64,000 bases of DNA from Cladocopium goreaui (taxonomy: Eukaryota > Sar > Dinophyceae > Suessiales > Symbiodiniaceae): the NCBI GenBank assembly GCA_947184155.2, contig CAMXCT020006583.1, forward strand, positions 289,501 to 353,500, in the 5' to 3' direction. Positions 1-64,000 of the stretch are shown here, piece by piece; position 1 is the stretch's first letter; every line of letters starts with the position of its first letter. A program made the translations under genes and the position numbers. Under the pieces are notes generated by a model. It searched no databases. It worked only from the letters and a program-made list of their open reading frames with translations, and was not told where the DNA came from.

Positions 1-1143
1 ATATGTTGCATACACTGCATCACCAGGTCTGTTGCACACCCTGCCTTGTCATTGTTCAGCAGCTAATCATGTCTAGTATCTCAAGATTAATGGTAGGCGA
101 GCCAGTCGGCAATCAATTGGTAAGCTTTGCTACAAGACATACAGGCTATGAGAGCGAGTGGCAAGACTCTGACTGGACCTGTGTTGTGGGACCTTAGGAA
201 ATTCTAGTCTGGCTTCAGCTGTTGGTAGCATGTCGGTGGGTTTCATGAACCTCAGAAGATTATTGAATAGCCATTAACTAATAAAGTGGTCACTCATCGT
301 TTGCTACCGCTCTAGGCTCTATTTCGCGTTGAGAATGAGGTGCAATGGGCGCCAAGAGCACGCTCTACTAGAGCTTGGCGGCACTGGATGTCCTCCCGGC
401 TCAATTATACTGCATGAGTTGGATAATCTAAGCAGGGGGAACAATGGCCGGCAAGGGAAGAATTTAACTACACTGGCAGGGCTCAACATCCACCATTCTC
501 TGAGTACGGAAACCCATAGAGTTAGTGCTATACTGTCATCTGGACCCTGGGACATAATTCGATCAACTGCTCGTATCCAGTAGACTGTTCCTTGGGTCCC
601 TGGGCCTTGGCATGAACAAGCACTCCTGCGGACAAACTGCCTACTTTAAGCACAATGGGCTGTTCTAAGGGAAGGAGCTTTTCATCTTACAGAGGCTGGG
701 TCTGTATCCGTGTCCCGTAATTGAGGTCCTGGCTAGGCACGCTAGGTTGACGAGAGATACCTTATTTTGCGGACAATTGGTTAAGATGTACAAACAAAAA
801 AGCAACGGCAGCGATAATGTAATGTCAGATGCTAGCTGGAGCCATGGCACTAGTAGTTAAGAGGCACCAGCCAGTGCAGCAACTACCTTCATCATGTCCG
901 AATTTGTCCACCTCTGGGGTATTATTTAAGAGTGGACTGGTCACTCAGTATTTGCACAGGGTTCGCAATGCCTACCATCCACATGGGATGCCCGCAGCAT
1001 GGTAGGGACGTAAAGGCCATGCGGGAAAAACAACATTTAGATACAACAGAGGGTCCAGGAAGACAGCGATGCCCACATCTTTCGTTCGGACAGATGGCAA
1101 GTCCAATTCAGTTGTGGCAATTGGAGTCTCACCTTAGCCACCG
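1..1143. other. Unassigned stretch with a degraded copy of a local repeat
   Basis: No gene is recognised. The part around 305-430 (CTCTAGGCTCTAT followed by GAGGTGC and a GGGCG block) is a diverged third copy of sequence found at about 1650-1770 and 2395-2520. Short open frames here have no recognisable domain and are treated as chance. Confidence 0.4.
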
Positions 1144-1842
1144 CTCCTTTCTGTGTCTTGCACCACTCCGAAGGGGCCTGAGTTCATCGATGCGTTGGAG
1201 CGCTTCCGTACACAATTGAAATGGTCCTTGTCCATCATTGGGAAAGCTTGCGATGTCCTAACAGGTGGCTAATCCGAGAGGCTGGTGTGTGCAGGAAATT
1301 ATTTGCCAGGAATCTTATCAGCTACTTTCCACTGATTTTTGAAGTCCCCGGAGTTAACGCTGTTCCGTGCAAACGGATTTCGGAGCTACGGTTACCGCCC
1401 ACAACCCTGATCCTTAGGCCATGGGTCTTGGCAGACACAAGCAAGCCTGTTTCAAGCTGCTATTTGGCGCACATGCATGCGAGCTATCATAAACGAATGC
1501 CTGGTGGTCTGGTTAAGCTCCGTCCAGGAGGCTAGCGCTAAGACTTGCTGACCCCGGTATGGGGCAGTGTGCCATGTTTCAAAATGGTAGGTAGAGACTC
1601 GCCATTACCCAAGGTGCCCTTGGGAACAGCAGCCGTCGTAAACTGCTAGTACTCTAGGCTCTATCAGGCTCTGGGTATGAGGTGCCTTTGGGCGGCGAGA
1701 ACGCTATCTTGTTTAATTGGGCAACACGTATTATCCTACCGGCTCTATCGCTGCACAAGGGAAGCATTATCGTAGTACTTCTCCATTCTGTGCCGGTGGT
1801 GCATGGCTCTGGATCGTCAGCGGCAACAATTGGAAGTGAGTC
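1144..1842 (+). repeat. Diverged direct duplication, copy 1
   Basis: This segment aligns by eye, start to end, with 1905-2582: CTCCTTTCTGTG, the GGGGCCTGAGTTCATCGATGCG block, ACCCAAGGTGCCCTTG and CTACCGGCTCTATC occur in the same order in both. The conceptual translation homologous to the open frame of copy 2 is broken here by stops and shifts. Function unknown. Confidence 0.7.
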
Positions 1843-1904
1843 CATTGCCAAAAATTAAAAATCATCAAAAATGCATTTCGAGCACCTCCTTGGCATGAAC
1901 AAGC

Positions 1905-2582
1905 ACTCCTTTCTGTGCCTTGCACCACTCCGAAGGGGCCTGAGTTCATCGATGCGCGGAAATACTTCCATACACAATTGGAATGGTCCTTGACCCTCAT
2001 TGGGAAACTTTGCGATGTCCTAAAAAGAGGCGTATCCGAGAGGCTGGCTTGTGCAGGAAATTATTTGCTAGAAAATCTTGTCAGCTACTTTCCACTGATT
2101 GTTAAAGTCCACGGAGTGAACGCTGTTCTATGCGAAAGGATTTTGGAGCTACAGTTGTGGCCCAAATCCCTGATGCTTAGGCCAGAGGTCTTGGCAGACA
2201 CAAGTAAGCCTGCTTACGAGCTGCGAGCTATCACGAACGAATGCCTGGTGCTCTGATTAAACTCCGTCCAGGAGACCAGCGCTAAGACTTGCTGACTCCG
2301 GGATGGGGCAGTGTGCCGTAGTTCGAAGTGGTATGAGAGACTCGCTATTACCCAAGGTGCCCTTGAGAACAGTAGCTGTCCTAAGCTGCTAGTATTCTAG
2401 GCTCTATTGGCATGAGGTGCCTATGGGCGGCGAGAACATTATCTACTTTAATTTAACAGCACATCTTGTCCTACCGGCTCTATCACACCGCACGAGGGAG
2501 GCATAATCGTGGTACTTCTCTATTCTATGCCGGTGGTGCAGGTGCTGGATCTGCAGCGGGGGCATGTGGGAATGGGAGTCCA
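1905..2582 (+). repeat. Diverged direct duplication, copy 2, with a 113-codon open frame
   Basis: This is the second copy of the 1144-1842 segment. A frame at 1915-2256 stays open for 113 codons (it contains GPEFIDARKYFHTQLEWSL and VSYFPLIVKVHGVNAVL), and the first copy retains recognisable but broken versions of the same peptides. That suggests a once-coding, duplicated gene fragment. I do not recognise the protein. It may be part of a mobile element. Confidence 0.55.
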
Positions 2583-4169
2583 CCACTTAAGAGCAGCCAT
2601 CATTTATTAGCGGATTCTGCGGAGTTGCTTATGGTCACGCGGTTGGTAGTTTAACAACTCAAAAGATAGTGCGCCAGTTGGCAGGATGCAATACTAATTA
2701 CAATACTGTAAGCGTAAGTGCTGCTTGGCCTAGCACGCTGCCAACAGGGCAATAACTATCAGGGACCAGGCATTCTTTGATGTGAGAATCTGGACAAGCG
2801 ACAAGTAATCAACCGCTCTGTCTGGGAGCAAGATTTATCCATTAGTCCGTTTGCCACATCCACTCACAGGATTAGCTACTATGTGGAAGATGTGGGGTCA
2901 AACTCCTGGGTAGTACGTTGTGAATAAACCATGCTGATTAAAGCGGAGAAGATATGTCTTTTCCTGGAACATGCGTGTCATCAGTAACTACCCAGCATTT
3001 ATTGGATCTGCTCGTGAACAGGGAAGGGTCATCCGTTCGTTATTATTACGACGTACGTTGTTTGAATGGGAGATAAAATAGAAGGAAAGTAGCACATTAT
3101 CATGAGTATGGCACTCGAGTAGGTAGACCCGAAACTAGCGACTCCAAAAAAGCACCTTAAGACTTCATGTGCCATGGAAACACTGCACAAGTGGAGAGGA
3201 GGATTGAATATATGGCATGGCACAGGACTGATCTATGGACAGACAGAGAGCGGGATTCAAAGACCATTACAAATCACGACTGCTTGTAACGTATTACATA
3301 TCAGTCCGTAGGGGCCTAAGCAACTTGAGGCGGGTCACTATTGCGGTTTTCCATTACCCAAGGTACCCTTGGGAACAGAAATGGTCGCACGGCAGGTACA
3401 TAGCGATGATTTTACTTAGAGTCCATCCTTTCAGGGCAAGATGTTGCGCTCAATGCTTTACGATGCCTATGTTAGCGAAGGAGCTGGAGTACAGAGAAGT
3501 TTTTGTTTTTTGTGTTTGTTTTTTTTTGGGGGCGGACCCCCCCTCACCTTTTCCCCAGGGTGGGAGGTTGATTTTCTCTGAACACCCAGAGAGAGGCATA
3601 CACGAGATAAAAACATAGCGGAGCGATACTGCGGGATGGACTGTTGGTCAAAGGTGAGGTGGACGAAGCCGCGTTGAACAGTTACTACAGCCTGTTAATC
3701 TATTAACATTGGCGGAAATGATTGAGCGTGGCTGATTTTCCGCGGGCGGCTGGTCCTGGGTCGTTTTCACAGGATTACAGAGTCCCTTGTAGTGCCATGT
3801 TATTAGTGGGCCGCAAAAAGTCGTCCTTATGTTGGAGTCCTCCACGTTAAAGCTGGTGCGTTGGTACTTTGTTAGGCTCGCTAGCTAAATGAGAAAGGGG
3901 ATCTTAGACTACTCAAGGCGAAGGTTCAGGATTATGATGTTCCCATGGGTCTGGCAAGGGCGGGGAGAGCTACCCAGAGTACCCCTGGGAGCCAACCCTA
4001 CCGGGCAAGACCAGTGTACATGAGGCATGTGAACTAACTTGGCGGAAGGATGGGTACAAATACGGTAGTGAGCAGATGAGGCCTACGGAGAATAGGAGGT
4101 CTCAATCAGCAATAACTACATTGCAGCAGCCAAGGCTGCCTGGTGAGTGACCAGGTCTTGGGGTTGGTC
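2583..4169. other. No recognised gene; isolated fragments of local repeats
   Basis: The ACCCAAGGTNCCCTTGGGAACAG motif of the upstream duplication recurs at about 3357 and, more diverged, at about 3964. At 3500-3560 there is a T/G-rich run followed by C-rich sequence, as seen in other repeat remnants of this window. Open frames of up to 127 codons show no domain. The polymerase-like reading frame ends at 4170, so this stretch lies beyond the 3' end of that gene. Confidence 0.4.
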
Positions 4170-5385
4170 TTAATTGTAACTCACTCCCGTCGGGCGCTCG
4201 CGTCGAGCACGCAGTTTGGCAAGGGCTTCCAAGGGCGTGGCGCAGATGTGTGGGGAGCCTTGCGCACTGCGCTGTTTACGTTGGGAGCTGTGGGGTGCAC
4301 GACGGGTAAGGGACAGGGCATGGCTGCTGGCGGTATGCTTGAGGGTGTCTACATATGCCTCGCGTGCTGTGCTAAGGGGGGTGGCTTTAAACCATGTCTG
4401 ACCAAAGTAGAGCTGGTGACTGGACAGAACTTCCTGCTCGATCTGTCTTAACATTTGCTCAGGAGGCGGGGGAGCAACCAAGAAGCCATCATGCAGCCAT
4501 ACCACAGACTGTGTCGGGTGGCGGGCAATGAGTGCACGAATGGTATCCTCAACAATTGTGGCTTCAAAGTGTTCTAGCAAGCGAAAAGCGCTATCGTTCT
4601 GGTTGACCAGGAAACCTGGGCGGAACCGCGGCAGCAACTGAGTAGTCAGGGTTGTACTTAAAGACTCGAGCTGGCAGAGGATCGCGCCGACACTAGCACT
4701 GGGGGAGTCGTCAACCAGAGAACTTAGATATCGGTATGTAGCAGCAAGGGAGCTATTGATAATTCGCAACGGGAGCTGCTTGATGGTGTCAGGGCAGGCC
4801 GCCTCAACTTTCTGAATATAGGGGTCTCGGGCTAGCTGCGCGCGGAACTCATCGATGGCTGGAAGAGGTACCAAGTCGGGCGCAAAACGTAGTCCCAGGC
4901 GCCGAACAAGTTCATAGAAGGATCCCTTAAGGTCAATTTCGCAGTGATTTTGTCCGAACAGTAACAGCCTGGCAGCTCGCGGTATTCGCTGGCCTCCTAT
5001 GGTGCAGCAGTATCTTCGTCCGCAGTTATCAGCAGCTTTGGGGGAATAGTCAATTTCAATACTGCAGTTTTGCGGCAGACATAGAGAAAGATAGGATTCG
5101 ATCAGCTGACGGTGATGGAGGTGGAGGGTTACATGTTTTCGGAGAAGACTGTGATCGATGCGGGGCCTCTCTACCAGAGTAAGAATGGGCTGGCTCCAAG
5201 TTTGATCAAAACTTTGAATGTGGAAGCCTCCGACCCGAAAGAGGCCAGTTGGGAAAGATGGCTTGATGGACACCGGTCCAGCATTCCGATTAAGGGCAGC
5301 AGGGTTGCTTCTATATTTAGCCAACAGGAACTGAGTGGCTTGTCCAGCCAAATCATCGGCTATGCCATTGGCCACTCTCGGCAGA
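4170..5385 (-). pseudogene. C-terminal part of the large mobile-element gene: palm-polymerase-like domain
   Basis: About 400 open codons read leftward from the inserted DNA at 5386 to a stop at 4170. I recognise two polymerase-like signatures. One is EIDLKGSFYEL (near residue 167 of the open frame), placed like a motif A aspartate. The other is VVWLHDGFLVAPPP (near residue 312), placed like a motif C with His-Asp. HD in motif C is known from single-subunit T7-like RNA polymerases (HDSF) and family A DNA polymerases (HDE), but overall likeness is too weak to name a family. Upstream on this strand the frame joins, once the 13.25-kb insert is removed, to helicase motif VI at 18.65-18.75 kb, so it is the C-terminal region of a hydrolase-helicase-polymerase protein. 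The C-terminal tail is rich in Arg and Ser. The first ~18 codons of the open frame belong to the inserted element, not to this gene. Domain naming is inference. Confidence 0.6.
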
Positions 5386-5601
5386 TACAATGACAGAACG
5401 TTGCGGAGGTCTGAAAAAAGGACCGTCAGACAGTTCAAAACATGGAGCCGTTTTGCTGGTGCCTGACCAGCATTTGTTCAGTGTGGAAACAGCTGCGCTG
5501 GCTAACTGTGCATGCCTGTTCAACGGCTCTGATTGAATTTGTAGAGACGAAAAACCCTGCTGTTGCACCATAGTGACCCCACTGTGACCTCCATAGGCTC
5601 C

Positions 5602-5859
5602 ATGGCTGACGGCGCGCATGATTTGGCAGCTGCGACCTCTATGGGCTCTATGGCTGACGGTGCAGCTGTGACCTCCTCCGTGGCTGCGCCTGTGATCTCT
5701 ACTACTATGACTGACGTGCTGGGCGACCTTAAGCGGAGAAGGCAGGAGTTGAAAGCTTCGCTGAAAGACGTCAGCAAAACGCTGAAAAGCGAAAGCAAAA
5801 AGCAGAAGAGACTCATCGCCAAAGCTGGGCGATTGAGCAAAGAGGACTTGTTTTTTTGA
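5602..5859 (+). pseudogene. Coiled-coil ORF, frame-shifted in copy A
   Basis: Same protein as at 13150-13437, but the run of T after GAGGACTTG is one base shorter here (7 instead of 8). The frame therefore ends right after EDLFF, and the LMARQTQASV tail is lost. The body (DLKRRRQELKASLKDV, then SKKQKRLIAKAG) is a highly charged, Leu-containing coiled-coil segment. No known family is assigned. A role as a first exon or DNA-binding partner of the neighbouring transposase is a guess. Confidence 0.5.
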
Positions 5860-7813
5860 TGGCACGCCAAACTCAGGCGAGTGTGTAGTCTTTTCAACCT
5901 TGGCTACATTGTAGTTTCTTCACTGGGGCGCCAGTTGGTGCGCACCGCTGGGGAACAGCAAAGCTTTGGTTTTCTTCACCTTAGCGCCGGTTAGTGCGCA
6001 TGACAAAAGGTGTTAATGACTTTCAAGGTTGCATCAATGAACAGCAGCATCTGTGTTTGAAGGCTCGATGTTCAACCTGTTGTATGACATAGTGTTTAGA
6101 TGAGTAACTGACGTTCTGCAATGCGACGATGTTTAAGCTGCTTTTTTGCGAGGAACATCCCGCCCATGAAGCGACCAGGATTCACTTCACAACGGAGGCC
6201 TGGCTTACTTCCTCCAGAAGCATTTCTAGTTTTGAGTGTTGTAAAGTTTTAGCGGGTCGGTAACGCTTGTCTGCTGTGCACGGACTCACTACCCTGATGT
6301 GGTCATTTGCTTGTCCTCGTTTCCCTTTATTTACTTATTTCCTCCTCTTCTCACGTGGAACAAAACAAAACATCATTGGAGATTGTGCAAATGATGATTT
6401 TTTATTTCGGGCAGTTTCGACCTTCATCTTTTGAGGGCTGAAGATGCCCTTGTGTGCCGGTGTCAATCAGATGCGCGGGCCAGCAGTGCAACTACTTTTG
6501 CAGCCACTTTGCAGGGAGATACCATTGAAGAGTGGCCCATTTTCACCGACATGTTGTCTTATTTGCCCGACGTTTGCATCAACGCTGAAATTGTGGTAGT
6601 AATGTGTGGGTGACATAACACAAAATGCTTCTTGTGACATGTCCATGTGCATTTTGACTGCGCAGGCTCGCACAAAATGCTTGCCTTGGAATACGGGTCC
6701 GGCATTTTCCCTGCAAATTTCCACACGAAATGCCTCTTATCACATGTCCATGTGCATTTCGCCTGCGCGGGCTCGCGCAAAACGCTGGGGGACGTTTGCA
6801 GTTGACTTGTCAATAGCGGTTTATAGATAGGTTAAGCGTTGCGCTTGACCATTTGGACTTTGGTTTGGAGACCCGGCAGGCTTTCTGAAACAGAGTGTGC
6901 CACCCTGTCTGATTTCCCGCTCTTTGTTGGGACCTAGCACGTGACGCTTAGATCGGCTTGAACACAGCGATCATCCATGAAGCTGGCGTGAAACTATCGC
7001 GTTTCCGTCTTGTATTTTAAATGTCAGATGTTCAGTTGGAGATGTTCCAACCTTGTGAGCTGATTCACAAACATGAATGCACCAACTGTCAGTTTAAACA
7101 AACGTGCAACGATCAATGAATGTTGCTTGTCATTTAACATGTGTAATGCAAACGGGGTCACTCATTTCTTTTTCTCAAGAAATGTTTGGATTCAAGTGGG
7201 TTTTGTGTCACCGTGCCAGTGTGATCCAGCTTGGAACAATTTAAGATTTTCCCCATGCTTTGACAGGAAAAAGAAAACTGAATGTGCAAGTGTGTTTCAG
7301 CTTCAACTTGTCGACGGCAGTTTTTCACATGTCCGCATGTCACATGTTATTTTTGGTTTTATTTTCACATGCGTTTTTTTTCTGCGCGTAACTTGGAAGG
7401 ATGACTTCTAGACTTGGCGTCTTAGCCGGTAACTTATATATATATATAATATAGGTTTGTCTGAAAATGAGTAGTTTACGTCATTTTCAACATGACATGA
7501 AATGTCACCACCGGATGAGCGGAATTCGTTTTTTTGTTTCATGGCTTATTCACCACGAGAACAATTTTTTTCAAACCAACCAACTCAAAACAAATCAGTT
7601 TGAGTGAGTTCGTTTGTTTTGTTTGTAAGAAGCAGTCACAACATGTGACATCTTTGTTTTGCTTCAAGGGAAGCAACCATGTGATTTCGGTTTTGCTGGT
7701 TGTTTACGACGTTTTTGACGGGGAGACGTTGTAGTAAGGTGTAACTCGTTGTTTCGCGGTAAGTAGACTGCACGCACGCGAGCATAAAGATCCTTATTTG
7801 GGATTCTACATAT
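5860..7813. other. Interior of element copy A without recognised gene
   Basis: Contains an internal repeat at 6620-6780, where CACAAAATGCTT or CACGAAATGCCT with CATGTCCATGTGCATTT occurs twice about 110 bp apart, and a short (TA)n run near 7435-7450 that is shorter in copy B. The open frames, up to 112 codons, look non-coding. Confidence 0.4.
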
Positions 7814-7819
7814 TTGCAG

Positions 7820-9415
7820 CCTGCTACCGCAAAAACGTCAAAAATATCCAGTTTGCAGCTGTCACATTTTCACCTGGGAGCCTGCCACCGCAAAAAAAAA
7901 TCTAAAAAGGTTCAGTTTTCAACTGCCGCACTCACCTGGGAGCCTGCCACCGCAAAAACGTCAATAATATCGAGTTTGCAGCTGTCACATTTTCACCTGG
8001 GAGCCTGCCACCGGAAAAAAAATAACAGGAAAAATCAACTTGCAGCTGTCGCATTCTCACCTGGAAGTAAACCAACAAAAAATTCCCAGTTTCCTGAAAT
8101 CTGGTAGATGAACTTTTGTCGAGGTGGGATAGAATAAGGTTTTTTTTAAATCATATCAATCTTCCTTTGTGTGAAAAAAAAGTTCTAATCTATCCCACCT
8201 TCTGTTTTGCAATCTGGATTTGACATTTTTTTGATGGCAGGCCCCCAGATGATACACTTGCAAGCTGCACATTTGTTCATTTTTTGTGGTGGCAGACTCC
8301 CAGATGACTGTGGTAGTTGAAAGTTGAAAGCTAACCTTCTTTACTTTTTTTTTTGGCGGTGGCAGGCCCCCAGGCGAAAATGTGACAGCTGCAAACTGGA
8401 TATTCTTGACGTTTAGGCGGTGGCAGGCTCCCAGATGAGAATGCGACACTTGCAAGCTGCACATTTGTTCCCTTTTTCGGGTGGCAGGCGCCCAGATGAG
8501 CGTGACAGTTGCAAACTGAAATTTCTTGACCTTTTTTTTTTGCGGTGGCAGGCTCCCAAGTGAAAATGTGACAGCTGCAAGCTGGATATTCTTGATTTTT
8601 TTGCGGTGGCAGGCTCCCAGCTGAACCTTCTTGACCTTTCTTTTGCGGTGGCAGGCTCCCAAGCGAAAATGTGACAGCTGCAAGCTGGATATGCTTGACG
8701 TTTTTGCGGTGGCAGGCTCCCAGATGAGCGTGGCAGTTAAAAACTAAACCTTCTTTACCTTTTTTTGCGGTGGCAAGCTCCCAGGTGAAAATGTGACAGC
8801 TGCAAGCTGGATATTCTTGACGTTTTTGCGGTGGCAGGCTCCCAGATAAGTGTGGCGGTTGAAAGCTGAACCTTCTTTGCTCTTTTTTTTGGCGGTGGCA
8901 GGCTCCCAGGTGAAAATGTGACAGCTGCAAGCTGCCTATTCTTGACGTTTTTGCGGTGGCAGGCTCCCAGATGAGTGTGGCAGTTGAAAACTAAACCTTC
9001 TTTACTTTTTTTTTCGGTGGCAGGCTCCCAGGTGAAAATGTGACAGCTGCAAGCTGCCTATTCTTGACGGTTTTGCGGTGGCAGGCCCCTAGATGAGTGT
9101 GGCAGTTGAAAACAAAACCTTCTTTACCTTTTTTTTTGCGGTGGCAGGCTCCCAGGTGAAAATGTGACAGCTGCAAGCTGGATATTCTTGACGTTTTTGC
9201 GGTGGCAGGCTCCCAGATGAAAATGCGACACTTGCAAGCTACACCTTCTGTGGTTTTTTGCGGTGGCAGGTTCCCAGATGAGTGCGTCAGTTGAAAGCTG
9301 AACCTTCTTAACCTTTTTTTTTGCGGTGGCAGACTCCCAGGTGAAAATGTGCATTTTTGCGGTGGCAGGCCCCCAGATGAGTGCAGCAGTTGAAAGCTGG
9401 ACCTTTTTTTTTTCC
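7820..9415. repeat. Minisatellite with arms in opposite orientation (copy A)
   Basis: A unit of about 60-70 bp built around GCGGTGGCAGGCTCCCAG and GTGACAGCTGCAAGCTG. About four units lie in one orientation at 7820-8060 (reading CTGGGAGCCTGCCACCGC on the + strand). After a ~150-bp spacer, about twenty units lie in the opposite orientation at 8220-9415. A transcript could fold into long double-stranded stems. Long open frames across it are a by-product of the repeat. Confidence 0.85.
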
Positions 9416-9589
9416 CCGGCGACAGGTTGTAACATTCGCTTCGGGGTCCTGGTATGAGGTTGTGGTATGAGGCAGGCCCTTGCGTAGCAACGTAGTGCGT
9501 ATAGAGTTGTTTCTTCTACCAAAACAAGTTCCTGTTGCTGCAGCTGCGATAATGTCTAACCTGATCTGTTCTTGTTGTTTCTGGCAAGC

Positions 9590-9707
9590 AGAACTGGCGA
9601 TGAGGGATGAATTTAACGTTGGGCTAAGGTGCTTAAACGTTCAAGATACCACAAAAGGTTTTGGTTCATTTTGACAGCAGAACGGTGGTCATGGAAGTCC
9701 AAAACAT

Positions 9708-9738
<31 letters not shown>

Positions 9739-9933
9739 TGGACGCAAGGGTTGCGATGCAGCTTTTGGCGTGAGCCTCAAATTTTTGTGGAAGAAGTGGG
9801 CCGTTTTTGGCAAGCAGAACTGGCGATGAGGGATGAATTTAACGTTGGGCTAAGGTGCTTAAACGTTCAAGATACCACAAAAGGTTTTGGTTCATTTTGA
9901 CAGCAGAACGGTGGTCATGGAAGTCCAAAACAT

Positions 9934-9964
<31 letters not shown>

Positions 9965-10230
9965 TGGACGCCAGGGTTGCGATGCAGCTTTTGGCGTGAG
10001 CCTCAAATTTTTGTGGAAGAAGTGGGCCGTTTTTGGCAAGCAGAACTGGCGATGAGGGATGAATTTAACGTTGGGCTAAGGTGCTTAAATGTTCCAGATG
10101 CCACAACAGGTTTTTCTTCATTTTGACAGCAGAACGGTGGTCATGGAAGTCCAATACATCTAAGGAGCGTGTAACAACTCACCTGCCGAATGGACGCCAG
10201 GGTTGCGATGCAGCTTTTGGCGTGCGCCTG
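9590..10230 (+). repeat. 226-bp tandem repeat, about three units (copy A)
   Basis: Units begin near 9590, 9816 and 10042 at GGCAAGCAGAACTGGCGATG and are almost identical. Each unit holds the same short open frame (EVGRFWQAELAMRDEFNVGL followed by RCLNVQDTTK), which reads like a once-coding exon that has been tandemly multiplied. In copy B the first unit keeps an extra SESASRAM segment missing here. No domain is recognised. Confidence 0.75.
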
Positions 10231-11072
10231 AGCGAACCAGTTTATACATCTGAGTTTGCATGTCTCTTCATGATTGCGTAGTACGACGCGCGTTTGTGGA
10301 AGGCCCAGTACTGTTTGTTGGCAGGTGCAGCTGCTTAGTTGAAAGAAAAGCCGCAGGGGATCCCCTTGAACCCCTGCAGTCAATGTTGACATGCCGCGGA
10401 CTTTTCAGAATAAATGTTTGATGTCTATCGAGGAGACCTCCCAGAATGAAAGCCTTTCATGTCTATTGATGTCTGTTCGATCGGTATTCAAACATTGACA
10501 AATTTCAACATTGACCGCAGGGGTCGCAGGGGATTGGGTGTGGTCACATTTTTCTAGGGGTCTCTAGCAAACGAAATGAGAACGCAGAAATAGATAAGAT
10601 GGGACGGAATTAATTACATTAGCAGAAAAAGCGACTAGAAGAATGTAGACGTAGCTGACACAGCATGCTGTGGTGAATTGTGGCCCCTGATACCGTCAGT
10701 GCGCACGATGCTTCAGTACAGATCTTACGTCGATTTCGTGCAGAGCACAGCTGCCCACACCACAAGATTAAAAGGCGTGCTGTGTGCCGTCATGCTTTTG
10801 GGTTCTCTGGCCCACCTTGCTTTTGTCACTTTAACGCTGACTGCAGGGGTTGCAGGGGACTTGGACTGGCCCAGATGTTATCATTGTACTGAGGAGCTGG
10901 AATGAAACATTTCGCCTGCAGCCATCCTGTGAAGGCTCCACCGACCTTTGCATGCTCTTCGAGAATATCCTTCACTATTTCCGATTGGCTACATTGTCTT
11001 TGCCGTGATGGGGCCATTTTTGGAATCGAAATATAGGCCCTATTTAGGGGTTCATGGTTTGTTCTGTGATAG
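10231..11072. other. Right end of element copy A
   Basis: No gene recognised. GCAGGGG at 10353-10359 pairs with CCCCTGC at 10371-10377 as a hairpin; the same hairpin is at 17916-17940 in copy B. GCAGGGGTYGCAGGGG motifs recur near 10519 and 10845. The right terminal sequence GTTCTGTGATAG ends at 11072, followed by TA. Confidence 0.5.
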
Positions 11073-11413
11073 TATCTTCAGCGGGGGTGTGCCACTCAGT
11101 GCATTGGAGGATCTTCTCAAGCGCGCAAAGCTGCGCCACACGGTTTGTTTGGTTCATTTTTTGCGGGGGTGCCTTTGCAGATGTAGGAAATAGGCTTTGG
11201 TGCCCCCGCCTTGTCAGGCGCCGTGCCTTTGGTGTCGGAGCGGCGCGGTGCTTTCAGGACTGTTTCAACAAAAATGCCACGGAACTTTTTTGGAACCATC
11301 CGGATTACTTGAGACTTGCATCCCTACTTGTGCTTTTTTGGCCATGTGCAGTTTTTGCCTCAAGAGCAGCATCCCTACTTGTGCTTTTCCATTTGGTGGC
11401 TTGGAGGCCTTGG

Positions 11414-12929
11414 ATGAACATGCCGCGAATGCCAAATGGCATTCAACACACAGTTGGTTTTTCCAATGGCTTCGGCAGCGGCAAGAGAAAGCGGCAAAGC
11501 CGCAGACTTTTCCCCGTTGGGCTGACATTGCCATGGTTGGAGAAGGTCCGTGCGGCCTACTTGATGTCTGGCTGCGACCTTGCAATCACTTTGTTTGCCG
11601 CCCAAAAATTCAGTGGCTTACGCCCAGAGGACGCTGACTACCCCACGCTGGACTTAGTGGAGGAAATAGCGGTCTCTGTGCCTCTTGATGCGAGTATCCG
11701 CGCCCGAGTTCGCAAGGAGGTGGCTGAAGTTTTGTTGGTCAAAGAGATTGAAAAGCTTAATCTTCGAGGAGTGGTTCCAAGTTTGGCGGCTGTGTACGCC
11801 ATGTACGAAGCATTTGAGCCGTCCAGTCGCTGCATTGGCTATCGTGGAAGAATTGCATGGGTGCAGCGCTTTCGCAAGCGCTGGGGTTTATCTCGTCGAG
11901 CATGGTCGTGCCAACCTGAAATTGAAAAGGGCAAGGTGGGGCCCCAAATCTGGGGCCGCTGAGCGGCCCCAAAACTAGATCTTTTTTATGTAGGGGAACT
12001 AAAACTGGGGTCATTTTTGGGGGCCAGGAAGTGGGGTCGTTTTCGTTGTGCAGGTGGCAATTTTTTGGCAATGGTTGCAACATTTGCAACGCAGAACTAC
12101 ACTGGACCGACCGCTTCTTTTGTTGAACTTAGACGAGACTTGCATGCGCTTTCCAGAGAAACCGCGCGTGGGACTGGTAGCGTCCAAAGCTCGTGGTTGG
12201 ACTTCCCATGCAGGGGCAAAGCTTCTGAGACGCGGCAGCGCAACATTCGTTGCTGTGCTTTGTGAAAATGAAGCCGTGCAAAAGTGCTTGCCTTCCTTTG
12301 TGCTTTGCAACAAGCACTTGTGCCCCAAAAAGCTTTACGAAGACTTACTTGCTGCAGCCCCACCTTCCTTATGTATATGGAGATTAGCTTCGTCGTGGAA
12401 CACATCTGTTGTCATGTGTGAAATTTTGGAGGTGCTAGCAGCTGCTTTGAGGCCTTGGCAGCAGTTCTGCCAGCCAACTCTGACCATGGACCTGGCTCCG
12501 TGCCACATCACGCAGTCCGTGCTGCAAAAGGCACGAAGCCTGCAACTCTTTATAGCTTGCGTGCCAACTGGTCTCACTCCTCAACTTCAGGTGGCAGATG
12601 TCTTTTGTTTCAGAGCCTTCAAGGCTTTTTTTGCTGGTGAACTTCAAAAGCTGCGGGCCGAGGGTCACGAAGTGACCAAAGCCTTGTTTTTCCAGATTTT
12701 TTTCAAAGTGCCTGCTTGGCTGCAGGCACGTTCTTGGGCTAAAGCCTTTCAAGCCATTTGTGCACTTGATGGAAATATCAATCTTTTGACCAAGGACCTT
12801 CAAGCACTGGGCTTAGACCCGACAGTGCAGGACAGTTTGCCGACGCAATCCCAGATAGCCTCTCTCTGGCCGAGACAACGCTGTACAAGCAAAACATATT
12901 CCCTGCTGTTCACTCGTAATTTGGAGTGA
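11414..12929 (+). CDS. pogo/Tigger-like DDE transposase with one intron
   Basis: Two long frames join in phase if 11936-12053 is spliced out, giving about 465 residues from the in-frame ATG at 11414 (the frame is open further upstream, so the true start is uncertain). Near the end of the first exon, IAWVQRFRKRWGLSRRAW resembles the CENP-B/Tc5-type helix-turn-helix of pogo transposases. The second exon carries a DDE_1-like catalytic core: LNLDET (first Asp), TMDLAPCH (second Asp) and TGLTPQLQVADVFCFRAFK (third Asp in the position of the family's QPLD motif). The enzyme should bind element ends and catalyse cut-and-paste transposition in the nucleus. No stop or frameshift interrupts it, so it may be functional or only recently dead. 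Family assignment rests on motifs recalled by eye, not on a search. Confidence 0.75.
11936..12053 (+). other. Inferred 118-bp intron of the transposase gene, with internal hairpin
   Basis: Starts GTGGGG after AAG and ends TTGTGCAG; splicing joins EIEKGK to VAIFWQW in phase 0. Without splicing the first frame meets a stop at 11960-11962. Inside lies a near-perfect palindrome at 11951-11971 with 10-bp arms (TGGGGCCGCT and its complement) around one base. Confidence 0.65.
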
Positions 12930-13149
12930 AGATACAATGACAGAACGTTGCGGAGGTCTGAAAAAAGGACCGTCAGACAGTTCAAAACATGGAGCCGTTT
13001 TGCTGGTGCCTGACCAGCATTTGTTCAGTGTGGAAACAGCTGCGCTGGCTAACTGTGCATGCCTGTTCAACGGCTCTGATTGAATTTGTAGAGACGAAAA
13101 ACCCTGCTGTTGCGCCAGTAGTGACCCCACTGTGACCTCCATAGGCTCC

Positions 13150-13437
13150 ATGGCTGACGGCGCGCATGATTTGGCAGCTGCGACCTCTATGGGCTCTATG
13201 GCTGACGGTGCAGCTGTGACCTCCTCCGTGGCTGCGCCTGTGATCTCTACTACTATGACTGACGTGCTGGGCGACCTTAAGCGGAGAAGGCAGGAGTTGA
13301 AAGCTTCGCTGAAAGACGTCAGCAAAACGCTGAAAAGCGAAAGCAAAAAGCAGAAGAGACTCATCGCCAAAGCTGGGCGATTGAGCAAAGAGGACTTGTT
13401 TTTTTTGATGGCACGCCAAACTCAGGCGAGTGTGTAG
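13150..13437 (+). CDS. Small coiled-coil protein of the element (copy B, open)
   Basis: From the first in-frame ATG, 95 residues: an Ala/Ser/Thr-rich start with a duplicated SMADGA motif, then a charged helical segment (LKRRRQELKASLKDV, KTLKSESKKQKRLIAKAG, RLSKEDLFFLMARQ) expected to form a coiled coil. Copy A has lost the end of this frame through a T-run change. The protein is of unknown function. Its position near the left end and its basic helix would fit a DNA-binding accessory factor or a 5' exon, but nothing proves this. Confidence 0.5.
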   Translation: MADGAHDLAAATSMGSMADGAAVTSSVAAPVISTTMTDVLGDLKRRRQELKASLKDVSKTLKSESKKQKRLIAKAGRLSKEDLFFLMARQTQASV

Positions 13438-15359
13438 TCTTTTCAACCTTGGCTACATTGTAGTTTCTTCACTGGGGCGCCAGTTAGTGCGCACCGCTGG
13501 GGAACAGCAAAGCTTTGGTTTTCTTCACCTTAGCGCCGGTTAGTGCGCATGACAAAAGGTGTTAATGACTTTCAAGGTTGCATCAATGAACAGCAGCATC
13601 TGTGTTTGAAGGCTCGATGTTCAACCTGTTGTATGACATAGTGTTTAGATGAGTAACTGACGTTCTGCAATGCGACGATGTTTAAGCTGCTTTTTTGCGA
13701 GGAACATCCCGCCCCATGAAGCGACCAGGATTCACTATCACAACGGAGGCCTGGCTTACTTCCTCCAGAAGCATTTCTAGTTTTGAGTGTTGTAAAGTTT
13801 TAGCGGGTCGGTAACGCTTGTCTGCTGTGCACGGACTCACTACTCTGATGTGGTCATTTGCTTGTCCTCGTTTCCCTTTATTTACTTATTTCCTCCTCTT
13901 CTCACGTGGAACAAAACAAAACATCATTGGAGATTGTGCAAATGATGATTTTTTATTTCGGGCAGTTTCGACCTTCATCTTTTGAGGGCTGAAGATGCCC
14001 TTGTGTGCCGGTGTCAATCAGATGCGCGGGCCAGCAGTGCAACTACTTTTGCAGCCACTTGGCAGGGAGATACCATTGAAGAGTGGCCCATTTTCACCGA
14101 CATGTTGTCTTATTTGCCCGACGTTTGCATCAACGCTGAAATTGTGGTAGTAATGTGTGGGTGACATAACACAAAATGCTTCTTGTGACATGTCCATGTG
14201 CATTTTGACTGCGCAGGCTCGCACAAAATGCTTGCCTTGGAATACGGGTCCGGCATTTTCCCTGCAAATTTCCACACGAAATGCCTCTTATCACATGTCC
14301 ATGTGCATTTCGCCTGCGCGGGCTCGCGCAAAACGCTGGGGGACGTTTGCAGTTGACTTGTCAATAGCGGTTTATAGATAGGTTAAGCGTTGCGCTTGAC
14401 CATTTGGACTTTGGTTTGGAGACCCGGCAGGCTTTCTGAAACAGAGTGTGCCACCCTGTCTGATTTCCCGCTCTTTGTTGGGACCTAGCACGTGACGCTT
14501 AGATCGGCTTGAACACAGCGATCATCCATGAAGCTGGCGTGAAACTATCGCGTTTCCGTCTTGTATTTTAAATGTCAGATGTTCAGTTGGAGATGTTCCA
14601 ACCTTGTGAGCTGATTCACAAACATGAATGCACCAACTGTCAGTTTAAACAAACGTGCAACGATCAATGAATGTTGCTTGTCATTTAACATGTGTAATGC
14701 AAACGGGGTCACTCATTTCTTTTTCTCAAGAAATGTTTGGATTCAAGTGGGTTTTGTGTCACCGTGCCAGTGTGATCCAGCTTGGAACAATTTAAGATTT
14801 TCCCCATGCTTTGACAGGAAAAAGAAAACTGAATGTGCAAGTGTGTTTCAGCTTCAACTTGTCGACGGCAGTTTTTCACATGTCCGCATGTCACATGTTA
14901 TTTTTGGTTTTATTTTCACATGCGTTTTTTTCTGCGCGTAACTTGGAAGGATGACTTCTAGACTTGGCGTCTTAGCCGGTAACTTATATATATAATATAG
15001 GTTTGTCTGAAAATGAGTAATTTACGTCATTTTCAACATGACATGAAATGTCACCACCGGATGAGCGGAATTCGTTTTTTTGTTTCATGGCTTATTCACC
15101 ACGAGAACAATTTTTTTCAAACCAACCAACTCAAAACAAATCAGTTTGAGTGAGTTCGTTTGTTTTGTTTGTAAGAAGCAGTCACAACATGTGACATCTT
15201 TGTTTTGCTTCAAGGGAAGCAACCATGTGATTTCGGTTTTGCTGGTTGTTTACGACGTTTTTGACGGGGAGACGTTGTAGTAAGGTGTAACTCGTTGTTT
15301 CGCGGTAAGTAGACTGCACGCACGCGAGCATAAAGATCCTTATTTGGGATTCTACATAT
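13438..15359. other. Interior of element copy B without recognised gene
   Basis: Collinear with 5860-7813 of copy A and just as featureless: the duplicated CATGTCCATGTGCATTT block at about 14190-14310 and a short TA run near 14986-14998. Confidence 0.4.
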
Positions 15360-15365
15360 TTGCAG

Positions 15366-16965
15366 CCTGCTACCGCAAAAACGTCAAAAATATCCAGTTT
15401 GCAGCTGTCACATTTTCACCTGGGAACCTGCCACCGCAAAAAAAAATCTAAAAAGGTTCAGTTTTCAACTGCCGCACTCACCTGGGAGCCTGCCACCGCA
15501 AAAACGTCAATAATATCGAGTTTGCAGCTGTCACATTTTCACCTGGGAGCCTGCCACCGGAAAAAAAATAACAGGAAAAATCAACTTGCAGCTGTCGCAT
15601 TCTCACCTGGAAGTAAACCAACAAAAAATTCCCAGTTTCCTGAAATCTGGTAGATGAACTTTTGTCGAGGTGGGATAGAATAAGGTTTTTTTTAAATCAT
15701 ATCAATCTTCCTTTGTGTGAAAAAAAAGTTCTAATCTATCCCACCTTCTGTTTTGCAATCTGGATTTGACATTTTTTTGATGGCAGGCCCCCAGATGATA
15801 CACTTGCAAGCTGCACATTTGTTCATTTTTTGTGGTGGCAGACTCCCAGATGACTGTGGTAGTTGAAAGTTGAAAGCTAACCTTCTTTACTTTTTTTTTT
15901 GGCGGTGGCAGGCCCCCAGGCGAAAATGTGACAGCTGCAAACTGGATATTCTTGACGTTTAGGCGGTGGCAGGCTCCCAGATGAGAATGCGACACTTGCA
16001 AGCTGCACATTTGTTCCCTTTTTCGGGTGGCAGGCGCCCAGATGAGCGTGACAGTTGCAAACTGAAATTTCTTGACATTTTTTTTTTGCGGTGGCAGGCT
16101 CCCAAGTGAAAATGTGACAGCTGCAAGCTGGATATTCTTGATTTTTTTGCGGTGGCAGGCTCCCAGCTGAACCTTCTTGACCTTTCTTTTGCGGTGGCAG
16201 GCTCCCAAGCGAAAATGTGACAGCTGCAAGCTGGATATGCTTGACGTTTTTGCGGTGGCAGGCTCCCAGATGAGCGTGGCAGTTAAAAACTAAACCTTCT
16301 TTACCTTTTTTTGCGGTGGCAGGCTCCCAGGTGAAAATGTGACAGCTGCAAGCTGGATATTCTTGACGTTTTTGCGGTGGCAGGCTCCCAGATAAGTGTG
16401 GCGGTTGAAAGCTGAACCTTCTTTGCTCTTTTTTTTGGCGGTGGCAGGCTCCCAGGTGAAAATGTGACAGCTGCAAGCTGCCTATTCTTGACGTTTTTGC
16501 GGTGGCAGGCTCCCAGATGAGTGTGGCAGTTGAAAACTAAACCTTCTTTACTTTTTTTTTCGGTGGCAGGCTCCCAGGTGAAAATGTGACAGCTGCAAGC
16601 TGCCTATTCTTGACGGTTTTGCGGTGGCAGGCCCCTAGATGAGTGTGGCAGTTGAAAACAAAACCTTCTTTACCTTTTTTTTTGCGGTGGCAGGCTCCCA
16701 GGTGAAAATGTGACAGCTGCAAGCTGGATATTCTTGACGTTTTTGCGGTGGCAGGCTCCCAGATGAAAATGCGACACTTGCAAGCTACACCTTCTGTGGT
16801 TTTTTGCGGTGGCAGGTTCCCAGATGAGTGCGTCAGTTGAAAGCTGAACCTTCTTAACCCTTTTTTTTGCGGTGGCAGACTCCCAGGTGAAAATGTGCAT
16901 TTTTGCGGTGGCAGGCCCCCAGATGAGTGCAGCAGTTGAAAGCTGGACCTTTTTTTTTTCCCGGC
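15366..16965. repeat. Minisatellite with arms in opposite orientation (copy B)
   Basis: Collinear with 7820-9415: about four units at 15366-15607 and about twenty in reverse orientation at 15770-16965, built on the same GCGGTGGCAGGCTCCCAG core. Unit number looks the same in both copies, so they separated too recently for the array to change length. Confidence 0.85.
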
Positions 16966-17126
16966 GACAGGTTGTAACATTCGCTTCGGGGTCCTGGTAT
17001 GAGGTTGTGGTATGAGGCAGGCCCTTGCGTAGCAACGTAGTGCGTATAGAGTTGTTTCTTCTACCAAAACAAGTTCCTGTTGCTGCAGCTGCGATAATGT
17101 CTAACCTGATCTGTTCTTGTTGTTTC

Positions 17127-17252
17127 TGGCAAGCAGAACTGGCGATGAGGGATGAATTTAACGTTGGGCTAAGGTGCTTAAACGTTCAAGATACCACAAA
17201 AGGTTTTGGTTCATTTTGACAGCAGAACGGTGGTCATGGAAGTCCAAAACAT

Positions 17253-17283
<31 letters not shown>

Positions 17284-17496
17284 TGGACGCCAGGGTTGCG
17301 ATGCAGCTTTTGGCGTGAGCCTGAGCGAATCAGCCTCTCGTGCAATGTTTGTGGAAGAAGTGGGCCGTTTTTGGCAAGCAGAAATGGCGATGAGGGATGA
17401 ATTTAACGTTGGGCTAAGATGCTTAAACGTTCAAGATACCACAAAGGTTTTTGTTCATTTTGACAGCAGAACGGTGGTCATGGAAGTCCAAAACAT

Positions 17497-17527
<31 letters not shown>

Positions 17528-17790
17528 TGGACGCCAAAGTTGCGATGCAGCTTTTGGCGTGAGCCTCAAATTTTTGTGGAAGAAGTGGGCCGTTTTTGGC
17601 AAGCAGAACTGGCGATGAGGGATGGATTTAACGTTGGGCTAAGGTGCTTAAATGTTCCAGATGCCACAACAGGTTTTTCTTCATTTTGACAGCAGAACGG
17701 TGGTCATGGAAGTCCAATACATCTAAGGAGCGTGTAACAACTCACCTGCCGAATGGACGCCAGGGTTGCGATGCAGCTTTTGGCGTGCGC
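17127..17790 (+). repeat. 226-bp tandem repeat, about three units (copy B)
   Basis: Units begin near 17127, 17372 and 17597. The frame at 17174-17500 is open across one junction and reads SESASRAMFVEEVGRFWQAE and then DTTKVFVHFDSRTVVMEVQN, a longer version of the exon-like peptide of copy A. This supports a coding origin for the unit. Confidence 0.7.
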
Positions 17791-18637
17791 CTGAGCGAAC
17801 CAGTTTATACATCTGAGTTTGCATGTCTCTTCATGATTGCGTAGTACGACGCGCGTTTGTGGAAGGCCCAGTACTGTTTGTTGGCAGGTGCAGCTGCTTA
17901 GTTGAAAGAAAAGCCGCAGGGGATCCCCTTGAACCCCTGCAGTCAATGTTGACATGCCGCGGACTTTTCAGAATAAATGTTTGATGTCTATCGAGGAGAC
18001 CTCCCAGAATGAAAGCCTTTCATGTCTATTGATGTCTGTTCGATCGGTATTCAAACATTGACAAATTTCAACATTGACCGCAGGGGTCGCAGGGGATTGG
18101 GTGTGGTCACATTTTTCTAGGGGTCTCTAGCAAACGAAATGAGAACGCAGAAATAGATAAGATGGGACGGAATTAATTACATTAGCAGAAAAAGCGACTA
18201 GAAGAATGTAGACGTAGCTGACACAGCATGCTGTGGTGAATTGTGGCCCCTGATACCGTCAGTGCGCACGATGCTTCAGTACAGATCTTACGTCGATTTC
18301 GTGCAGAGCACAGCTGCCCACACCACAAGATTAAAAGGCGTGCTGTGTGCCGTCATGCTTTTGGGTTCTCTGGCCCACCTTGCTTTTGTCACTTTAACGC
18401 TGACTGCAGGGGTTGCAGGGGACTTGGACTGGCCCAGATGTTATCATTGTACTGAGGAGCTGGAATGAAACATTTCGCCTGCAGCCATCCTGTGAAGGCT
18501 CCACCGACCTTTGCATGCTCTTCGAGAATATCCTTCACTATTTCCGATTGGCTACATTGTCTTTGCCGTGATGGGGCCATTTTTGGAATCGAAATATAGG
18601 CCCTATTTAGGGGTTGATGGTTTGTTCTGTGATAGTA

Positions 18638-21400
18638 ATATCCGTAATGGTATACTGCAAGTGTCTGCGCCATCCCAATCAGCCCAGCCATATCAATGGG
18701 GGAGACAATGTACGTATGCTGGACGGCTCTGGTGAGCGCGACAGTGGCTCGCAAAGCAGTCCTCTTTGTCTTCTACCGTTGCCTCTCGCCGGCCCCTACT
18801 GAGGAAACCACATCCTGTCTGGACCACTACTGCTATTCGTGCCGTGGCTCCTGCTGCTGACGAGGTCTGCGAACATGACACACAAGTTGTCATCTGCATG
18901 CATCGAGATGATACTAAGCTATCACCTCTCGCCTCAACAGATCTGTTTCACCCATAAACTGGAAACTGTCACGTCACGGTTTTGTGGCTTTGTGGTTGTT
19001 TTTCTTTTTGTGTGGGTTGTGTTTTTGTTTGGGTTTGTTTTGGTGTTGTTTTTGCTTTTGGTTCTTTGTGTTTCGGTTTTTGTTCTCTGGAACGTGACAA
19101 GGACTTTGGACTATGTATCGGTCCTCTACCAGTTTACTTTTGCGGCCACTACAGCTTCGGCCTCTGCGTGAATTAATTAATTAATCTCATATGCAACATG
19201 CTTGGATAGATGTTGAACGACCTGGCGGAAGCCACACGGCGTTGGACGGAAAAAATCCTGCTGCTGACGAGGTGGTGGCAATCCGCAGACCACCAAACCA
19301 AGCAGCCTGGAAGCCATGCTGCAGCAGTTGTGTGTGCACTGCCGTGCGATTACACATGACAAGGAGCTGCGCCGTCGCTCCTTGATTGAGGTCTCGATAA
19401 CACTTTTGAAGATAGTTGAGAAATACCACGATATCCTCAATAGCTGCCAGGAGGTCTCTGGAATATCTGGGTACTTCCCATAAAACAGTGCGGAATCCTC
19501 CCTGCCCAACCGTGTAATCATGGGGGACAAAATGGCCTATTTGTATGGGATCCTGATCATGTAGCACCAATTCCGGGTACCGGACTGCGAGGATAGCTTT
19601 ATACGTCAACAGGGACACTCTGGAACTGTTGGGCAGTATGATGCCCCATCTATGCGGACCATCCAGGCCGCTGCTTCAATCGTGGTTGTACACTCAGGGA
19701 TGCCGAATTCTTCTGGCGCAGTTGCAATAAGCAAGACGGCCAATATTGCAGAAATTAAGCAACTCTGAATATTCAGGTGGCTAAGTGTTTCCTGAAAAGG
19801 CGCGCCAAGGAGATTGGGAGATGCTGGGCAGTTGTTGCTGTGATCCCTGTGTGTGGTGCTTGGCCGAGGTTGAGTAGCCGCGCCACTTCTGAGTCGCTGT
19901 CCTGGCTTGCATCCGGCCACAGGAGTGCAATTAACTTGGTGCAAGGGTCGATGAAGAAGCTTCTGTCTATTTGTTACTGCAGTTCTTCCCTTGGAGAGAC
20001 CTCTACCAGGTGTTTGCCTATGCTGCCCGACAAATACAAGCAGTGCTGGTTGCTGGATTGCAGCAAGAGCGGCAATTTCATGGTAGTTGCCGTACTGTTG
20101 ACTTTCATCCATAAATGCAAGCCAGACTTTAGAGAGCCAGAGACTAAAGGACGAGTATTTCATGGCCATTTCCGCTGTAGCAGAGCCTCCGGTCGCAATC
20201 AACATACGTTTCTCAGCAATAACCCTATTGCGATCACTGCGCCGATTAATTTTGGTTGCATACGCCTCGCCTTTGCCTTCCTCGATGCGACCTAGTAACC
20301 GTCCAAAAGCACTTCGTGTTGGTGGAGCTAGGTCACTGATTTGATCTGCCAAGGCTTTTGCAGCAACATTTTCTTTGGTGTAAACGATTGCATAGAAATC
20401 ACTGAGCTCGCAGCTGAGGGTAATTAACAACACCGCCAAGGAGCGCGTCTTTCCGGCACCAAAAACGCCTGCGATGCAAAGGTCAGAACGGCCAGTGAGG
20501 ATCGCCAGGAGCAATGCTACTGCCACAGTAAGGACGTGCCCATCCCCATGCGCTGCCAACGGGAGCAGGCTGTCGCGCATATACTCATCATGCGGGCCTG
20601 GGAGAGCAACTCTAATAGGTGTCAGTAGGCGGCAGAGCACTCGGACCAACGCGTCCGTCAGCTTCGTCCGGCGTTCACTCATCATTCTTCGCACTGGGAT
20701 GTTGGGCTGGAGAATACCCATCGTCAGTGCGAGTCGTGCCGGATTAGCCTGTGCAAACACCAGCAATTCACACCTGCTTCGCGTGTCTCCAAGAAATGCC
20801 ATTTCTTTCATCACCACCGAAAAACTTGCGTGGAAGGCAATAGGTTTCGGCCAGTCTCGTTCGGGGTCAAAGTATTCCACTTCTGCTGGCTGTTGCACTA
20901 GGAGGCGGCCACAAAATGCAAACGCGACAGACCTGGAGACCAGGACTAGCTCAAGAGATTTTGGGGCAATTTGACGGTATGCACGGGAGTCCGCGGACCG
21001 ACTAGTACCTTGCATTACTTTCTCTTGGACCAGGAAGATGGCACAGCGACGTGGGCCCTCAGGGAGCTGGAAACGCCTAAACAGGGCTCTCCCTGCCATC
21101 ACATTGGCTTCCATGCTTCCTAAGTTGCCATTTTCGCACAGGCTCTGGTCGCGGAAGGAACTGCCTTCGGATTGCTGAAGAGCAAGAGAGGAATGCATTC
21201 AGTGAGCAGTTGGATAACATGAAATCCCGCAAAGGCCTCATAGCTGTATCGGACCACCAGCTCAACTCCTGGTTGACCTCGCGCTTGTCGTTGCGCCAAC
21301 ACCACACTGGTCCAAGGGTACAAGTGTTGTAGCTGACGACCTGCATGGTAAGCATCCAATTGAGGCAACACCATATCTAGCAGGAAGATCAATATGCGCA
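18638..21400 (-). pseudogene. Middle part of the large gene: superfamily 1 helicase (UPF1-like), frameshifted
   Basis: Read right to left, the helicase motifs appear in order: Walker A GVFGAGKTRS, motif Ia YTKENVAAKALAD, Walker B/motif II AFMDESQQYG, motif III LLVFVGQHRQTPG (all within 19.6-21.2 kb). Then come a C-terminal segment with LLVMCNRTAVHTQLLQHGF (about 19.3 kb) and motif VI RATVALTRAVQHTYIVSP at about 18.7 kb. Such SF1 proteins are ATP-driven nucleic-acid unwinding enzymes. The frame changes near 21400, 21130, 19950, 19800, 19660 and about 18770, so the gene is dead here. A SINE-like insert at 18867-19255 and the 13.25-kb block at 5386-18637 interrupt it further. It follows the hydrolase-like domain and precedes the polymerase-like domain on the same strand. 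Confidence 0.75.
18867..19255 (+). mobile_element. SINE-like retroelement with 18-bp target-site duplication
   Basis: TCCTGCTGCTGACGAGGT occurs at 18849-18866 and again at 19256-19273, exactly flanking this insert. Removing the insert and one repeat joins the helicase peptides IATTSSAAG and AAGATARIAVVV in one frame. The insert has a G/T-rich middle (about 18985-19085) and a 3' end GCAACATGCTTGG, GTTGAACGACCTGGCGGAAG, GTTGGACGGAAAAAA, where a short A run abuts the duplication. That end is shared with copies at 23.4, 24.7, 26.3 and 26.5 kb. A long duplication with a 3' A run indicates target-primed reverse transcription. Confidence 0.85.
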
Positions 21401-23317
21401 CAGGGGGAAGCCACGGAGGAATTCAGTTAGCAGGTTTCTCATAAGTTCACCTCCTTCTGCATTCGCCTGCCCAGGAATTGGGATCATGTCGATCAGGACT
21501 TGTCGCAGATCCTGCTCCGTAGCAATAGGGTCATCTCTGACATCCCTGTCATCCCATGGCACCATCTGTAGATCAGCACATCCCTTGCCAGCAGCCTGAA
21601 GAAGTGAACTGAGGGTCCGTTTGCAGTGGTCAGGGAGATCAAAGCTAACCCATGAGAGCACCCGTAGGGGCCCCTCGCACCGTATCCCATGTGGTATGAC
21701 CTCAGGGGTCGTGATCTGGAGATAATCAATATGATGGGTACCTTCCTCAATTGATGTAAAGAGTAGGTGCCCATAAGCATGTCGCGCTCGGCCACTCCAG
21801 GAAGGCTGACCAAGGACGACATCATAGCTGAGGTCTGTAAGGGTGGCAGGGTGCCACACGCAGAGTCGATCTTCAAGGCAATGTAGAAGTACTACTCTTC
21901 GTTCCCCAGTTGTCAGCCTCAGCATTTCTGGCGGAGTGGCGATTGCAGCAACCTTGGTGGTACCTGGGAAGCAATCGAACTCATTGAGCACTTTGTTGAT
22001 TGCCAATCCACTGTACGATCCCGCCGAAAAGCCGAGAACATCAATGTCTCTGATACCGTCTGGGATGGTAGCTGTCACAAGATGGGGAAAACAGGCTCGC
22101 ACCAACAGCAGTTTGCCCTGTGGATGGTAGCATCTGAAGATTTGGCGAACTGCCGTGACCCATGTGGGGTGGGGAGGTCTCGCATGTGCTGGCCGGATGG
22201 TTGCCGCAGTCAGTAGCCGTATGGCACGGGTGATCAAGAGCTTGAGGTTGGCAAATCTATCCGGCAAAAATTCCTTCCATGCGCTCCATCCAACGGCAGT
22301 GGAGAAAAGCTGGTAGATTGCATACTCATGCGTTGTTTTGGTCAACCCAAGTTGGGTGATACGCTGCTCCCAATCATCTGTCATTGCCAGCGAAGGGCCA
22401 TACACTTTCATTTGCGCATGATTCTGGAAGAACAGGTTGTAATCATGATCAGGGCTTAGCAGTCCGCCTCCCAGTCCACTGCAGTGTACTGTGAGAGGTC
22501 GATCTGGCATCGGAGAGTCCTCTTGCCACAGGCTATTCATCGAGAACACCCACTGTGCCCATCTCTTCGGTCGGTCAACCAGAGGATGCGGAGCTTGCGA
22601 CGTGTTGGCTGCCTCACCCGTATAGATCCGCTGGGAACACTGCACAAGATCGAATACTTCTCCTTTCACTGATGCTGTCCACTCCTCTGGTGCGCGAAAC
22701 GCTGTTGGGAGACCAAATGCAAGCACAGCAGCTTGGGCAAGAGCCCGGCAAGGAGTTCCCAGGGCAGGTCTTCGTTCCCACAACCCTAGTAACGCCACTA
22801 GCTGCGGAGACGGAGGAAGCTTTGCATGGACACGCAGGCCTATGACCGGAAGAAAGTTGTGGTGGAGCCATTGTGGCTGCCACTCTGCTGTCCCAAAAAG
22901 GGCTGCTGCTAATGGCAACCAGCCAAACTGCGCCAAGTCCTCAAGTCGCGATGGTAGCCGTTGTTTGGCCCTGGTTCCAAAGCCATGCAATATGACAGGC
23001 CTGATGAAGCCCGGTTCAATCTCCATAGCCTGATATATCTTGTCTCCTGGTAGCACTTTTATCGCAACTTCACCTGGGAGGAGACTGAGTGTTGGCAGGG
23101 CTCCTTGCTCATAGGCAGGGCGGGCCCACTTATGAAAATTGGGCTGTCTGCCTTGGAAGCCATCAAGGATTCCTCGCAAGTGCCCATGCCGAGGCCACTG
23201 CCCCGTTGCAGGCACTGGAAACGTGACCAAGCCTGACCATTGTCCCAATATGCTCCAAGCGTGACACCAATCAGCTGCACATCGAGTGGCAGTGCCTAGA
23301 AGCGGCGATCCTAGCAA
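21389..23317 (-). pseudogene. N-terminal part of the large gene: alpha/beta-hydrolase-like domain
   Basis: An uninterrupted 642-codon frame, open upstream to about 23380, so the start codon is not fixed. Near residue 426 it has DVLGFSAGSYSGLAI, a GxSxG nucleophile elbow after a beta strand. About 50 residues later LLHCLEDRLCVWHP offers an acidic residue, and then RARHAYGHLLF offers a histidine: the spacing of a Ser-Asp-His triad of the alpha/beta-hydrolase (lipase/esterase) fold. The N-terminal 400 residues are not recognised. The frame ends at 21389, but the next frame continues at once (LIFLLDMVLPQLDAYH) into the helicase, so a single frameshift near 21395 separates the two. A hydrolase fused to a helicase and polymerase in one mobile-element gene is unusual; substrate unknown. 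Confidence 0.6.
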
Positions 23318-23387
23318 TCCACTAGAGACAGCAGTTTCAGTATCACCAGGCGGTTGGGTGGTCGATAGGTAACTTTCAACATGATAA

Positions 23388-23740
23388 CAACGCCTTCATG
23401 GCTTTTGCCAGGTTGTTCAACATATTCGATTGAAGCCAAAACCTGAATGTACAAATTAACATGCAAGGCCGTCTGCTGAATGAGAGGCGCAAAAGTGGAC
23501 TAGTACGGACCTGTACATGGTCCAGAGGGTCATCACTACCAGAAAAAGCAACGCAAGAGCAAAACAGCGAACCAAACAGAAACAACCACAAGAACAAACC
23601 AAAAGAAGTAGTGACAGCCAATCAGTCCATGGGGGATTGGTACAAGCGGTGACATCATTGTGTCGTCACACTTGGTATGGCTACTAAAACAACAGAAAAA
23701 CGAAAACAAAATCCACACCAAGCCATACAAGCAGGGCAAC
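23388..23740 (-). mobile_element. Older SINE-like copy, minus orientation
   Basis: The reverse complement shows the G/T-rich region, then ACCATGTACAGGTCCGTACT with CCACTTTTGCGCC, then ATATGTTGAACAACCTGGCA with GCCATGAAGGCGTTG. This is the same order as in the 18867-19255 copy. The terminal A run is lost and no flanking duplication is visible, so it is older. It sits just upstream of the hydrolase-like frame. Confidence 0.6.
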
Positions 23741-24547
23741 TTGTGTCAGCTGTGTTGAGGTCCTCTGTGGGGTGCGGTTGCCACTCGCTTGCATGAGCTG
23801 TAACTGTCGGCTTATAACTGCACGTTCTGTTTCATTGGCTCGGGCTTTTACACGGATGCGCAGACTGTTCAGGCAACAGCAAGCCGTGCATGGCTCTGCG
23901 ATCTTTTTCGCTGATCATGCCTGCAAGAAGTTCTGTTTGCTGCAATGAGGCACAAGTTGCTTCCAGTGTCCGCTAGGTATGCGACAATTTTGCAAACATA
24001 GCCTTGTAGGAGGAGAAGATCTTGTGCATCATTGTGACTCTAGAGTTCTTGAGGCAAGTGTGCTAGTTTGCTCGGTTGAGCTGTAGCCATATGTTCAGTC
24101 TGCATTCGAGTAGTGGACGCAGTTGGTTAGGAGGGTGAGCAAAACAGCAACGGGTGCCATGACTTGATGACTTTGACATCGTCCTATGCTACCTATTACT
24201 GGTAGGGACCCCATGGTGACAGCACCTGCATTGCACAGTGGTCACAACGTAGTAGGTGGCAACCGTGGGCACCCCACTTGACCGTTTGCAATACTGGAAC
24301 TGTACTGGCGTACCGGCGCTGTGGTGCTCATGGCTCTCAGAACTATTTGGTGCGCTGTTTGAGGGAGGTGGGTCACTACTTCCTGCTGGCTTAATCATTT
24401 GCGCAATAAGAGACAGCTTCAAGTATTTGTCGATATGGCGGGATCAGTCGCTCTCATGGTTAAGTTGCTATGACCTCACTCTTGTAGTGTTGACAGTCTG
24501 CAGGTTTTATTCCCTACTGGCCCGTTTCTAAACTATCCGACACCAAT
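23741..24547. other. No recognised feature
   Basis: Ordinary-looking sequence between two SINE-like copies. Open frames do not exceed about 90 codons and show no domain. Confidence 0.4.
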
Positions 24548-24562
24548 GAGTTCGTGAACATG

Positions 24563-24741
24563 GGTCTTTGGTTTTTTCTGTTGGCATTGTGGCAGCTTAT
24601 AGGCCTTTGTACCGGATCCCAGTTCACTTTTGAAGCTCACCGTCGTAAAGATGGATGACGCGTTTACATCAATAATTGAATTTACTAACATGCAACTGGC
24701 TTACAGGCATGATGAGAGAGCTGGGCGTTGGATGGAAAAAA
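24563..24741 (+). mobile_element. SINE-like copy with ~15-bp target-site duplication
   Basis: GAGTTCGTGAACATG (24548-24562) and GAGTTCGTAAACATG (24742-24756) flank it. The 3' end is GGGCGTTGGATGGAAAAAA, and the 5' part has the family's GTACCGGATCCCAGTTCACT block. It is shorter than the 389-bp copy, consistent with 5' truncation. Confidence 0.75.
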
Positions 24742-24756
24742 GAGTTCGTAAACATG

Positions 24757-25117
24757 ATCAGCTGATCACTCTGCCTTTTTTGTTTGTTGTGTTCTTCTGG
24801 TTTCTTTGGTTTTGATTTGTTTTGCTTTGGTTTTCTTTCCTGTTTTGGTTCTGCTTCTTTTTTGTGGCAGGGAACACTGGGCGTGGCTGGTCGTGGTTGA
24901 GGTCCGGCAGGGAACACTGGGCGTGGCTGGTCGTGGTTGAGGTACGGCAGGGAACACTGGGCGTGGATGGTCGTGGTTGAGGTCCGGCAGAGAACACTGT
25001 GGATCGCGGGTCGCAGTTGGACGAGGACGACGAGGACGACGAGGACGACAAGGACGACAAGACAAGGAGGACGAGGAGGACGAGGAGGAGAGGAGGAGGA
25101 GGAGGACGAGGCAGGAG
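24757..25117 (+). repeat. G/T-rich run, 40-bp minisatellite and GACGAG repeats
   Basis: 24757-24865 is T/G-rich like the middle of the SINE family. 24866-25008 holds about 3.5 units of a 40-bp repeat (GGCAGGGAACACTGGGCGTGG and TGGTCGTGGTTGAGGT). 25017-25117 is a purine-rich run of GACGAG, GACAAG and GAGGAG units. Translated frames here (poly-Ser or poly-Arg) are artefacts of the repeat. Confidence 0.85.
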
Positions 25118-25125
25118 GAGGCAAC

Positions 25126-26244
25126 TGACATAAAATCTAACAACCCTTACCTGGCAGGTGGGGAATGAAATATCGAAGTGATGCACATGGAATCAAAAGC
25201 ACCTCGACTGGCTTTTCCGTACGTGGCCACCTGGCCGTTAATGTCAATTTCTTCCTGCTCTTGACTACGCCTGGTGGTACCTGCTCTTATTCTGAATATG
25301 GGCACGTGAACAAGCACTCGTGAGAGGACTCTGAGAGGCTGGTTAGGTGACATTGTAGAGCAATTGCGCCCCTTTTTTGTCTTTTTGGCAACAATGTAGA
25401 TCGCGTGTCTCACTTTTCTGGGTGGCAACTAATTCGTTCAAGTTTTTGAGTCAGTTGCAAATCTTTTGTGGGTGTTTCTGTTGGGCTCTTGCCTCTTTCG
25501 CTGTTTGCTTTGCTGTCCTTTGGATGGTGAGACGCAAATCTGGCTGGGGATCTGCGTCTTGCCTTGTGTTTTTGGTGGTGTGTTTTTTAGTTTTGCGATT
25601 TGCCATGCTGCATGCGATCACCTGCGTCCATGTAGAAGTTTCCTTTTTAACAGCTTCTTCTCATGTAAGGACCGAGCCTCAGAGCGTGATCGGCCATACC
25701 GGAGGAAAAAAAAATTCCGTACGTGGCCACGCTAAGGTCAGGACGCACACAGTGCATGAAGAGACACTTCTTCATCAATTCTTCCTGCCAAAGTGCTACT
25801 TTTGTCTCCAGTTTGCGAGGAAAAAAAATCTGGAAGTTCTCGACACAGAGCAAGAAGCAACTTGCCAAGATGCAGCAAAAAAAGAATGTTCAGTGGGTTG
25901 TGTTGATGACAGAGGTCCCATTTCCAAAGCCTGCAATCGACGCGCTTCAAGGCTCGGCGAAGCCTGCTGGCCGAGGCCACGCGTCGGACGCAAAACGTGT
26001 TGGCACAGAGCAGAGACACGCAGCAACGTTGAAACTTGAAGTATTTGGCAACTGTCCGCAGCTGCGCAAAGATTGGAAATTGCAGAAAATAAAAATCATT
26101 GAAACAAAGTTCAAGGCAGGCGTCAATGGAAGTCTCAAACTCCAGTGTCTGTTCGAGGCCCTTTACTTGAAACCGAACCTTCAAGGAGGTACCCGATTCA
26201 ACTGGCTGAGGGTCCATTTTTGGACCCCCGTGCAAAGGAAACGT
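25126..26244. other. No assigned gene; contains one arm of a 21-bp inverted repeat
   Basis: A 220-codon frame at 25377-26039 and a 213-codon frame at 25723-26364 overlap but have no recognisable domain, and the latter runs into a SINE. The segment 25967-25987 is the exact reverse complement of 26903-26923. Confidence 0.4.
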
Positions 26245-26262
26245 GTTTCAAAAAAGGGGTCA

Positions 26263-26536
26263 TTGGACTGTGTACTAGTTCTCTGTCAGATATTTTTTTC
26301 CGTCCAACGCCTTCATGGCTTCCGCCAGGTCGTTCAACACGTTCAATTGCATGTTGCAAATTAGGTTTCATTGTTAATTAGCGCATAGTACTAGTTCTGT
26401 GTCAGATAGTCTTTTGTTGCCCATCTTCTGCAAGATGGATCACGTCACTGCGTTAATTAAATAATTCACTGATATGCAACATGCTGTCGAGCGTGGAGAA
26501 CGACCTGGCGAAAGCTAATACGTTGGACGGAAAAAA
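26263..26536 (+). mobile_element. SINE-like copy with 18-bp target-site duplication, itself interrupted
   Basis: GTTTCAAAAAAGGGGTCA at 26245-26262 and 26537-26554 flanks the insert exactly. The 3' end reads GATATGCAACATGCTG, GAACGACCTGGCG, CGTTGGACGGAAAAAA. Its 5' part is split by a second, opposite copy at 26293-26387. Confidence 0.85.
26293..26387 (-). mobile_element. 95-bp truncated SINE-like copy nested in another copy
   Basis: In minus orientation the copy ends GCGTTGGACGGAAAAAAA. ACTAGTTCTCTGTCAGATA at 26274-26292 and ACTAGTTCTGTGTCAGATA at 26390-26408 flank it, with one mismatch (the repeat extends two bases further upstream). It is heavily 5'-truncated, typical of target-primed insertion. 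Confidence 0.8.
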
Positions 26537-26554
26537 GTTTCAAAAAAGGGGTCA

Positions 26555-27248
26555 GAAAGTGGACCCGCTTGAAATCAAAGTGGTCCCCCCTGAAGGTCCA
26601 GTTTTGGTCCCTTTGGCCCCTTCATTATGGCAAATCTGCTAAAGCGTTTATTTCAAGTTGAAGCTGATTTGACCAGCAACGGCTTCGGCTGGAATCTTGA
26701 ACTGTAGAAAAAACACTTCAGGGCAAGCTTCGAGGCAGGCTTCAAGGCAGGCCTCGAGGGCCTCAGGCATGAAAATTGAAGCAGTCGTCCTCGTGGTGAA
26801 GTTGGTGGGGGAACTGTGCTGCCTCGCTTGAATTTTAGGCCGCAGCTGGCGCAAAGAGACGGCCTCCAGGCAAGCCTCGAGGCCTCAAGGTTCTGGAAAT
26901 TGCCGACGCGTGGCCTCGGCCAGGCTTCGATTCGCTTTAGACACGTAAGCAGATTCTCAGAAATGTTGTTCGACGGCCGTTTATGGTTTGTCTTTTCCTT
27001 TTTCTGCGGTGCTCTTCAGCGGCGCGAATCGGAAGAAACGCCACGTTGGCAAAAGTGCGGCCGCTCGGCACAATCTTTGTCGCTAAGTGCGACGTCTGCC
27101 GCACAAAGTGACGGTCGATGTCGTCTAGTGGGACGGGTGTGTGATCAAGTTTTGTGTAGCAAGCTATGTCTGAGCGCTGTTTGAGGAAGTTGTGGACAAG
27201 TTGTGGTAACTTCGTGTTGTGTGAAAGTGAGTTGTGTGTGAGGAAGGT
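26555..27248. other. No recognised gene; short palindromic and purine/pyrimidine repeats
   Basis: Contains tandem AGGCAGGCTTCAAGGCAGGCC-like words near 26728-26760 and the second arm (26903-26923) of the 21-bp inverted repeat. At 27190-27248 a GT-rich run (GAAAGTGAGTTGTGTGTGAGG) leads into element 1. Confidence 0.4.
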
Positions 27249-28107
27249 GTGTGTGTGTGAATCCTGCTATCACACGCAGGCACAAACTCATATACATATG
27301 TACTTTAACCCTTGAAGTGAAAGCAGAGCAGGGGGCCACGGCTCCATTCATCAGTCCGTGGCCAACGAAGCTACTGATGTTTGGAGAGGATATGCAGTCT
27401 GATCAACTGCACGTACCTGCAAATCGAACTGTTGATTTCTGTTCCTCTATGACGCTGTTTGCTTTAAGAAAGAATTTCACATTTCGTACTGTCTCCTCTA
27501 TTACTTGCACTAGCAGTTTTTGATTTTCTGAGCTCGTTCGGGAGCCTTCATGTATTGCGCTGACATGGCATCGAGCTTGTTCGGGAGCCTTCATGTATTG
27601 CGCTGGCATGGCACTGAGCTCATTTGGGAACCTTCATGTGTTGCGCTGGCATGGCACCGAGCTGATTGAGGATCTTTCATGTTGCATTGGCGTGGCACCG
27701 AGCTATAGTTTGGACATTTTCATATAGTGTACTTGCATAGCATTGAGCTGATTCGGGAGCCTTCATGTGTTACATCGGCATGGCACTGAGCCATACTTTA
27801 ACAAAATTTTTATGTATTGTACTTGCATGACATCGAGCTGATTCGGGAGTCTTCATGTGTTGCATCGGCATGGCATTGTGCTATAATGTTTAGTTTTTTT
27901 TTTCAACCAATTGTGCTAGCATAGTACCGAGCTAGTTTGGAAGCTCTCCTGTGTTACAGCAGTTTGGAAGCTCTCCTGTGTTACAGCGGTTTGGTAGAGT
28001 AGGGTGCAATTTCTATCAGCAGTGTCGGCCAGGTTTCTAAGGAATTCAAGGCGAGAACGAGATCATTCACATGACGGTCCATTTCAAACCCAATTCAGCA
28101 GTGTGTA
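27249..28107 (+). repeat. Left terminal repeat of element 1
   Basis: Begins GTGTGTGTGAATCCTGC with an overlapping pairing pattern (GTGTGA with TCACAC, CCTGC with GCAGG). Then come the pseudoknot fold at 27328-27420, the peptide-neutral stretch to 27526, and a minisatellite at about 27527-27950 of ~43-bp units (GAGCTGATTCGGGAGCC and TTCATGTGTTGC are typical words). It ends CAGCAGTGTGTA. Almost identical to the right repeat except for two minisatellite units. Confidence 0.85.
27328..27420 (+). ncRNA. Pseudoknot fold, copy 1 (left repeat of element 1)
   Basis: Outer stem GCAGG (27328-27332) with CCTGC (27416-27420). Stem a GGCCACGG (27334-27341) with CCGTGGCC (27356-27363). Loop b CTCCATTCATCAGT (27342-27355) with b' ACTGATGTTTGGAG (27373-27386), two mismatches, giving an a-b-a'-b' pseudoknot. 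Linker AACGAAG. Then GATAT and a hairpin GCAGT/ACTGC around the loop CTGATCA. Function unknown; a self-cleaving or dimerising RNA is possible. Confidence 0.7.
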
Positions 28108-28350
28108 CTGGGTGCACGGCAGATTATGCCGACACCGTCGCAGGGATTCGTCCCAGCTCAAGGATTTTCTCGCGACACATTAGCGTGTCGTGTAGGATGA
28201 CTGTCATGTAGATGACAGTAGAAGGAGCCCAAATGGGCGAAGAACAGCCTAGCGGCACTCAAAAGGACGCCTAGCGGTGAAGGACGCCTAGAGGTGAAGG
28301 ACGCCTAGCGGTGAAGGAGCCTTAAGGCGAAGACTAACTGATACATGGAT
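28108..28350 (+). other. Structured leader of element 1
   Basis: Immediately after the left repeat comes CTGGGTGCACGGC, then hairpins GGG-ATTCGT-CCC (28143-28154), CGACAC/GTGTCG (28173-28190) and ACTGTCAT/ATGACAGT with a 4-nt loop (28200-28219). Four 17-bp units of GACGCCTAGCGGTGAAG type follow at about 28265-28331. The position matches the primer-binding or packaging region of a retroelement. TGGGTGCACGGC could pair with a tRNA 3' end (complement ends in CCA), but that is speculative. Confidence 0.5.
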
Positions 28351-28746
28351 GTTGCGGCACTCAGTCCACCATGCAAAGACTTGGTTGTATGTGTGTGCAT
28401 GTGTGTGTCAGTGTGTGTTCCTTTGGTCTAAATAACCAAACCAGTGCTTCTCTTTGCATTATATCATTCCGTGGGAAGTTCGGAATTTGAATTCTGCATG
28501 CTTGTGTGAGGCATCAAGCTTGGGTATTCGATAAATCGTGCATGTATGACTGTATGACCTTCATGATAATGCATGTGCAGAACATGATGGGCTGTTCCGA
28601 GAAATTTCTGAATTTTGTTATGTGTACCTTGATGCGCGCAAAAATGTTTTGTTTCACTTGATAATTGCAATTTGTTACTATGTGTTAATTTGTTATTATG
28701 TGTTACTGGATGCTGGCAAACCACTGTTTCTATAGCTGCTATAGCC

Positions 28747-30377
28747 ATGCCGTCAAAAAGTGCTGGGGGTCCGCCTCCTCAATATGATGGTCAACGACAA
28801 CGCGGTCCTTTCACGATGTCTTGGTTACCACCATTGCCTCCACCACCTGCGCAGGTTCAACCCCAGGTTCATGTGAGTCCCATAGTCAATTCACCACCTA
28901 GACCAATAGCGAGTTTGAGTGTGCGGGGACAGCTGGGTGAATACCGGCTTGAAGTCTCGGACGCACAGGGTCTTCAACAACTTACTCAGATGATGGATCG
29001 TCTAAGTCAAGTGGAAGCACAACTCGCTTTGACCCAGATAGCTCAAACGGCATATCAACCTATTTTCCCCTCTGTGATGCCCGTTCCCAACCTCATGATG
29101 CCCGAAATGTTAGCCCCTTCCACAGTGGCAGAACCTAACAAAGTTGGAAGTGCTTCTCAATCGGTCGCAAGAGGGAGTGGCCATGATGCAGTCTTAACCT
29201 CAGAAGGTGTTGGAACCGCAGCAGCCTCAGATTTGAACTCGTCTTCGCCTCAAAGCCAGCCTGCCAAGTATAAACCTCGTTTACATGGTGCAAGAGTTCA
29301 GACACATGATTTCCATGGAAAGATCAAATACACTGAATACACAACGATTCAAAGACTGACGGACATGACGGTGCATGATTTTCGCTGGAAAGACAGCACA
29401 GAACGAGTCTTGGAAGTTGGACACCCATTGTGTCGACAGTGTTTTGTTACACCAATACTTGCTGGCTTCTTCTGTGATGCCCTTCGGCCTCTGACCCGCG
29501 GAAATTTTCAGCAGTGCGTATGGGAAGAAGTATATTATTTACTCAATGAACGGTTACATGCAGACTTGTTTCAAGTTTCTGAGAGACTTGCGAATGCTTT
29601 GGAACTTGGTCGGGTAGTGGAAACGTCACAGAAGTACGCCCCAAATCCAGAATATTATACTCGCAAGCGGCGGTTTATATTGGAACCGGAGATTACCATC
29701 CAGGCTACGCCTTTTGGGGATTTCTTGGCAGATCAAATTCGTTCAACCTTTCCTGGTGACTTTCATACTCTCAAGGAGGCATGTTTTGTGCTTAGCAAAG
29801 CGATGAATTCTTTTCCAACTTTGATTGAGATGTTTCAGAAAGCAGAATTTATTCAGCTTTCACATTCAGCGGACTCTACGACCACAAAGTTCAAAGGGGC
29901 TGTGATTCTCCATTTGGACATTCCTACCTTCAAGACAGTTGGTGATGCTCCTCAATTTCCCTCTGTTTTTACCTTTGCACACAATAGTAGTATTTTGACT
30001 GCCTGTACCATTCTACGGGACGGGTATATTCGACCTTCAGCTGCTGCCGAACATCAAGCTCAATGGTTGCCAGTTCCTGGTTTCTATTCCAGGGGGAGCA
30101 TGGTAACAGTGACCGTGAAGAAGATGTCAAACGATCACTGAAAGAAACATTCCGAAAGGCAATGGCATATTCACATTTCTCAGACGCAACTCGCCCCACC
30201 AGTATTTTTGGAGTTGCATATTCGCGACAGCACCAGCACTGCACCATACATGCCGGAGGCGTTTGTGCGGATCATGCCGCAAGTCTCTTTTGGGATGCTT
30301 GTCATAATGTTTCTGATCGGCGCTGGATTTTCAGGTCCCAGTTAGCGCAAGTCAAGGGCATAGCCGTGTATATTTAG
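28747..30377 (+). pseudogene. Passenger protein of element 1 (Pro-rich, coiled coil, unknown C-terminal domain), one frameshift
   Basis: From ATG at 28747 the frame runs 464 codons to 30141; a shift near 30100 lets it continue in the next frame to 30377, about 540 residues in all. The order is a Pro-rich start (SWLPPLPPPPAQVQPQ), a short Leu/Gln-rich coiled coil (LQQLTQMMDRLSQVEAQLAL), a Ser/Ala-rich linker, then a globular region from about residue 200. The conserved-looking core FAHNSSILTACTILRDGYIR followed by PVPGFYSRG recalls the H-x-T/S and G-x-x-x-S spacing of ADP-ribosyltransferase-like folds, but this is a weak resemblance. The only gene of element 1; it may be a gag-like packaging protein or a captured host gene. 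The single frameshift may mean recent decay or a sequencing error. Confidence 0.55.
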
Positions 30378-31346
30378 ATATGTTTAGATTAATTTGTGAG
30401 CGCAGCGCCAAAATAATATATTCACCATGTGCCCCTGCATTTCTGTTGCGATTTTGTGAGCGGAAGATGTGGCTGTCATATCAACAGTACAGAATGATAG
30501 AGCCGTTCGCGGTGATTATGTTATCAGTGAGTGTGAAACAGGAATGGCAAATTGAATCAATTTGATGTTTGTTTGGCAATTAACTTCTTGAAGTGATGTT
30601 CACAGTTTGATCCCCTCGCAAAATCCGGGTATTTACTTTTAGCTTTGTCGTTTTGATTTCTCATTTCAAGCTACCAAAAGTGGCGAGTATAGTGTTATAC
30701 CAATAGGTGAGATGTTGTGACAAATTGGACACACTTTTCACTCACATGCACTTTTGTTGTCAAGCCCTTAGAGTGACAGTGTGGGTAGCGATCTCAGTCC
30801 GCAGTTCGTCTTAGCCTTAGTGCAGTGTTACCTCTGGGCTTTTGGCTCGGATGAGATTGATCGTTCAGCATTCACAACCTGCACACGTCTGTTGGGCGCA
30901 ACTTCAAGATATTTTTGCATTGCATTTACATGTTGATCCAGAATATTTCCGATGTATCGATGAGGCGCTGCAACTTTGCAGAATACGTTTTCCACACAGA
31001 CACATGACCAAAAACCAGCTGCTTCAGTACGCCTAGATTGGTAACGAGGATGAAAACAGGGCTGACATTGCGCATGTACAAGATGTCGGATTGATACTCT
31101 TTCCTTCCTCCGTTGACATTGGTGCTTCTTCTTCATGATCATAAATTTCCCTGACAAGAGCATGTACATGACAGACTGCTCCTGAAGCATCAGAATTGCA
31201 CAGTTGAAATTGCACCAAACATGTTGTGACCATTTGGTTTCAGCTTAAGCTTGGCACTTCAAATAAGTAAAGACATGATTCCGCTTAGAACTTCAAAACT
31301 CCAAAAGTTGCTTGTTTCGTCCTACTTAATGGCCCTATCGGGCCCA
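30378..31346. other. 3' interior of element 1 without recognised gene
   Basis: No domain in any frame; the longest (120 codons, minus strand) is unconvincing. Just before the right repeat lies GGCCCTATCGGGCCC, an imperfect palindrome (31331-31345). A purine-rich tract, expected for an LTR retrotransposon, is not evident. Confidence 0.4.
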
Positions 31347-32115
31347 GTGTGTGTGTGAATCCTGCTATCACACGCAGGCACAAACTCATATACATATGTA
31401 CTTTAACCCTTGAAGTGAAAGCAGAGCAGGGGGCCACGGCTCCATTCATCAGTCCGTGGCCAACGAAGCTACTGATGTTTGGAGAGGGTATGCAGTCTGA
31501 TCAACTGCACGTACCTGCAAATCGAACTGTTGATTTCTGTTCCTCTATGACGCTGTTTGCTTTAAGAAAGAATTTCACATTTCGTACTGTCTCCTCTATT
31601 ACTTGCACTAGCAGTTTTTGATTTTCTGAGCTCGTTCGGGAGCCTTCATGTATTGCGCTGACATGGCATCGAGCTTGTTCGGGAGCCTTCATGTATTGCG
31701 CTGGCATGGCACTGAGCTCATTTGGGAACCTTCATGTGTTGCGCTGGCATGGCACCGAGCTGATTGAGGATCTTTCATGTTGCATTGGCGTGGCACCGAG
31801 CTATAGTTTGGACATTTTCATATAGTGTACTTGCATAGCATTGAGCTGATTCGGGAGTCTTCATGTGTTGCATCGGCATGGCATTGTGCTATAATGTTAA
31901 CCTTTTTTTTTCAACCAATTGTGCTAGCATAGTACCGAGCTAGTTTGGAAGCTCTCCTGTGTTACAGCAGTTTGGAAGCTCTCCTGTGTTACAGCGGTTT
32001 GGTAGAGTAGGGTGCAATTTCTATCAGCAGTGTCGGCCAGGTTTCTAAGGAATTCAAGGCGAGAACGAGATCATTCACATGACGGTCCATTTCAAACCCA
32101 ATTCAGCAGTGTGTA
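31347..32115 (+). repeat. Right terminal repeat of element 1
   Basis: Collinear with the left repeat; the minisatellite is two units shorter. Ends CAGCAGTGTGTA, which overlaps the start of the next terminal-repeat element. Confidence 0.85.
31426..31518 (+). ncRNA. Pseudoknot fold, copy 2 (right repeat of element 1)
   Basis: Same sequence as copy 1, shifted by 4098 bases: outer GCAGG/CCTGC, stem GGCCACGG/CCGTGGCC, pseudoknot pairing across the AACGAAG linker, hairpin with loop CTGATCA. Confidence 0.7.
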
Positions 32116-32358
32116 ACATCTGAATAGATGTAAAACTTCTTCTCTCTCTTTTTCTTCCTTTGTCCTCTCCCTTTCTAATTCTAAATTAAATTTAATGCAG
32201 GGGGCCACCGGGGTCCCGGGGGGGTCGGTGGCCACCGAAGACACCCCGCCGGGACCCGTGTAAACGTACCTGCATTAATCTAACGATCTAGGCTGGTTTG
32301 CATGTTTCAGGATTCAGTTCCTGCCGGATCATATAATGATCCATTCTTGTCTAGTGTG
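32109..32358 (+). repeat. Terminal repeat U1 of element 2
   Basis: Parts in order: GTGTGTA; hairpin ACATCT-GAAT-AGATGT; a long pyrimidine-rich tract ending TTTAATGCAG; the pseudoknot; two more hairpins, AGGA/TCCT and GGATCAT-ATA-ATGATCC; then CCATTCTTGTCTAGTGTG. Confidence 0.8.
32197..32273 (+). ncRNA. Pseudoknot fold, copy 3 (U1)
   Basis: Outer GCAGG/CCTGC. Stem a GGCCACCG (32203-32210) with CGGTGGCC (32226-32233). b GGGTCCCGGGGGGGT (32211-32225) with b' ACCCCGCCGGGACCC (32243-32257), one mismatch. Linker ACCGAAGAC. The palindromic-loop hairpin is missing here (only GTGTAAACGTA lies between b' and the outer stem). Confidence 0.7.
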
Positions 32359-33096
32359 ATTTCCATGGTGGCTCCGACATGGTGCCATGGAGCCATTTGA
32401 GGCAACCCTCTTCAGGGTGAGTGTCGACAGTCTTGAATTCTGAATTCACACATTTTAACTTGGTAATTCATCTAAGTAAATCGCAACAGTCAGCCTTTCG
32501 GTTGTGCACCTTTTTGCAAAGTCCCGCTTTTCCGGCTGTCCTTTATGAACCCAGTGGATTGCATCTCTGTTGAGTGAAGCCACTTCGAACTACCAGAAAC
32601 CTCCTTTTTCGCAGCAGCCTTTACCGTCACATTACAAGAGACAGAACGCAGGCAGGTACATGATCTTTAGGTGCGGTTTTCTTTCTTTTGATGGTCTCTG
32701 GTGAGGTGAAACATGTTGTGCACCTAATTCGTTGGAATTTGATAGCCGTTTGATGCCATTGGGGCACGACTTGACCACGGGCCTGTTGTGGCACAATTGC
32801 ACGAACAGTAGGTCTAGGAGCTGAGTCCTGTTTGTTAACTACTTGTTTTGGTTTTGTTTGTCATCAACTAGTCCCCCATTTGGTCCCTAATTCTCCCCGC
32901 GTGCCTCTCCGTAATGTGTCGTGGGGTTTAGGTGTGTGCGCTGTTTTTGTCAGGTCCGTTTCGCCGTGTAGGTTGGTTCTGGAGGTCCGTCTGTTCCCCT
33001 CCCCCCCCTGCGCTGTTTTTGGCCGTTTGCCCTTCGTGTGTCCGCTTTTTTCTTCCTCTTGCCTTTCAGGGTTGACCCGGCTCCGGCCGGGTGTGT
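32359..33096. other. Interior of element 2, non-coding
   Basis: A hairpin near its start pairs TGGCTCC with GGAGCCA (about 32369-32395). The rest has T/C-rich segments and no convincing frame. Segments are shared in order with 37674-38466 of element 4. Confidence 0.55.
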
Positions 33097-33348
33097 GTGT
33101 GTAACATCTGAATAGATGTAAAACTTCTTCTCTCTCTTTTTCTTCCTTTGTCCTCTCCCTTTTTAATTCTAAATTAAATTTAATGCAGGGGGCCACCGGG
33201 GTCCCGGGGGGGTCGGTGGCCACCGAAGACACCCCCCCGGGACCCGTGTAAACGTACCTGCATTAATCTAACGATCTAGGCTGGTTTGCATGTTTCAGGA
33301 TTCAGTTCCTGCCGGATCATATAATGATCCATTCTTGTCTAGTGTGTG
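33097..33348 (+). repeat. Terminal repeat U2 of element 2
   Basis: Same parts as U1 with a few substitutions. Its 5' side continues a GTGTGTGTGT tract and its 3' GTGTG is shared with the start of U3. Confidence 0.8.
33185..33261 (+). ncRNA. Pseudoknot fold, copy 4 (U2)
   Basis: As in U1, but b' reads ACCCCCCCGGGACCC, an exact 15-of-15 complement of b GGGTCCCGGGGGGGT. Confidence 0.7.
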
Positions 33349-33600
33349 TAACATCTAAACAGATGTAAAACTTCTCTCTTTTTCTTCCTTCCGTCCTCTC
33401 CCTTTCTAAATAACGCAGGGGGCACCTGGAGCATGGATAGGTCAGGTGCCAACGAAGACACCTATCCAATGCTTGTGATATCACGGCTGATCACCGTGAC
33501 GTACCTGCCAATAATTTCATTGTTTCGTATCTAATCTGCATGTTTCAGGATTCAGTTCCTGCCGGATCATATAATGATCCATTCTTGTCTAGTGTGTGTG
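33344..33600 (+). repeat. Solo terminal repeat U3
   Basis: A single repeat of the U type directly after U2, sharing GTGTGTA. Hairpin ACATCT-AAAC-AGATGT keeps its stem while the loop differs. The 3' hairpins and the GTCTAGTGTG end are the same as in U1 and U2; the central 90 bases differ in sequence but not in fold. Confidence 0.75.
33415..33508 (+). ncRNA. Pseudoknot fold, copy 5 (U3), covarying
   Basis: Outer GCAGG/CCTGC. Stem a GGCACCTG (33421-33428) with CAGGTGCC (33443-33450). b AGCATGGATAGGT (33430-33442) with b' ACCTATCCAATGCT (33460-33473), one bulged A. Linker AACGAAGAC. GATAT, then hairpin CACGG/CCGTG around CTGATCA. All three stems differ in sequence from copies 1-4 yet still pair. 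Confidence 0.7.
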
Positions 33601-34215
33601 TGTGTCAGTGTGTGGGCAAGTCTTGTGTGAGTTAGTTTGTATGAGTGAGTTGTGTGAGAGTTCGTTCTGTGTGAGGAAGTTGTGCGTAAGAAAGTTGTGT
33701 GTCAGAAAGTTGTGTGTGAGGAAGTTGTGTGTGCGTAACTGGCGCGTAGGAAAGTGTAGTCGTCCTCGTGACTCAGTTGGTATGGCGTGACTCTTGTGTC
33801 GCTGACAGATTGCCAGTGGTGGTTCGATTCCCCGCTGGTCCGCGAGTAAGACTCGACTTCAAAAGGACCGTGCCTCAGAGCATAAACGGTCAGACTCGGA
33901 CCAAAAAAATGTGTGTGGGAAAGGTGTGTGTGTGGAAGTTGTGTGTGAGTAAGTTGTGTGTGAGAGTAAGCTGTGTGTGAGGAAGTTGTGGAAGAGGAAG
34001 TCTTGGGGAGTAAATTGTATGGGGAAAGTTGTTTGTGGAAGTTATGTGAGTAAGTTGTGTGAGGGTAAGTTCTGTGTGAGGAAGTTGTGTGAGAGTAAGT
34101 TGTGTGTGAGTAAGTGAGTAAGTTGTAAGAGAAAGTTGTGTGAGAGTAAGTTGTGTGTGAGGAAGTTGTGTGAGAGTAAGTTGTGTGCGTGAGTAAATTG
34201 TGTGTGAGAGCAGGT
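33587..34215 (+). repeat. GT-rich tandem tract of AAGTTGTGTGTGAGT type
   Basis: Irregular units of about 13-16 bp (GAGGAAGTTGTGTGTGAGTA) fill this stretch, interrupted at about 33740-33905 by a tRNA-like segment. The same tract type occurs at 37228-37316 and 38836-38996, always next to terminal-repeat elements. Confidence 0.8.
33762..33845 (+). other. tRNA-like sequence (degenerate)
   Basis: GGTTCGATTCC (33831-33841) matches the RNA polymerase III B box and TGACTCAGTTGG (33769-33780) resembles an A box at tRNA-like spacing. The acceptor and T stems do not pair well, so this is a tRNA-derived remnant or SINE head rather than a working tRNA gene. Confidence 0.4.
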
Positions 34216-35590
34216 TGAGAGGAGGACGAGGAGGACGAGGGAGGAGGAGCAAGCCCCGGAGTGCCCAACCAAAAACAAGAACCCCACACACAGATGTGGA
34301 GAAAAAGAGTGAGACGGATCCGTGTTCTGCCATACCACAAGCTAACTGCACTGAGCAGGGCACGATCCCAATGGTCATTCGTAGTGTCTCATGAATCTCT
34401 GGAGAGGAAGACAGGTCACAGTACCGCAACGTGGAAACATGGTACAGGCCAATGCCTCCTTTGGTGCCATGTATCTCCGCCATGGAACACAAAATTGCGA
34501 ACCTCCCCCAGTACTCCATGGTAGCTAATCACAGACCCTTCACAGACACTCTCAGTCACCTAGAGATCGATGGTGCAACATTTGACCGGATCCGACGAGG
34601 TAGCAGGCAGATACAGTGCGCGAACGAGCCATGTGTGCAATCTTTGTTGCTGCGCGGGCGCACTGGGAAACACGACAGCAGGACCAAGCCCTGGGCGTAA
34701 CCCCGACCAGGACCGGATCACGACCAGAAGCATGCAGCGGAAACTGAAAAAGATGGGAGAGCGCGAATTCAGGGGGTGAAAAGCACAGAAAGGCCCGCAA
34801 ACAACACAATACAATCAATAGAATCTCGTAGACTGAAAAAGACGAAACAAATCAGGGAACGGAAGAAAGGAGCAGGAACCGTCTGTGGTCGAGCGACGCG
34901 CTGCCCCAACAAAGCTTAAGAACAACCGCACTACACAGGATAGAAGTGCAGAAACCTGGGGAAGCTATACGAGAACTGAATCTGCAAGATACTGGGCCCG
35001 GTGCAAATGCTTATCATCCTCCAGGAACTTGTACCATGTGAGGTCCAGAGCAAATGTAGGGGAGTCTCGTAGCTAGTACTTGGTCCCGCCATTTTTCTGG
35101 TGTCAGACCAGCATCACTATATAGCTTTAATCACTTCCAGGAATATTCTGGTCGGATCAGATGGGCAGAAGCCCATGATGTTCTAGTGCACCAGGCATTG
35201 ATAGAAACGTTCTATAACTGCAGGGAAGCATTGCTTCCTTTCCCATTTACTGTCAACACCCAAGTCAAAGCCCGCCGCGTTCTTAGCTAAGAAACGCACT
35301 GCACTTAGACTCTCTGCCACTGTTCTTGACTGTCTTTGTAAAGTAACAACGGCCCTTTGTACGCTTTGGATAATGACATCAGTGATAGCACTAAGAAGAA
35401 TCGGTGCGATTTTGCTGGCAAGGGACGCGGTCCGATTACCACAGTAATCACTGCTATTGAATCTCATAGCGGATTGGTAAGTTTAACCGGCACACTCGGG
35501 TGGGCGGCAGGGATTGACCGGTAGTTCCTTAGACGACCCAGCAGTTCGGTCAGGATGGAGCGAAACCAGTACGATGCATACATCAAATAT
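34216..35590. other. No recognised gene
   Basis: Starts with a short GAGGACGAG repeat (34218-34250). Frames of up to about 95 codons show no domain on either strand. Confidence 0.4.
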
Positions 35591-37230
35591 AGGAGGGACA
35601 TGAATCTTCACTTTGCGTGGCAGGTGTGGCACTTCTAGACCTTGCCTTTCATTTTGCGTCGCAGGTGTCGCACTTCCTGAAACGATTTGCAAGCGCCATG
35701 GAGCAAGGGCTGGAAGACACTGTGGCTACAGGCGAAACTTGAAGGTTGATCTCTCCAAGTGCCACGCCTGCCATGCAAAGAGAAGGTCGATGTTGCGAAG
35801 TGCTACGCCTGCCACGCCAACTGGAAGTCCATGTCTTGAAGTGTCACGCCTGCCACGCAAAGTGAAGATCCACGCGTCTGAGATGCAAAGTGAAGGTTGA
35901 TCTCAAAGGTCGATGTAGCCAAGTGCCACCCCTGCCACGAAAAATAAAGGTCCATGTCTTAAAGTGTCACGCCTGCCATGCAAAGTGGAGGTAGATGTTG
36001 CCAAGTGCGGTTTCCAGCGCAGTAGTCAGTGTCAATGGCAGCTTCAGAAGACAAATTAAAACATGTTCAACAGACATCTTCCATACCTGTACACATTTGC
36101 AAAAGACAATTATTGAATGTCATGTGAGCTGTGTTAAGTGTTTTTTCTTTTCAGCGACCAGGAGATCTCTTTTTCTTCGTCGCCTAGCGCCGTATCAAAA
36201 TTGACTCACTTCCACAGGACGTGGCATGTGGCATAGGGCTGGTTCTGGTGGCGCGCTTGGGTCCCGTTTGGCGCCGTTGCAGGCGTGGCACTTGGCAACA
36301 TCTGCTAAACACTTTGCGTAGCAGGCGTAGCAGACATGCCTTGGCCACATCGACCTTCACTTTGCATGCAGGTGGCGGCATTCGACCTTTCGTCCTTTAC
36401 TTCGCACTTGGCAACATCAATCTTCACTTTGTATGGCAGGTGTAGCAGTTGGAGACGACTGTTCAGGCGTGCCACTTAGCAACAAAAACCTTCACTCTAC
36501 AGGCGTGGCGCTTCCAGACATAGACCTCCACTTTGCGTGGCAGGCGTGGCACGTGTCGACATTTAACATGGACCCCCAATTTGTAAAGACATCGACCTTT
36601 ACTTTGCGTCAAGTGTGGACATGGGCTCCACTTTGCATGCAGGTGTAGCACTTATGGCACTGAGTTGGCTCTGGTAGCGCGCTTCGGCTCCGTTTTGCCG
36701 CTTGTCGTCGCGGCTGTTTGTGTAGGAGGCGTCGCGCTTGGGGACCACTTTGCGTGGCAGGTGTGGCACTTACAGCGCTAGACTGGCCCCGGTGGCGCGC
36801 TGGGGTCCGGTTTGGCGCCGTGGCTGTTTCTGTGGCAGGCGTGGCATCAAGCTTCACTTTGCGTGGCAGGCTTGGCGATATCGACCTCCACTTTGCGTGT
36901 TTGTGTGGAGAATCACTTTGGGTGGTGGCGTGGCACTTAGAGACATTGACCTACTTTGCGTGGCAGGTGTAGCGCTTGGCGACATCCATCTCCACTTTGC
37001 GTGGCAGGCTTGGCGACATCGACCTCCACACTTTGCCTGGACTCCCGCGAAACGATTTGCACGCGTCATGGAGCAAACGCCGGAAGACACGGAGTTACTG
37101 AAGATGCCGTCTGAGTATGGTAGGTTTCTGTGTGTGAGCATGCGATTGATGCGCGGTGCGAAAATCTCTCAAATCTCTCGTCGCCTTGCGCCACGCAAAG
37201 TGGAGGTCGATGTCGCCAAGTGCCACGCCT
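35590..37230. repeat. Interspersed minisatellite in alternating orientation
   Basis: A unit of about 41-47 bp with TTTGCGTGGCAGGCGTGGCA and TTGGCGACATCGACCTCCAC recurs on the + strand at 35,605-35,690 and 36,280-37,045. It appears in reverse (TGCCACGCCTGCCACGCAAA) at 35,740-36,000 and 37,185-37,230. Spacers between units vary. The orientation changes allow foldback; frames through it are repeat artefacts. Confidence 0.75.
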
Positions 37231-37316
37231 GCCTGTGCGGACAAGTCGTGTGTGAGTAAGTTGTGTGCAAGCAAGTTGTGTGTGAGTAAGTTGTGTGTGG
37301 ACAAGTTGTGTGTGTG
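37228..37316 (+). repeat. GT-rich tract before element 4
   Basis: Repeats of AAGTTGTGTGTGAGT and GACAAGTTGTGTG, the same type as at 33587-34215. Confidence 0.75.
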
Positions 37317-37332
37317 AGAACCATCTAGGGGA

Positions 37333-37424
37333 ACGGGGTCTGGGCACTCTGTGACTGACCCAGTTCAACCAAGCCAGGTCACAGAGTGGGATATCTGGAT
37401 TGGCCATCCAGACGATTTTCTGCA
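37333..37424 (+). ncRNA. Pseudoknot fold, copy 6 (left repeat of element 4)
   Basis: Stem a CTGGG (37341-37345) with CCCAG (37360-37364). b CACTCTGTGAC (37346-37356) with b' GTCACAGAGTG (37379-37389), an exact 11-bp pairing. GATAT, then hairpin CTGGA/TCCAG around the loop TTGGCCA, then CTGC. The 5' partner of CTGC and the CGAAG linker are altered in this copy. Confidence 0.65.
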
Positions 37425-37673
37425 ATTTCCGATGTCAATTTCAAGTTCTGTAAGGTTTTCGCAATCTGTCAAGGTGGGAACGATTTGTCTTGGTTGATAG
37501 GGAAGGATCAGCTTCCAAATTTTTCATTCTGCACTGGCTATGGCGATGGTAGCTTTTTGATACTTGGTCGGGTCTCTTCGTCGACCCATTCCTGTCAGGT
37601 GTATTTGGAGTGTTTGTGCACGTAAGATGCATTCCACAACAAATTCGCAATGACCATTCTGAGCAAGTGTGTG

Positions 37674-38466
37674 ACTCATGCTGGATTCGTCAAGGTGGCA
37701 TGAACCCTTCGGGGAATACCTTTCTAGGTAGGAAGTTCGAACCTCCGACCTCATCTCTGATTTTACAGTTTTCAACTTAGTAATTCGTCTAAGTAAAGTG
37801 AAACAGTCGGCCATTTGTCATCTTTTCACCCGTCGATGGGTTCTGTGTTGAAACAACTTGCCGCTGTACTGGGCCTCTCCTTCTTCTCTTGTGACGTTGT
37901 GACGATGTGCATAGCTGGAAGCCGCGACAACATCTTCATTTTCTGTGCTGCTCGAGAGACAGACCCATGTCATTTTGGTCATGTGCACTTAATTCATTTC
38001 CGATTACTGACAGCCGTAATAGGCTTGAATTGACCCCCGAGGGCCCTGAGCCTTGTCACGAATTCTTGCATTGGTTTGTGGATGCATCAATTTTCATCAA
38101 CTAGTTCCCCATTGGTCCCCTATCTCATGCGTGCTCCCTCTCTAGGTCAGGTTTGGGTCCTTCGCATGCCAAGGTAGGTTTGGCTCTCGCCTTGTAGGTT
38201 GTGTCAAGCGCTTCTGTCCGCCCCCCCCCTCCTCTGGTCGGTGTTTGGCCCGTCGTCCGTCCGCTTTTTCTTTTCCCTTACCTTTTCAGGGTTTGCCCGC
38301 TCTGGGCTAGATGTGTTGGTGTTGGTGTTTTCCCTTTTTCCTCTCCTCTTTTGCGTTCCCCGTCTCGTGTCCCGGTTAAGTAGCTGTCATCTCATTTCCA
38401 TCGTGATCTCGTTTCCATTTCCCTTTCATTTTCACCTTCATCTCATTTGTCGGAGCCTTAAAAAGG
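37674..38466. other. Interior of element 4, non-coding
   Basis: Near its 5' end GTTCGAACC (37736-37744) resembles a polymerase III B box but lacks a convincing tRNA fold. Shares GTAATTCGTCTAAGTAAAG, ATCAACTAGTTCCCCAT and CTTTTCAGGGTTTGCCC with element 2 in the same order. Confidence 0.5.
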
Positions 38467-38502
38467 TGAACCGTCTGAAGAGATGTAAAACTCTTAAGTT
38501 TC

Positions 38503-38595
38503 GCAGGGGAACTGGGCACTCTTTGACTGACCCAGGTCAACGAAGTTAGGTCACAGAGTGGGATATCTGGATTGGCCATCCAGACAGTTTTCTGC
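38503..38595 (+). ncRNA. Pseudoknot fold, copy 7 (right repeat of element 4)
   Basis: GCAG (38503-38506) with CTGC (38592-38595). Stem CTGGG (38512-38516) with CCCAG (38531-38535). b CACTCTTTGACT with b' GGTCACAGAGTG, 10 of 12 paired. Linker GTCAACGAAGTTA retains the CAACGAAG core. GATAT, hairpin CTGGA/TCCAG, loop TTGGCCA. Confidence 0.7.
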
Positions 38596-38835
38596 AATTT
38601 CCGATGTCAATTTCAAGTTCTGTAAAGTTTTCGCAATCTGTCAAGGTGGGAACGATTTGTCTTGGTTGATAGGGAAGGATCAGCTTCCAAATTTTTCATT
38701 CTGCACTGGCTATGGCGATGATATCTTTTTGATACTTGGTCGGGTCGCTTCGCCGACCCATTCCTGTCAGGTGTAATTGGAGTGTTTGTGCACGCAAGAT
38801 GCATTCCACAACAAAATTCGCAATGACCATTCTGA

Positions 38836-38996
38836 GCAAGTGTGTGTGTGTGTAAGTTGTGTGTGAGTAAGTTGTGTGTTGCCAAGTTGTGTGTTGACAA
38901 GTCGTGAGTGAGTAAGTTGTGTGTGGACAAATCGTGTGTGAGTAAGTTGTGTGTGGACAAATCGTGTGTGAGTAAGTTGTGTGTGTGTGTGTGAGC
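38836..38996 (+). repeat. GT-rich tandem tract after element 4
   Basis: AAGTTGTGTGTGAGTA and GACAAATCGTGTGTGAGT units; the right end of element 4 (GTGTGTGTG) merges into it. Confidence 0.8.
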
Positions 38997-39519
38997 AAAA
39001 CCAGCACCAAGATGAATCCAGCAATTTGGGTACGAAGAAGTTAGGTGTTGAAACATTGAAACGCGTCGAAATTTGCAGACTAGAAGGTTCATAAGATTCT
39101 CATGACAGCGTTTCAAGCAGCAGCGTGGCACTATTGCAAGGGTGATCTTCCTCATCTTCATTCCTGTCAGGTGATCTCCCACAAATTTCAGTTTTCTGGC
39201 AGCAGGCATTGGTGCAGTGATGATGGTCCAATAAGTCCCCGCGTCTATCGTTCCTAGTGGAAGGCGTGGTGAAGGTTCAAACGGTGGAACCAATTCGACT
39301 AGAACCAGAAACAGATCACGTATCCGAACTGATCGAGCTACGTGGATAGCTGAGATGAAGGACAGCTTGGCCGCAACCTTCGTGGTAACAGCAGTGAATT
39401 TCAGAAGGTCTCAGGTCTACACCATGTACAACAACCTACGTCTTGCATGGTTGCTGTGGTGAATGAGGAGTATGACATGATAGACCTCTTCATCACGTAC
39501 CTGGAACTTGTCCCTTGCC
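38997..39519. other. No recognised feature
   Basis: Unique-looking sequence with no convincing frame between the GT tract and the 110-bp tandem repeat. Confidence 0.4.
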
Positions 39520-39775
39520 CCCAGATTAAACCCTAAAAAATTGAATGACATTTTAAGTGGAAAGGCAAGTGGCCCCGGTCCCCCCTAACCAATGTCCCCA
39601 AGTCGCCTTTAAATGTCCGGTGTCCCCAGATTAAACCCTAAAAGGCTAAAAGGTTGAATGATTTTTAAAATAGAAAAACACGTGACCCCTGTTCCGCCCC
39701 TAACCAATGTCTCCAAGTCCCACCTAAATGCCCCTTGTCCCCACATTAACCCCTGAAAGGTTGAATGACCTATTA
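39520..39775 (+). repeat. About 2.5 units of a ~110-bp tandem repeat
   Basis: CCCCAGATTAAACCCTAAAA, then TTGAATGA, AATAGAAA, then CCCTAACCAATGTCYCCAAGT recur at about 110-bp spacing with moderate divergence. The AAACCCTAAA words are isolated and are not a telomeric array. Confidence 0.75.
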
Positions 39776-40156
39776 AATAGAAAGGTAATTGAGGTAGGGG
39801 CGAGTGCAACCCTAGTTGGGGTAGGGGCGAATGTGGCCTCCGTCCAAGTTGAACAGATGGAAACAATTATGCCGTTGCCGAAGGTGGGGATAGATCCTCC
39901 AGAAGCATGGTTATGGGAGAAAAGCAAGGAATGCATCGAGGAACACGTGGATGAAATCCGACCCATCTATGAGTATTTGCGCTACAAATTTGAACGAAAT
40001 CATGAACGAGAAGGACAAAAAGCAGGTGCAGAAGTTCAAGTGCCAATAGAAGTGAAGAAAATGACGTCGCACGAGAGTGCAGACCTCGTGAGTATGAAAT
40101 CGTCATGCGGACGGATGTTCCCCGTGATCAAGCAATTCAGCCGGCGCAAGAGATAG
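39728..40156 (+). CDS. Hypothetical protein, possibly coding
   Basis: A 142-codon frame whose second half (WLWEKSKECIEEHVDEIRPI, YEYLRYKFERNHEREGQKAG, EVQVPIEVKKM) has the charged, helical composition of real protein. Its first part overlaps the tandem repeat, so the true start is probably internal or on another exon. A neighbouring frame (40166-40408, containing RGSFPRAIELLTRRAISAEE) may continue it. No family recognised; it may equally be chance. Confidence 0.3.
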   Translation: MPLVPTLTPERLNDLLNRKVIEVGASATLVGVGANVASVQVEQMETIMPLPKVGIDPPEAWLWEKSKECIEEHVDEIRPIYEYLRYKFERNHEREGQKAGAEVQVPIEVKKMTSHESADLVSMKSSCGRMFPVIKQFSRRKR

Positions 40157-43100
40157 CAGATCAACATGGTTGATATCTGGTGGTTGAATTTCCAGATAGA
40201 GGAGAACATGCGATGGAGACCTGAACCTGAACCCAACCAGAGTAGCAATGAAACCACACTTGAATCTCAAATCACAGGAAATTTAAAGAACACGGATGTT
40301 GGCAATGATAGGATTGTTCAGATGATGGCTGATGGTCGAGGTTCTTTTCCTCGAGCAATTGAGTTGCTGACAAGGCGTGCGATTAGCGCTGAAGAACGAA
40401 GAGATTGAGAAAAAACGCAAGTTATCAAAGATCAAATTGACAACTTAGCTTGGAAACAATGGAAATGTATGGACATTGGTGTGGAGAAATCTTTACACCC
40501 CACCTTGCCAAAGGTTCCTTGCATTTTGCAGGTTTTGGCACATTTGCGCACCTCACCTTGCATTTTCACCTACAAATTCCACAGCCCTTGGAAATTGTTG
40601 TTAGCAAGGAAAACTGCTACATGCATCTTTCATCAGCACACTGCAGGGCTTCGCAAGCACCAATTGCATTCACCACTCGGTTTTTGCTTCACCAAAAATT
40701 GCCACAAGCACTGATTGCCATATGCACTTTCAGATCGAACTTGCTGGAGTGGGCCGTCGTGTTTTGAGAGGAATGCAACATCAAATTCTGTATGGTGTCC
40801 GTGATATGTTGTGGGCTGACATGAGCGTCCCCGAAGTTCGTGAGCACGGATTGAACATAATTTTGCATGTACCCGTGTTGGCACACAATTTGATGAATCT
40901 GTTGGTGAAGTAGAATTCGGGAAATTGTTATTGAACAAGATCAAGGGAAACAGTGCGTGAATGTCCAAAAAAAACACAAACATCCGAACAAATGCATATC
41001 CGCAACCGCACAAATACGAACATGTCGGATATGTTCAGTCAATTTTCAATTTGCCGTTGTTGGCCCAGAATTTTGAGTGATTTTAATCGGGGCTCTTCCA
41101 ACAAGCTCTCCTCGAAGAGGCCTGGGTTTCGCGCCAATATGTTTATATTGGAATCAAAAGAATCAATCAGCGGGCGCACAGGTATGCCAACGTTAAAGGA
41201 TGTGGTAAAGGCACGGTTTTCTATTTTTTTTTCATTTGCCAACCCGCAAACTAGTACTGCAGGCGTTTGGGGCAATGTGTGCAGCATTGGTCGCCTTGGA
41301 GGGCATGAACTTCTTGGATGCGATGACATTTCAGGCTGGATGGCAGGTTGAATTTCCGGTCATTGCCAGGATTATTTTCGCAGAATTGGTTAAACAACAG
41401 GTCCAAATATATATAGTTTTCGTGTTTTTTCATGTTATGTTTCACCTGGGGTTGATTCGTTTCAGCTTTAAATATTACGCAAATGTCATGCAATTTCATG
41501 GAAAAATGTTTTCGACAAAAACATGTTTATCACATTTTTTCATATGACGCAACATGTACACATCCAGTCACCATTGTCTATCCATATGTTGAAACAACCA
41601 TACCCTGTTGTTGGGTTTAGCATACAGCATATTGTTTCTGCCAATTATGAACAACTATTTTCACACGCAACCCTGATTTGCGACGTGGAATCGTTTTCGG
41701 GTCTCCCATACTTGGGCTAGAACTTGCTGAGTACATTGGACTAGGTCTACCTGAGGTATCGCTTTCAAGTTTTGCAATCGATCCGTGTTCACGTTGATTC
41801 TTTAAACGGGCCGTGCAACAGTCTTTGTGAGGATCTTTGCAAGTTGAGAGCTGTTAGCAAGGATGTGAAAGGCCAGCCGTTTTGCTGTGGGCCCCACTTG
41901 GGATGCGATGGATCTAGCGATTGGGATATGTGCAAATCCGGCCGAAGAGTCAGGTATACGCATTATAGATGGATGTATACATATATGAATCATATATGTA
42001 TATAATTCATATTTATGTGTATTAATGTAACTATTAACATTTATGTATACTGTATACGTAAATAAAAATGTATACAGGATACAATACCATACTGGGGACT
42101 CGTTGGCATGTGATGAAATTTGTCCAGGCAGCTTGTGCCGATCACACTGGCACTGGCACAGTGCAGCAACAAGGGCGTTCCTGGGCATAGTTAGGAACGA
42201 AAATTGCAATGATTACGACCATTTGTTTTGGGGCGTAAACTGAATCAGGGACCCAAAGTTTGTTGGTTTCTTATGAACGATGACACAATTGAAAAGTCTT
42301 TGATGAATTGTTTTGGAAACGCGCTGGGCCAGCCACTTGCATGGATAAACTTGCCCAAAACCCAAATAGGGTCTATTGCCGAATCTTCAATCTTTTCCAG
42401 ACCAACCCAGCGTTTGAAGTTTTCCCTGTCCAGGCTTTCCCATGTTTTCCATTGTTTTCCCAGGTTGCCTGATTTTGATCTGACTCCAGCCCTTTTCCTG
42501 GGTGCTGCGTTGCAACGCTGCTTCCAGGCAAGGGAATGCAGCTCGTTTGTGGGGCGAAAGTTCAAGGTGTTGGCCATATTTGGCAGGTTTACAGATGTTT
42601 ACAGAAGTGTTTTGTCGATGATTTTCGTTTCTTGGTCTTTAGAGGAGTTCATAGTGCATCAGCGATTTGTGATGGTGTTATTTGTTTTGGATCTTTGGAG
42701 GTACTAAAAGTTTGCACGAACCCAATGACCCCGCTTTTGAAACCGTTTTAGAGAGGGTGGCTGTCAATGTTAGCCCTTGCGGGTTTTGTCCCAGGTGATG
42801 CCGCTCCTCCTGCGATTGACCTCTGCCCAGCACTACACGATGCCACGATCGGTTCGTTCCACCACTCCGCAACGAGTCGTGCTGCAGGATCACAAGATTG
42901 CTGTGAGGCAGGATTTCGATGATTTCGACGGAATTCGGATTTCGGGATGTTGTTTGAGCTCAAGCTAGGGTGAGCCTCCCAGGAGCAGGTGACAGATTGT
43001 AAATACCTGAACTTCCACCATTTGATTTTGATGGTAGACATTCCCATAACTGAATAGGTTCAACGGCTAGGAGTTTTGCAATCGGGTTTGCAGTTGGAAT

Positions 43101-43622
43101 CAGAGGGCCATTCCAGACCAAAGAGCAGATAGCCTTTCTTCGCTTTGATCAATCTGGGGAATTGCTCTCAGTCCATTGGACTGGGCTTGGGCAATATCAT
43201 CAAAGGAAATTTAGTTAGAACACTTCCGAGTTACAGACGATGGTCATGGTTAGCATTCACACCATCATGCCAACCACATCATCATGTGAATCACGCATCA
43301 TATCCCATCATCAAGTAGTTGCGGGTGAAAACATTCCCAGGCGCGAAACCATGTGTTTTTTCGGGGAATGTGACTCTTGAGGTCGCCAAAGTAAGGTCGC
43401 TGTTTCCGCGGTTGTGGGCCTCGAGCTGGGAAAGTTGTCGACAAAAAGCGCACAGGACTGTAGCGAGAGCTCGATTTGTATTTCAAAATTTTGTATGTTC
43501 GGAGCACCTTTGGAAGACGAGGTTGGCAAAATTTGCGCGAGACTGCAGCCAGAGCTCGATTTTGCACTTCAAATCCAAAAAAACAGCAGGGGTCGGAGCA
43601 CTGTTGGAAAACGAAGTAGAAA

Positions 43623-43735
43623 AAGTGCATTGATTCATCGAGTCATTGATTCATTGGTTCATTGATTCATTGGTTAATTGCTTCATTGACTCACTCATTC
43701 GTTGATTCATAGGTTCACCCATTCTGTGGTTCATT
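43623..43735 (+). repeat. GATTCATTGGTT-type degenerate tandem repeat
   Basis: Irregular 8-12-bp words GATTCATT, GGTTCATT and GATTCATTGG follow one another. Confidence 0.8.
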
Positions 43736-44098
43736 GGTTGGTTCAGTCAGTTGTGCATGGATTCTTTCTGTTGTTTTATTAGCATCTCAACGACCATTTT
43801 GCTCATTCGTTGATTCACCTCACAACTTCAACAATTCATTGCTTCTGCATCGCAAAAAGTCGTATTAGTCTATAGGCCATTGCTTTCTTATAGCCACTTC
43901 ATTTTGTCGAAACTTCCGGCCGGGCACTACCTGGTAAGAAACATATCTATAGCACCCCCTAAGAAAAAACAAAAATCAATTCCAGCTGAAATAGTGGTAA
44001 AATACTTCGCTATAGATGTTTTTCGTAAGTACAATAATTGCATATGAGTCCTAGCACGCCCTTCGTAGACTGTTTACTAACTTTACTGGTTCTGATTG

Positions 44099-44230
44099 CA
44101 GCCATCATATGCAGCCGTGAAATCGTGAGGCGTGAGGCAGATGGATTGGCCCTGGCAAAGCGTGTCGAGATGCAACTGCAGGTGGCCAAGGCCCACTTGG
44201 AGGGCGGAGGGTCACTTGGCGAAGGCTTCG
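44099..44230 (+). CDS. Possible coding exon (helical, charged)
   Basis: A good acceptor (pyrimidine-rich tract, GATTGCAG ending at 44101) precedes a frame reading IICSREIVRREADGLALAKR, VEMQLQVAKAHLEGGGSLGE, GFG. Third-position G/C is high and the segment would form an amphipathic helix. The donor is not fixed. The gene it might belong to is unknown. Confidence 0.35.
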
Positions 44231-46246
44231 GAATTTCTGGTCCCGTTGACCAAAAATACAGAAAAATGAGTTGTTGCTAGAAGTTGCTTAAGTGGTTTGT
44301 TTTGTTTCATATTTTTGAGGCTTTGACAGCTTCTGAAACAATTTTGCCGAGGCACTTTGCCAAGGTCTTCATTGCACAGATGGGAAGTTCCATTGGGGAG
44401 CACGCAAGCATCATTGTTTTGAAACTTGTCAGCAGTCGCTTCTAAAGACTTGGATCAGACCCCCACATTTCGCCATTTCGGGAATAATTCATTTGCAGAG
44501 CAAGTGTGTGCGGTTTTAGTGCAAAGACATTGTGAGACACAAGAGATCCAAGTTGAAATCGACATCTTTGACACATATTTTCAACGGGTGTCCACCAGGA
44601 AGGATTGCCAGTCGATTTTCTCCACCCCCGATGTGGTGACTTGGCAAAGTGCTGGTACGCACAAATCGTCATGTTTAGGGGTTAAAAACATTCATTTGGA
44701 ACAGTTGATCATTTTTGAAAACCAATGTGATAGTTTTCTGTTGTTTTTTTGTGATACTGTCATGTTTCCAAACTGAAACTGATCTCTGTCTTAATTTCTC
44801 TTTGCAACGCAGCAAAATCCTGTCGCATCTCTGGTTATCATGCCAAAATTGACCCCTTTTGCTCTACCTAGCTTTCTTTCTTCTCACTTGCTTTTTGTTC
44901 ATTGCAACCAGAGCTGGATTTGGTTGCTTTGACCTCTTTGAGGTCCATGGGTGCGTAATTTAATGATATTTAATGCATGTTTTCCGCAAACTGAAGGAGG
45001 GCCATTCTTTATTAGTGAACTTGCAACATCTTGCAACATCAGCCAGCTCCCCCAAGAAGACCTCCCGGGGTAACCAAGGCACCCACACCTCGCGGGAACT
45101 CTGCACACTTGTATGTGATGCTTGCCTTGACGTCACCATTTTCTTTCACAAGATGCAGGTGGCCATTGAGCATCACTTTTTGTGAACCCAGTCAATCTGT
45201 GTGGTATTTTGGGTGCAAAATGCTATGCAGGTGATAAACATTGATAGACTGGTGAAGATTCGAGTATCAAACATGTCAACCTCTAAGGATGTGCAAGAAA
45301 GGGAAAATCTCCATGGCCATCCGTAGCAAAGCCGAGAAAGTTCCCAACGATGCCAACGATGGAGATTTGACACAGAGTGGCGGAACCTGCCACGTGCTTG
45401 TGGATTTCGTAGGTGCGGAGCACACGGACTGGGGTGAAGTAGTGAAGTAGTGGTCATCCAACAATTGAACTGCTGGCAATATTGATCCGGGTGAGTTTTT
45501 TGTTGAAAGTTTTGATCTGTAGTTGTAAGGTTGTAAGCACCTCAATCAATCAACTCATCGCAGTGATAGTAAGCCACCAAAATATCATAAAATATCTACG
45601 GGATTGCAGCGGAGTGTATTCTCTTTTTAAGTGATTGGCATGACATCAGTTAAGGGGTTACAGGGTGACACTGGTGACACTGGTGACGCTCTTACTCCAG
45701 AAATCAACTTATCCCTAGAAATTGGGACCAGGCATGGACGGATCGGATCTCTTGGTGCATTGCCGCAATGTGCCCTGGTCGACGATTTCAAGGTCTTTTT
45801 ACCATGTTTTACCCCAGCTCGGTTTTCCGTCAACACTTCCAGAGGGCCTTTACCCCAGCTCGTTTTTTGTTTGAGACCTTCCGTGGAAGCTTTGGGGGAA
45901 ATCAAGCCTGTCATGCCTGGTGATAACCTTGGGATTTTGATACTTGAAATGTGCCCAATGAGGATTTCCAGCACATGAGATAAATTCCCATTCAAAACGC
46001 ATCAACAGATATCAAAGCTTTAGTCTAGGTAGGAAATACTGAACCTTTCTGAGTGCTTGAGCGCTTTGTGGCAACAGGAACAGTCAACCCACCACTTTGG
46101 GATACGATGCAGCCCAGGTCCTTCTTCGCATGAACGGACCTTGGACAGAGGCGCAAGGTCTATGCCTTCTTTCTGCCAGGTCGGGCTGAGGGTCCAAGCG
46201 CCGAGGGTATACGGTCGAAGAAAAGACAGATCGAATCATATGGAAT

Positions 46247-46292
46247 CGACAGCTTGACATAGCTTGACACAGCTTGACATAGCTTGACAGGC
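46247..46292 (+). repeat. 11-bp tandem repeat
   Basis: About four units of ACAGCTTGACA or ATAGCTTGACA. Confidence 0.85.
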
Positions 46293-46793
46293 TCAACAAG
46301 GATACCATTCCTATCCATTCCTGCTTCTCTTGGTCGAGCGGAACTTTTTAATTTGATCCTCCTTTGGAAACCAGGCGCCTGACCAGCGCTGTGCAGCCAA
46401 AGAGCGATACCGCGACAGGCTAGGGCTAGGGCATCCCCTGGTTTGGCCACTAACGACCAAACGAAAATCTAGAAATATCCACTCAAATGACTCAAATGAT
46501 CTTAAATGTGTCAGACAATGTCAGGAACCAAGCACTTGGCTACACATTGAACGAAAGATTCCTTCGCTGTAAGTGCCACCGCTGAAGGAAAATGATTATA
46601 AAGCGAGAAACCATGTGAATGTATTCAGTGAACATGGGTTCGCAACCGCAAATTGAGGGAAGATAGTCATTGCACCTAGTCAGCATGAATTCACTATAGT
46701 TTACTAATATTGGCAAGATCTATATTGACATGACGGCAAGACCCTGAGGTTTGCCTGGACTCTCAATGAGCGTTTGGACTCTGGACTATGCTT

Positions 46794-46924
46794 ATGATGA
46801 TGACGACGATGGTGATGGTGATGGTGATGGCGATGGCGACGGCGATGACGACGCTGATGCTGATGCTGATGCTGATGCTGATGCTGATGCTGATGCTGAT
46901 GCTGCTGCTGCTGATGCTGATGCT

Positions 46925-46970
<46 letters not shown>

Positions 46971-46972
46971 TA
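46794..46972 (+). repeat. GAT/GCT trinucleotide microsatellite
   Basis: Runs of GATGGT, GATGCT, GCTGCT and GATGAT. All frames are low-complexity (Asp/Ala, Met/Leu, or His/Gln on the other strand) and give no evidence of coding. Confidence 0.9.
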
Positions 46973-47374
46973 TCATGCTTAACCCCAAACCACAAACCCT
47001 GAACACTAAACTCTAAACCCCATGTGAACTCGACTAGCTTGATTGTATTGTTCCACGCACAGAACATGTCTGATAATGTAGTGCAACTGGCATTTGGGGC
47101 TTGTGCAAACCTTGGGGTCTGTGTGTATTATGTGACCATACATTGGGATCACAACTTCTGGACTTGAATTTCTGGGAGTCTGTACGGTTTGGAAAGGTTA
47201 CTCCAATCTTCAGTCTTCAAACAATTTCAAACACCTATTTTTGTACACGCAGATCCGCACTCCGAAGGCATGTCGTGCATCCTTTGTGTTCGCAATGCCA
47301 AAGCACCTGTGGATGAACTCGGTGTGATCGATGGACTGCACGTGGGTACAGCGCGGTGTGCGGAGGTGCTGGTC

Positions 47375-47423
47375 GACGGGTCGATGGGTCGATGGGTCGA
47401 TGGGTCGATGGGTCGACGGGTTT
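47375..47423 (+). repeat. 8-bp tandem repeat GGGTCGAT
   Basis: Six consecutive units of GGGTCGAT or GGGTCGAC. Confidence 0.9.
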
Positions 47424-50400
47424 GAGCCTTGGGGGTGGCAGCCAGACAGCTGCCAGGTTTGTTCTTGTTTTTGTTGACGATGATCACGAGGATAGTTTCC
47501 ACTACCAAAACCACGATTGAATAAAGTATTCAAGCCTTGTTTTTGGACACCCGTAAACGGTAGAACGTTTTCAAAAAAAGGGATTCTTATCATGGAATAG
47601 GCGCTACACATGGACAATTTGGCGGCGTGGCGCTGCAAGTGACGGATCTTTGGCTGGGAGCCGTGGAGCCACCGCGGGGGGGCCGCCGGCGGGGCCGCTG
47701 GGACGGTCGAGGTATCATGAGATCTCGAAGCGTCTCACGACGGAAAACTAAGGTGGTCTGCCTTTGAGGTGAAGATTCCCCCTCGGAAACTGTTAGTTCA
47801 GGATCAAAAACCACCTTAAAGTCGTAAAACCGCTTGTTGAGAAACCTAAGACCTAGGCTGCATATGTTTGGTAATTAATGTTCGTTTTGTTTCAAATCAG
47901 TCAACTGATGACTTGGCGGGTCACAACTTGAAGCCGTGACTTTTTGAAGTTCAAGGTCACAATTTTCATTGTCGAGCTATTGGGCCATTGGTCACAGAAT
48001 CAATTTTGATCCACGGTTCGCCCACTTGGACAGAACGTGATTTCCAGTTTGGGGACTTGGGGGGTGATTACTATCTGTGGGTGCCAAATTGGAGAATCCA
48101 ATCCACCATTCAACGATTTAACAATTTCTTAAAGTAGGGAAAACCCTGGACTTGGGGAGTTTGGAGGTCCACATTGTCTCAACATACCCTCTATCGATCT
48201 CATCGTATATCGTGTACATGAAATCGACTGTGTAGTCAGTAAACCCAGCAAGGATTGAATTACCTGGTTATTACCTCGCGGCTGAGGTGCCTCGGGTCCG
48301 AATTCACTACGAGGGCAGCTGTGATGTGAGTCAAAAGGGTTGGACCGTGTCCATCAGATATGTTTGGCATTGTTTCGCCATGTTGCTCCGTTGCTCCTTT
48401 TCTTTAAAAGGACCAGCTTCGAGACCGCGGCTGTTGATTCTTTGGCACGTCGAGAGGCTCCACATCCTTAGCCCCGCTCTGCATGCCTTCCGCTGCGACG
48501 CTGGCAAGGGAAGCTTCCGCCCCGTACTCGTACCAAAGATACTACCTTGGACAAGTCCTGTCATTGTGAGGCGATCATACCATGCCACATGCCATATCAT
48601 GGTAATGCATATAACAAAGTAATACAAAGTATTTCGGACAGATGAATGCGCTTGGCATTCATTTGTTGGAAATGGGGTGGGAATGAGGGAACTTTTTTTT
48701 TAACTAAAGTGGGATGGTCAGCATCCTTCGCGAGATGGACCTCCCTTGGTTTGCATTGAATGATCCTGCAAGTCTTGGTATCATCAATTAACCATCCAAA
48801 CAACTCTTGGTATCGACACTGCGGAAGGTTATGGCTTGTTGCTTTGGGGTTGCAGGAGGTTTTCTGAAGAGCTTACTTTGAAGCCATTGGATGCATCAAG
48901 ACATTAAGACAGATTGTAACTGCGCATCTCCACTCTCCAAGGACCTGCCGAAAAGGCTTGGGCGTATCAAGATTTTGAGACAAAGGGACACACTTGGGGG
49001 GACACACTCATGGTTGAGCCCTTGTGTGCGGTATGAACCTTTGCCAGCCAAGGCAGTGCTTATATACAGCTGCACCGCGTGAATTCATCAAAATTAAGTC
49101 ATTCTGAAGCACTGCAGTCTTTAATCCTTTTTGTGCTTCCAGCGGATATTGGTAGAATGCAATTGACATGAGACCGCCTGGGCAGCTAGGATGGCTACTC
49201 AGCCTATTTCAGCCTCCTCACCATCTTTGCCACCAAACCATCCAAACCCGGCTACTTCGGAAGAGTGAACCCCAGGCTGCACAGCATCTCGTGAGCCTTT
49301 CCCCGGCATCCTCCGGGGTCTGACGGGCAGTAGTGGTGATTGAGACCATTTCCCGCGATGAATTGTGGTCAGAATTCATTTGAGTCTGAGATCTTTGGAT
49401 GGAAGTCGATTCCCGAATGCGTAGCTATTCAGTATGCAGCATGTGTACGAAGGAGTTCCTGCATGGTTTTCAGCACAAACGTCGCCTCATGGTTTGCTTT
49501 CAAGTTGGCTTTCTACTCTTTGTTTTGGAAGCTGGCCCCGGGGTGCGGACGTTGCAGGGTCGGTCCGGATGTAAAGTGTAGTCCCGTAGCAGTTCAACAA
49601 GCTTGCTTGAAGGTTGAAGGACTAATACTTGAAGTTGCAACCCAACAATTATCGCACGCAATGGCATGCAATAAATTCAATGAATAGTTTTCCTGCTCCA
49701 GCCTTAGTACAAAGCGGGTCTTGGATTTTCACTACACTTCATGCCTGTCCGCCCGTTCCAAAGCGGCAAGCACCCTCCTCGAGCTTGCACCCAGACTGTG
49801 AGTGAGTTTAGTGTCGACTAAGAAGGGGATTTCTACGATTGTTTTGTGGATTTCGACTAAGAGGTATTCTATGTTATTCTATTTCATCCAATGTCACACA
49901 TCCTGTTTTGGCGATGTTTGCATGGTTGTGCGTCTCATCGCTTCGTGGAGGGTCGAATTCGACTTAGTGAGCTATGGGCAACTCCACTGGTGTGTGCCAT
50001 TTTCAACGTGCATGAGCTTTCTCCGTGATCAGAGCTGCCATAAGGGCTTCATCAGTTTGTTGAAGTATTTTAAGCATTTCCATCATTCTAAACAATCCAA
50101 ACTCAATTTGGATGCAGAGTTCGTGCAGACTTTCTGCATACACACGCGCAGTCAGTCTTTTCCAATGTTGGACATTCTTGGACTGAACTTTCTTGTCAAC
50201 TGGCGCTCTGAAGGGGTCCATTTGCGAAGTAGGAGAGTTGGACAAATCCCTTCTGAAGCTGCCCGGCTTTGGAGGGCGCATGCAGTTCCCAGCATTTTTC
50301 CCAGACTTGTCCTGCTTTGCCCGATTTTTTGCGTGAATAAGAGGCACCACAAGAGGCCATCGACCAGTGGTGCAGAGGTGATTTGCTAGACATTGCGCTG

Positions 50401-51506
50401 TACGAGCAAGACCAAAATCACTCTCGAATGCAGGATTAGTACAGACATTATATATTACAGCAGCCCCCTTCGATAGTCGTGCCAGGTGGCAATTTTGAGC
50501 GCTTTGTGTGCAAAGTTCCAAACCCAGCTTTTCCAGACCTTAGTCTTCCTGTGGTGTTTTGAAGTCTGAAAGTCTGCTGCCTGGCGCCAGTGCCACAGTT
50601 GACCAACCATTGTGGTGCTGGCCGCGTTTGTTTTGGGGTGTCGCTTGCAACATTTTTGCATGAACACAGTTGGCCTTTTTGCTAAGAGCCGGTGCTATGG
50701 GCCTCCACCGTACACCTGGAAGCAACCAGTTAGGAGGTCGGTCAGCGACGCCGTGTCGCACGTCGGCGTCTTTTGAAGCTTGAAGACGCTTGAACACATA
50801 GAAAAGACATTGGTGTTCATTGGTGTCTTCCGTATTGACTGGCACCCGGATGAAAACGGCTCCTCTTCAGCGAGATTTTTTTTCAACTCAGGAATTGAGA
50901 ATGGGGTGATCGAGGCCTATGACTGGGTCTTCAAATTCTGTGACCTTTTTCTTGAAACAATTGTAGTGATAACCACCTGCTAATTTCTGCTTGAGGAGGA
51001 GGAGCCTGCTTCAATCAGATGCCCACAGATAAGAAGAGGAAAAGATCTGGTATTGGCAAGATCATTGGCATACATGTCCGCGTTGTAAGTGACCGGCTGG
51101 GGCGTGTTGATTTGGTTTTGTCTTGTCATAACCTGAGCGTTTCTCTGCAGGGCTGGTGCGTGGTGGATTTGGGCACAATCCCAATGTTTTTGCGCAAAAC
51201 TGCTTTTTGAATCTTTTTGAATGATTTGTGTTTGCAAAAGTATGCAAAAGTTTTCTTTTTGTTGGCTCTTGTGTTTTGGTTGGTGTTTCCATTAAACAAC
51301 CTTGGTTGTCTGGTGGCATGATTGATTTTGAAACTGAGCTCATGGATTCCCATTCCCATTTCATGGTCAACACTCAAAACTATCCAACAGTTCGCGGACA
51401 AAAAAATGACATATGCCACAACTAGTAGCCACATGTGTCCGTTTCAGGTTGATTGTTTGTGCTTGCATGCAGCTGGTCCGGGCCAACAATGATTGCTGAC
51501 AATTGA

Positions 51507-51544
51507 CACACACACACGCACACACACACATGCACACACACACA
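51507..51544 (+). repeat. CA dinucleotide microsatellite
   Basis: ACACACACGCACACACACAC and following CA units with a few substitutions. Confidence 0.9.
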
Positions 51545-52189
51545 TTGAATACTAGTAATTACAGTAACTCATGGGTTCCAAGTTACGTGTTGTCCGGGCT
51601 CATTCCGTCAAGTGTTGCTTTGGTGCGATCATCATATTCGTGCGAAGCAATGCATGCCGTGACAGCCGTGACATTCAGAAAACATCATTGCAAAACAGAT
51701 AAAACAGGTGCATTGGACAGCACCGTTCGGACCGTTTTCCAGCAATTTTAGCTCCGGCTTGTGATGCTCATGGCTGAGGGCATTGTGGATACTCAGGAGA
51801 CCCGGTTCAAATCGAACTCGAACATATTCCAGAACCATTTATCAACCACAACATGAAATCACGACCGCAAGCGTACAATTTGGATCATTCAAAAAGTGTT
51901 TTGGAGACTTAATTGAACGGCAAAAATCTAGAACCCATGTACGGATTTGCACATGGGATCTTTTGCATGGTTGAATTGTTACACGAATCTGGATCGCATA
52001 TCAAATGGTTCCAACAAATCGTTGAACATTGGTTTCTTGACGGCACTGTATGCAAACACCGGATTGCGATTTCAGTTTTATTCACAACTTCGGTGGTTTG
52101 GTTGAATGTTATGATTAGAATTGATTAGATATGATTAGTGCAATTCACGGCCTTTAGTTTTGTAGATCCATGTGGATATCCACCAGATT

Positions 52190-52383
52190 CACCAGATCAT
52201 TCGATCATTCGTGAGGCTTTCGTGGAGGCGCTGATGACTATGCCTCGAGAGCAAGCTGTGGCGGTGTTGGGGGAACTCCTCCGAAATCGTCCGACCTTGG
52301 CACCGCGCCTCGGTGCAGTGCTTGACGGAGTTTATGAAATGTTTCTGGTTTTCGGCCAAAAGTTGCGGAACAATCAGAAATGA
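52190..52383 (+). CDS. Possible coding exon, C-terminal, of an unknown gene
   Basis: The frame reads HSIIREAFVEALMTMPREQA, VAVLGELLRNRPTLAPRLGA and VLDG before a stop at 52381. It is rich in Ala, Leu, Glu and Arg with G/C-ending codons, unlike the surrounding AT-rich DNA. CACCAG at 52192 or earlier could be the acceptor. About 1.7 kb upstream of the first visible cold-shock exon; a link to that gene cannot be shown. Confidence 0.35.
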
Positions 52384-53679
52384 ATACAATGAATACAATG
52401 AATGAAACATATGAAATATATTGAAATGTTACTTATATATTTATGTATATAATTTATATACGTATTTTCTGTTTGTGATTGTCTGGGATTAATGACACAT
52501 GGCTAAATGCCGAAGATGCAACAGAGACATCACCAGAAACCAAGGTAGGTTCCCCCTCCAGTGTACTCTTGCCGTGCCAAATGCCGCAGCGTTCCAGTTT
52601 TTGGTTTCTTTGGTTGAGGGTGTGGATTTTTTACTTTTTAGTTGGGTGTGAAATTCCCGTTCATTTGTACTGACTGTTTGGGACGAAAGGGTCCTAAACC
52701 ATAACTCGAATCGGTGCCCTCGGTGAAACTGTTTGGCAACTGAGGTCAATCGTTGGCTTCGCATGTCCTGATTTGCAGGGAGCACTCAGCCTGGCTCGGC
52801 CGTTGTGGGTTTTGAGAGTTGTGCATGTTAAGAACCAAAATCGTATCGTTTGGATGGACATGGACGGAACAAATTTTGACAATGAAATGATTTGATTGCT
52901 GTTGGCAATCAAGAATCGCATGTTAAGGAATCATAATTTCCTGCGTGAGACAAACGGCAACATTTCTCATGTTCGCAAAATTCTGTATCGTTTTGGTTGC
53001 TCAATGAGAGCTTTTGTATTGTCAGACTCTTGAACAAATCATGGACCCAAGACCCACCTCACCTTGACCAAAAGAGTTGGGTTGCTTGCATGACTGCAAA
53101 ATTGGTATAAATAGGTCACTTGACTCGTGGCATTAGGCATGCAACGTCAGTATCTAATTTTGAAGTGTGCTCTGTTTGAACTCTTTGCTTTTGGTGAGGT
53201 GATTCCACTTTTTGTTTTGTTTGATTGTATCAAATTGTATGACATTGTTGTTTCCTTGGCATAGCGGCACAACTGGCCAAATCCACAACCATCCTCCTTC
53301 AACTTCAGCATTCACCGAGAACCTATGCGCCAGCACGAGGGATGACAGCTGGGGCCCAAGTGCAACCCCGTTGACCCAGATGTAATGTCAAAGAGTCAAC
53401 CACTCAATCATGTAGGCTTGAATCTAATGCAATACTACGACAAGTAAATATAAATGTAAATATACATATGAATATAAGTATAAGTAAATGATATACGTAT
53501 ATAATCGTATATATATATATATATACACAATTTGTTCGAATCCTTAGTTGACCGTAGTTGACCCATTCCAATGCTTTGGGCAACAGACTGGTAAATCTTT
53601 GTCCCCAGGAGAAGCGAGCCATGGGTACACTGAAGCTGGAGATCCCAGTCCGGGAACGGAAACATACGGAAACTTGTGG

Positions 53680-53733
53680 ACATGAGAGACATGAGAGACA
53701 TGAGAGACATGAGAGACATGAGAGACATGAGAT
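53680..53733 (+). repeat. 10-bp tandem repeat CATGAGAGA
   Basis: Six consecutive GACATGAGAGA-type units. Confidence 0.9.
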
Positions 53734-54048
53734 TTGCGTCGTGTTGTGTTTCTCTGTGTAGATGAATAGCATGAATAGCGCACAAAGCAGAAATGTGAGT
53801 GACAGGTGCTGACTTGTTTCGTCTTAAAGGTTATTTGCAAAAAGAACCAGAAGGAAAACATAATGCCAACGGACGTGTGTTTCTTGGAGTCACCTGATCA
53901 AAGTTTAGGTGAAACGGTGAAACCATCAATAAGTAGCTTGTCACAGCTTCTCACAGCCTGCCACAGCTTGTAGCAGCTGTTGGTTCTGCCCCCCCTGGTG
54001 GATGCTGGTCGTGATTCCACAACCTGAGCCCAGTGGCCCAGTGCTCAG

Positions 54049-55567
54049 GTCGTTTTCCGCCAAGACGGGCTTCGGTTTTATCGCTTGCCCAGAGCTTCAC
54101 GAGGCCATTGTGATGTCAATGTAATATGATATAATAATATAGTAAATATATATAGACACATTATTATATTAATAATATTATATATAATCTATATATCTCA
54201 ATCTTTTTTTGCTGATTTCCTTCCCACTCAGACAATCTGACAAGAACATTCAAGAACATGTTGCAAAAACTAGTTTTAAGTCCCTCTTGCTTCAGCAACA
54301 CAACATGGCTGGATCAGTGCAACTGTGCTTTTACCAGAGATAACCCCCGCCAGCACAGCTCACAATCAGATGGTCGTGGGCTGGATCCGTTTTTTTTTGG
54401 CAACTAGAAGGCACATGAAGGCACATCATCTTAGCATGTTACTGTATATAATACAATTTAACACACAACTTTTGCAATACCCTTTTGAACCTGGGATCCA
54501 CAGGTATGACACGTTTCTGGGGTATGCGGTATGCGGAATCCCTTCACCAGCAACATTTTGGAACATATAGTTGGCACCTCTTGACAGGCATGTTTCTAAC
54601 ACACCTTGGGAGACACTGCAGACGCCTTTTTTACGCACTCTGAAGAACACTTGTCGACGACTCTTGCAACAGACTTTTCTTTCTCCCTTTCCTGCCCTGC
54701 TCTTCTCCTTCCCCTTACGGCCCTTACCCAACCCTGCTATCGTTCCTTCCCTCTGGCCTCAAGTTTGGAAAGGGTTGGTCCCACAAAAAGGTTGGGCCCT
54801 CCAACCCACCAGCAGACTCCCGTTGTTGACCCTGCATTTGCAGGTCTTTGGGGCAGATGTCTTTGTGTGCCTGAGCAGCAGGATCTTTCTGGACATGTCA
54901 GCATTGTCAGCCCCTTCCAGTCGATGGAGTTGATGAAGTTGATGACTTCTATGAACAGACTCTTTTGGTCTCTTTCGCTCCTATTTTGATTGGCGCTAGC
55001 AGTAGAATTAGTAGACAGCACAATATTTTCTTGATTCGAATTAATTTGAGAAATTTGAGTAGAATGATCACAGCACTGGTGCCAAGTCACAGCGGAATTT
55101 GTGAGGCACATCAAGCAGATGGGACCCTTTGCTTCTGTCTTGACACCAGGGACTGGCTTCGGGTGGGTCCGGGTCCGGGCGTTGTGTCCATTTTTGACAT
55201 TCTGTAACTGGCAACAGATGACCCTCTCAAGTTTCGAGGTTAGCATTTGCACTATGTTGCACTGTTTCCCAGGACAGCCGTCACGTTCGCAGTGGTTATC
55301 GGCAAGGACTGTAGTGGTCAATCTTTGGGCCACTGCGGGGCCTTGTTTGGGTGTGGGCAAGTTGCACACTTTGAGAGCCAAAACGTCATAAGTCTACCAT
55401 GTCTAGTCTAGCTGCCTAGCTGGAAGAGCTAGAAGCTTTTGGCTCAGGCCAGAAGCAACCCAGAACTTTCTCGGAAGGTAAGAAGTTTAGAGCCGCTCGA
55501 GTCACCCAGATGAGTGCCATTGCATTTCCAGGAGAACAAGCCGCAAGCGTGCGGCATGGGAGGGTCG
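54049..55567 (+). other. First cold-shock domain, exons and donors
   Basis: Donors read from the joins: CACGAG|GCCATT (after 54103), GGCAAG|GACTGT (after 55306), GGGTCG|GCGAGT (after 55567). Acceptors: GTGCTCAG (54048), TTTGCAG (54843), TTTCCCAG (55272), ATTTCCAG (55531). A small exon around 55100-55130 (EAHQADG, before a possible GA donor) would supply the two bases needed before 55273; this is tentative. Confidence 0.6.
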
Positions 55568-58500
55568 GCGAGTCCTCGGGAGCTGAAAATGCAAACTGAT
55601 GGCCAAAACTGGCCATCTCAAAGTTGGTCCCAAATCATTTCACGGGGATGTGAGGCACCCAAGTTGAGAAAGCAACTTCATCTGGATGTACTTTCTGTTG
55701 ATGGGTTAGGGTCATTCATGTTGAACAAGACTAGCAAGACTCTCGATAAGTGCTTTTTTTTTTGGCGCAGACACAAAAGTGGCTTTGTTTTCTGGTTACT
55801 TACAGCCTGAGAATTTGTGATGTAACTTCGATGGATTATCATGTACAAGAAATCGTGATTTCCGACATGGTCATTCCTCTGGGGTTTCTCTTGAAACCTT
55901 TTAGAGTGACGAGAAAGGCAGGTTTTGTTGCCAGGGGTAGAAATATGGCTGGTCGAACTCAAGAGACACTGGAGGTACGATGTTCAGCCTATGGACGGAG
56001 TGCAGGGGAACCCAAGGACTTACCCCCTGTTAAACCTAACCAGCATCATTGGAGAAGGTGGATGTGGGAAGGTAAAACTAACGGTGGAATCCTGCATTGT
56101 CATTATCATCCTCGAGAAAGAAAGGCAACAAAGGTCTCAGCTTTGTCACCCGAGATTCTCACATTCCAAATCTTTGCCCCAAGACGGACCGTGCTAAGCT
56201 TGGCAGAGAGCATTATCCAAAGTGTCGGCGAGACCATGCAGGCGCAACTCAACAGTGCCTCACATTCGATCCTTGTTGGACTTAGCTCAGTTTGTAGTGG
56301 CCGCCGCCACGGATGAAAGTATAGTATTTCAGTCGCTTGAGTGAGGTAGAAACTTGCAGAAATGTGAAACATCAAGTTGTCTTTTCAATTCTTTTCATGG
56401 ACGAGTTGCGATAGCTCAACTTGTGTTTGTTCAGGCGATGTTAGATTCAAGATGATTCAAGTGGGAATTTCGGCCAGGACATGTCGATGGGCCCAATGGC
56501 CCCGATGGCCCCCATGGCCCCGATGGGCCCCATGGCCCCGATGGGCCCCATGGCATTTGCCGCACCTGGCCTGGCCGCGGGACCTTTCGTGCCTCCCTAT
56601 GGGGACTTCCAAGGCTGGCTGTGGAGAGGTCAAATCTAGTGATCTGAGCCATGGCAGCCATTGTTGATCGGACTCCATGTGTTTGACCATGTGTTTGACG
56701 TAGTAAGAAAAGGCACAAGAAGATATCTAGAAGATATCAAGAAGAGAATAACCTGACATGTTTCACGGATTGGAGTTGCTTGACCAATACCTTGAAGTTA
56801 TTCTTGAATCATTTTGAAGCTGGATTATTCATGATTATTTGGCAATTATTTGGGTTATTCGTCGAAATTCAGGTGTACCTCCTGGCGGTATTCCACAACC
56901 GGGCCCCCCGAGTGGCACGGGTGGTGCCAAGCGAAAGTGGGACGTCCGGGGGCTTGGATCGGCGTGTGGTGGATTCCAGTGGTGCAATCTTTAGAGACTT
57001 TGCCGATTGTAATCTGATGTAATCTGTTGACATTTTTCTTGGCGTTTAACAGGTTTTCACTATCTTTCACTCATTTTGGCTGCCCAAGCCGAAGCATGGA
57101 CTTAGGACTGGAGTGGCTGAAAGACCAGCAAAGATGTACAATTACTTTAGGTAGTGGTTGTTTGAGTGGAGTCCACCAGATTTTTTCGCAGAAAGGAATT
57201 GGGTCAAAATGCTTCAAACATATACATGAGATTAGGTGCTTGCATAAAAAGGGTGACCGAATCTGTGAGTATAGACAATATATGACAATATAGGAAATCA
57301 TTCAGAAACGGCTTGACCTGTCAACAGTTCCATGAGCCATGAACCATACCATCATCATAGTGGGATTTCACCACTTGAGCTATAGGATCTTTGTACAAGG
57401 TAAACAAAGGGTGCGTTGGCAACAGGTGATTCAACCAACAGGGAGGATGCTTGGAGTTTTTCGAAATTGATTGCCCGACAAAGCCTTCGGAAACCCCAAT
57501 ATCTTGGCTCCCCAGTCTTACTGTGGTTGCAGGATCCTTCAGCTGAGCTGGGACGCTATCGCGGAGTGCAGCTTGGACCAGTTGTAGATGTGCCACATCA
57601 TTGCCATCATTGCCATCATTTTCCATCATAACCATCATTAACCATGGATCATCTTTTATTTTCCGAATCGTTCTTAGTTGTTCTTTCATCTTTCATCTTT
57701 TATCAGCTTTGTCAGCCACGGCTCACCACAACGAGGGTGAAGAGCTTCAACGGCACCAAGGGCTTTGGCTTCATCATCTGTGAGGCGAGAGATTTGGGAC
57801 TCAGAAAAAACATGAAAAAACAACACGCCAGGCCGCCAAACATTGCTTAACAAAATGTAAACCATTTTGGGTTTACATTTTGGCTTTATTTCGAGCTATG
57901 TAGATTGTGGGTGCAACGAAGCGGGTGTACTGTTTGTGGATTTGTTGACATTTCTTGTGCCCTTTGAAGTCCTTTTGAACCTTCTGGTAGGGAAAAGTTT
58001 TCTGGTCCGACAAGTTTGATAAATACATCATACATCAATATGAGAAAAACACCCCGCAAGTTTGAGGCGTGAACCGAAACTTTTATTGCAGGAAACATGA
58101 TGACACCCTGACTAGAAACCTAACAACATCTAACAACTTTGTGTGTGGCGACTGTGGCGACTGTCGCGTAAACTACAGGAGCTTCAGCAGCAGGGCTTTC
58201 CGCAGGACGTCTTCTTGGGCCAAGCGCAGGCGCCACCCACGTGTCAGGCGCGGCAATGAGAACCAGTGACACTCAGAGAAAAGGTCATCCTACCAAAAGG
58301 ACACGAAAGTCCCTGCAGGATACTTCTAAAAGCCGCTAGGAAACAGAAACTTTCCCAGTTGGTTTGTTGATGTTTTTGTTTGGCTGATCCTCTCCAATGA
58401 GGTTTGATGTAGCTCTTGAAAAACTCGAGAGTGGTTGAAGTTGTGATCCATCACCTCTGAAAGTTTTTGCACGGCAAGAAAACAGACAGCATTGCCACCA

Positions 58501-58799
58501 CAGCTGGAATGTAGCGACGCACTCGGGTTTTAAAAGTGTATTTCTTCTTAAGGAAAAGGCAATGGGGGGTTAAGCCAAGGAATAGTCATCTAAGTGTCAA
58601 AGCCGTGGGCGCCTCATGGCGACACGCAATTAGTTGCAGACTTGACTGATTGAATCCGAAGGTTCCGAAGGTTCGGAAGGTTCCGAAGGTTTAGTTCGAG
58701 CTTTCGGGAAAGATGTTCGTTTGGACATTACCACTCCAGGCTGGCGCCAATGTGAACTTCACGGCCTTTCTCAACGAGAGGAGCCAACCTCAAGCCAAG
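54049..58799 (+). CDS. Gene with two cold-shock domains, multi-exon, GC/GA splice donors (partial model)
   Basis: Small exons assemble into a nucleic-acid-binding protein. First cold-shock domain: 54049-54103 (SFSAKTGFGFIACPELHE), 54844-about 54870 (VFGADVFV), 55273-55306 (TAVTFAVVIGK), 55532-55567 (ENKPQACGMGGS). Linker: about 56462-56613 (NFGQDMSMGPMAPM to PFVPPYGDFQ), 56873-56961 (GVPPGGIPQPGPPSGTGG, AKRKWDVRGLGS). Second domain: 57716-57784 (RVKSFNGTKGFGFIICE), from 58179 (ELQQQGFPQDVFL), 58740-58799 (AGANVNFTAFLNERSQPQAK). These match the cold-shock order K-S-F, G-F-G-F-I, D-V-F, V-x-F, PQA. Exon phases agree at HE/VFG, GK/ENK, Q/G and GS/PRL. An exon between DVF and VTF is missing in each domain, and both gene ends are unknown. 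Such proteins bind RNA or ssDNA and are abundant in dinoflagellates. Confidence 0.7.
55568..56461. other. Presumed intron sequence inside the cold-shock gene
   Basis: No firm exon. A short frame at about 56030-56071 reads LTSIIGEGGCGK and ends at GGGAAG|GTAAAA. It resembles a protein-kinase glycine loop but stands alone, so it is not called. Confidence 0.35.
56462..56961 (+). other. Met/Gly/Pro-rich linker exons of the cold-shock gene
   Basis: The first exon has an 18-bp tandem repeat (ATGGCCCCGATGGGCCCC) translated as M-A-P-M-G-P units, followed by FAAPGLAAGPFVPPYGDFQ. It ends CAAG|GCTGGC with one base over, and the next exon starts GTGTACCT after AATTCAG; G plus GT gives Gly in the right frame. 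That phase match supports the GC donor. The start of the first exon is uncertain because a stop lies just upstream in frame. Confidence 0.6.
56962..57715. other. Presumed intron sequence inside the cold-shock gene
   Basis: AT-richer sequence with no frame of note. It includes CAT-rich runs near 57600-57640 (TTGCCATCA repeats). Confidence 0.4.
57716..58799 (+). other. Second cold-shock domain, exons and donors
   Basis: The acceptor at 57715 follows a long pyrimidine tract (TTCTTTCATCTTTCATC). The exon ends TGTGAG|GCGAGA at 57784. The next begins after AAACTACAG (58178). The last visible exon follows CCACTCCAG (58739) and ends GCCAAG|GCGAAG at 58799. Joining 57784 to 58179 gives FIICE-ELQQQGF without a frame change. 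Confidence 0.65.
58657..58693 (+). repeat. 10-bp tandem repeat GGTTCCGAA
   Basis: Four units of AAGGTTCCGA or AAGGTTCGGA inside a presumed intron. Confidence 0.85.
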
Positions 58800-61375
58800 G
58801 CGAAGGGTTGGCAAAACCATTGGGATGATAGGAGTTTGGAAGGAGAAGAGATGAGAAGTTCTTCCTTTTGAACCTTTTGAGCTGTTAACCATGGACTTCC
58901 TGTTTCCTATCGAACTTACAATTGACCTGAAGTGCATGAAGCTGATTTAAACTTGTCACCATTTGTTTTGGGATTTAGCGTATTTGATTGATTTTAATTC
59001 TCTCAGATTTCATTCCAAAATTGTGGCTGAAGTGTCATGCGATAGTTTGCAATTCTGAGGGAAGTGTGAGGATTGCAAAGAACAGAAAACGATTTTATGC
59101 CTAGGGTTAAGCAGTGTTCGGGACGCACAAATATGAGCCAAACGTGGACGTGGTCTTTCCGTGCCGTCAGAATGTGGAGATCATCTGAGTGGGGGAGCTC
59201 TTGCTGATCCAAATTTCAAGACGACTGATCGTGTGGAGACATGAGGTGTCCCCAAAACGGAACCAAAATAGTCTGAACAAGGGAGTCATTGATCCCTGCA
59301 TTCATCGAATTTCCTTATTCCATTTCTTTGCTGGCAATCTTGTCTGGACTGACTGGAGCCAAGACGGCTTCATCAATGAATCGACACGTGCTGATTCCAA
59401 GTTTGGGTAGATTTGTTGACGTCCAAAATCGTGTCATTACCAATCTTTGACAGTGCAAACAAATGATATAACACAAGCATCATTAAACATCCATGTGCAG
59501 TCTAAGAGGTTGTGTTCCTAGGCAATTCTTTTGAAGTAGGACACTTCTACCTGTATGGTGGGAATGTAGCTTGAGATGGTCAAAGCTACTCAGCACTCAG
59601 AATGTTGGAACCAGCGTTGGGACGAAACCGGGCACCAGACCCGGATGACTAGATCGTAGGCATTTCGTAGGCCATGTTGCAACCGCTTGTGGTTGTCTGT
59701 TGCAGCTGCTCAAGTGCCTTGACTCACTGGCGTGTCCAAGTGCAAAAAATGTAAACACGTGTGAGTTTTACTGGGGCTGTGAGCAGGTTTGACATCCCTT
59801 TTGTGATTTTGGGAGAGGGAAAAACTGTGGCCACAATTCGCTTAATTCACTGGTTTGGGTTCGAAACTCACTTGAAGCGCGCAACGTTGCTAACATTAGT
59901 GCACATGCGGTGCACAGCGTTTACAACCTATCCGGGTCAGCATAGGGGATGCTGAAGCGTCGCCCCACCTTGTGTACTTCAAGGCACACGTTCTCCGGTT
60001 GGTGTGCAGCTGGTGCTTCCAATTGCTTTCATATATTTGGTCACACGCGTCACGTCTTGATTCGCACTTGCTAGAAAAACGCGGCCTGTCAGCCAATGTA
60101 CTACTGCTCTCGCCGGAATCACAGGGCCTGTAAGCAGATTTCTTGTGGAATTTGTTGGTTGGGATGTGATTTCATACCACTGGCTCTGGAATTGTGAAGG
60201 GTGTCAGTTGTCTGAAGGTGTTTTGCTTTGTGCTTCTGGAAATGCACTGCTTCCTAGGAGCTCTTGAAAATCACTTACTTGAAATGCTTTTGCATGTTGG
60301 CAAATTGTTTTTTTCTCTTGCTGGCTTATGGTTCTGCACGTCATCGGATTCAGAGATGCATTTGCTGGAAGGGCGGTGCTTGCCAGTAGGCAGTTTCGCT
60401 TTTGTTCTGCTCTCCTTAAAAAATGGTGACAGATTCAAGGCCGCATACAATACCTTGCAAGCGACCTTAAAACATTACATTGGTTGTCAAGATCTAAATT
60501 GTGAACAGAGCTGCAAAGCTTTGCTTCTTGAAGACCTGCTTGTAACCTTTCTTTTTTTCGCCTCAAAGAAATTTCAAAGACTAGGACCCTTTCAGTAGTT
60601 TGTCTTCCCTGTGCAGAGAAGCGTCAAAGTCGGGAAACTGGTCTGATGAAATTCAACCACTACTTCAGGTCTGTCCGCAAACAATTTTGTAGCAACTTCG
60701 CACTTGTGACAGCAAATGCGCAGATTTCTTATTTTCCGCGGTTTGCGTGGATGTAAACCAAATTCAAAAAAGAAACAACTTAGGACTTAGGAAAAGGAAA
60801 GTTGGAAGAAATGGTATCAGTGACAATTGAACTAATTAGGGACGCATGGCCCTTGGGCACACTCTTGCACATTTTGGCACTTTATCAGCGTATTCTGGAA
60901 AATTGTTTAGGAATAGTTGATTCATAATGTCGACAATGGATTCGTCTTGTGTTGGATGTTCAGACCACATGAATCGATAGAAAACAGGCAGACAAACTCA
61001 GAAGTGCAAATTCGCTACGATGGGGAGCGCGCCGCTGCACGACGGACTCAGCAAGGAACATTTCAGAAACGTCCGTGGGTAGTTCGTTTCCGACCGGAAT
61101 TTGCGACACAAATGCATGGCAACAAACAAAATCAATCCAAACATCACCAAATTTACCACAACAAACATCGAACCGCTACAAGTAGCAACAAAAATCGCAA
61201 ACAAAACTGACATTGTGCAGGATGTTTAATGCTCGTTGTTACCTTGCCACAAAAAAACTTTGCGCAACACGATGCGTTTCCAAGTTTGCGCCTCAAGAAC
61301 ATTAGGCAATGGAACGTTGCAGCTTAGAACGTTGCACATCGTTGATTTGATTCAATGAACAAAATTTTCGTTTGC
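58800..61375. other. No recognised gene
   Basis: May hold the 3' end of the cold-shock gene, but no exon can be supported. A 134-codon frame at 60194-60598 (CLKVFCFVLLEMHCFLGALE and so on) is hydrophobic, without a domain, and probably chance. Confidence 0.4.
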
Positions 61376-64000
61376 ATCTGTGTGAAACGCTGGCTGGGTG
61401 CAGGTAAACAGCTGGACCTCTGCGAATGCTGTGCCTGTCAGGGGATTTCGTGTACATCTACGTGAAACGCTGGCTGGGTGCAGGTAAACAGCTGGACCTC
61501 TGCGAATGCTGTGCCTGTCAGGGGATTTCGTGTACATCTACGTGAAACGCTGGCTGGGTGCAAGTAAACAGCTGGACCTCTGCAAATGCTGTGCCTGTCA
61601 GGGGATTTCGTGTACATGTACGTGAAACGCTGGCTGCGTGCAGGTAAACAGCTGGACCTCTGCAAATGCTGTGCCTGTCAGGGGATTTCGTGTACATGTA
61701 CGTGAAACGCTGGCTGGGTGCAGGTAAACAGCTGGACCTCTGCAAATGCTGTGCGTGTCAGGGGATTTCGTGTACATCTACGTGGAACGCTGGCTGGGTG
61801 CAGGTAAACAGCTGGACCTCTGCAAATGCTGTGCCTGTCAGGGGATTTCGTGTACATCTACGTGAAACGCTGGCTGGGTGCAGGTAAACAGCTGGACCTC
61901 TGCGAATGCTGTGCCTGTCAGGGGATTTCGTGTACATCTACGTGAAACGCTGGCTGGGTGCAGGTAAACAGCTGGACCTCTGCGAATGCTGTGCCTGTCA
62001 GGGGATTTCGTGTACATCTACGTGAAACGCTGGCTGGGTGCAAGTAAACAGCTGGACCTCTGCAAATGCTGTGCCTGTCAGGGGATTTCGTGTACATCTA
62101 CGTGAAACGCTGGCTGGGTGCAGGTAAACAGCTGGACCTCTGCAAATGCTGTGCCTGTCAGGGGATTTCGTGTACATCTACGTGAAACGCTGGCTGGGTG
62201 CAAGTAAGCAGCTGGACCTCTGCAAATGCTGTGCCTGTCAGAGCATTTCGTGTACATGTACGTGAAACGCTGGCTAGGTGCAGGTAAACGGCTGGACCTC
62301 TGCAAATGCTGTGCCTGTCAGGGGATTTCGTGTACATGTACGTGAAACGCTGGCTGGGTGCAGGTAAACAGCTGGACCTCTGCAAATGCTGTGCCTGTCA
62401 GGGGATTTCGTGTACATGTACGCTGGGTGCAGGTAAACAGCTGGACCTCTGCAAATGCTATGCCTGTCAGGGGATTTCGTGTACATCTACGTGAAACGCT
62501 GGCTGGGTGCAAGTAAACAGCTGGACCTCTGCAAATGCTGTGCCTGTCAGGGGATTTCGTGTACATCTACGTGAAACGCTGGCTGGGTGCAGGTAAGCAG
62601 CTGGACCTCTGCGAATGCTGTGCCTGTCAGGGGATTTCGTGTACATCTACGTGAAATGCTGGCTGGGTGCAGGTAAACAGCTGGATCTCTGCGAATGCTG
62701 TGCCTGTCAGGGGATTTCGTGTGCATGTACGTGAAATGCTGGCTGGGTGCAGGTAAACAGCTGGACCTCTGCAAATGCTGTGCCTGTCAGGGGATTTCGT
62801 GTACATCTACGTGGAACGCTGGCTGGGTGCAGGTAAACAGCTGGACCTCTGCAAATGCTGTGCCTGTCAGGGGATTTCGTGTACATCTACGTGAAACGCT
62901 GGCTAGGTGCAGGTAAACAGCTGGACCTCTGCAAATGCTGTGCGTGTCAGGGATTTCGTGTACATGTACGTGAAACGCTGGCTGTGTGCAGGTAAACAGC
63001 TGGACCTCTGCGAATGCTGTGCCTGTCAGGGGATTTCGTGTACATGTACGTGAAACGCTGGCTGTGTGCAGGTAATCAGCTGGACTTCTGCGAATGCTGT
63101 GCCTGTCAGGGGATTTCGTGTACATCTACGTGAAACGCTGGCTGGGTGCAAGTAAACAGCTGGACCTCTGCAAATGCTGTGCCTGTCAGGGGATTTCGTG
63201 TACATGTACGTGAAACGCTGGCTGGGTTCAGGTAAACAGCTGGACCTCTGCAAATGCTGTGCGTGTCAGGGGATTTCGTGTACATGTACGTGAAACGCTG
63301 GCTGTGTGCAGGTAAAAAGCTAGACCTCTGCAAATGCTGTGCCTGTCAGGGGATTTCGTGTACATGTACGTGAAACGCTGGCTGGGTGCAGGTAATCAGC
63401 TGGACTTCTGCGAATGCTGTGCCTGTCGTCAGGGGATTTCGTGTACATGTACGTGAAACGCTGGCTGTGTGCAGGTAAACAGCTGGACCTCTGCGAATGC
63501 TGTGCCTGTCTGGGGGTTTCGTGTACATCTACGTGAAACGCTGGCTGGGTGCAAGTAAACAGCTGGACCTCTGCAAATGCTGTGCCTGTCAGGGGATTTC
63601 GTGTACATGTACGTGAAACGCTGGCTGGGTGCAGGTAAACAGCTGGACTTCTGCGAATGCTGTGCCTGTCAGGGGATTTCGTGTACATCTACGTGAAACG
63701 CTGGCTGTGTGCAGGTAAGCAGCTGGACCTCTGCAAATGCTGTGCCTGTCAGGGGATTTCGTGTACATCTATGTGAAACGCTGGTTGGGTGGAGGTAAAC
63801 AGCTGGACCTCTGCAAATGCTGTGCCTGTCAAGGGATTTCGTGTGCATCTACGTGAAACGCTGGCTGGGTGCAGATAAGCAGCTGGACCTTTTGCAGATG
63901 CTGTGCCTGTCCGGGGATTTCGTGTACATCTACCTGAAACGCTGGCTGGGTGCAGGTAAACAGCCGGACCTCTGCAAATGCTGTGCCTGTCAGGGGATTT
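61376..64000 (+). repeat. 80-bp minisatellite, about 33 units, open at the window end
   Basis: Each unit contains GGGATTTCGTGTACATCTAC, GTGAAACGCTGGCTGGGTG, CAGGTAAACAGCTGGACCTC and TGCAAATGCTGTGCCTGTCA in this order. Sites such as CATCTAC/CATGTAC and TGCAAAT/TGCGAAT vary between units. Length variants: a unit missing about 12 bp near 62417, a 1-bp loss near 62950, and a 3-bp gain near 63428. The many 75-codon minus-strand frames are by-products of the repeat. The array continues past 64000. Confidence 0.95.

Follow-up and report, generated by a model that had tools for sequence, protein, structure and literature searches.

Ribozymes carried in paired repeats are the known pattern of retrozymes and of Penelope elements (PMC7761336 and PMC11167929, each cited in part). 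Retrozymes bear hammerheads, and those of plants are further marked by a primer binding site and by target duplications of 4 bp (from the cited part of PMC7761336). Penelope-like elements are described as having direct pseudo-LTRs, partial tandems, and 5' truncation, together with palindromes at the pseudo-LTR start and unrelated genes captured between the pseudo-LTRs (from the cited parts of PMC3846280 and PMC11167929), traits in which the elements described below resemble them.

Elements and their terminal repeats

Here, in a 64,000-nucleotide stretch of Cladocopium goreaui DNA (the window), we find three elements and one solo repeat, all on the + strand. Like the LTR retrozymes of plants and the non-LTR ones of animals, these elements are small and mostly non-coding; as in those, each repeat bears a structured RNA, and the distance between the two copies gives the unit length (4098, 988, and 1172 nt in the three elements, with one copy per repeat). 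In contrast to retrozymes, the fold they bear is not a hammerhead and their edges are (GT)n. In element 1, the 5' terminal repeat (27249-28107) begins at a (GT)n tract, as delimited by local alignment to the 3' repeat (31347-32115), and the latter is joined to element 2 via GTGTGTA. The two repeats of element 2 (32109-32358 and 33097-33346, from repeat alignment) share 99% identity, and the solo terminal repeat (U3, about 33342-33599) has 72% identity to them. In element 4, the sequence shared by the 5' repeat (37327-37673) begins with AGGGG at a point 2 nt in from the 5' edge of the motif, following (GT)n and a short stretch, and the 3' repeat spans 38505-38846 as aligned to it. A 27-nt match to the element 2 repeats also lies upstream of the element 4 3' repeat, at about 38466-38492. 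Element 1 has no blastn match to element 2 or element 4 at E up to 0.01, yet all three share the motif.

The elements had been taken as retrozyme-like in an earlier, sequence-only reading. The repeat-borne structured RNA is compatible with this, but the (GT)n boundaries, the 5'-truncated repeat, and the lack of TG...CA ends liken them better to Penelope-type pseudo-LTR elements than to plant LTR retrozymes. Direct repeats bounded by (GT)n, copies in tandem as well as a solo one, and one repeat truncated at its 5' end are all found here, as in the pseudo-LTR arrangement, and the repeats end in GTGTG, GTGTGTG, or GTGTGTA rather than CA; a tRNA primer site was looked for in the repeats by eye only. 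Penelope elements with an N-terminal endonuclease, in work by Craig et al. of 2021, reportedly favour microsatellites and are without canonical hammerheads. What sets the present elements apart from Penelope-like ones is that neither a reverse transcriptase nor GIY-YIG was found in the reading frame of element 1 (28747..30141, + strand, 464 aa), the sole element frame searched (those wholly inside elements 2 and 4 reach at most 132 aa), and that the motif is not a hammerhead. Pfam gives no match to this frame at E up to 1, and the same protein family continues in another frame at 29991-30377. There is a related protein, of 543 aa, elsewhere, and the relatives P0001 and P0003 gave nothing above the Pfam cut-off. 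The element 1 protein has no locus in IMG/VR, neither of two pattern matches being confirmed, and its predicted fold is uninformative (mean pLDDT of 29.1). An autonomous partner of the elements may lie elsewhere.

A pseudoknot fold common to the repeats

The terminal-repeat elements have in common one covarying, pseudoknot-containing fold, and the seven copies previously seen in the repeats of elements 1, 2, and 4 and in the solo repeat are confirmed, all on the + strand of the window. From 5' to 3', the order is GCAGG, stem a (8 bp), strand b, a', the unpaired AACGAAG or ACCGAAG, and b' (about 11-15 pairs with b), followed by GATA with hairpin c (usual), CGTA (usual), and CCTGC. The motif sits on a single strand, 73-88 nt inside each of the five repeats that begin at (GT)n.

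Copy c1a (27328-27420) has its outer strands GCAGG and CCTGC at 27328-27332 and 27416-27420, stem a at 27334-27341/27356-27363, b/b' at 27342-27355/27373-27386, AACGAAG at 27364-27370, hairpin c at 27393-27398/27406-27411, and CGTA at 27412-27415; its sister c1b (31426-31518) has GGTAT in place of GATAT. Family c2 is without hairpin c. Here, c2a (32197-32273, with ACCGAAG) has stem a at 32203-32210/32226-32233 and b/b' at 32211-32225/32243-32257 with one G-G mismatch, and c2b (33185-33261) has stem a at 33191-33198/33214-33221 and b/b' at 33199-33213/33231-33245 with 15 of 15 pairs formed. In the solo repeat, c3 (33415-33508) comprises stem a at 33421-33428/33443-33450, b/b' at 33429-33442/33460-33474 (one bulged A and one G-T), hairpin c at 33481-33486/33494-33499, and CGTA at 33500-33503. 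Copy c4a (about 37327-37423, core CAACCAAG) has a degenerate 5' edge, stem a at 37337-37344/37359-37366 with one G-T and one T-T, b/b' at 37345-37358/37375-37388, and hairpin c at 37394-37399/37407-37412. For c4b (38503-38595), these are at 38509-38516/38531-38538 (one mismatch), 38517-38530/38547-38560, and 38566-38571/38579-38584.

The helix letters are scrambled between families while the unpaired core stays: AACGAAG/ACCGAAG is kept in six of the seven copies, G[A/G]TA lies 5' of hairpin c in all five copies that have this hairpin, and CGTA is kept in five of seven, family 4 lacking it. The earlier claim that each strand b is complementary to its own b' holds, and in a, b, and c alike an arm pairs best with its partner from the same family. 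For family 4, the proposed stem a of CTGGG/CCCAG does pair, but its length of 5 bp does not stand, since the stem extends to 8 bp with mismatches. Likewise, GATAT plus a hairpin was rightly taken as a usual part, to which we add that hairpin c covaries, with compensatory arms by family (TGCAGT/ACTGCA, TCACGG/CCGTGA, and TCTGGA/TCCAGA). The outer stem GCAGG/CCTGC is almost invariant and yields no covariation.

Stem a closes a loop of 14-15 nt that is almost wholly paired as strand b, and by our own geometric argument a full stem a and a full b/b' could therefore hardly coexist. Nested folding retained b/b' in five of the seven copies, whereas it formed stem a in c1a and, partly, in c4a. These predictions suggest that stem a and b/b' may be alternatives.

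Covariation against chance

With one row per family (c1, c2b, c3, and c4b, leaving out the less well paired c2a and c4a), two-sided compensatory changes occur in 21 of 33 pairs. The MAFFT alignment A3 was left out of these counts because it misplaced one gap in the stem a of family c2; A4, which covers three families, served for the shuffle and sliding tests given below. Moreover, a covariance model built without family c2 recovers both of its copies (c2a at E 5.9e-6 and c2b at E 5.2e-6, under rough calibration), and in the same search c4a is found at E 1.7e-12 by a model that includes its sister copy c4b. For the outer stem, a, and c in rows c1a, c3, and c4b (b excluded), all of 500 shuffles fall short of the real rows on each of five measures, a test that relatedness of the rows can inflate, and sliding the partner strands lowers pairing in the same helices and rows from 98% to 30-39%, a drop inflated by the structure having been derived from these rows.

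The five intact copies of the window have pseudoknot scores of 16, 16, 20, 23, and 17, as against a best of 11 among control sites with the same conserved letters (77 + 75 + 65 from IMG/VR and GTDB, among the matches listed), which are prokaryotic or viral DNA of a composition that differs from the window. Control sites with less than 60 nt upstream were dropped, and duplicates by 100-nt context were removed within each pattern, such that double counting across patterns is possible. Copy c4b scored 9 in this comparison and c4a was not scorable; both had scored 0 in an earlier pattern scoring. In a plain pseudoknot scan, eight Markov shuffles yielded 22 hits; the top one (19) exceeds c1, c3, and c4 (13-17), with only c2 (20 and 23) being higher. 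The strength of the case is that the same register and core recur in four families. Folding energy is only modestly low in the four copies evaluated (z of -1.3, -2.3, -1.8, and -2.3), and wobble pairs lean weakly to the + strand (4 G-T against 1 A-C, plus 8 other mismatches, in six partly related rows).

Beyond the window, the pattern GCAGGGG...[A/C]CGAAG...CGTACCTGC matched 3 IMG/VR and 57 GTDB contig stretches, none of which (0 of 60) had a passing pseudoknot score (best 11), so these were taken as chance and reused as the control. Two looser IMG/VR patterns matched 98 and 89 stretches, with none passing among the 80 listed for each, and two narrower ones had no matches in IMG/VR; these collections, IMG/VR and GTDB, may omit records from the window's own genome. 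A GCAGGGG...AACGAAG pair at 43586-43616 was not counted as a copy, its score of 11 being that of the best chance site.

Candidate function and relation to known ribozymes

We regard the motif as a cis-acting structured RNA of retroelements akin to retrozymes and Penelope pseudo-LTR elements, and on balance as probably a self-cleaving ribozyme; an RNA that cleaves itself, or else binds protein, and that processes element transcripts would be the best reading. As each of the three elements has one copy per repeat, cleavage at both copies would be expected to free unit-length RNA (4098, 988, and 1172 nt), which could then form circles and, with a reverse transcriptase provided in trans, be inserted as copies at (GT)n sites. 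Going by the layout of pistol and the pseudoknot hammerhead, AACGAAG, GATA, and CGTA would together form the active site about the pseudoknot, and the scissile bond would fall within CGTA, directly 5' of CCTGC. Points against cleavage are the small number of families (only four, all from one 11-kb stretch), the likely competition of stem a with b/b', the only modestly low folding energy, the failure of comparable motifs to cleave (see below), the outer stem without covariation, the absence of hairpin c from c2, and that of CGTA from family 4. The 5' start of element 4 fits the motif's 5' edge rather than CGTA, which counts against a CGTA cleavage site.

It is possible, if rather doubtful, that the RNA is structured and non-catalytic, serving a reverse transcriptase or partner protein as a signal for binding or packaging, or else switching between two states, stem a and b/b'. 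The competition of these helices would suit such a role, as would the Penelope protein, whose binding site is believed to lie in the initial 172 nt of its reading frame, adjoining the pseudo-LTR (cited part of PMC11167929), and ten comparable candidate motifs, selected in part for positional conservation and structural complexity, showed no cleavage in vitro (PMC10085705). Against this, cleaving ribozymes show the traits seen here: an unpaired, conserved core built about a pseudoknot, a copy in each of the two repeats, and a retrozyme-like unit structure.

That the motif instead belongs to a known self-cleaving class, as a hammerhead or pistol that has diverged or been permuted non-circularly, appears unlikely. 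Its layout equals theirs save for one moved strand (cited part of PMC11300833), and in our own comparison ACGAAGA resembles the GANGA of CUGANGA, and GATA resembles GAAA. However, CTGANGA and GAAA are missing from all seven copies, in keeping with the earlier view that there is no hammerhead core. Moreover, Rfam gave no relevant match for the whole window at the gathering threshold, nor, with the limit at E of 10, for the stretch 27200-39000 or for c3 and c1a run singly. The hammerhead, pistol, HDV, twister, and hatchet models were all unmatched in these searches, which agrees with the earlier failure to find an HDV or twister layout and yields no described structured RNA to which the motif could be assigned.

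Still less probable is self-cleavage at the motif's own 5' edge, with the element RNA then starting with the motif. The model for this is the HDV-like ribozyme of R2, whose RNA self-cleaves exactly at the element junction (cited part of PMC3774820). In a single case, the 5' repeat of element 4, the shared sequence does start 2 nt inside that edge, at 37327, but the five other repeats begin at (GT)n, 73-88 nt upstream. The HDV layout includes helix P3, for which no equivalent lies between b and a', and HDV had no match in the Rfam searches. Selection on single-stranded DNA, as a recombinase or nuclease site, is very improbable: covarying structure by itself cannot separate DNA from RNA, but the way the repeats are arranged, their (GT)n junctions, and the 5' truncation are compatible with reverse transcription, Pfam finds no transposase or recombinase in the element 1 frame or in P0001 and P0003, and the wobble bias leans, weakly, to RNA.

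Returning to self-cleavage, the fold, which matches no RNA in the Rfam reference library, may be an undescribed self-cutting RNA. If so, the ribozymes would gain a further fold, one that protist retroelements bear in their terminal repeats; it would offer a handle on how repeats yield unit-length, possibly circular RNA, and would make it testable whether hammerhead-free Penelope-type elements use another ribozyme. Even without cleavage, four families that retain one pseudoknot with most paired letters replaced are strong evidence that a mobile element has a structure under selection.

Pistol had been named as the closest topology; its layout does agree, but the pseudoknot hammerhead is equally close, with the 5' strand of the outer stem moved upstream in the motif. 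HDV, twister, and permuted hammerheads were weighed by layout and set aside. As in the motif, a hairpin loop in both ribozymes pairs downstream, core strands flank the pseudoknot strand, and one further hairpin precedes a short strand into the outer stem (cited part of PMC11300833). In contrast, the motif has GCAGG, the outer-stem 5' strand, upstream of the pseudoknot hairpin (pistol layout from PMC4604425 and PMC11300833, cited in part), about 11-15 b/b' pairs rather than 6, and different core letters. We tentatively propose an undescribed ribozyme class, in which a pistol- or hammerhead-like pseudoknot core with a relocated outer strand would serve microsatellite-targeting, hammerhead-free Penelope-type elements of protists and their non-autonomous riders. 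Non-circular permutations of hammerheads occur naturally, and the type-SGC, type-CSG, and type-GCS forms provide a precedent for a pseudoknotted one (PMC10085705). These are built on the CUGAnGA hammerhead core, which the motif lacks; the relocated outer strand would be a kind of non-circular permutation that has so far been reported for hammerheads.

Motif copies and the elements that carry them

The sequence-only reading had described seven copies of one fold in the repeats of elements 1, 2 and 4 and in a solo repeat, and all seven were located on the plus strand between about 27328 and 38595. Six of these lie in the paired direct repeats of the three elements (c1a and c1b, c2a and c2b, c4a and c4b), and the seventh (c3) in the solo repeat. 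The fold runs in the order GCAGG, G, stem a, strand b, a', core strand, b', G[A/G]TA, hairpin c, CGTA, and CCTGC, with stem a comprising 8 bp and strand b (14-15 nt) being joined directly to both a and a'. Between a' and b', the core strand reads AACGAAG or ACCGAAG, or AACCAAG in c4a, whose outer 5' strand is degenerate, and the outer 3' strand in family 4 (c4a and c4b) is TCTGC instead of CCTGC. G[A/G]TA and hairpin c usually follow b', family c2 being without both, and CGTA is found in five of the seven copies. Separately, at 43586-43616, GCAGGGG and AACGAAG stand 24 nt apart and might form a weak pseudoknot, its score equaling that of the best chance site.

Element 1 has 0.77-0.86 kb repeats and a reading frame without assigned function, and the repeats of elements 2 and 4 are 250 bp and about 345 bp, respectively. 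No stop-to-stop frame above 132 aa lies wholly inside elements 2 and 4, and a 265-aa minus-strand frame covers the element 4 end and continues into the adjoining minisatellite. By blastn, elements 2 and 4 have interior blocks in common, and neither matched element 1 at E up to 0.01. All repeats terminate in GT-rich sequence; those of elements 1 and 2 and the solo one also start with GTGTGT, and these three units are fused head to tail via GTGTG. The 5' repeat of element 4 is missing its upstream part, and the shared sequence begins at the motif edge. An array of ~43-bp units, seemingly differing in unit number, lies inside the element 1 repeats (27528-27893 and 31626-31890), and a degenerate 15-bp minisatellite (unit near TGTGTGTGAGTAAGT) adjoins the motif-bearing elements at 33620-34233, 37201-37358, and 38823-39004.

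For the element 1 protein, scoring the 7994 best-sharing candidates yielded five relatives at an E cut-off of 0.001, and scoring the best 7993 yielded 14 at a cut-off of 0.01; among these candidates, the relatives came solely from ENA- or JGI-labelled records. Since the top cluster holds 198 member sequences, the family is probably numerous; Pfam and PDB gave no match.

Compensatory change among the motif families

For the pair counts, each family was represented by a single row (c1, c2b, c3, and c4b; three families for hairpin c). Two-sided Watson-Crick changes occur at 5 of 8 pairs in a, 12 of 14 in b, 4 of 6 in c, and 0 of 5 in the outer stem, with paired cells at 31/32, 52/56, 18/18, and 20/20, respectively. 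When 3' arms were reassigned among families, the true assignment scored highest each time, at 31 against 29 for the runner-up in a, 52 against 42 in b, and 18 against 13 in c. Own b/b' duplexes gave -17.3 (c1), -33.2 and -37.6 (c2), -18.9 (c3), and -13.7 to -19.9 kcal/mol (family 4), as against -0.7 to -8.0 kcal/mol for b with arms from other families. Stem a is imperfect in both family 4 copies, where the sister's arm beats the own one (-8.4 vs -7.4 and -12.2 vs -8.3 kcal/mol), and for the c4a 5' arm that of c1 (-7.5 kcal/mol) is as good a partner as its own.

In a three-family alignment (c1a, c3, and c4b; b excluded), none of 500 shuffles equaled the observed pairing (98.2%), covarying pairs (9/19), or covariation score. 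The covariance model that had been called for, built from these rows without the b pairs, recovered both left-out c2 copies (E 5.2e-6 and 5.9e-6, rough calibration), along with c1b (E 2.1e-21) and c4a (E 1.7e-12), both sisters of training rows; its single further match in the window had an E of 2.7. On the other side, scanning for the pseudoknot alone does not settle the question of chance: shuffled windows reached 19, the fold copies score 13-23, and core-anchored scans scored c4b at 9 in one and 0 in another. Overall, the base pairing of the fold is under selection, its core is conserved, and it is positioned in both repeats. The compensatory change earlier claimed for a and b stands; hairpin c covaries as well, and the outer stem does not. 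Each b is complementary to its own b', as had been proposed, and pairs better with it than with arms from other families.

Known RNA classes and proposed cleavage

Over the motif region, Rfam returned just microRNA, snoRNA, lncRNA, and cis-element matches far under gathering scores; hammerhead core strings are missing from all seven copies, in agreement with the sequence-only reading. At gathering, the whole window gave rRNA fragments only, away from the motif. As these match eukaryotic LSU rRNA, the host looks eukaryotic. Such fragments lie in or beside 226-bp repeats in a long stretch that has two copies (7571-10229 and 15117-17821), spaced about 7.5 kb and sharing their minisatellites. Elsewhere, a frame at 12003-12926 weakly matches the DDE superfamily endonuclease PF03184, slightly below cut-off, and is possibly a DNA transposon remnant, and an 80-bp tandem array (61366-64000; 33 copies, 93% matches) runs past the window end.

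We infer that the motif RNA would self-cleave once per repeat, and that cleavage at both copies would release unit-length RNA of 4098, 988, or 1172 nt (the spacing between motif copies), which a reverse transcriptase acting in trans might copy into (GT)n tracts. Two points set limits on this proposal. By our own geometric argument, full stem a and the full b/b' helix compete, because a fully paired 14-nt loop cannot keep its closing stem intact; nested folding retained b/b' in five of the seven copies. Moreover, the one repeat that is truncated on its 5' side hints at an end lying at the motif 5' edge, not at CGTA. Confidence in the alternatives (a non-catalytic RNA, a 5'-edge cutter, a divergent hammerhead or pistol, and selection on single-stranded DNA) overlaps, as the 5'-edge cutter and the divergent hammerhead or pistol are themselves forms of the self-cleaving reading.

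Comparison with known systems

No protist element with such a motif appeared among the titles listed by a literature search that covered few subscription papers. Microsatellite-biased Penelope elements are not known to carry canonical hammerheads. On our reading of published descriptions (PMC11300833, PMC4604425, PMC6154101), the pistol and pseudoknot hammerhead order starts with a hairpin whose loop is paired, followed by outer strand, core, and pseudoknot strand, and then core, hairpin, cleavage strand, and outer strand. In the present motif, the first outer strand stands before the hairpin. Non-circular hammerhead permutations are documented in PMC10085705, where ten other candidate motifs showed no cleavage. 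In one Penelope element, according to PMC11167929, hammerhead cleavage requires added protein, and the hammerhead is dispensable for insertion in vitro. The pseudo-LTRs of Penelope, per PMC3846280, show partial tandems, 5' truncation, start palindromes, and junctions with microhomology, and their repeats can flank unrelated genes; to that extent the GT-bounded repeats, GTGTG head-to-tail fusions, and 5'-truncated element 4 repeat are like them.
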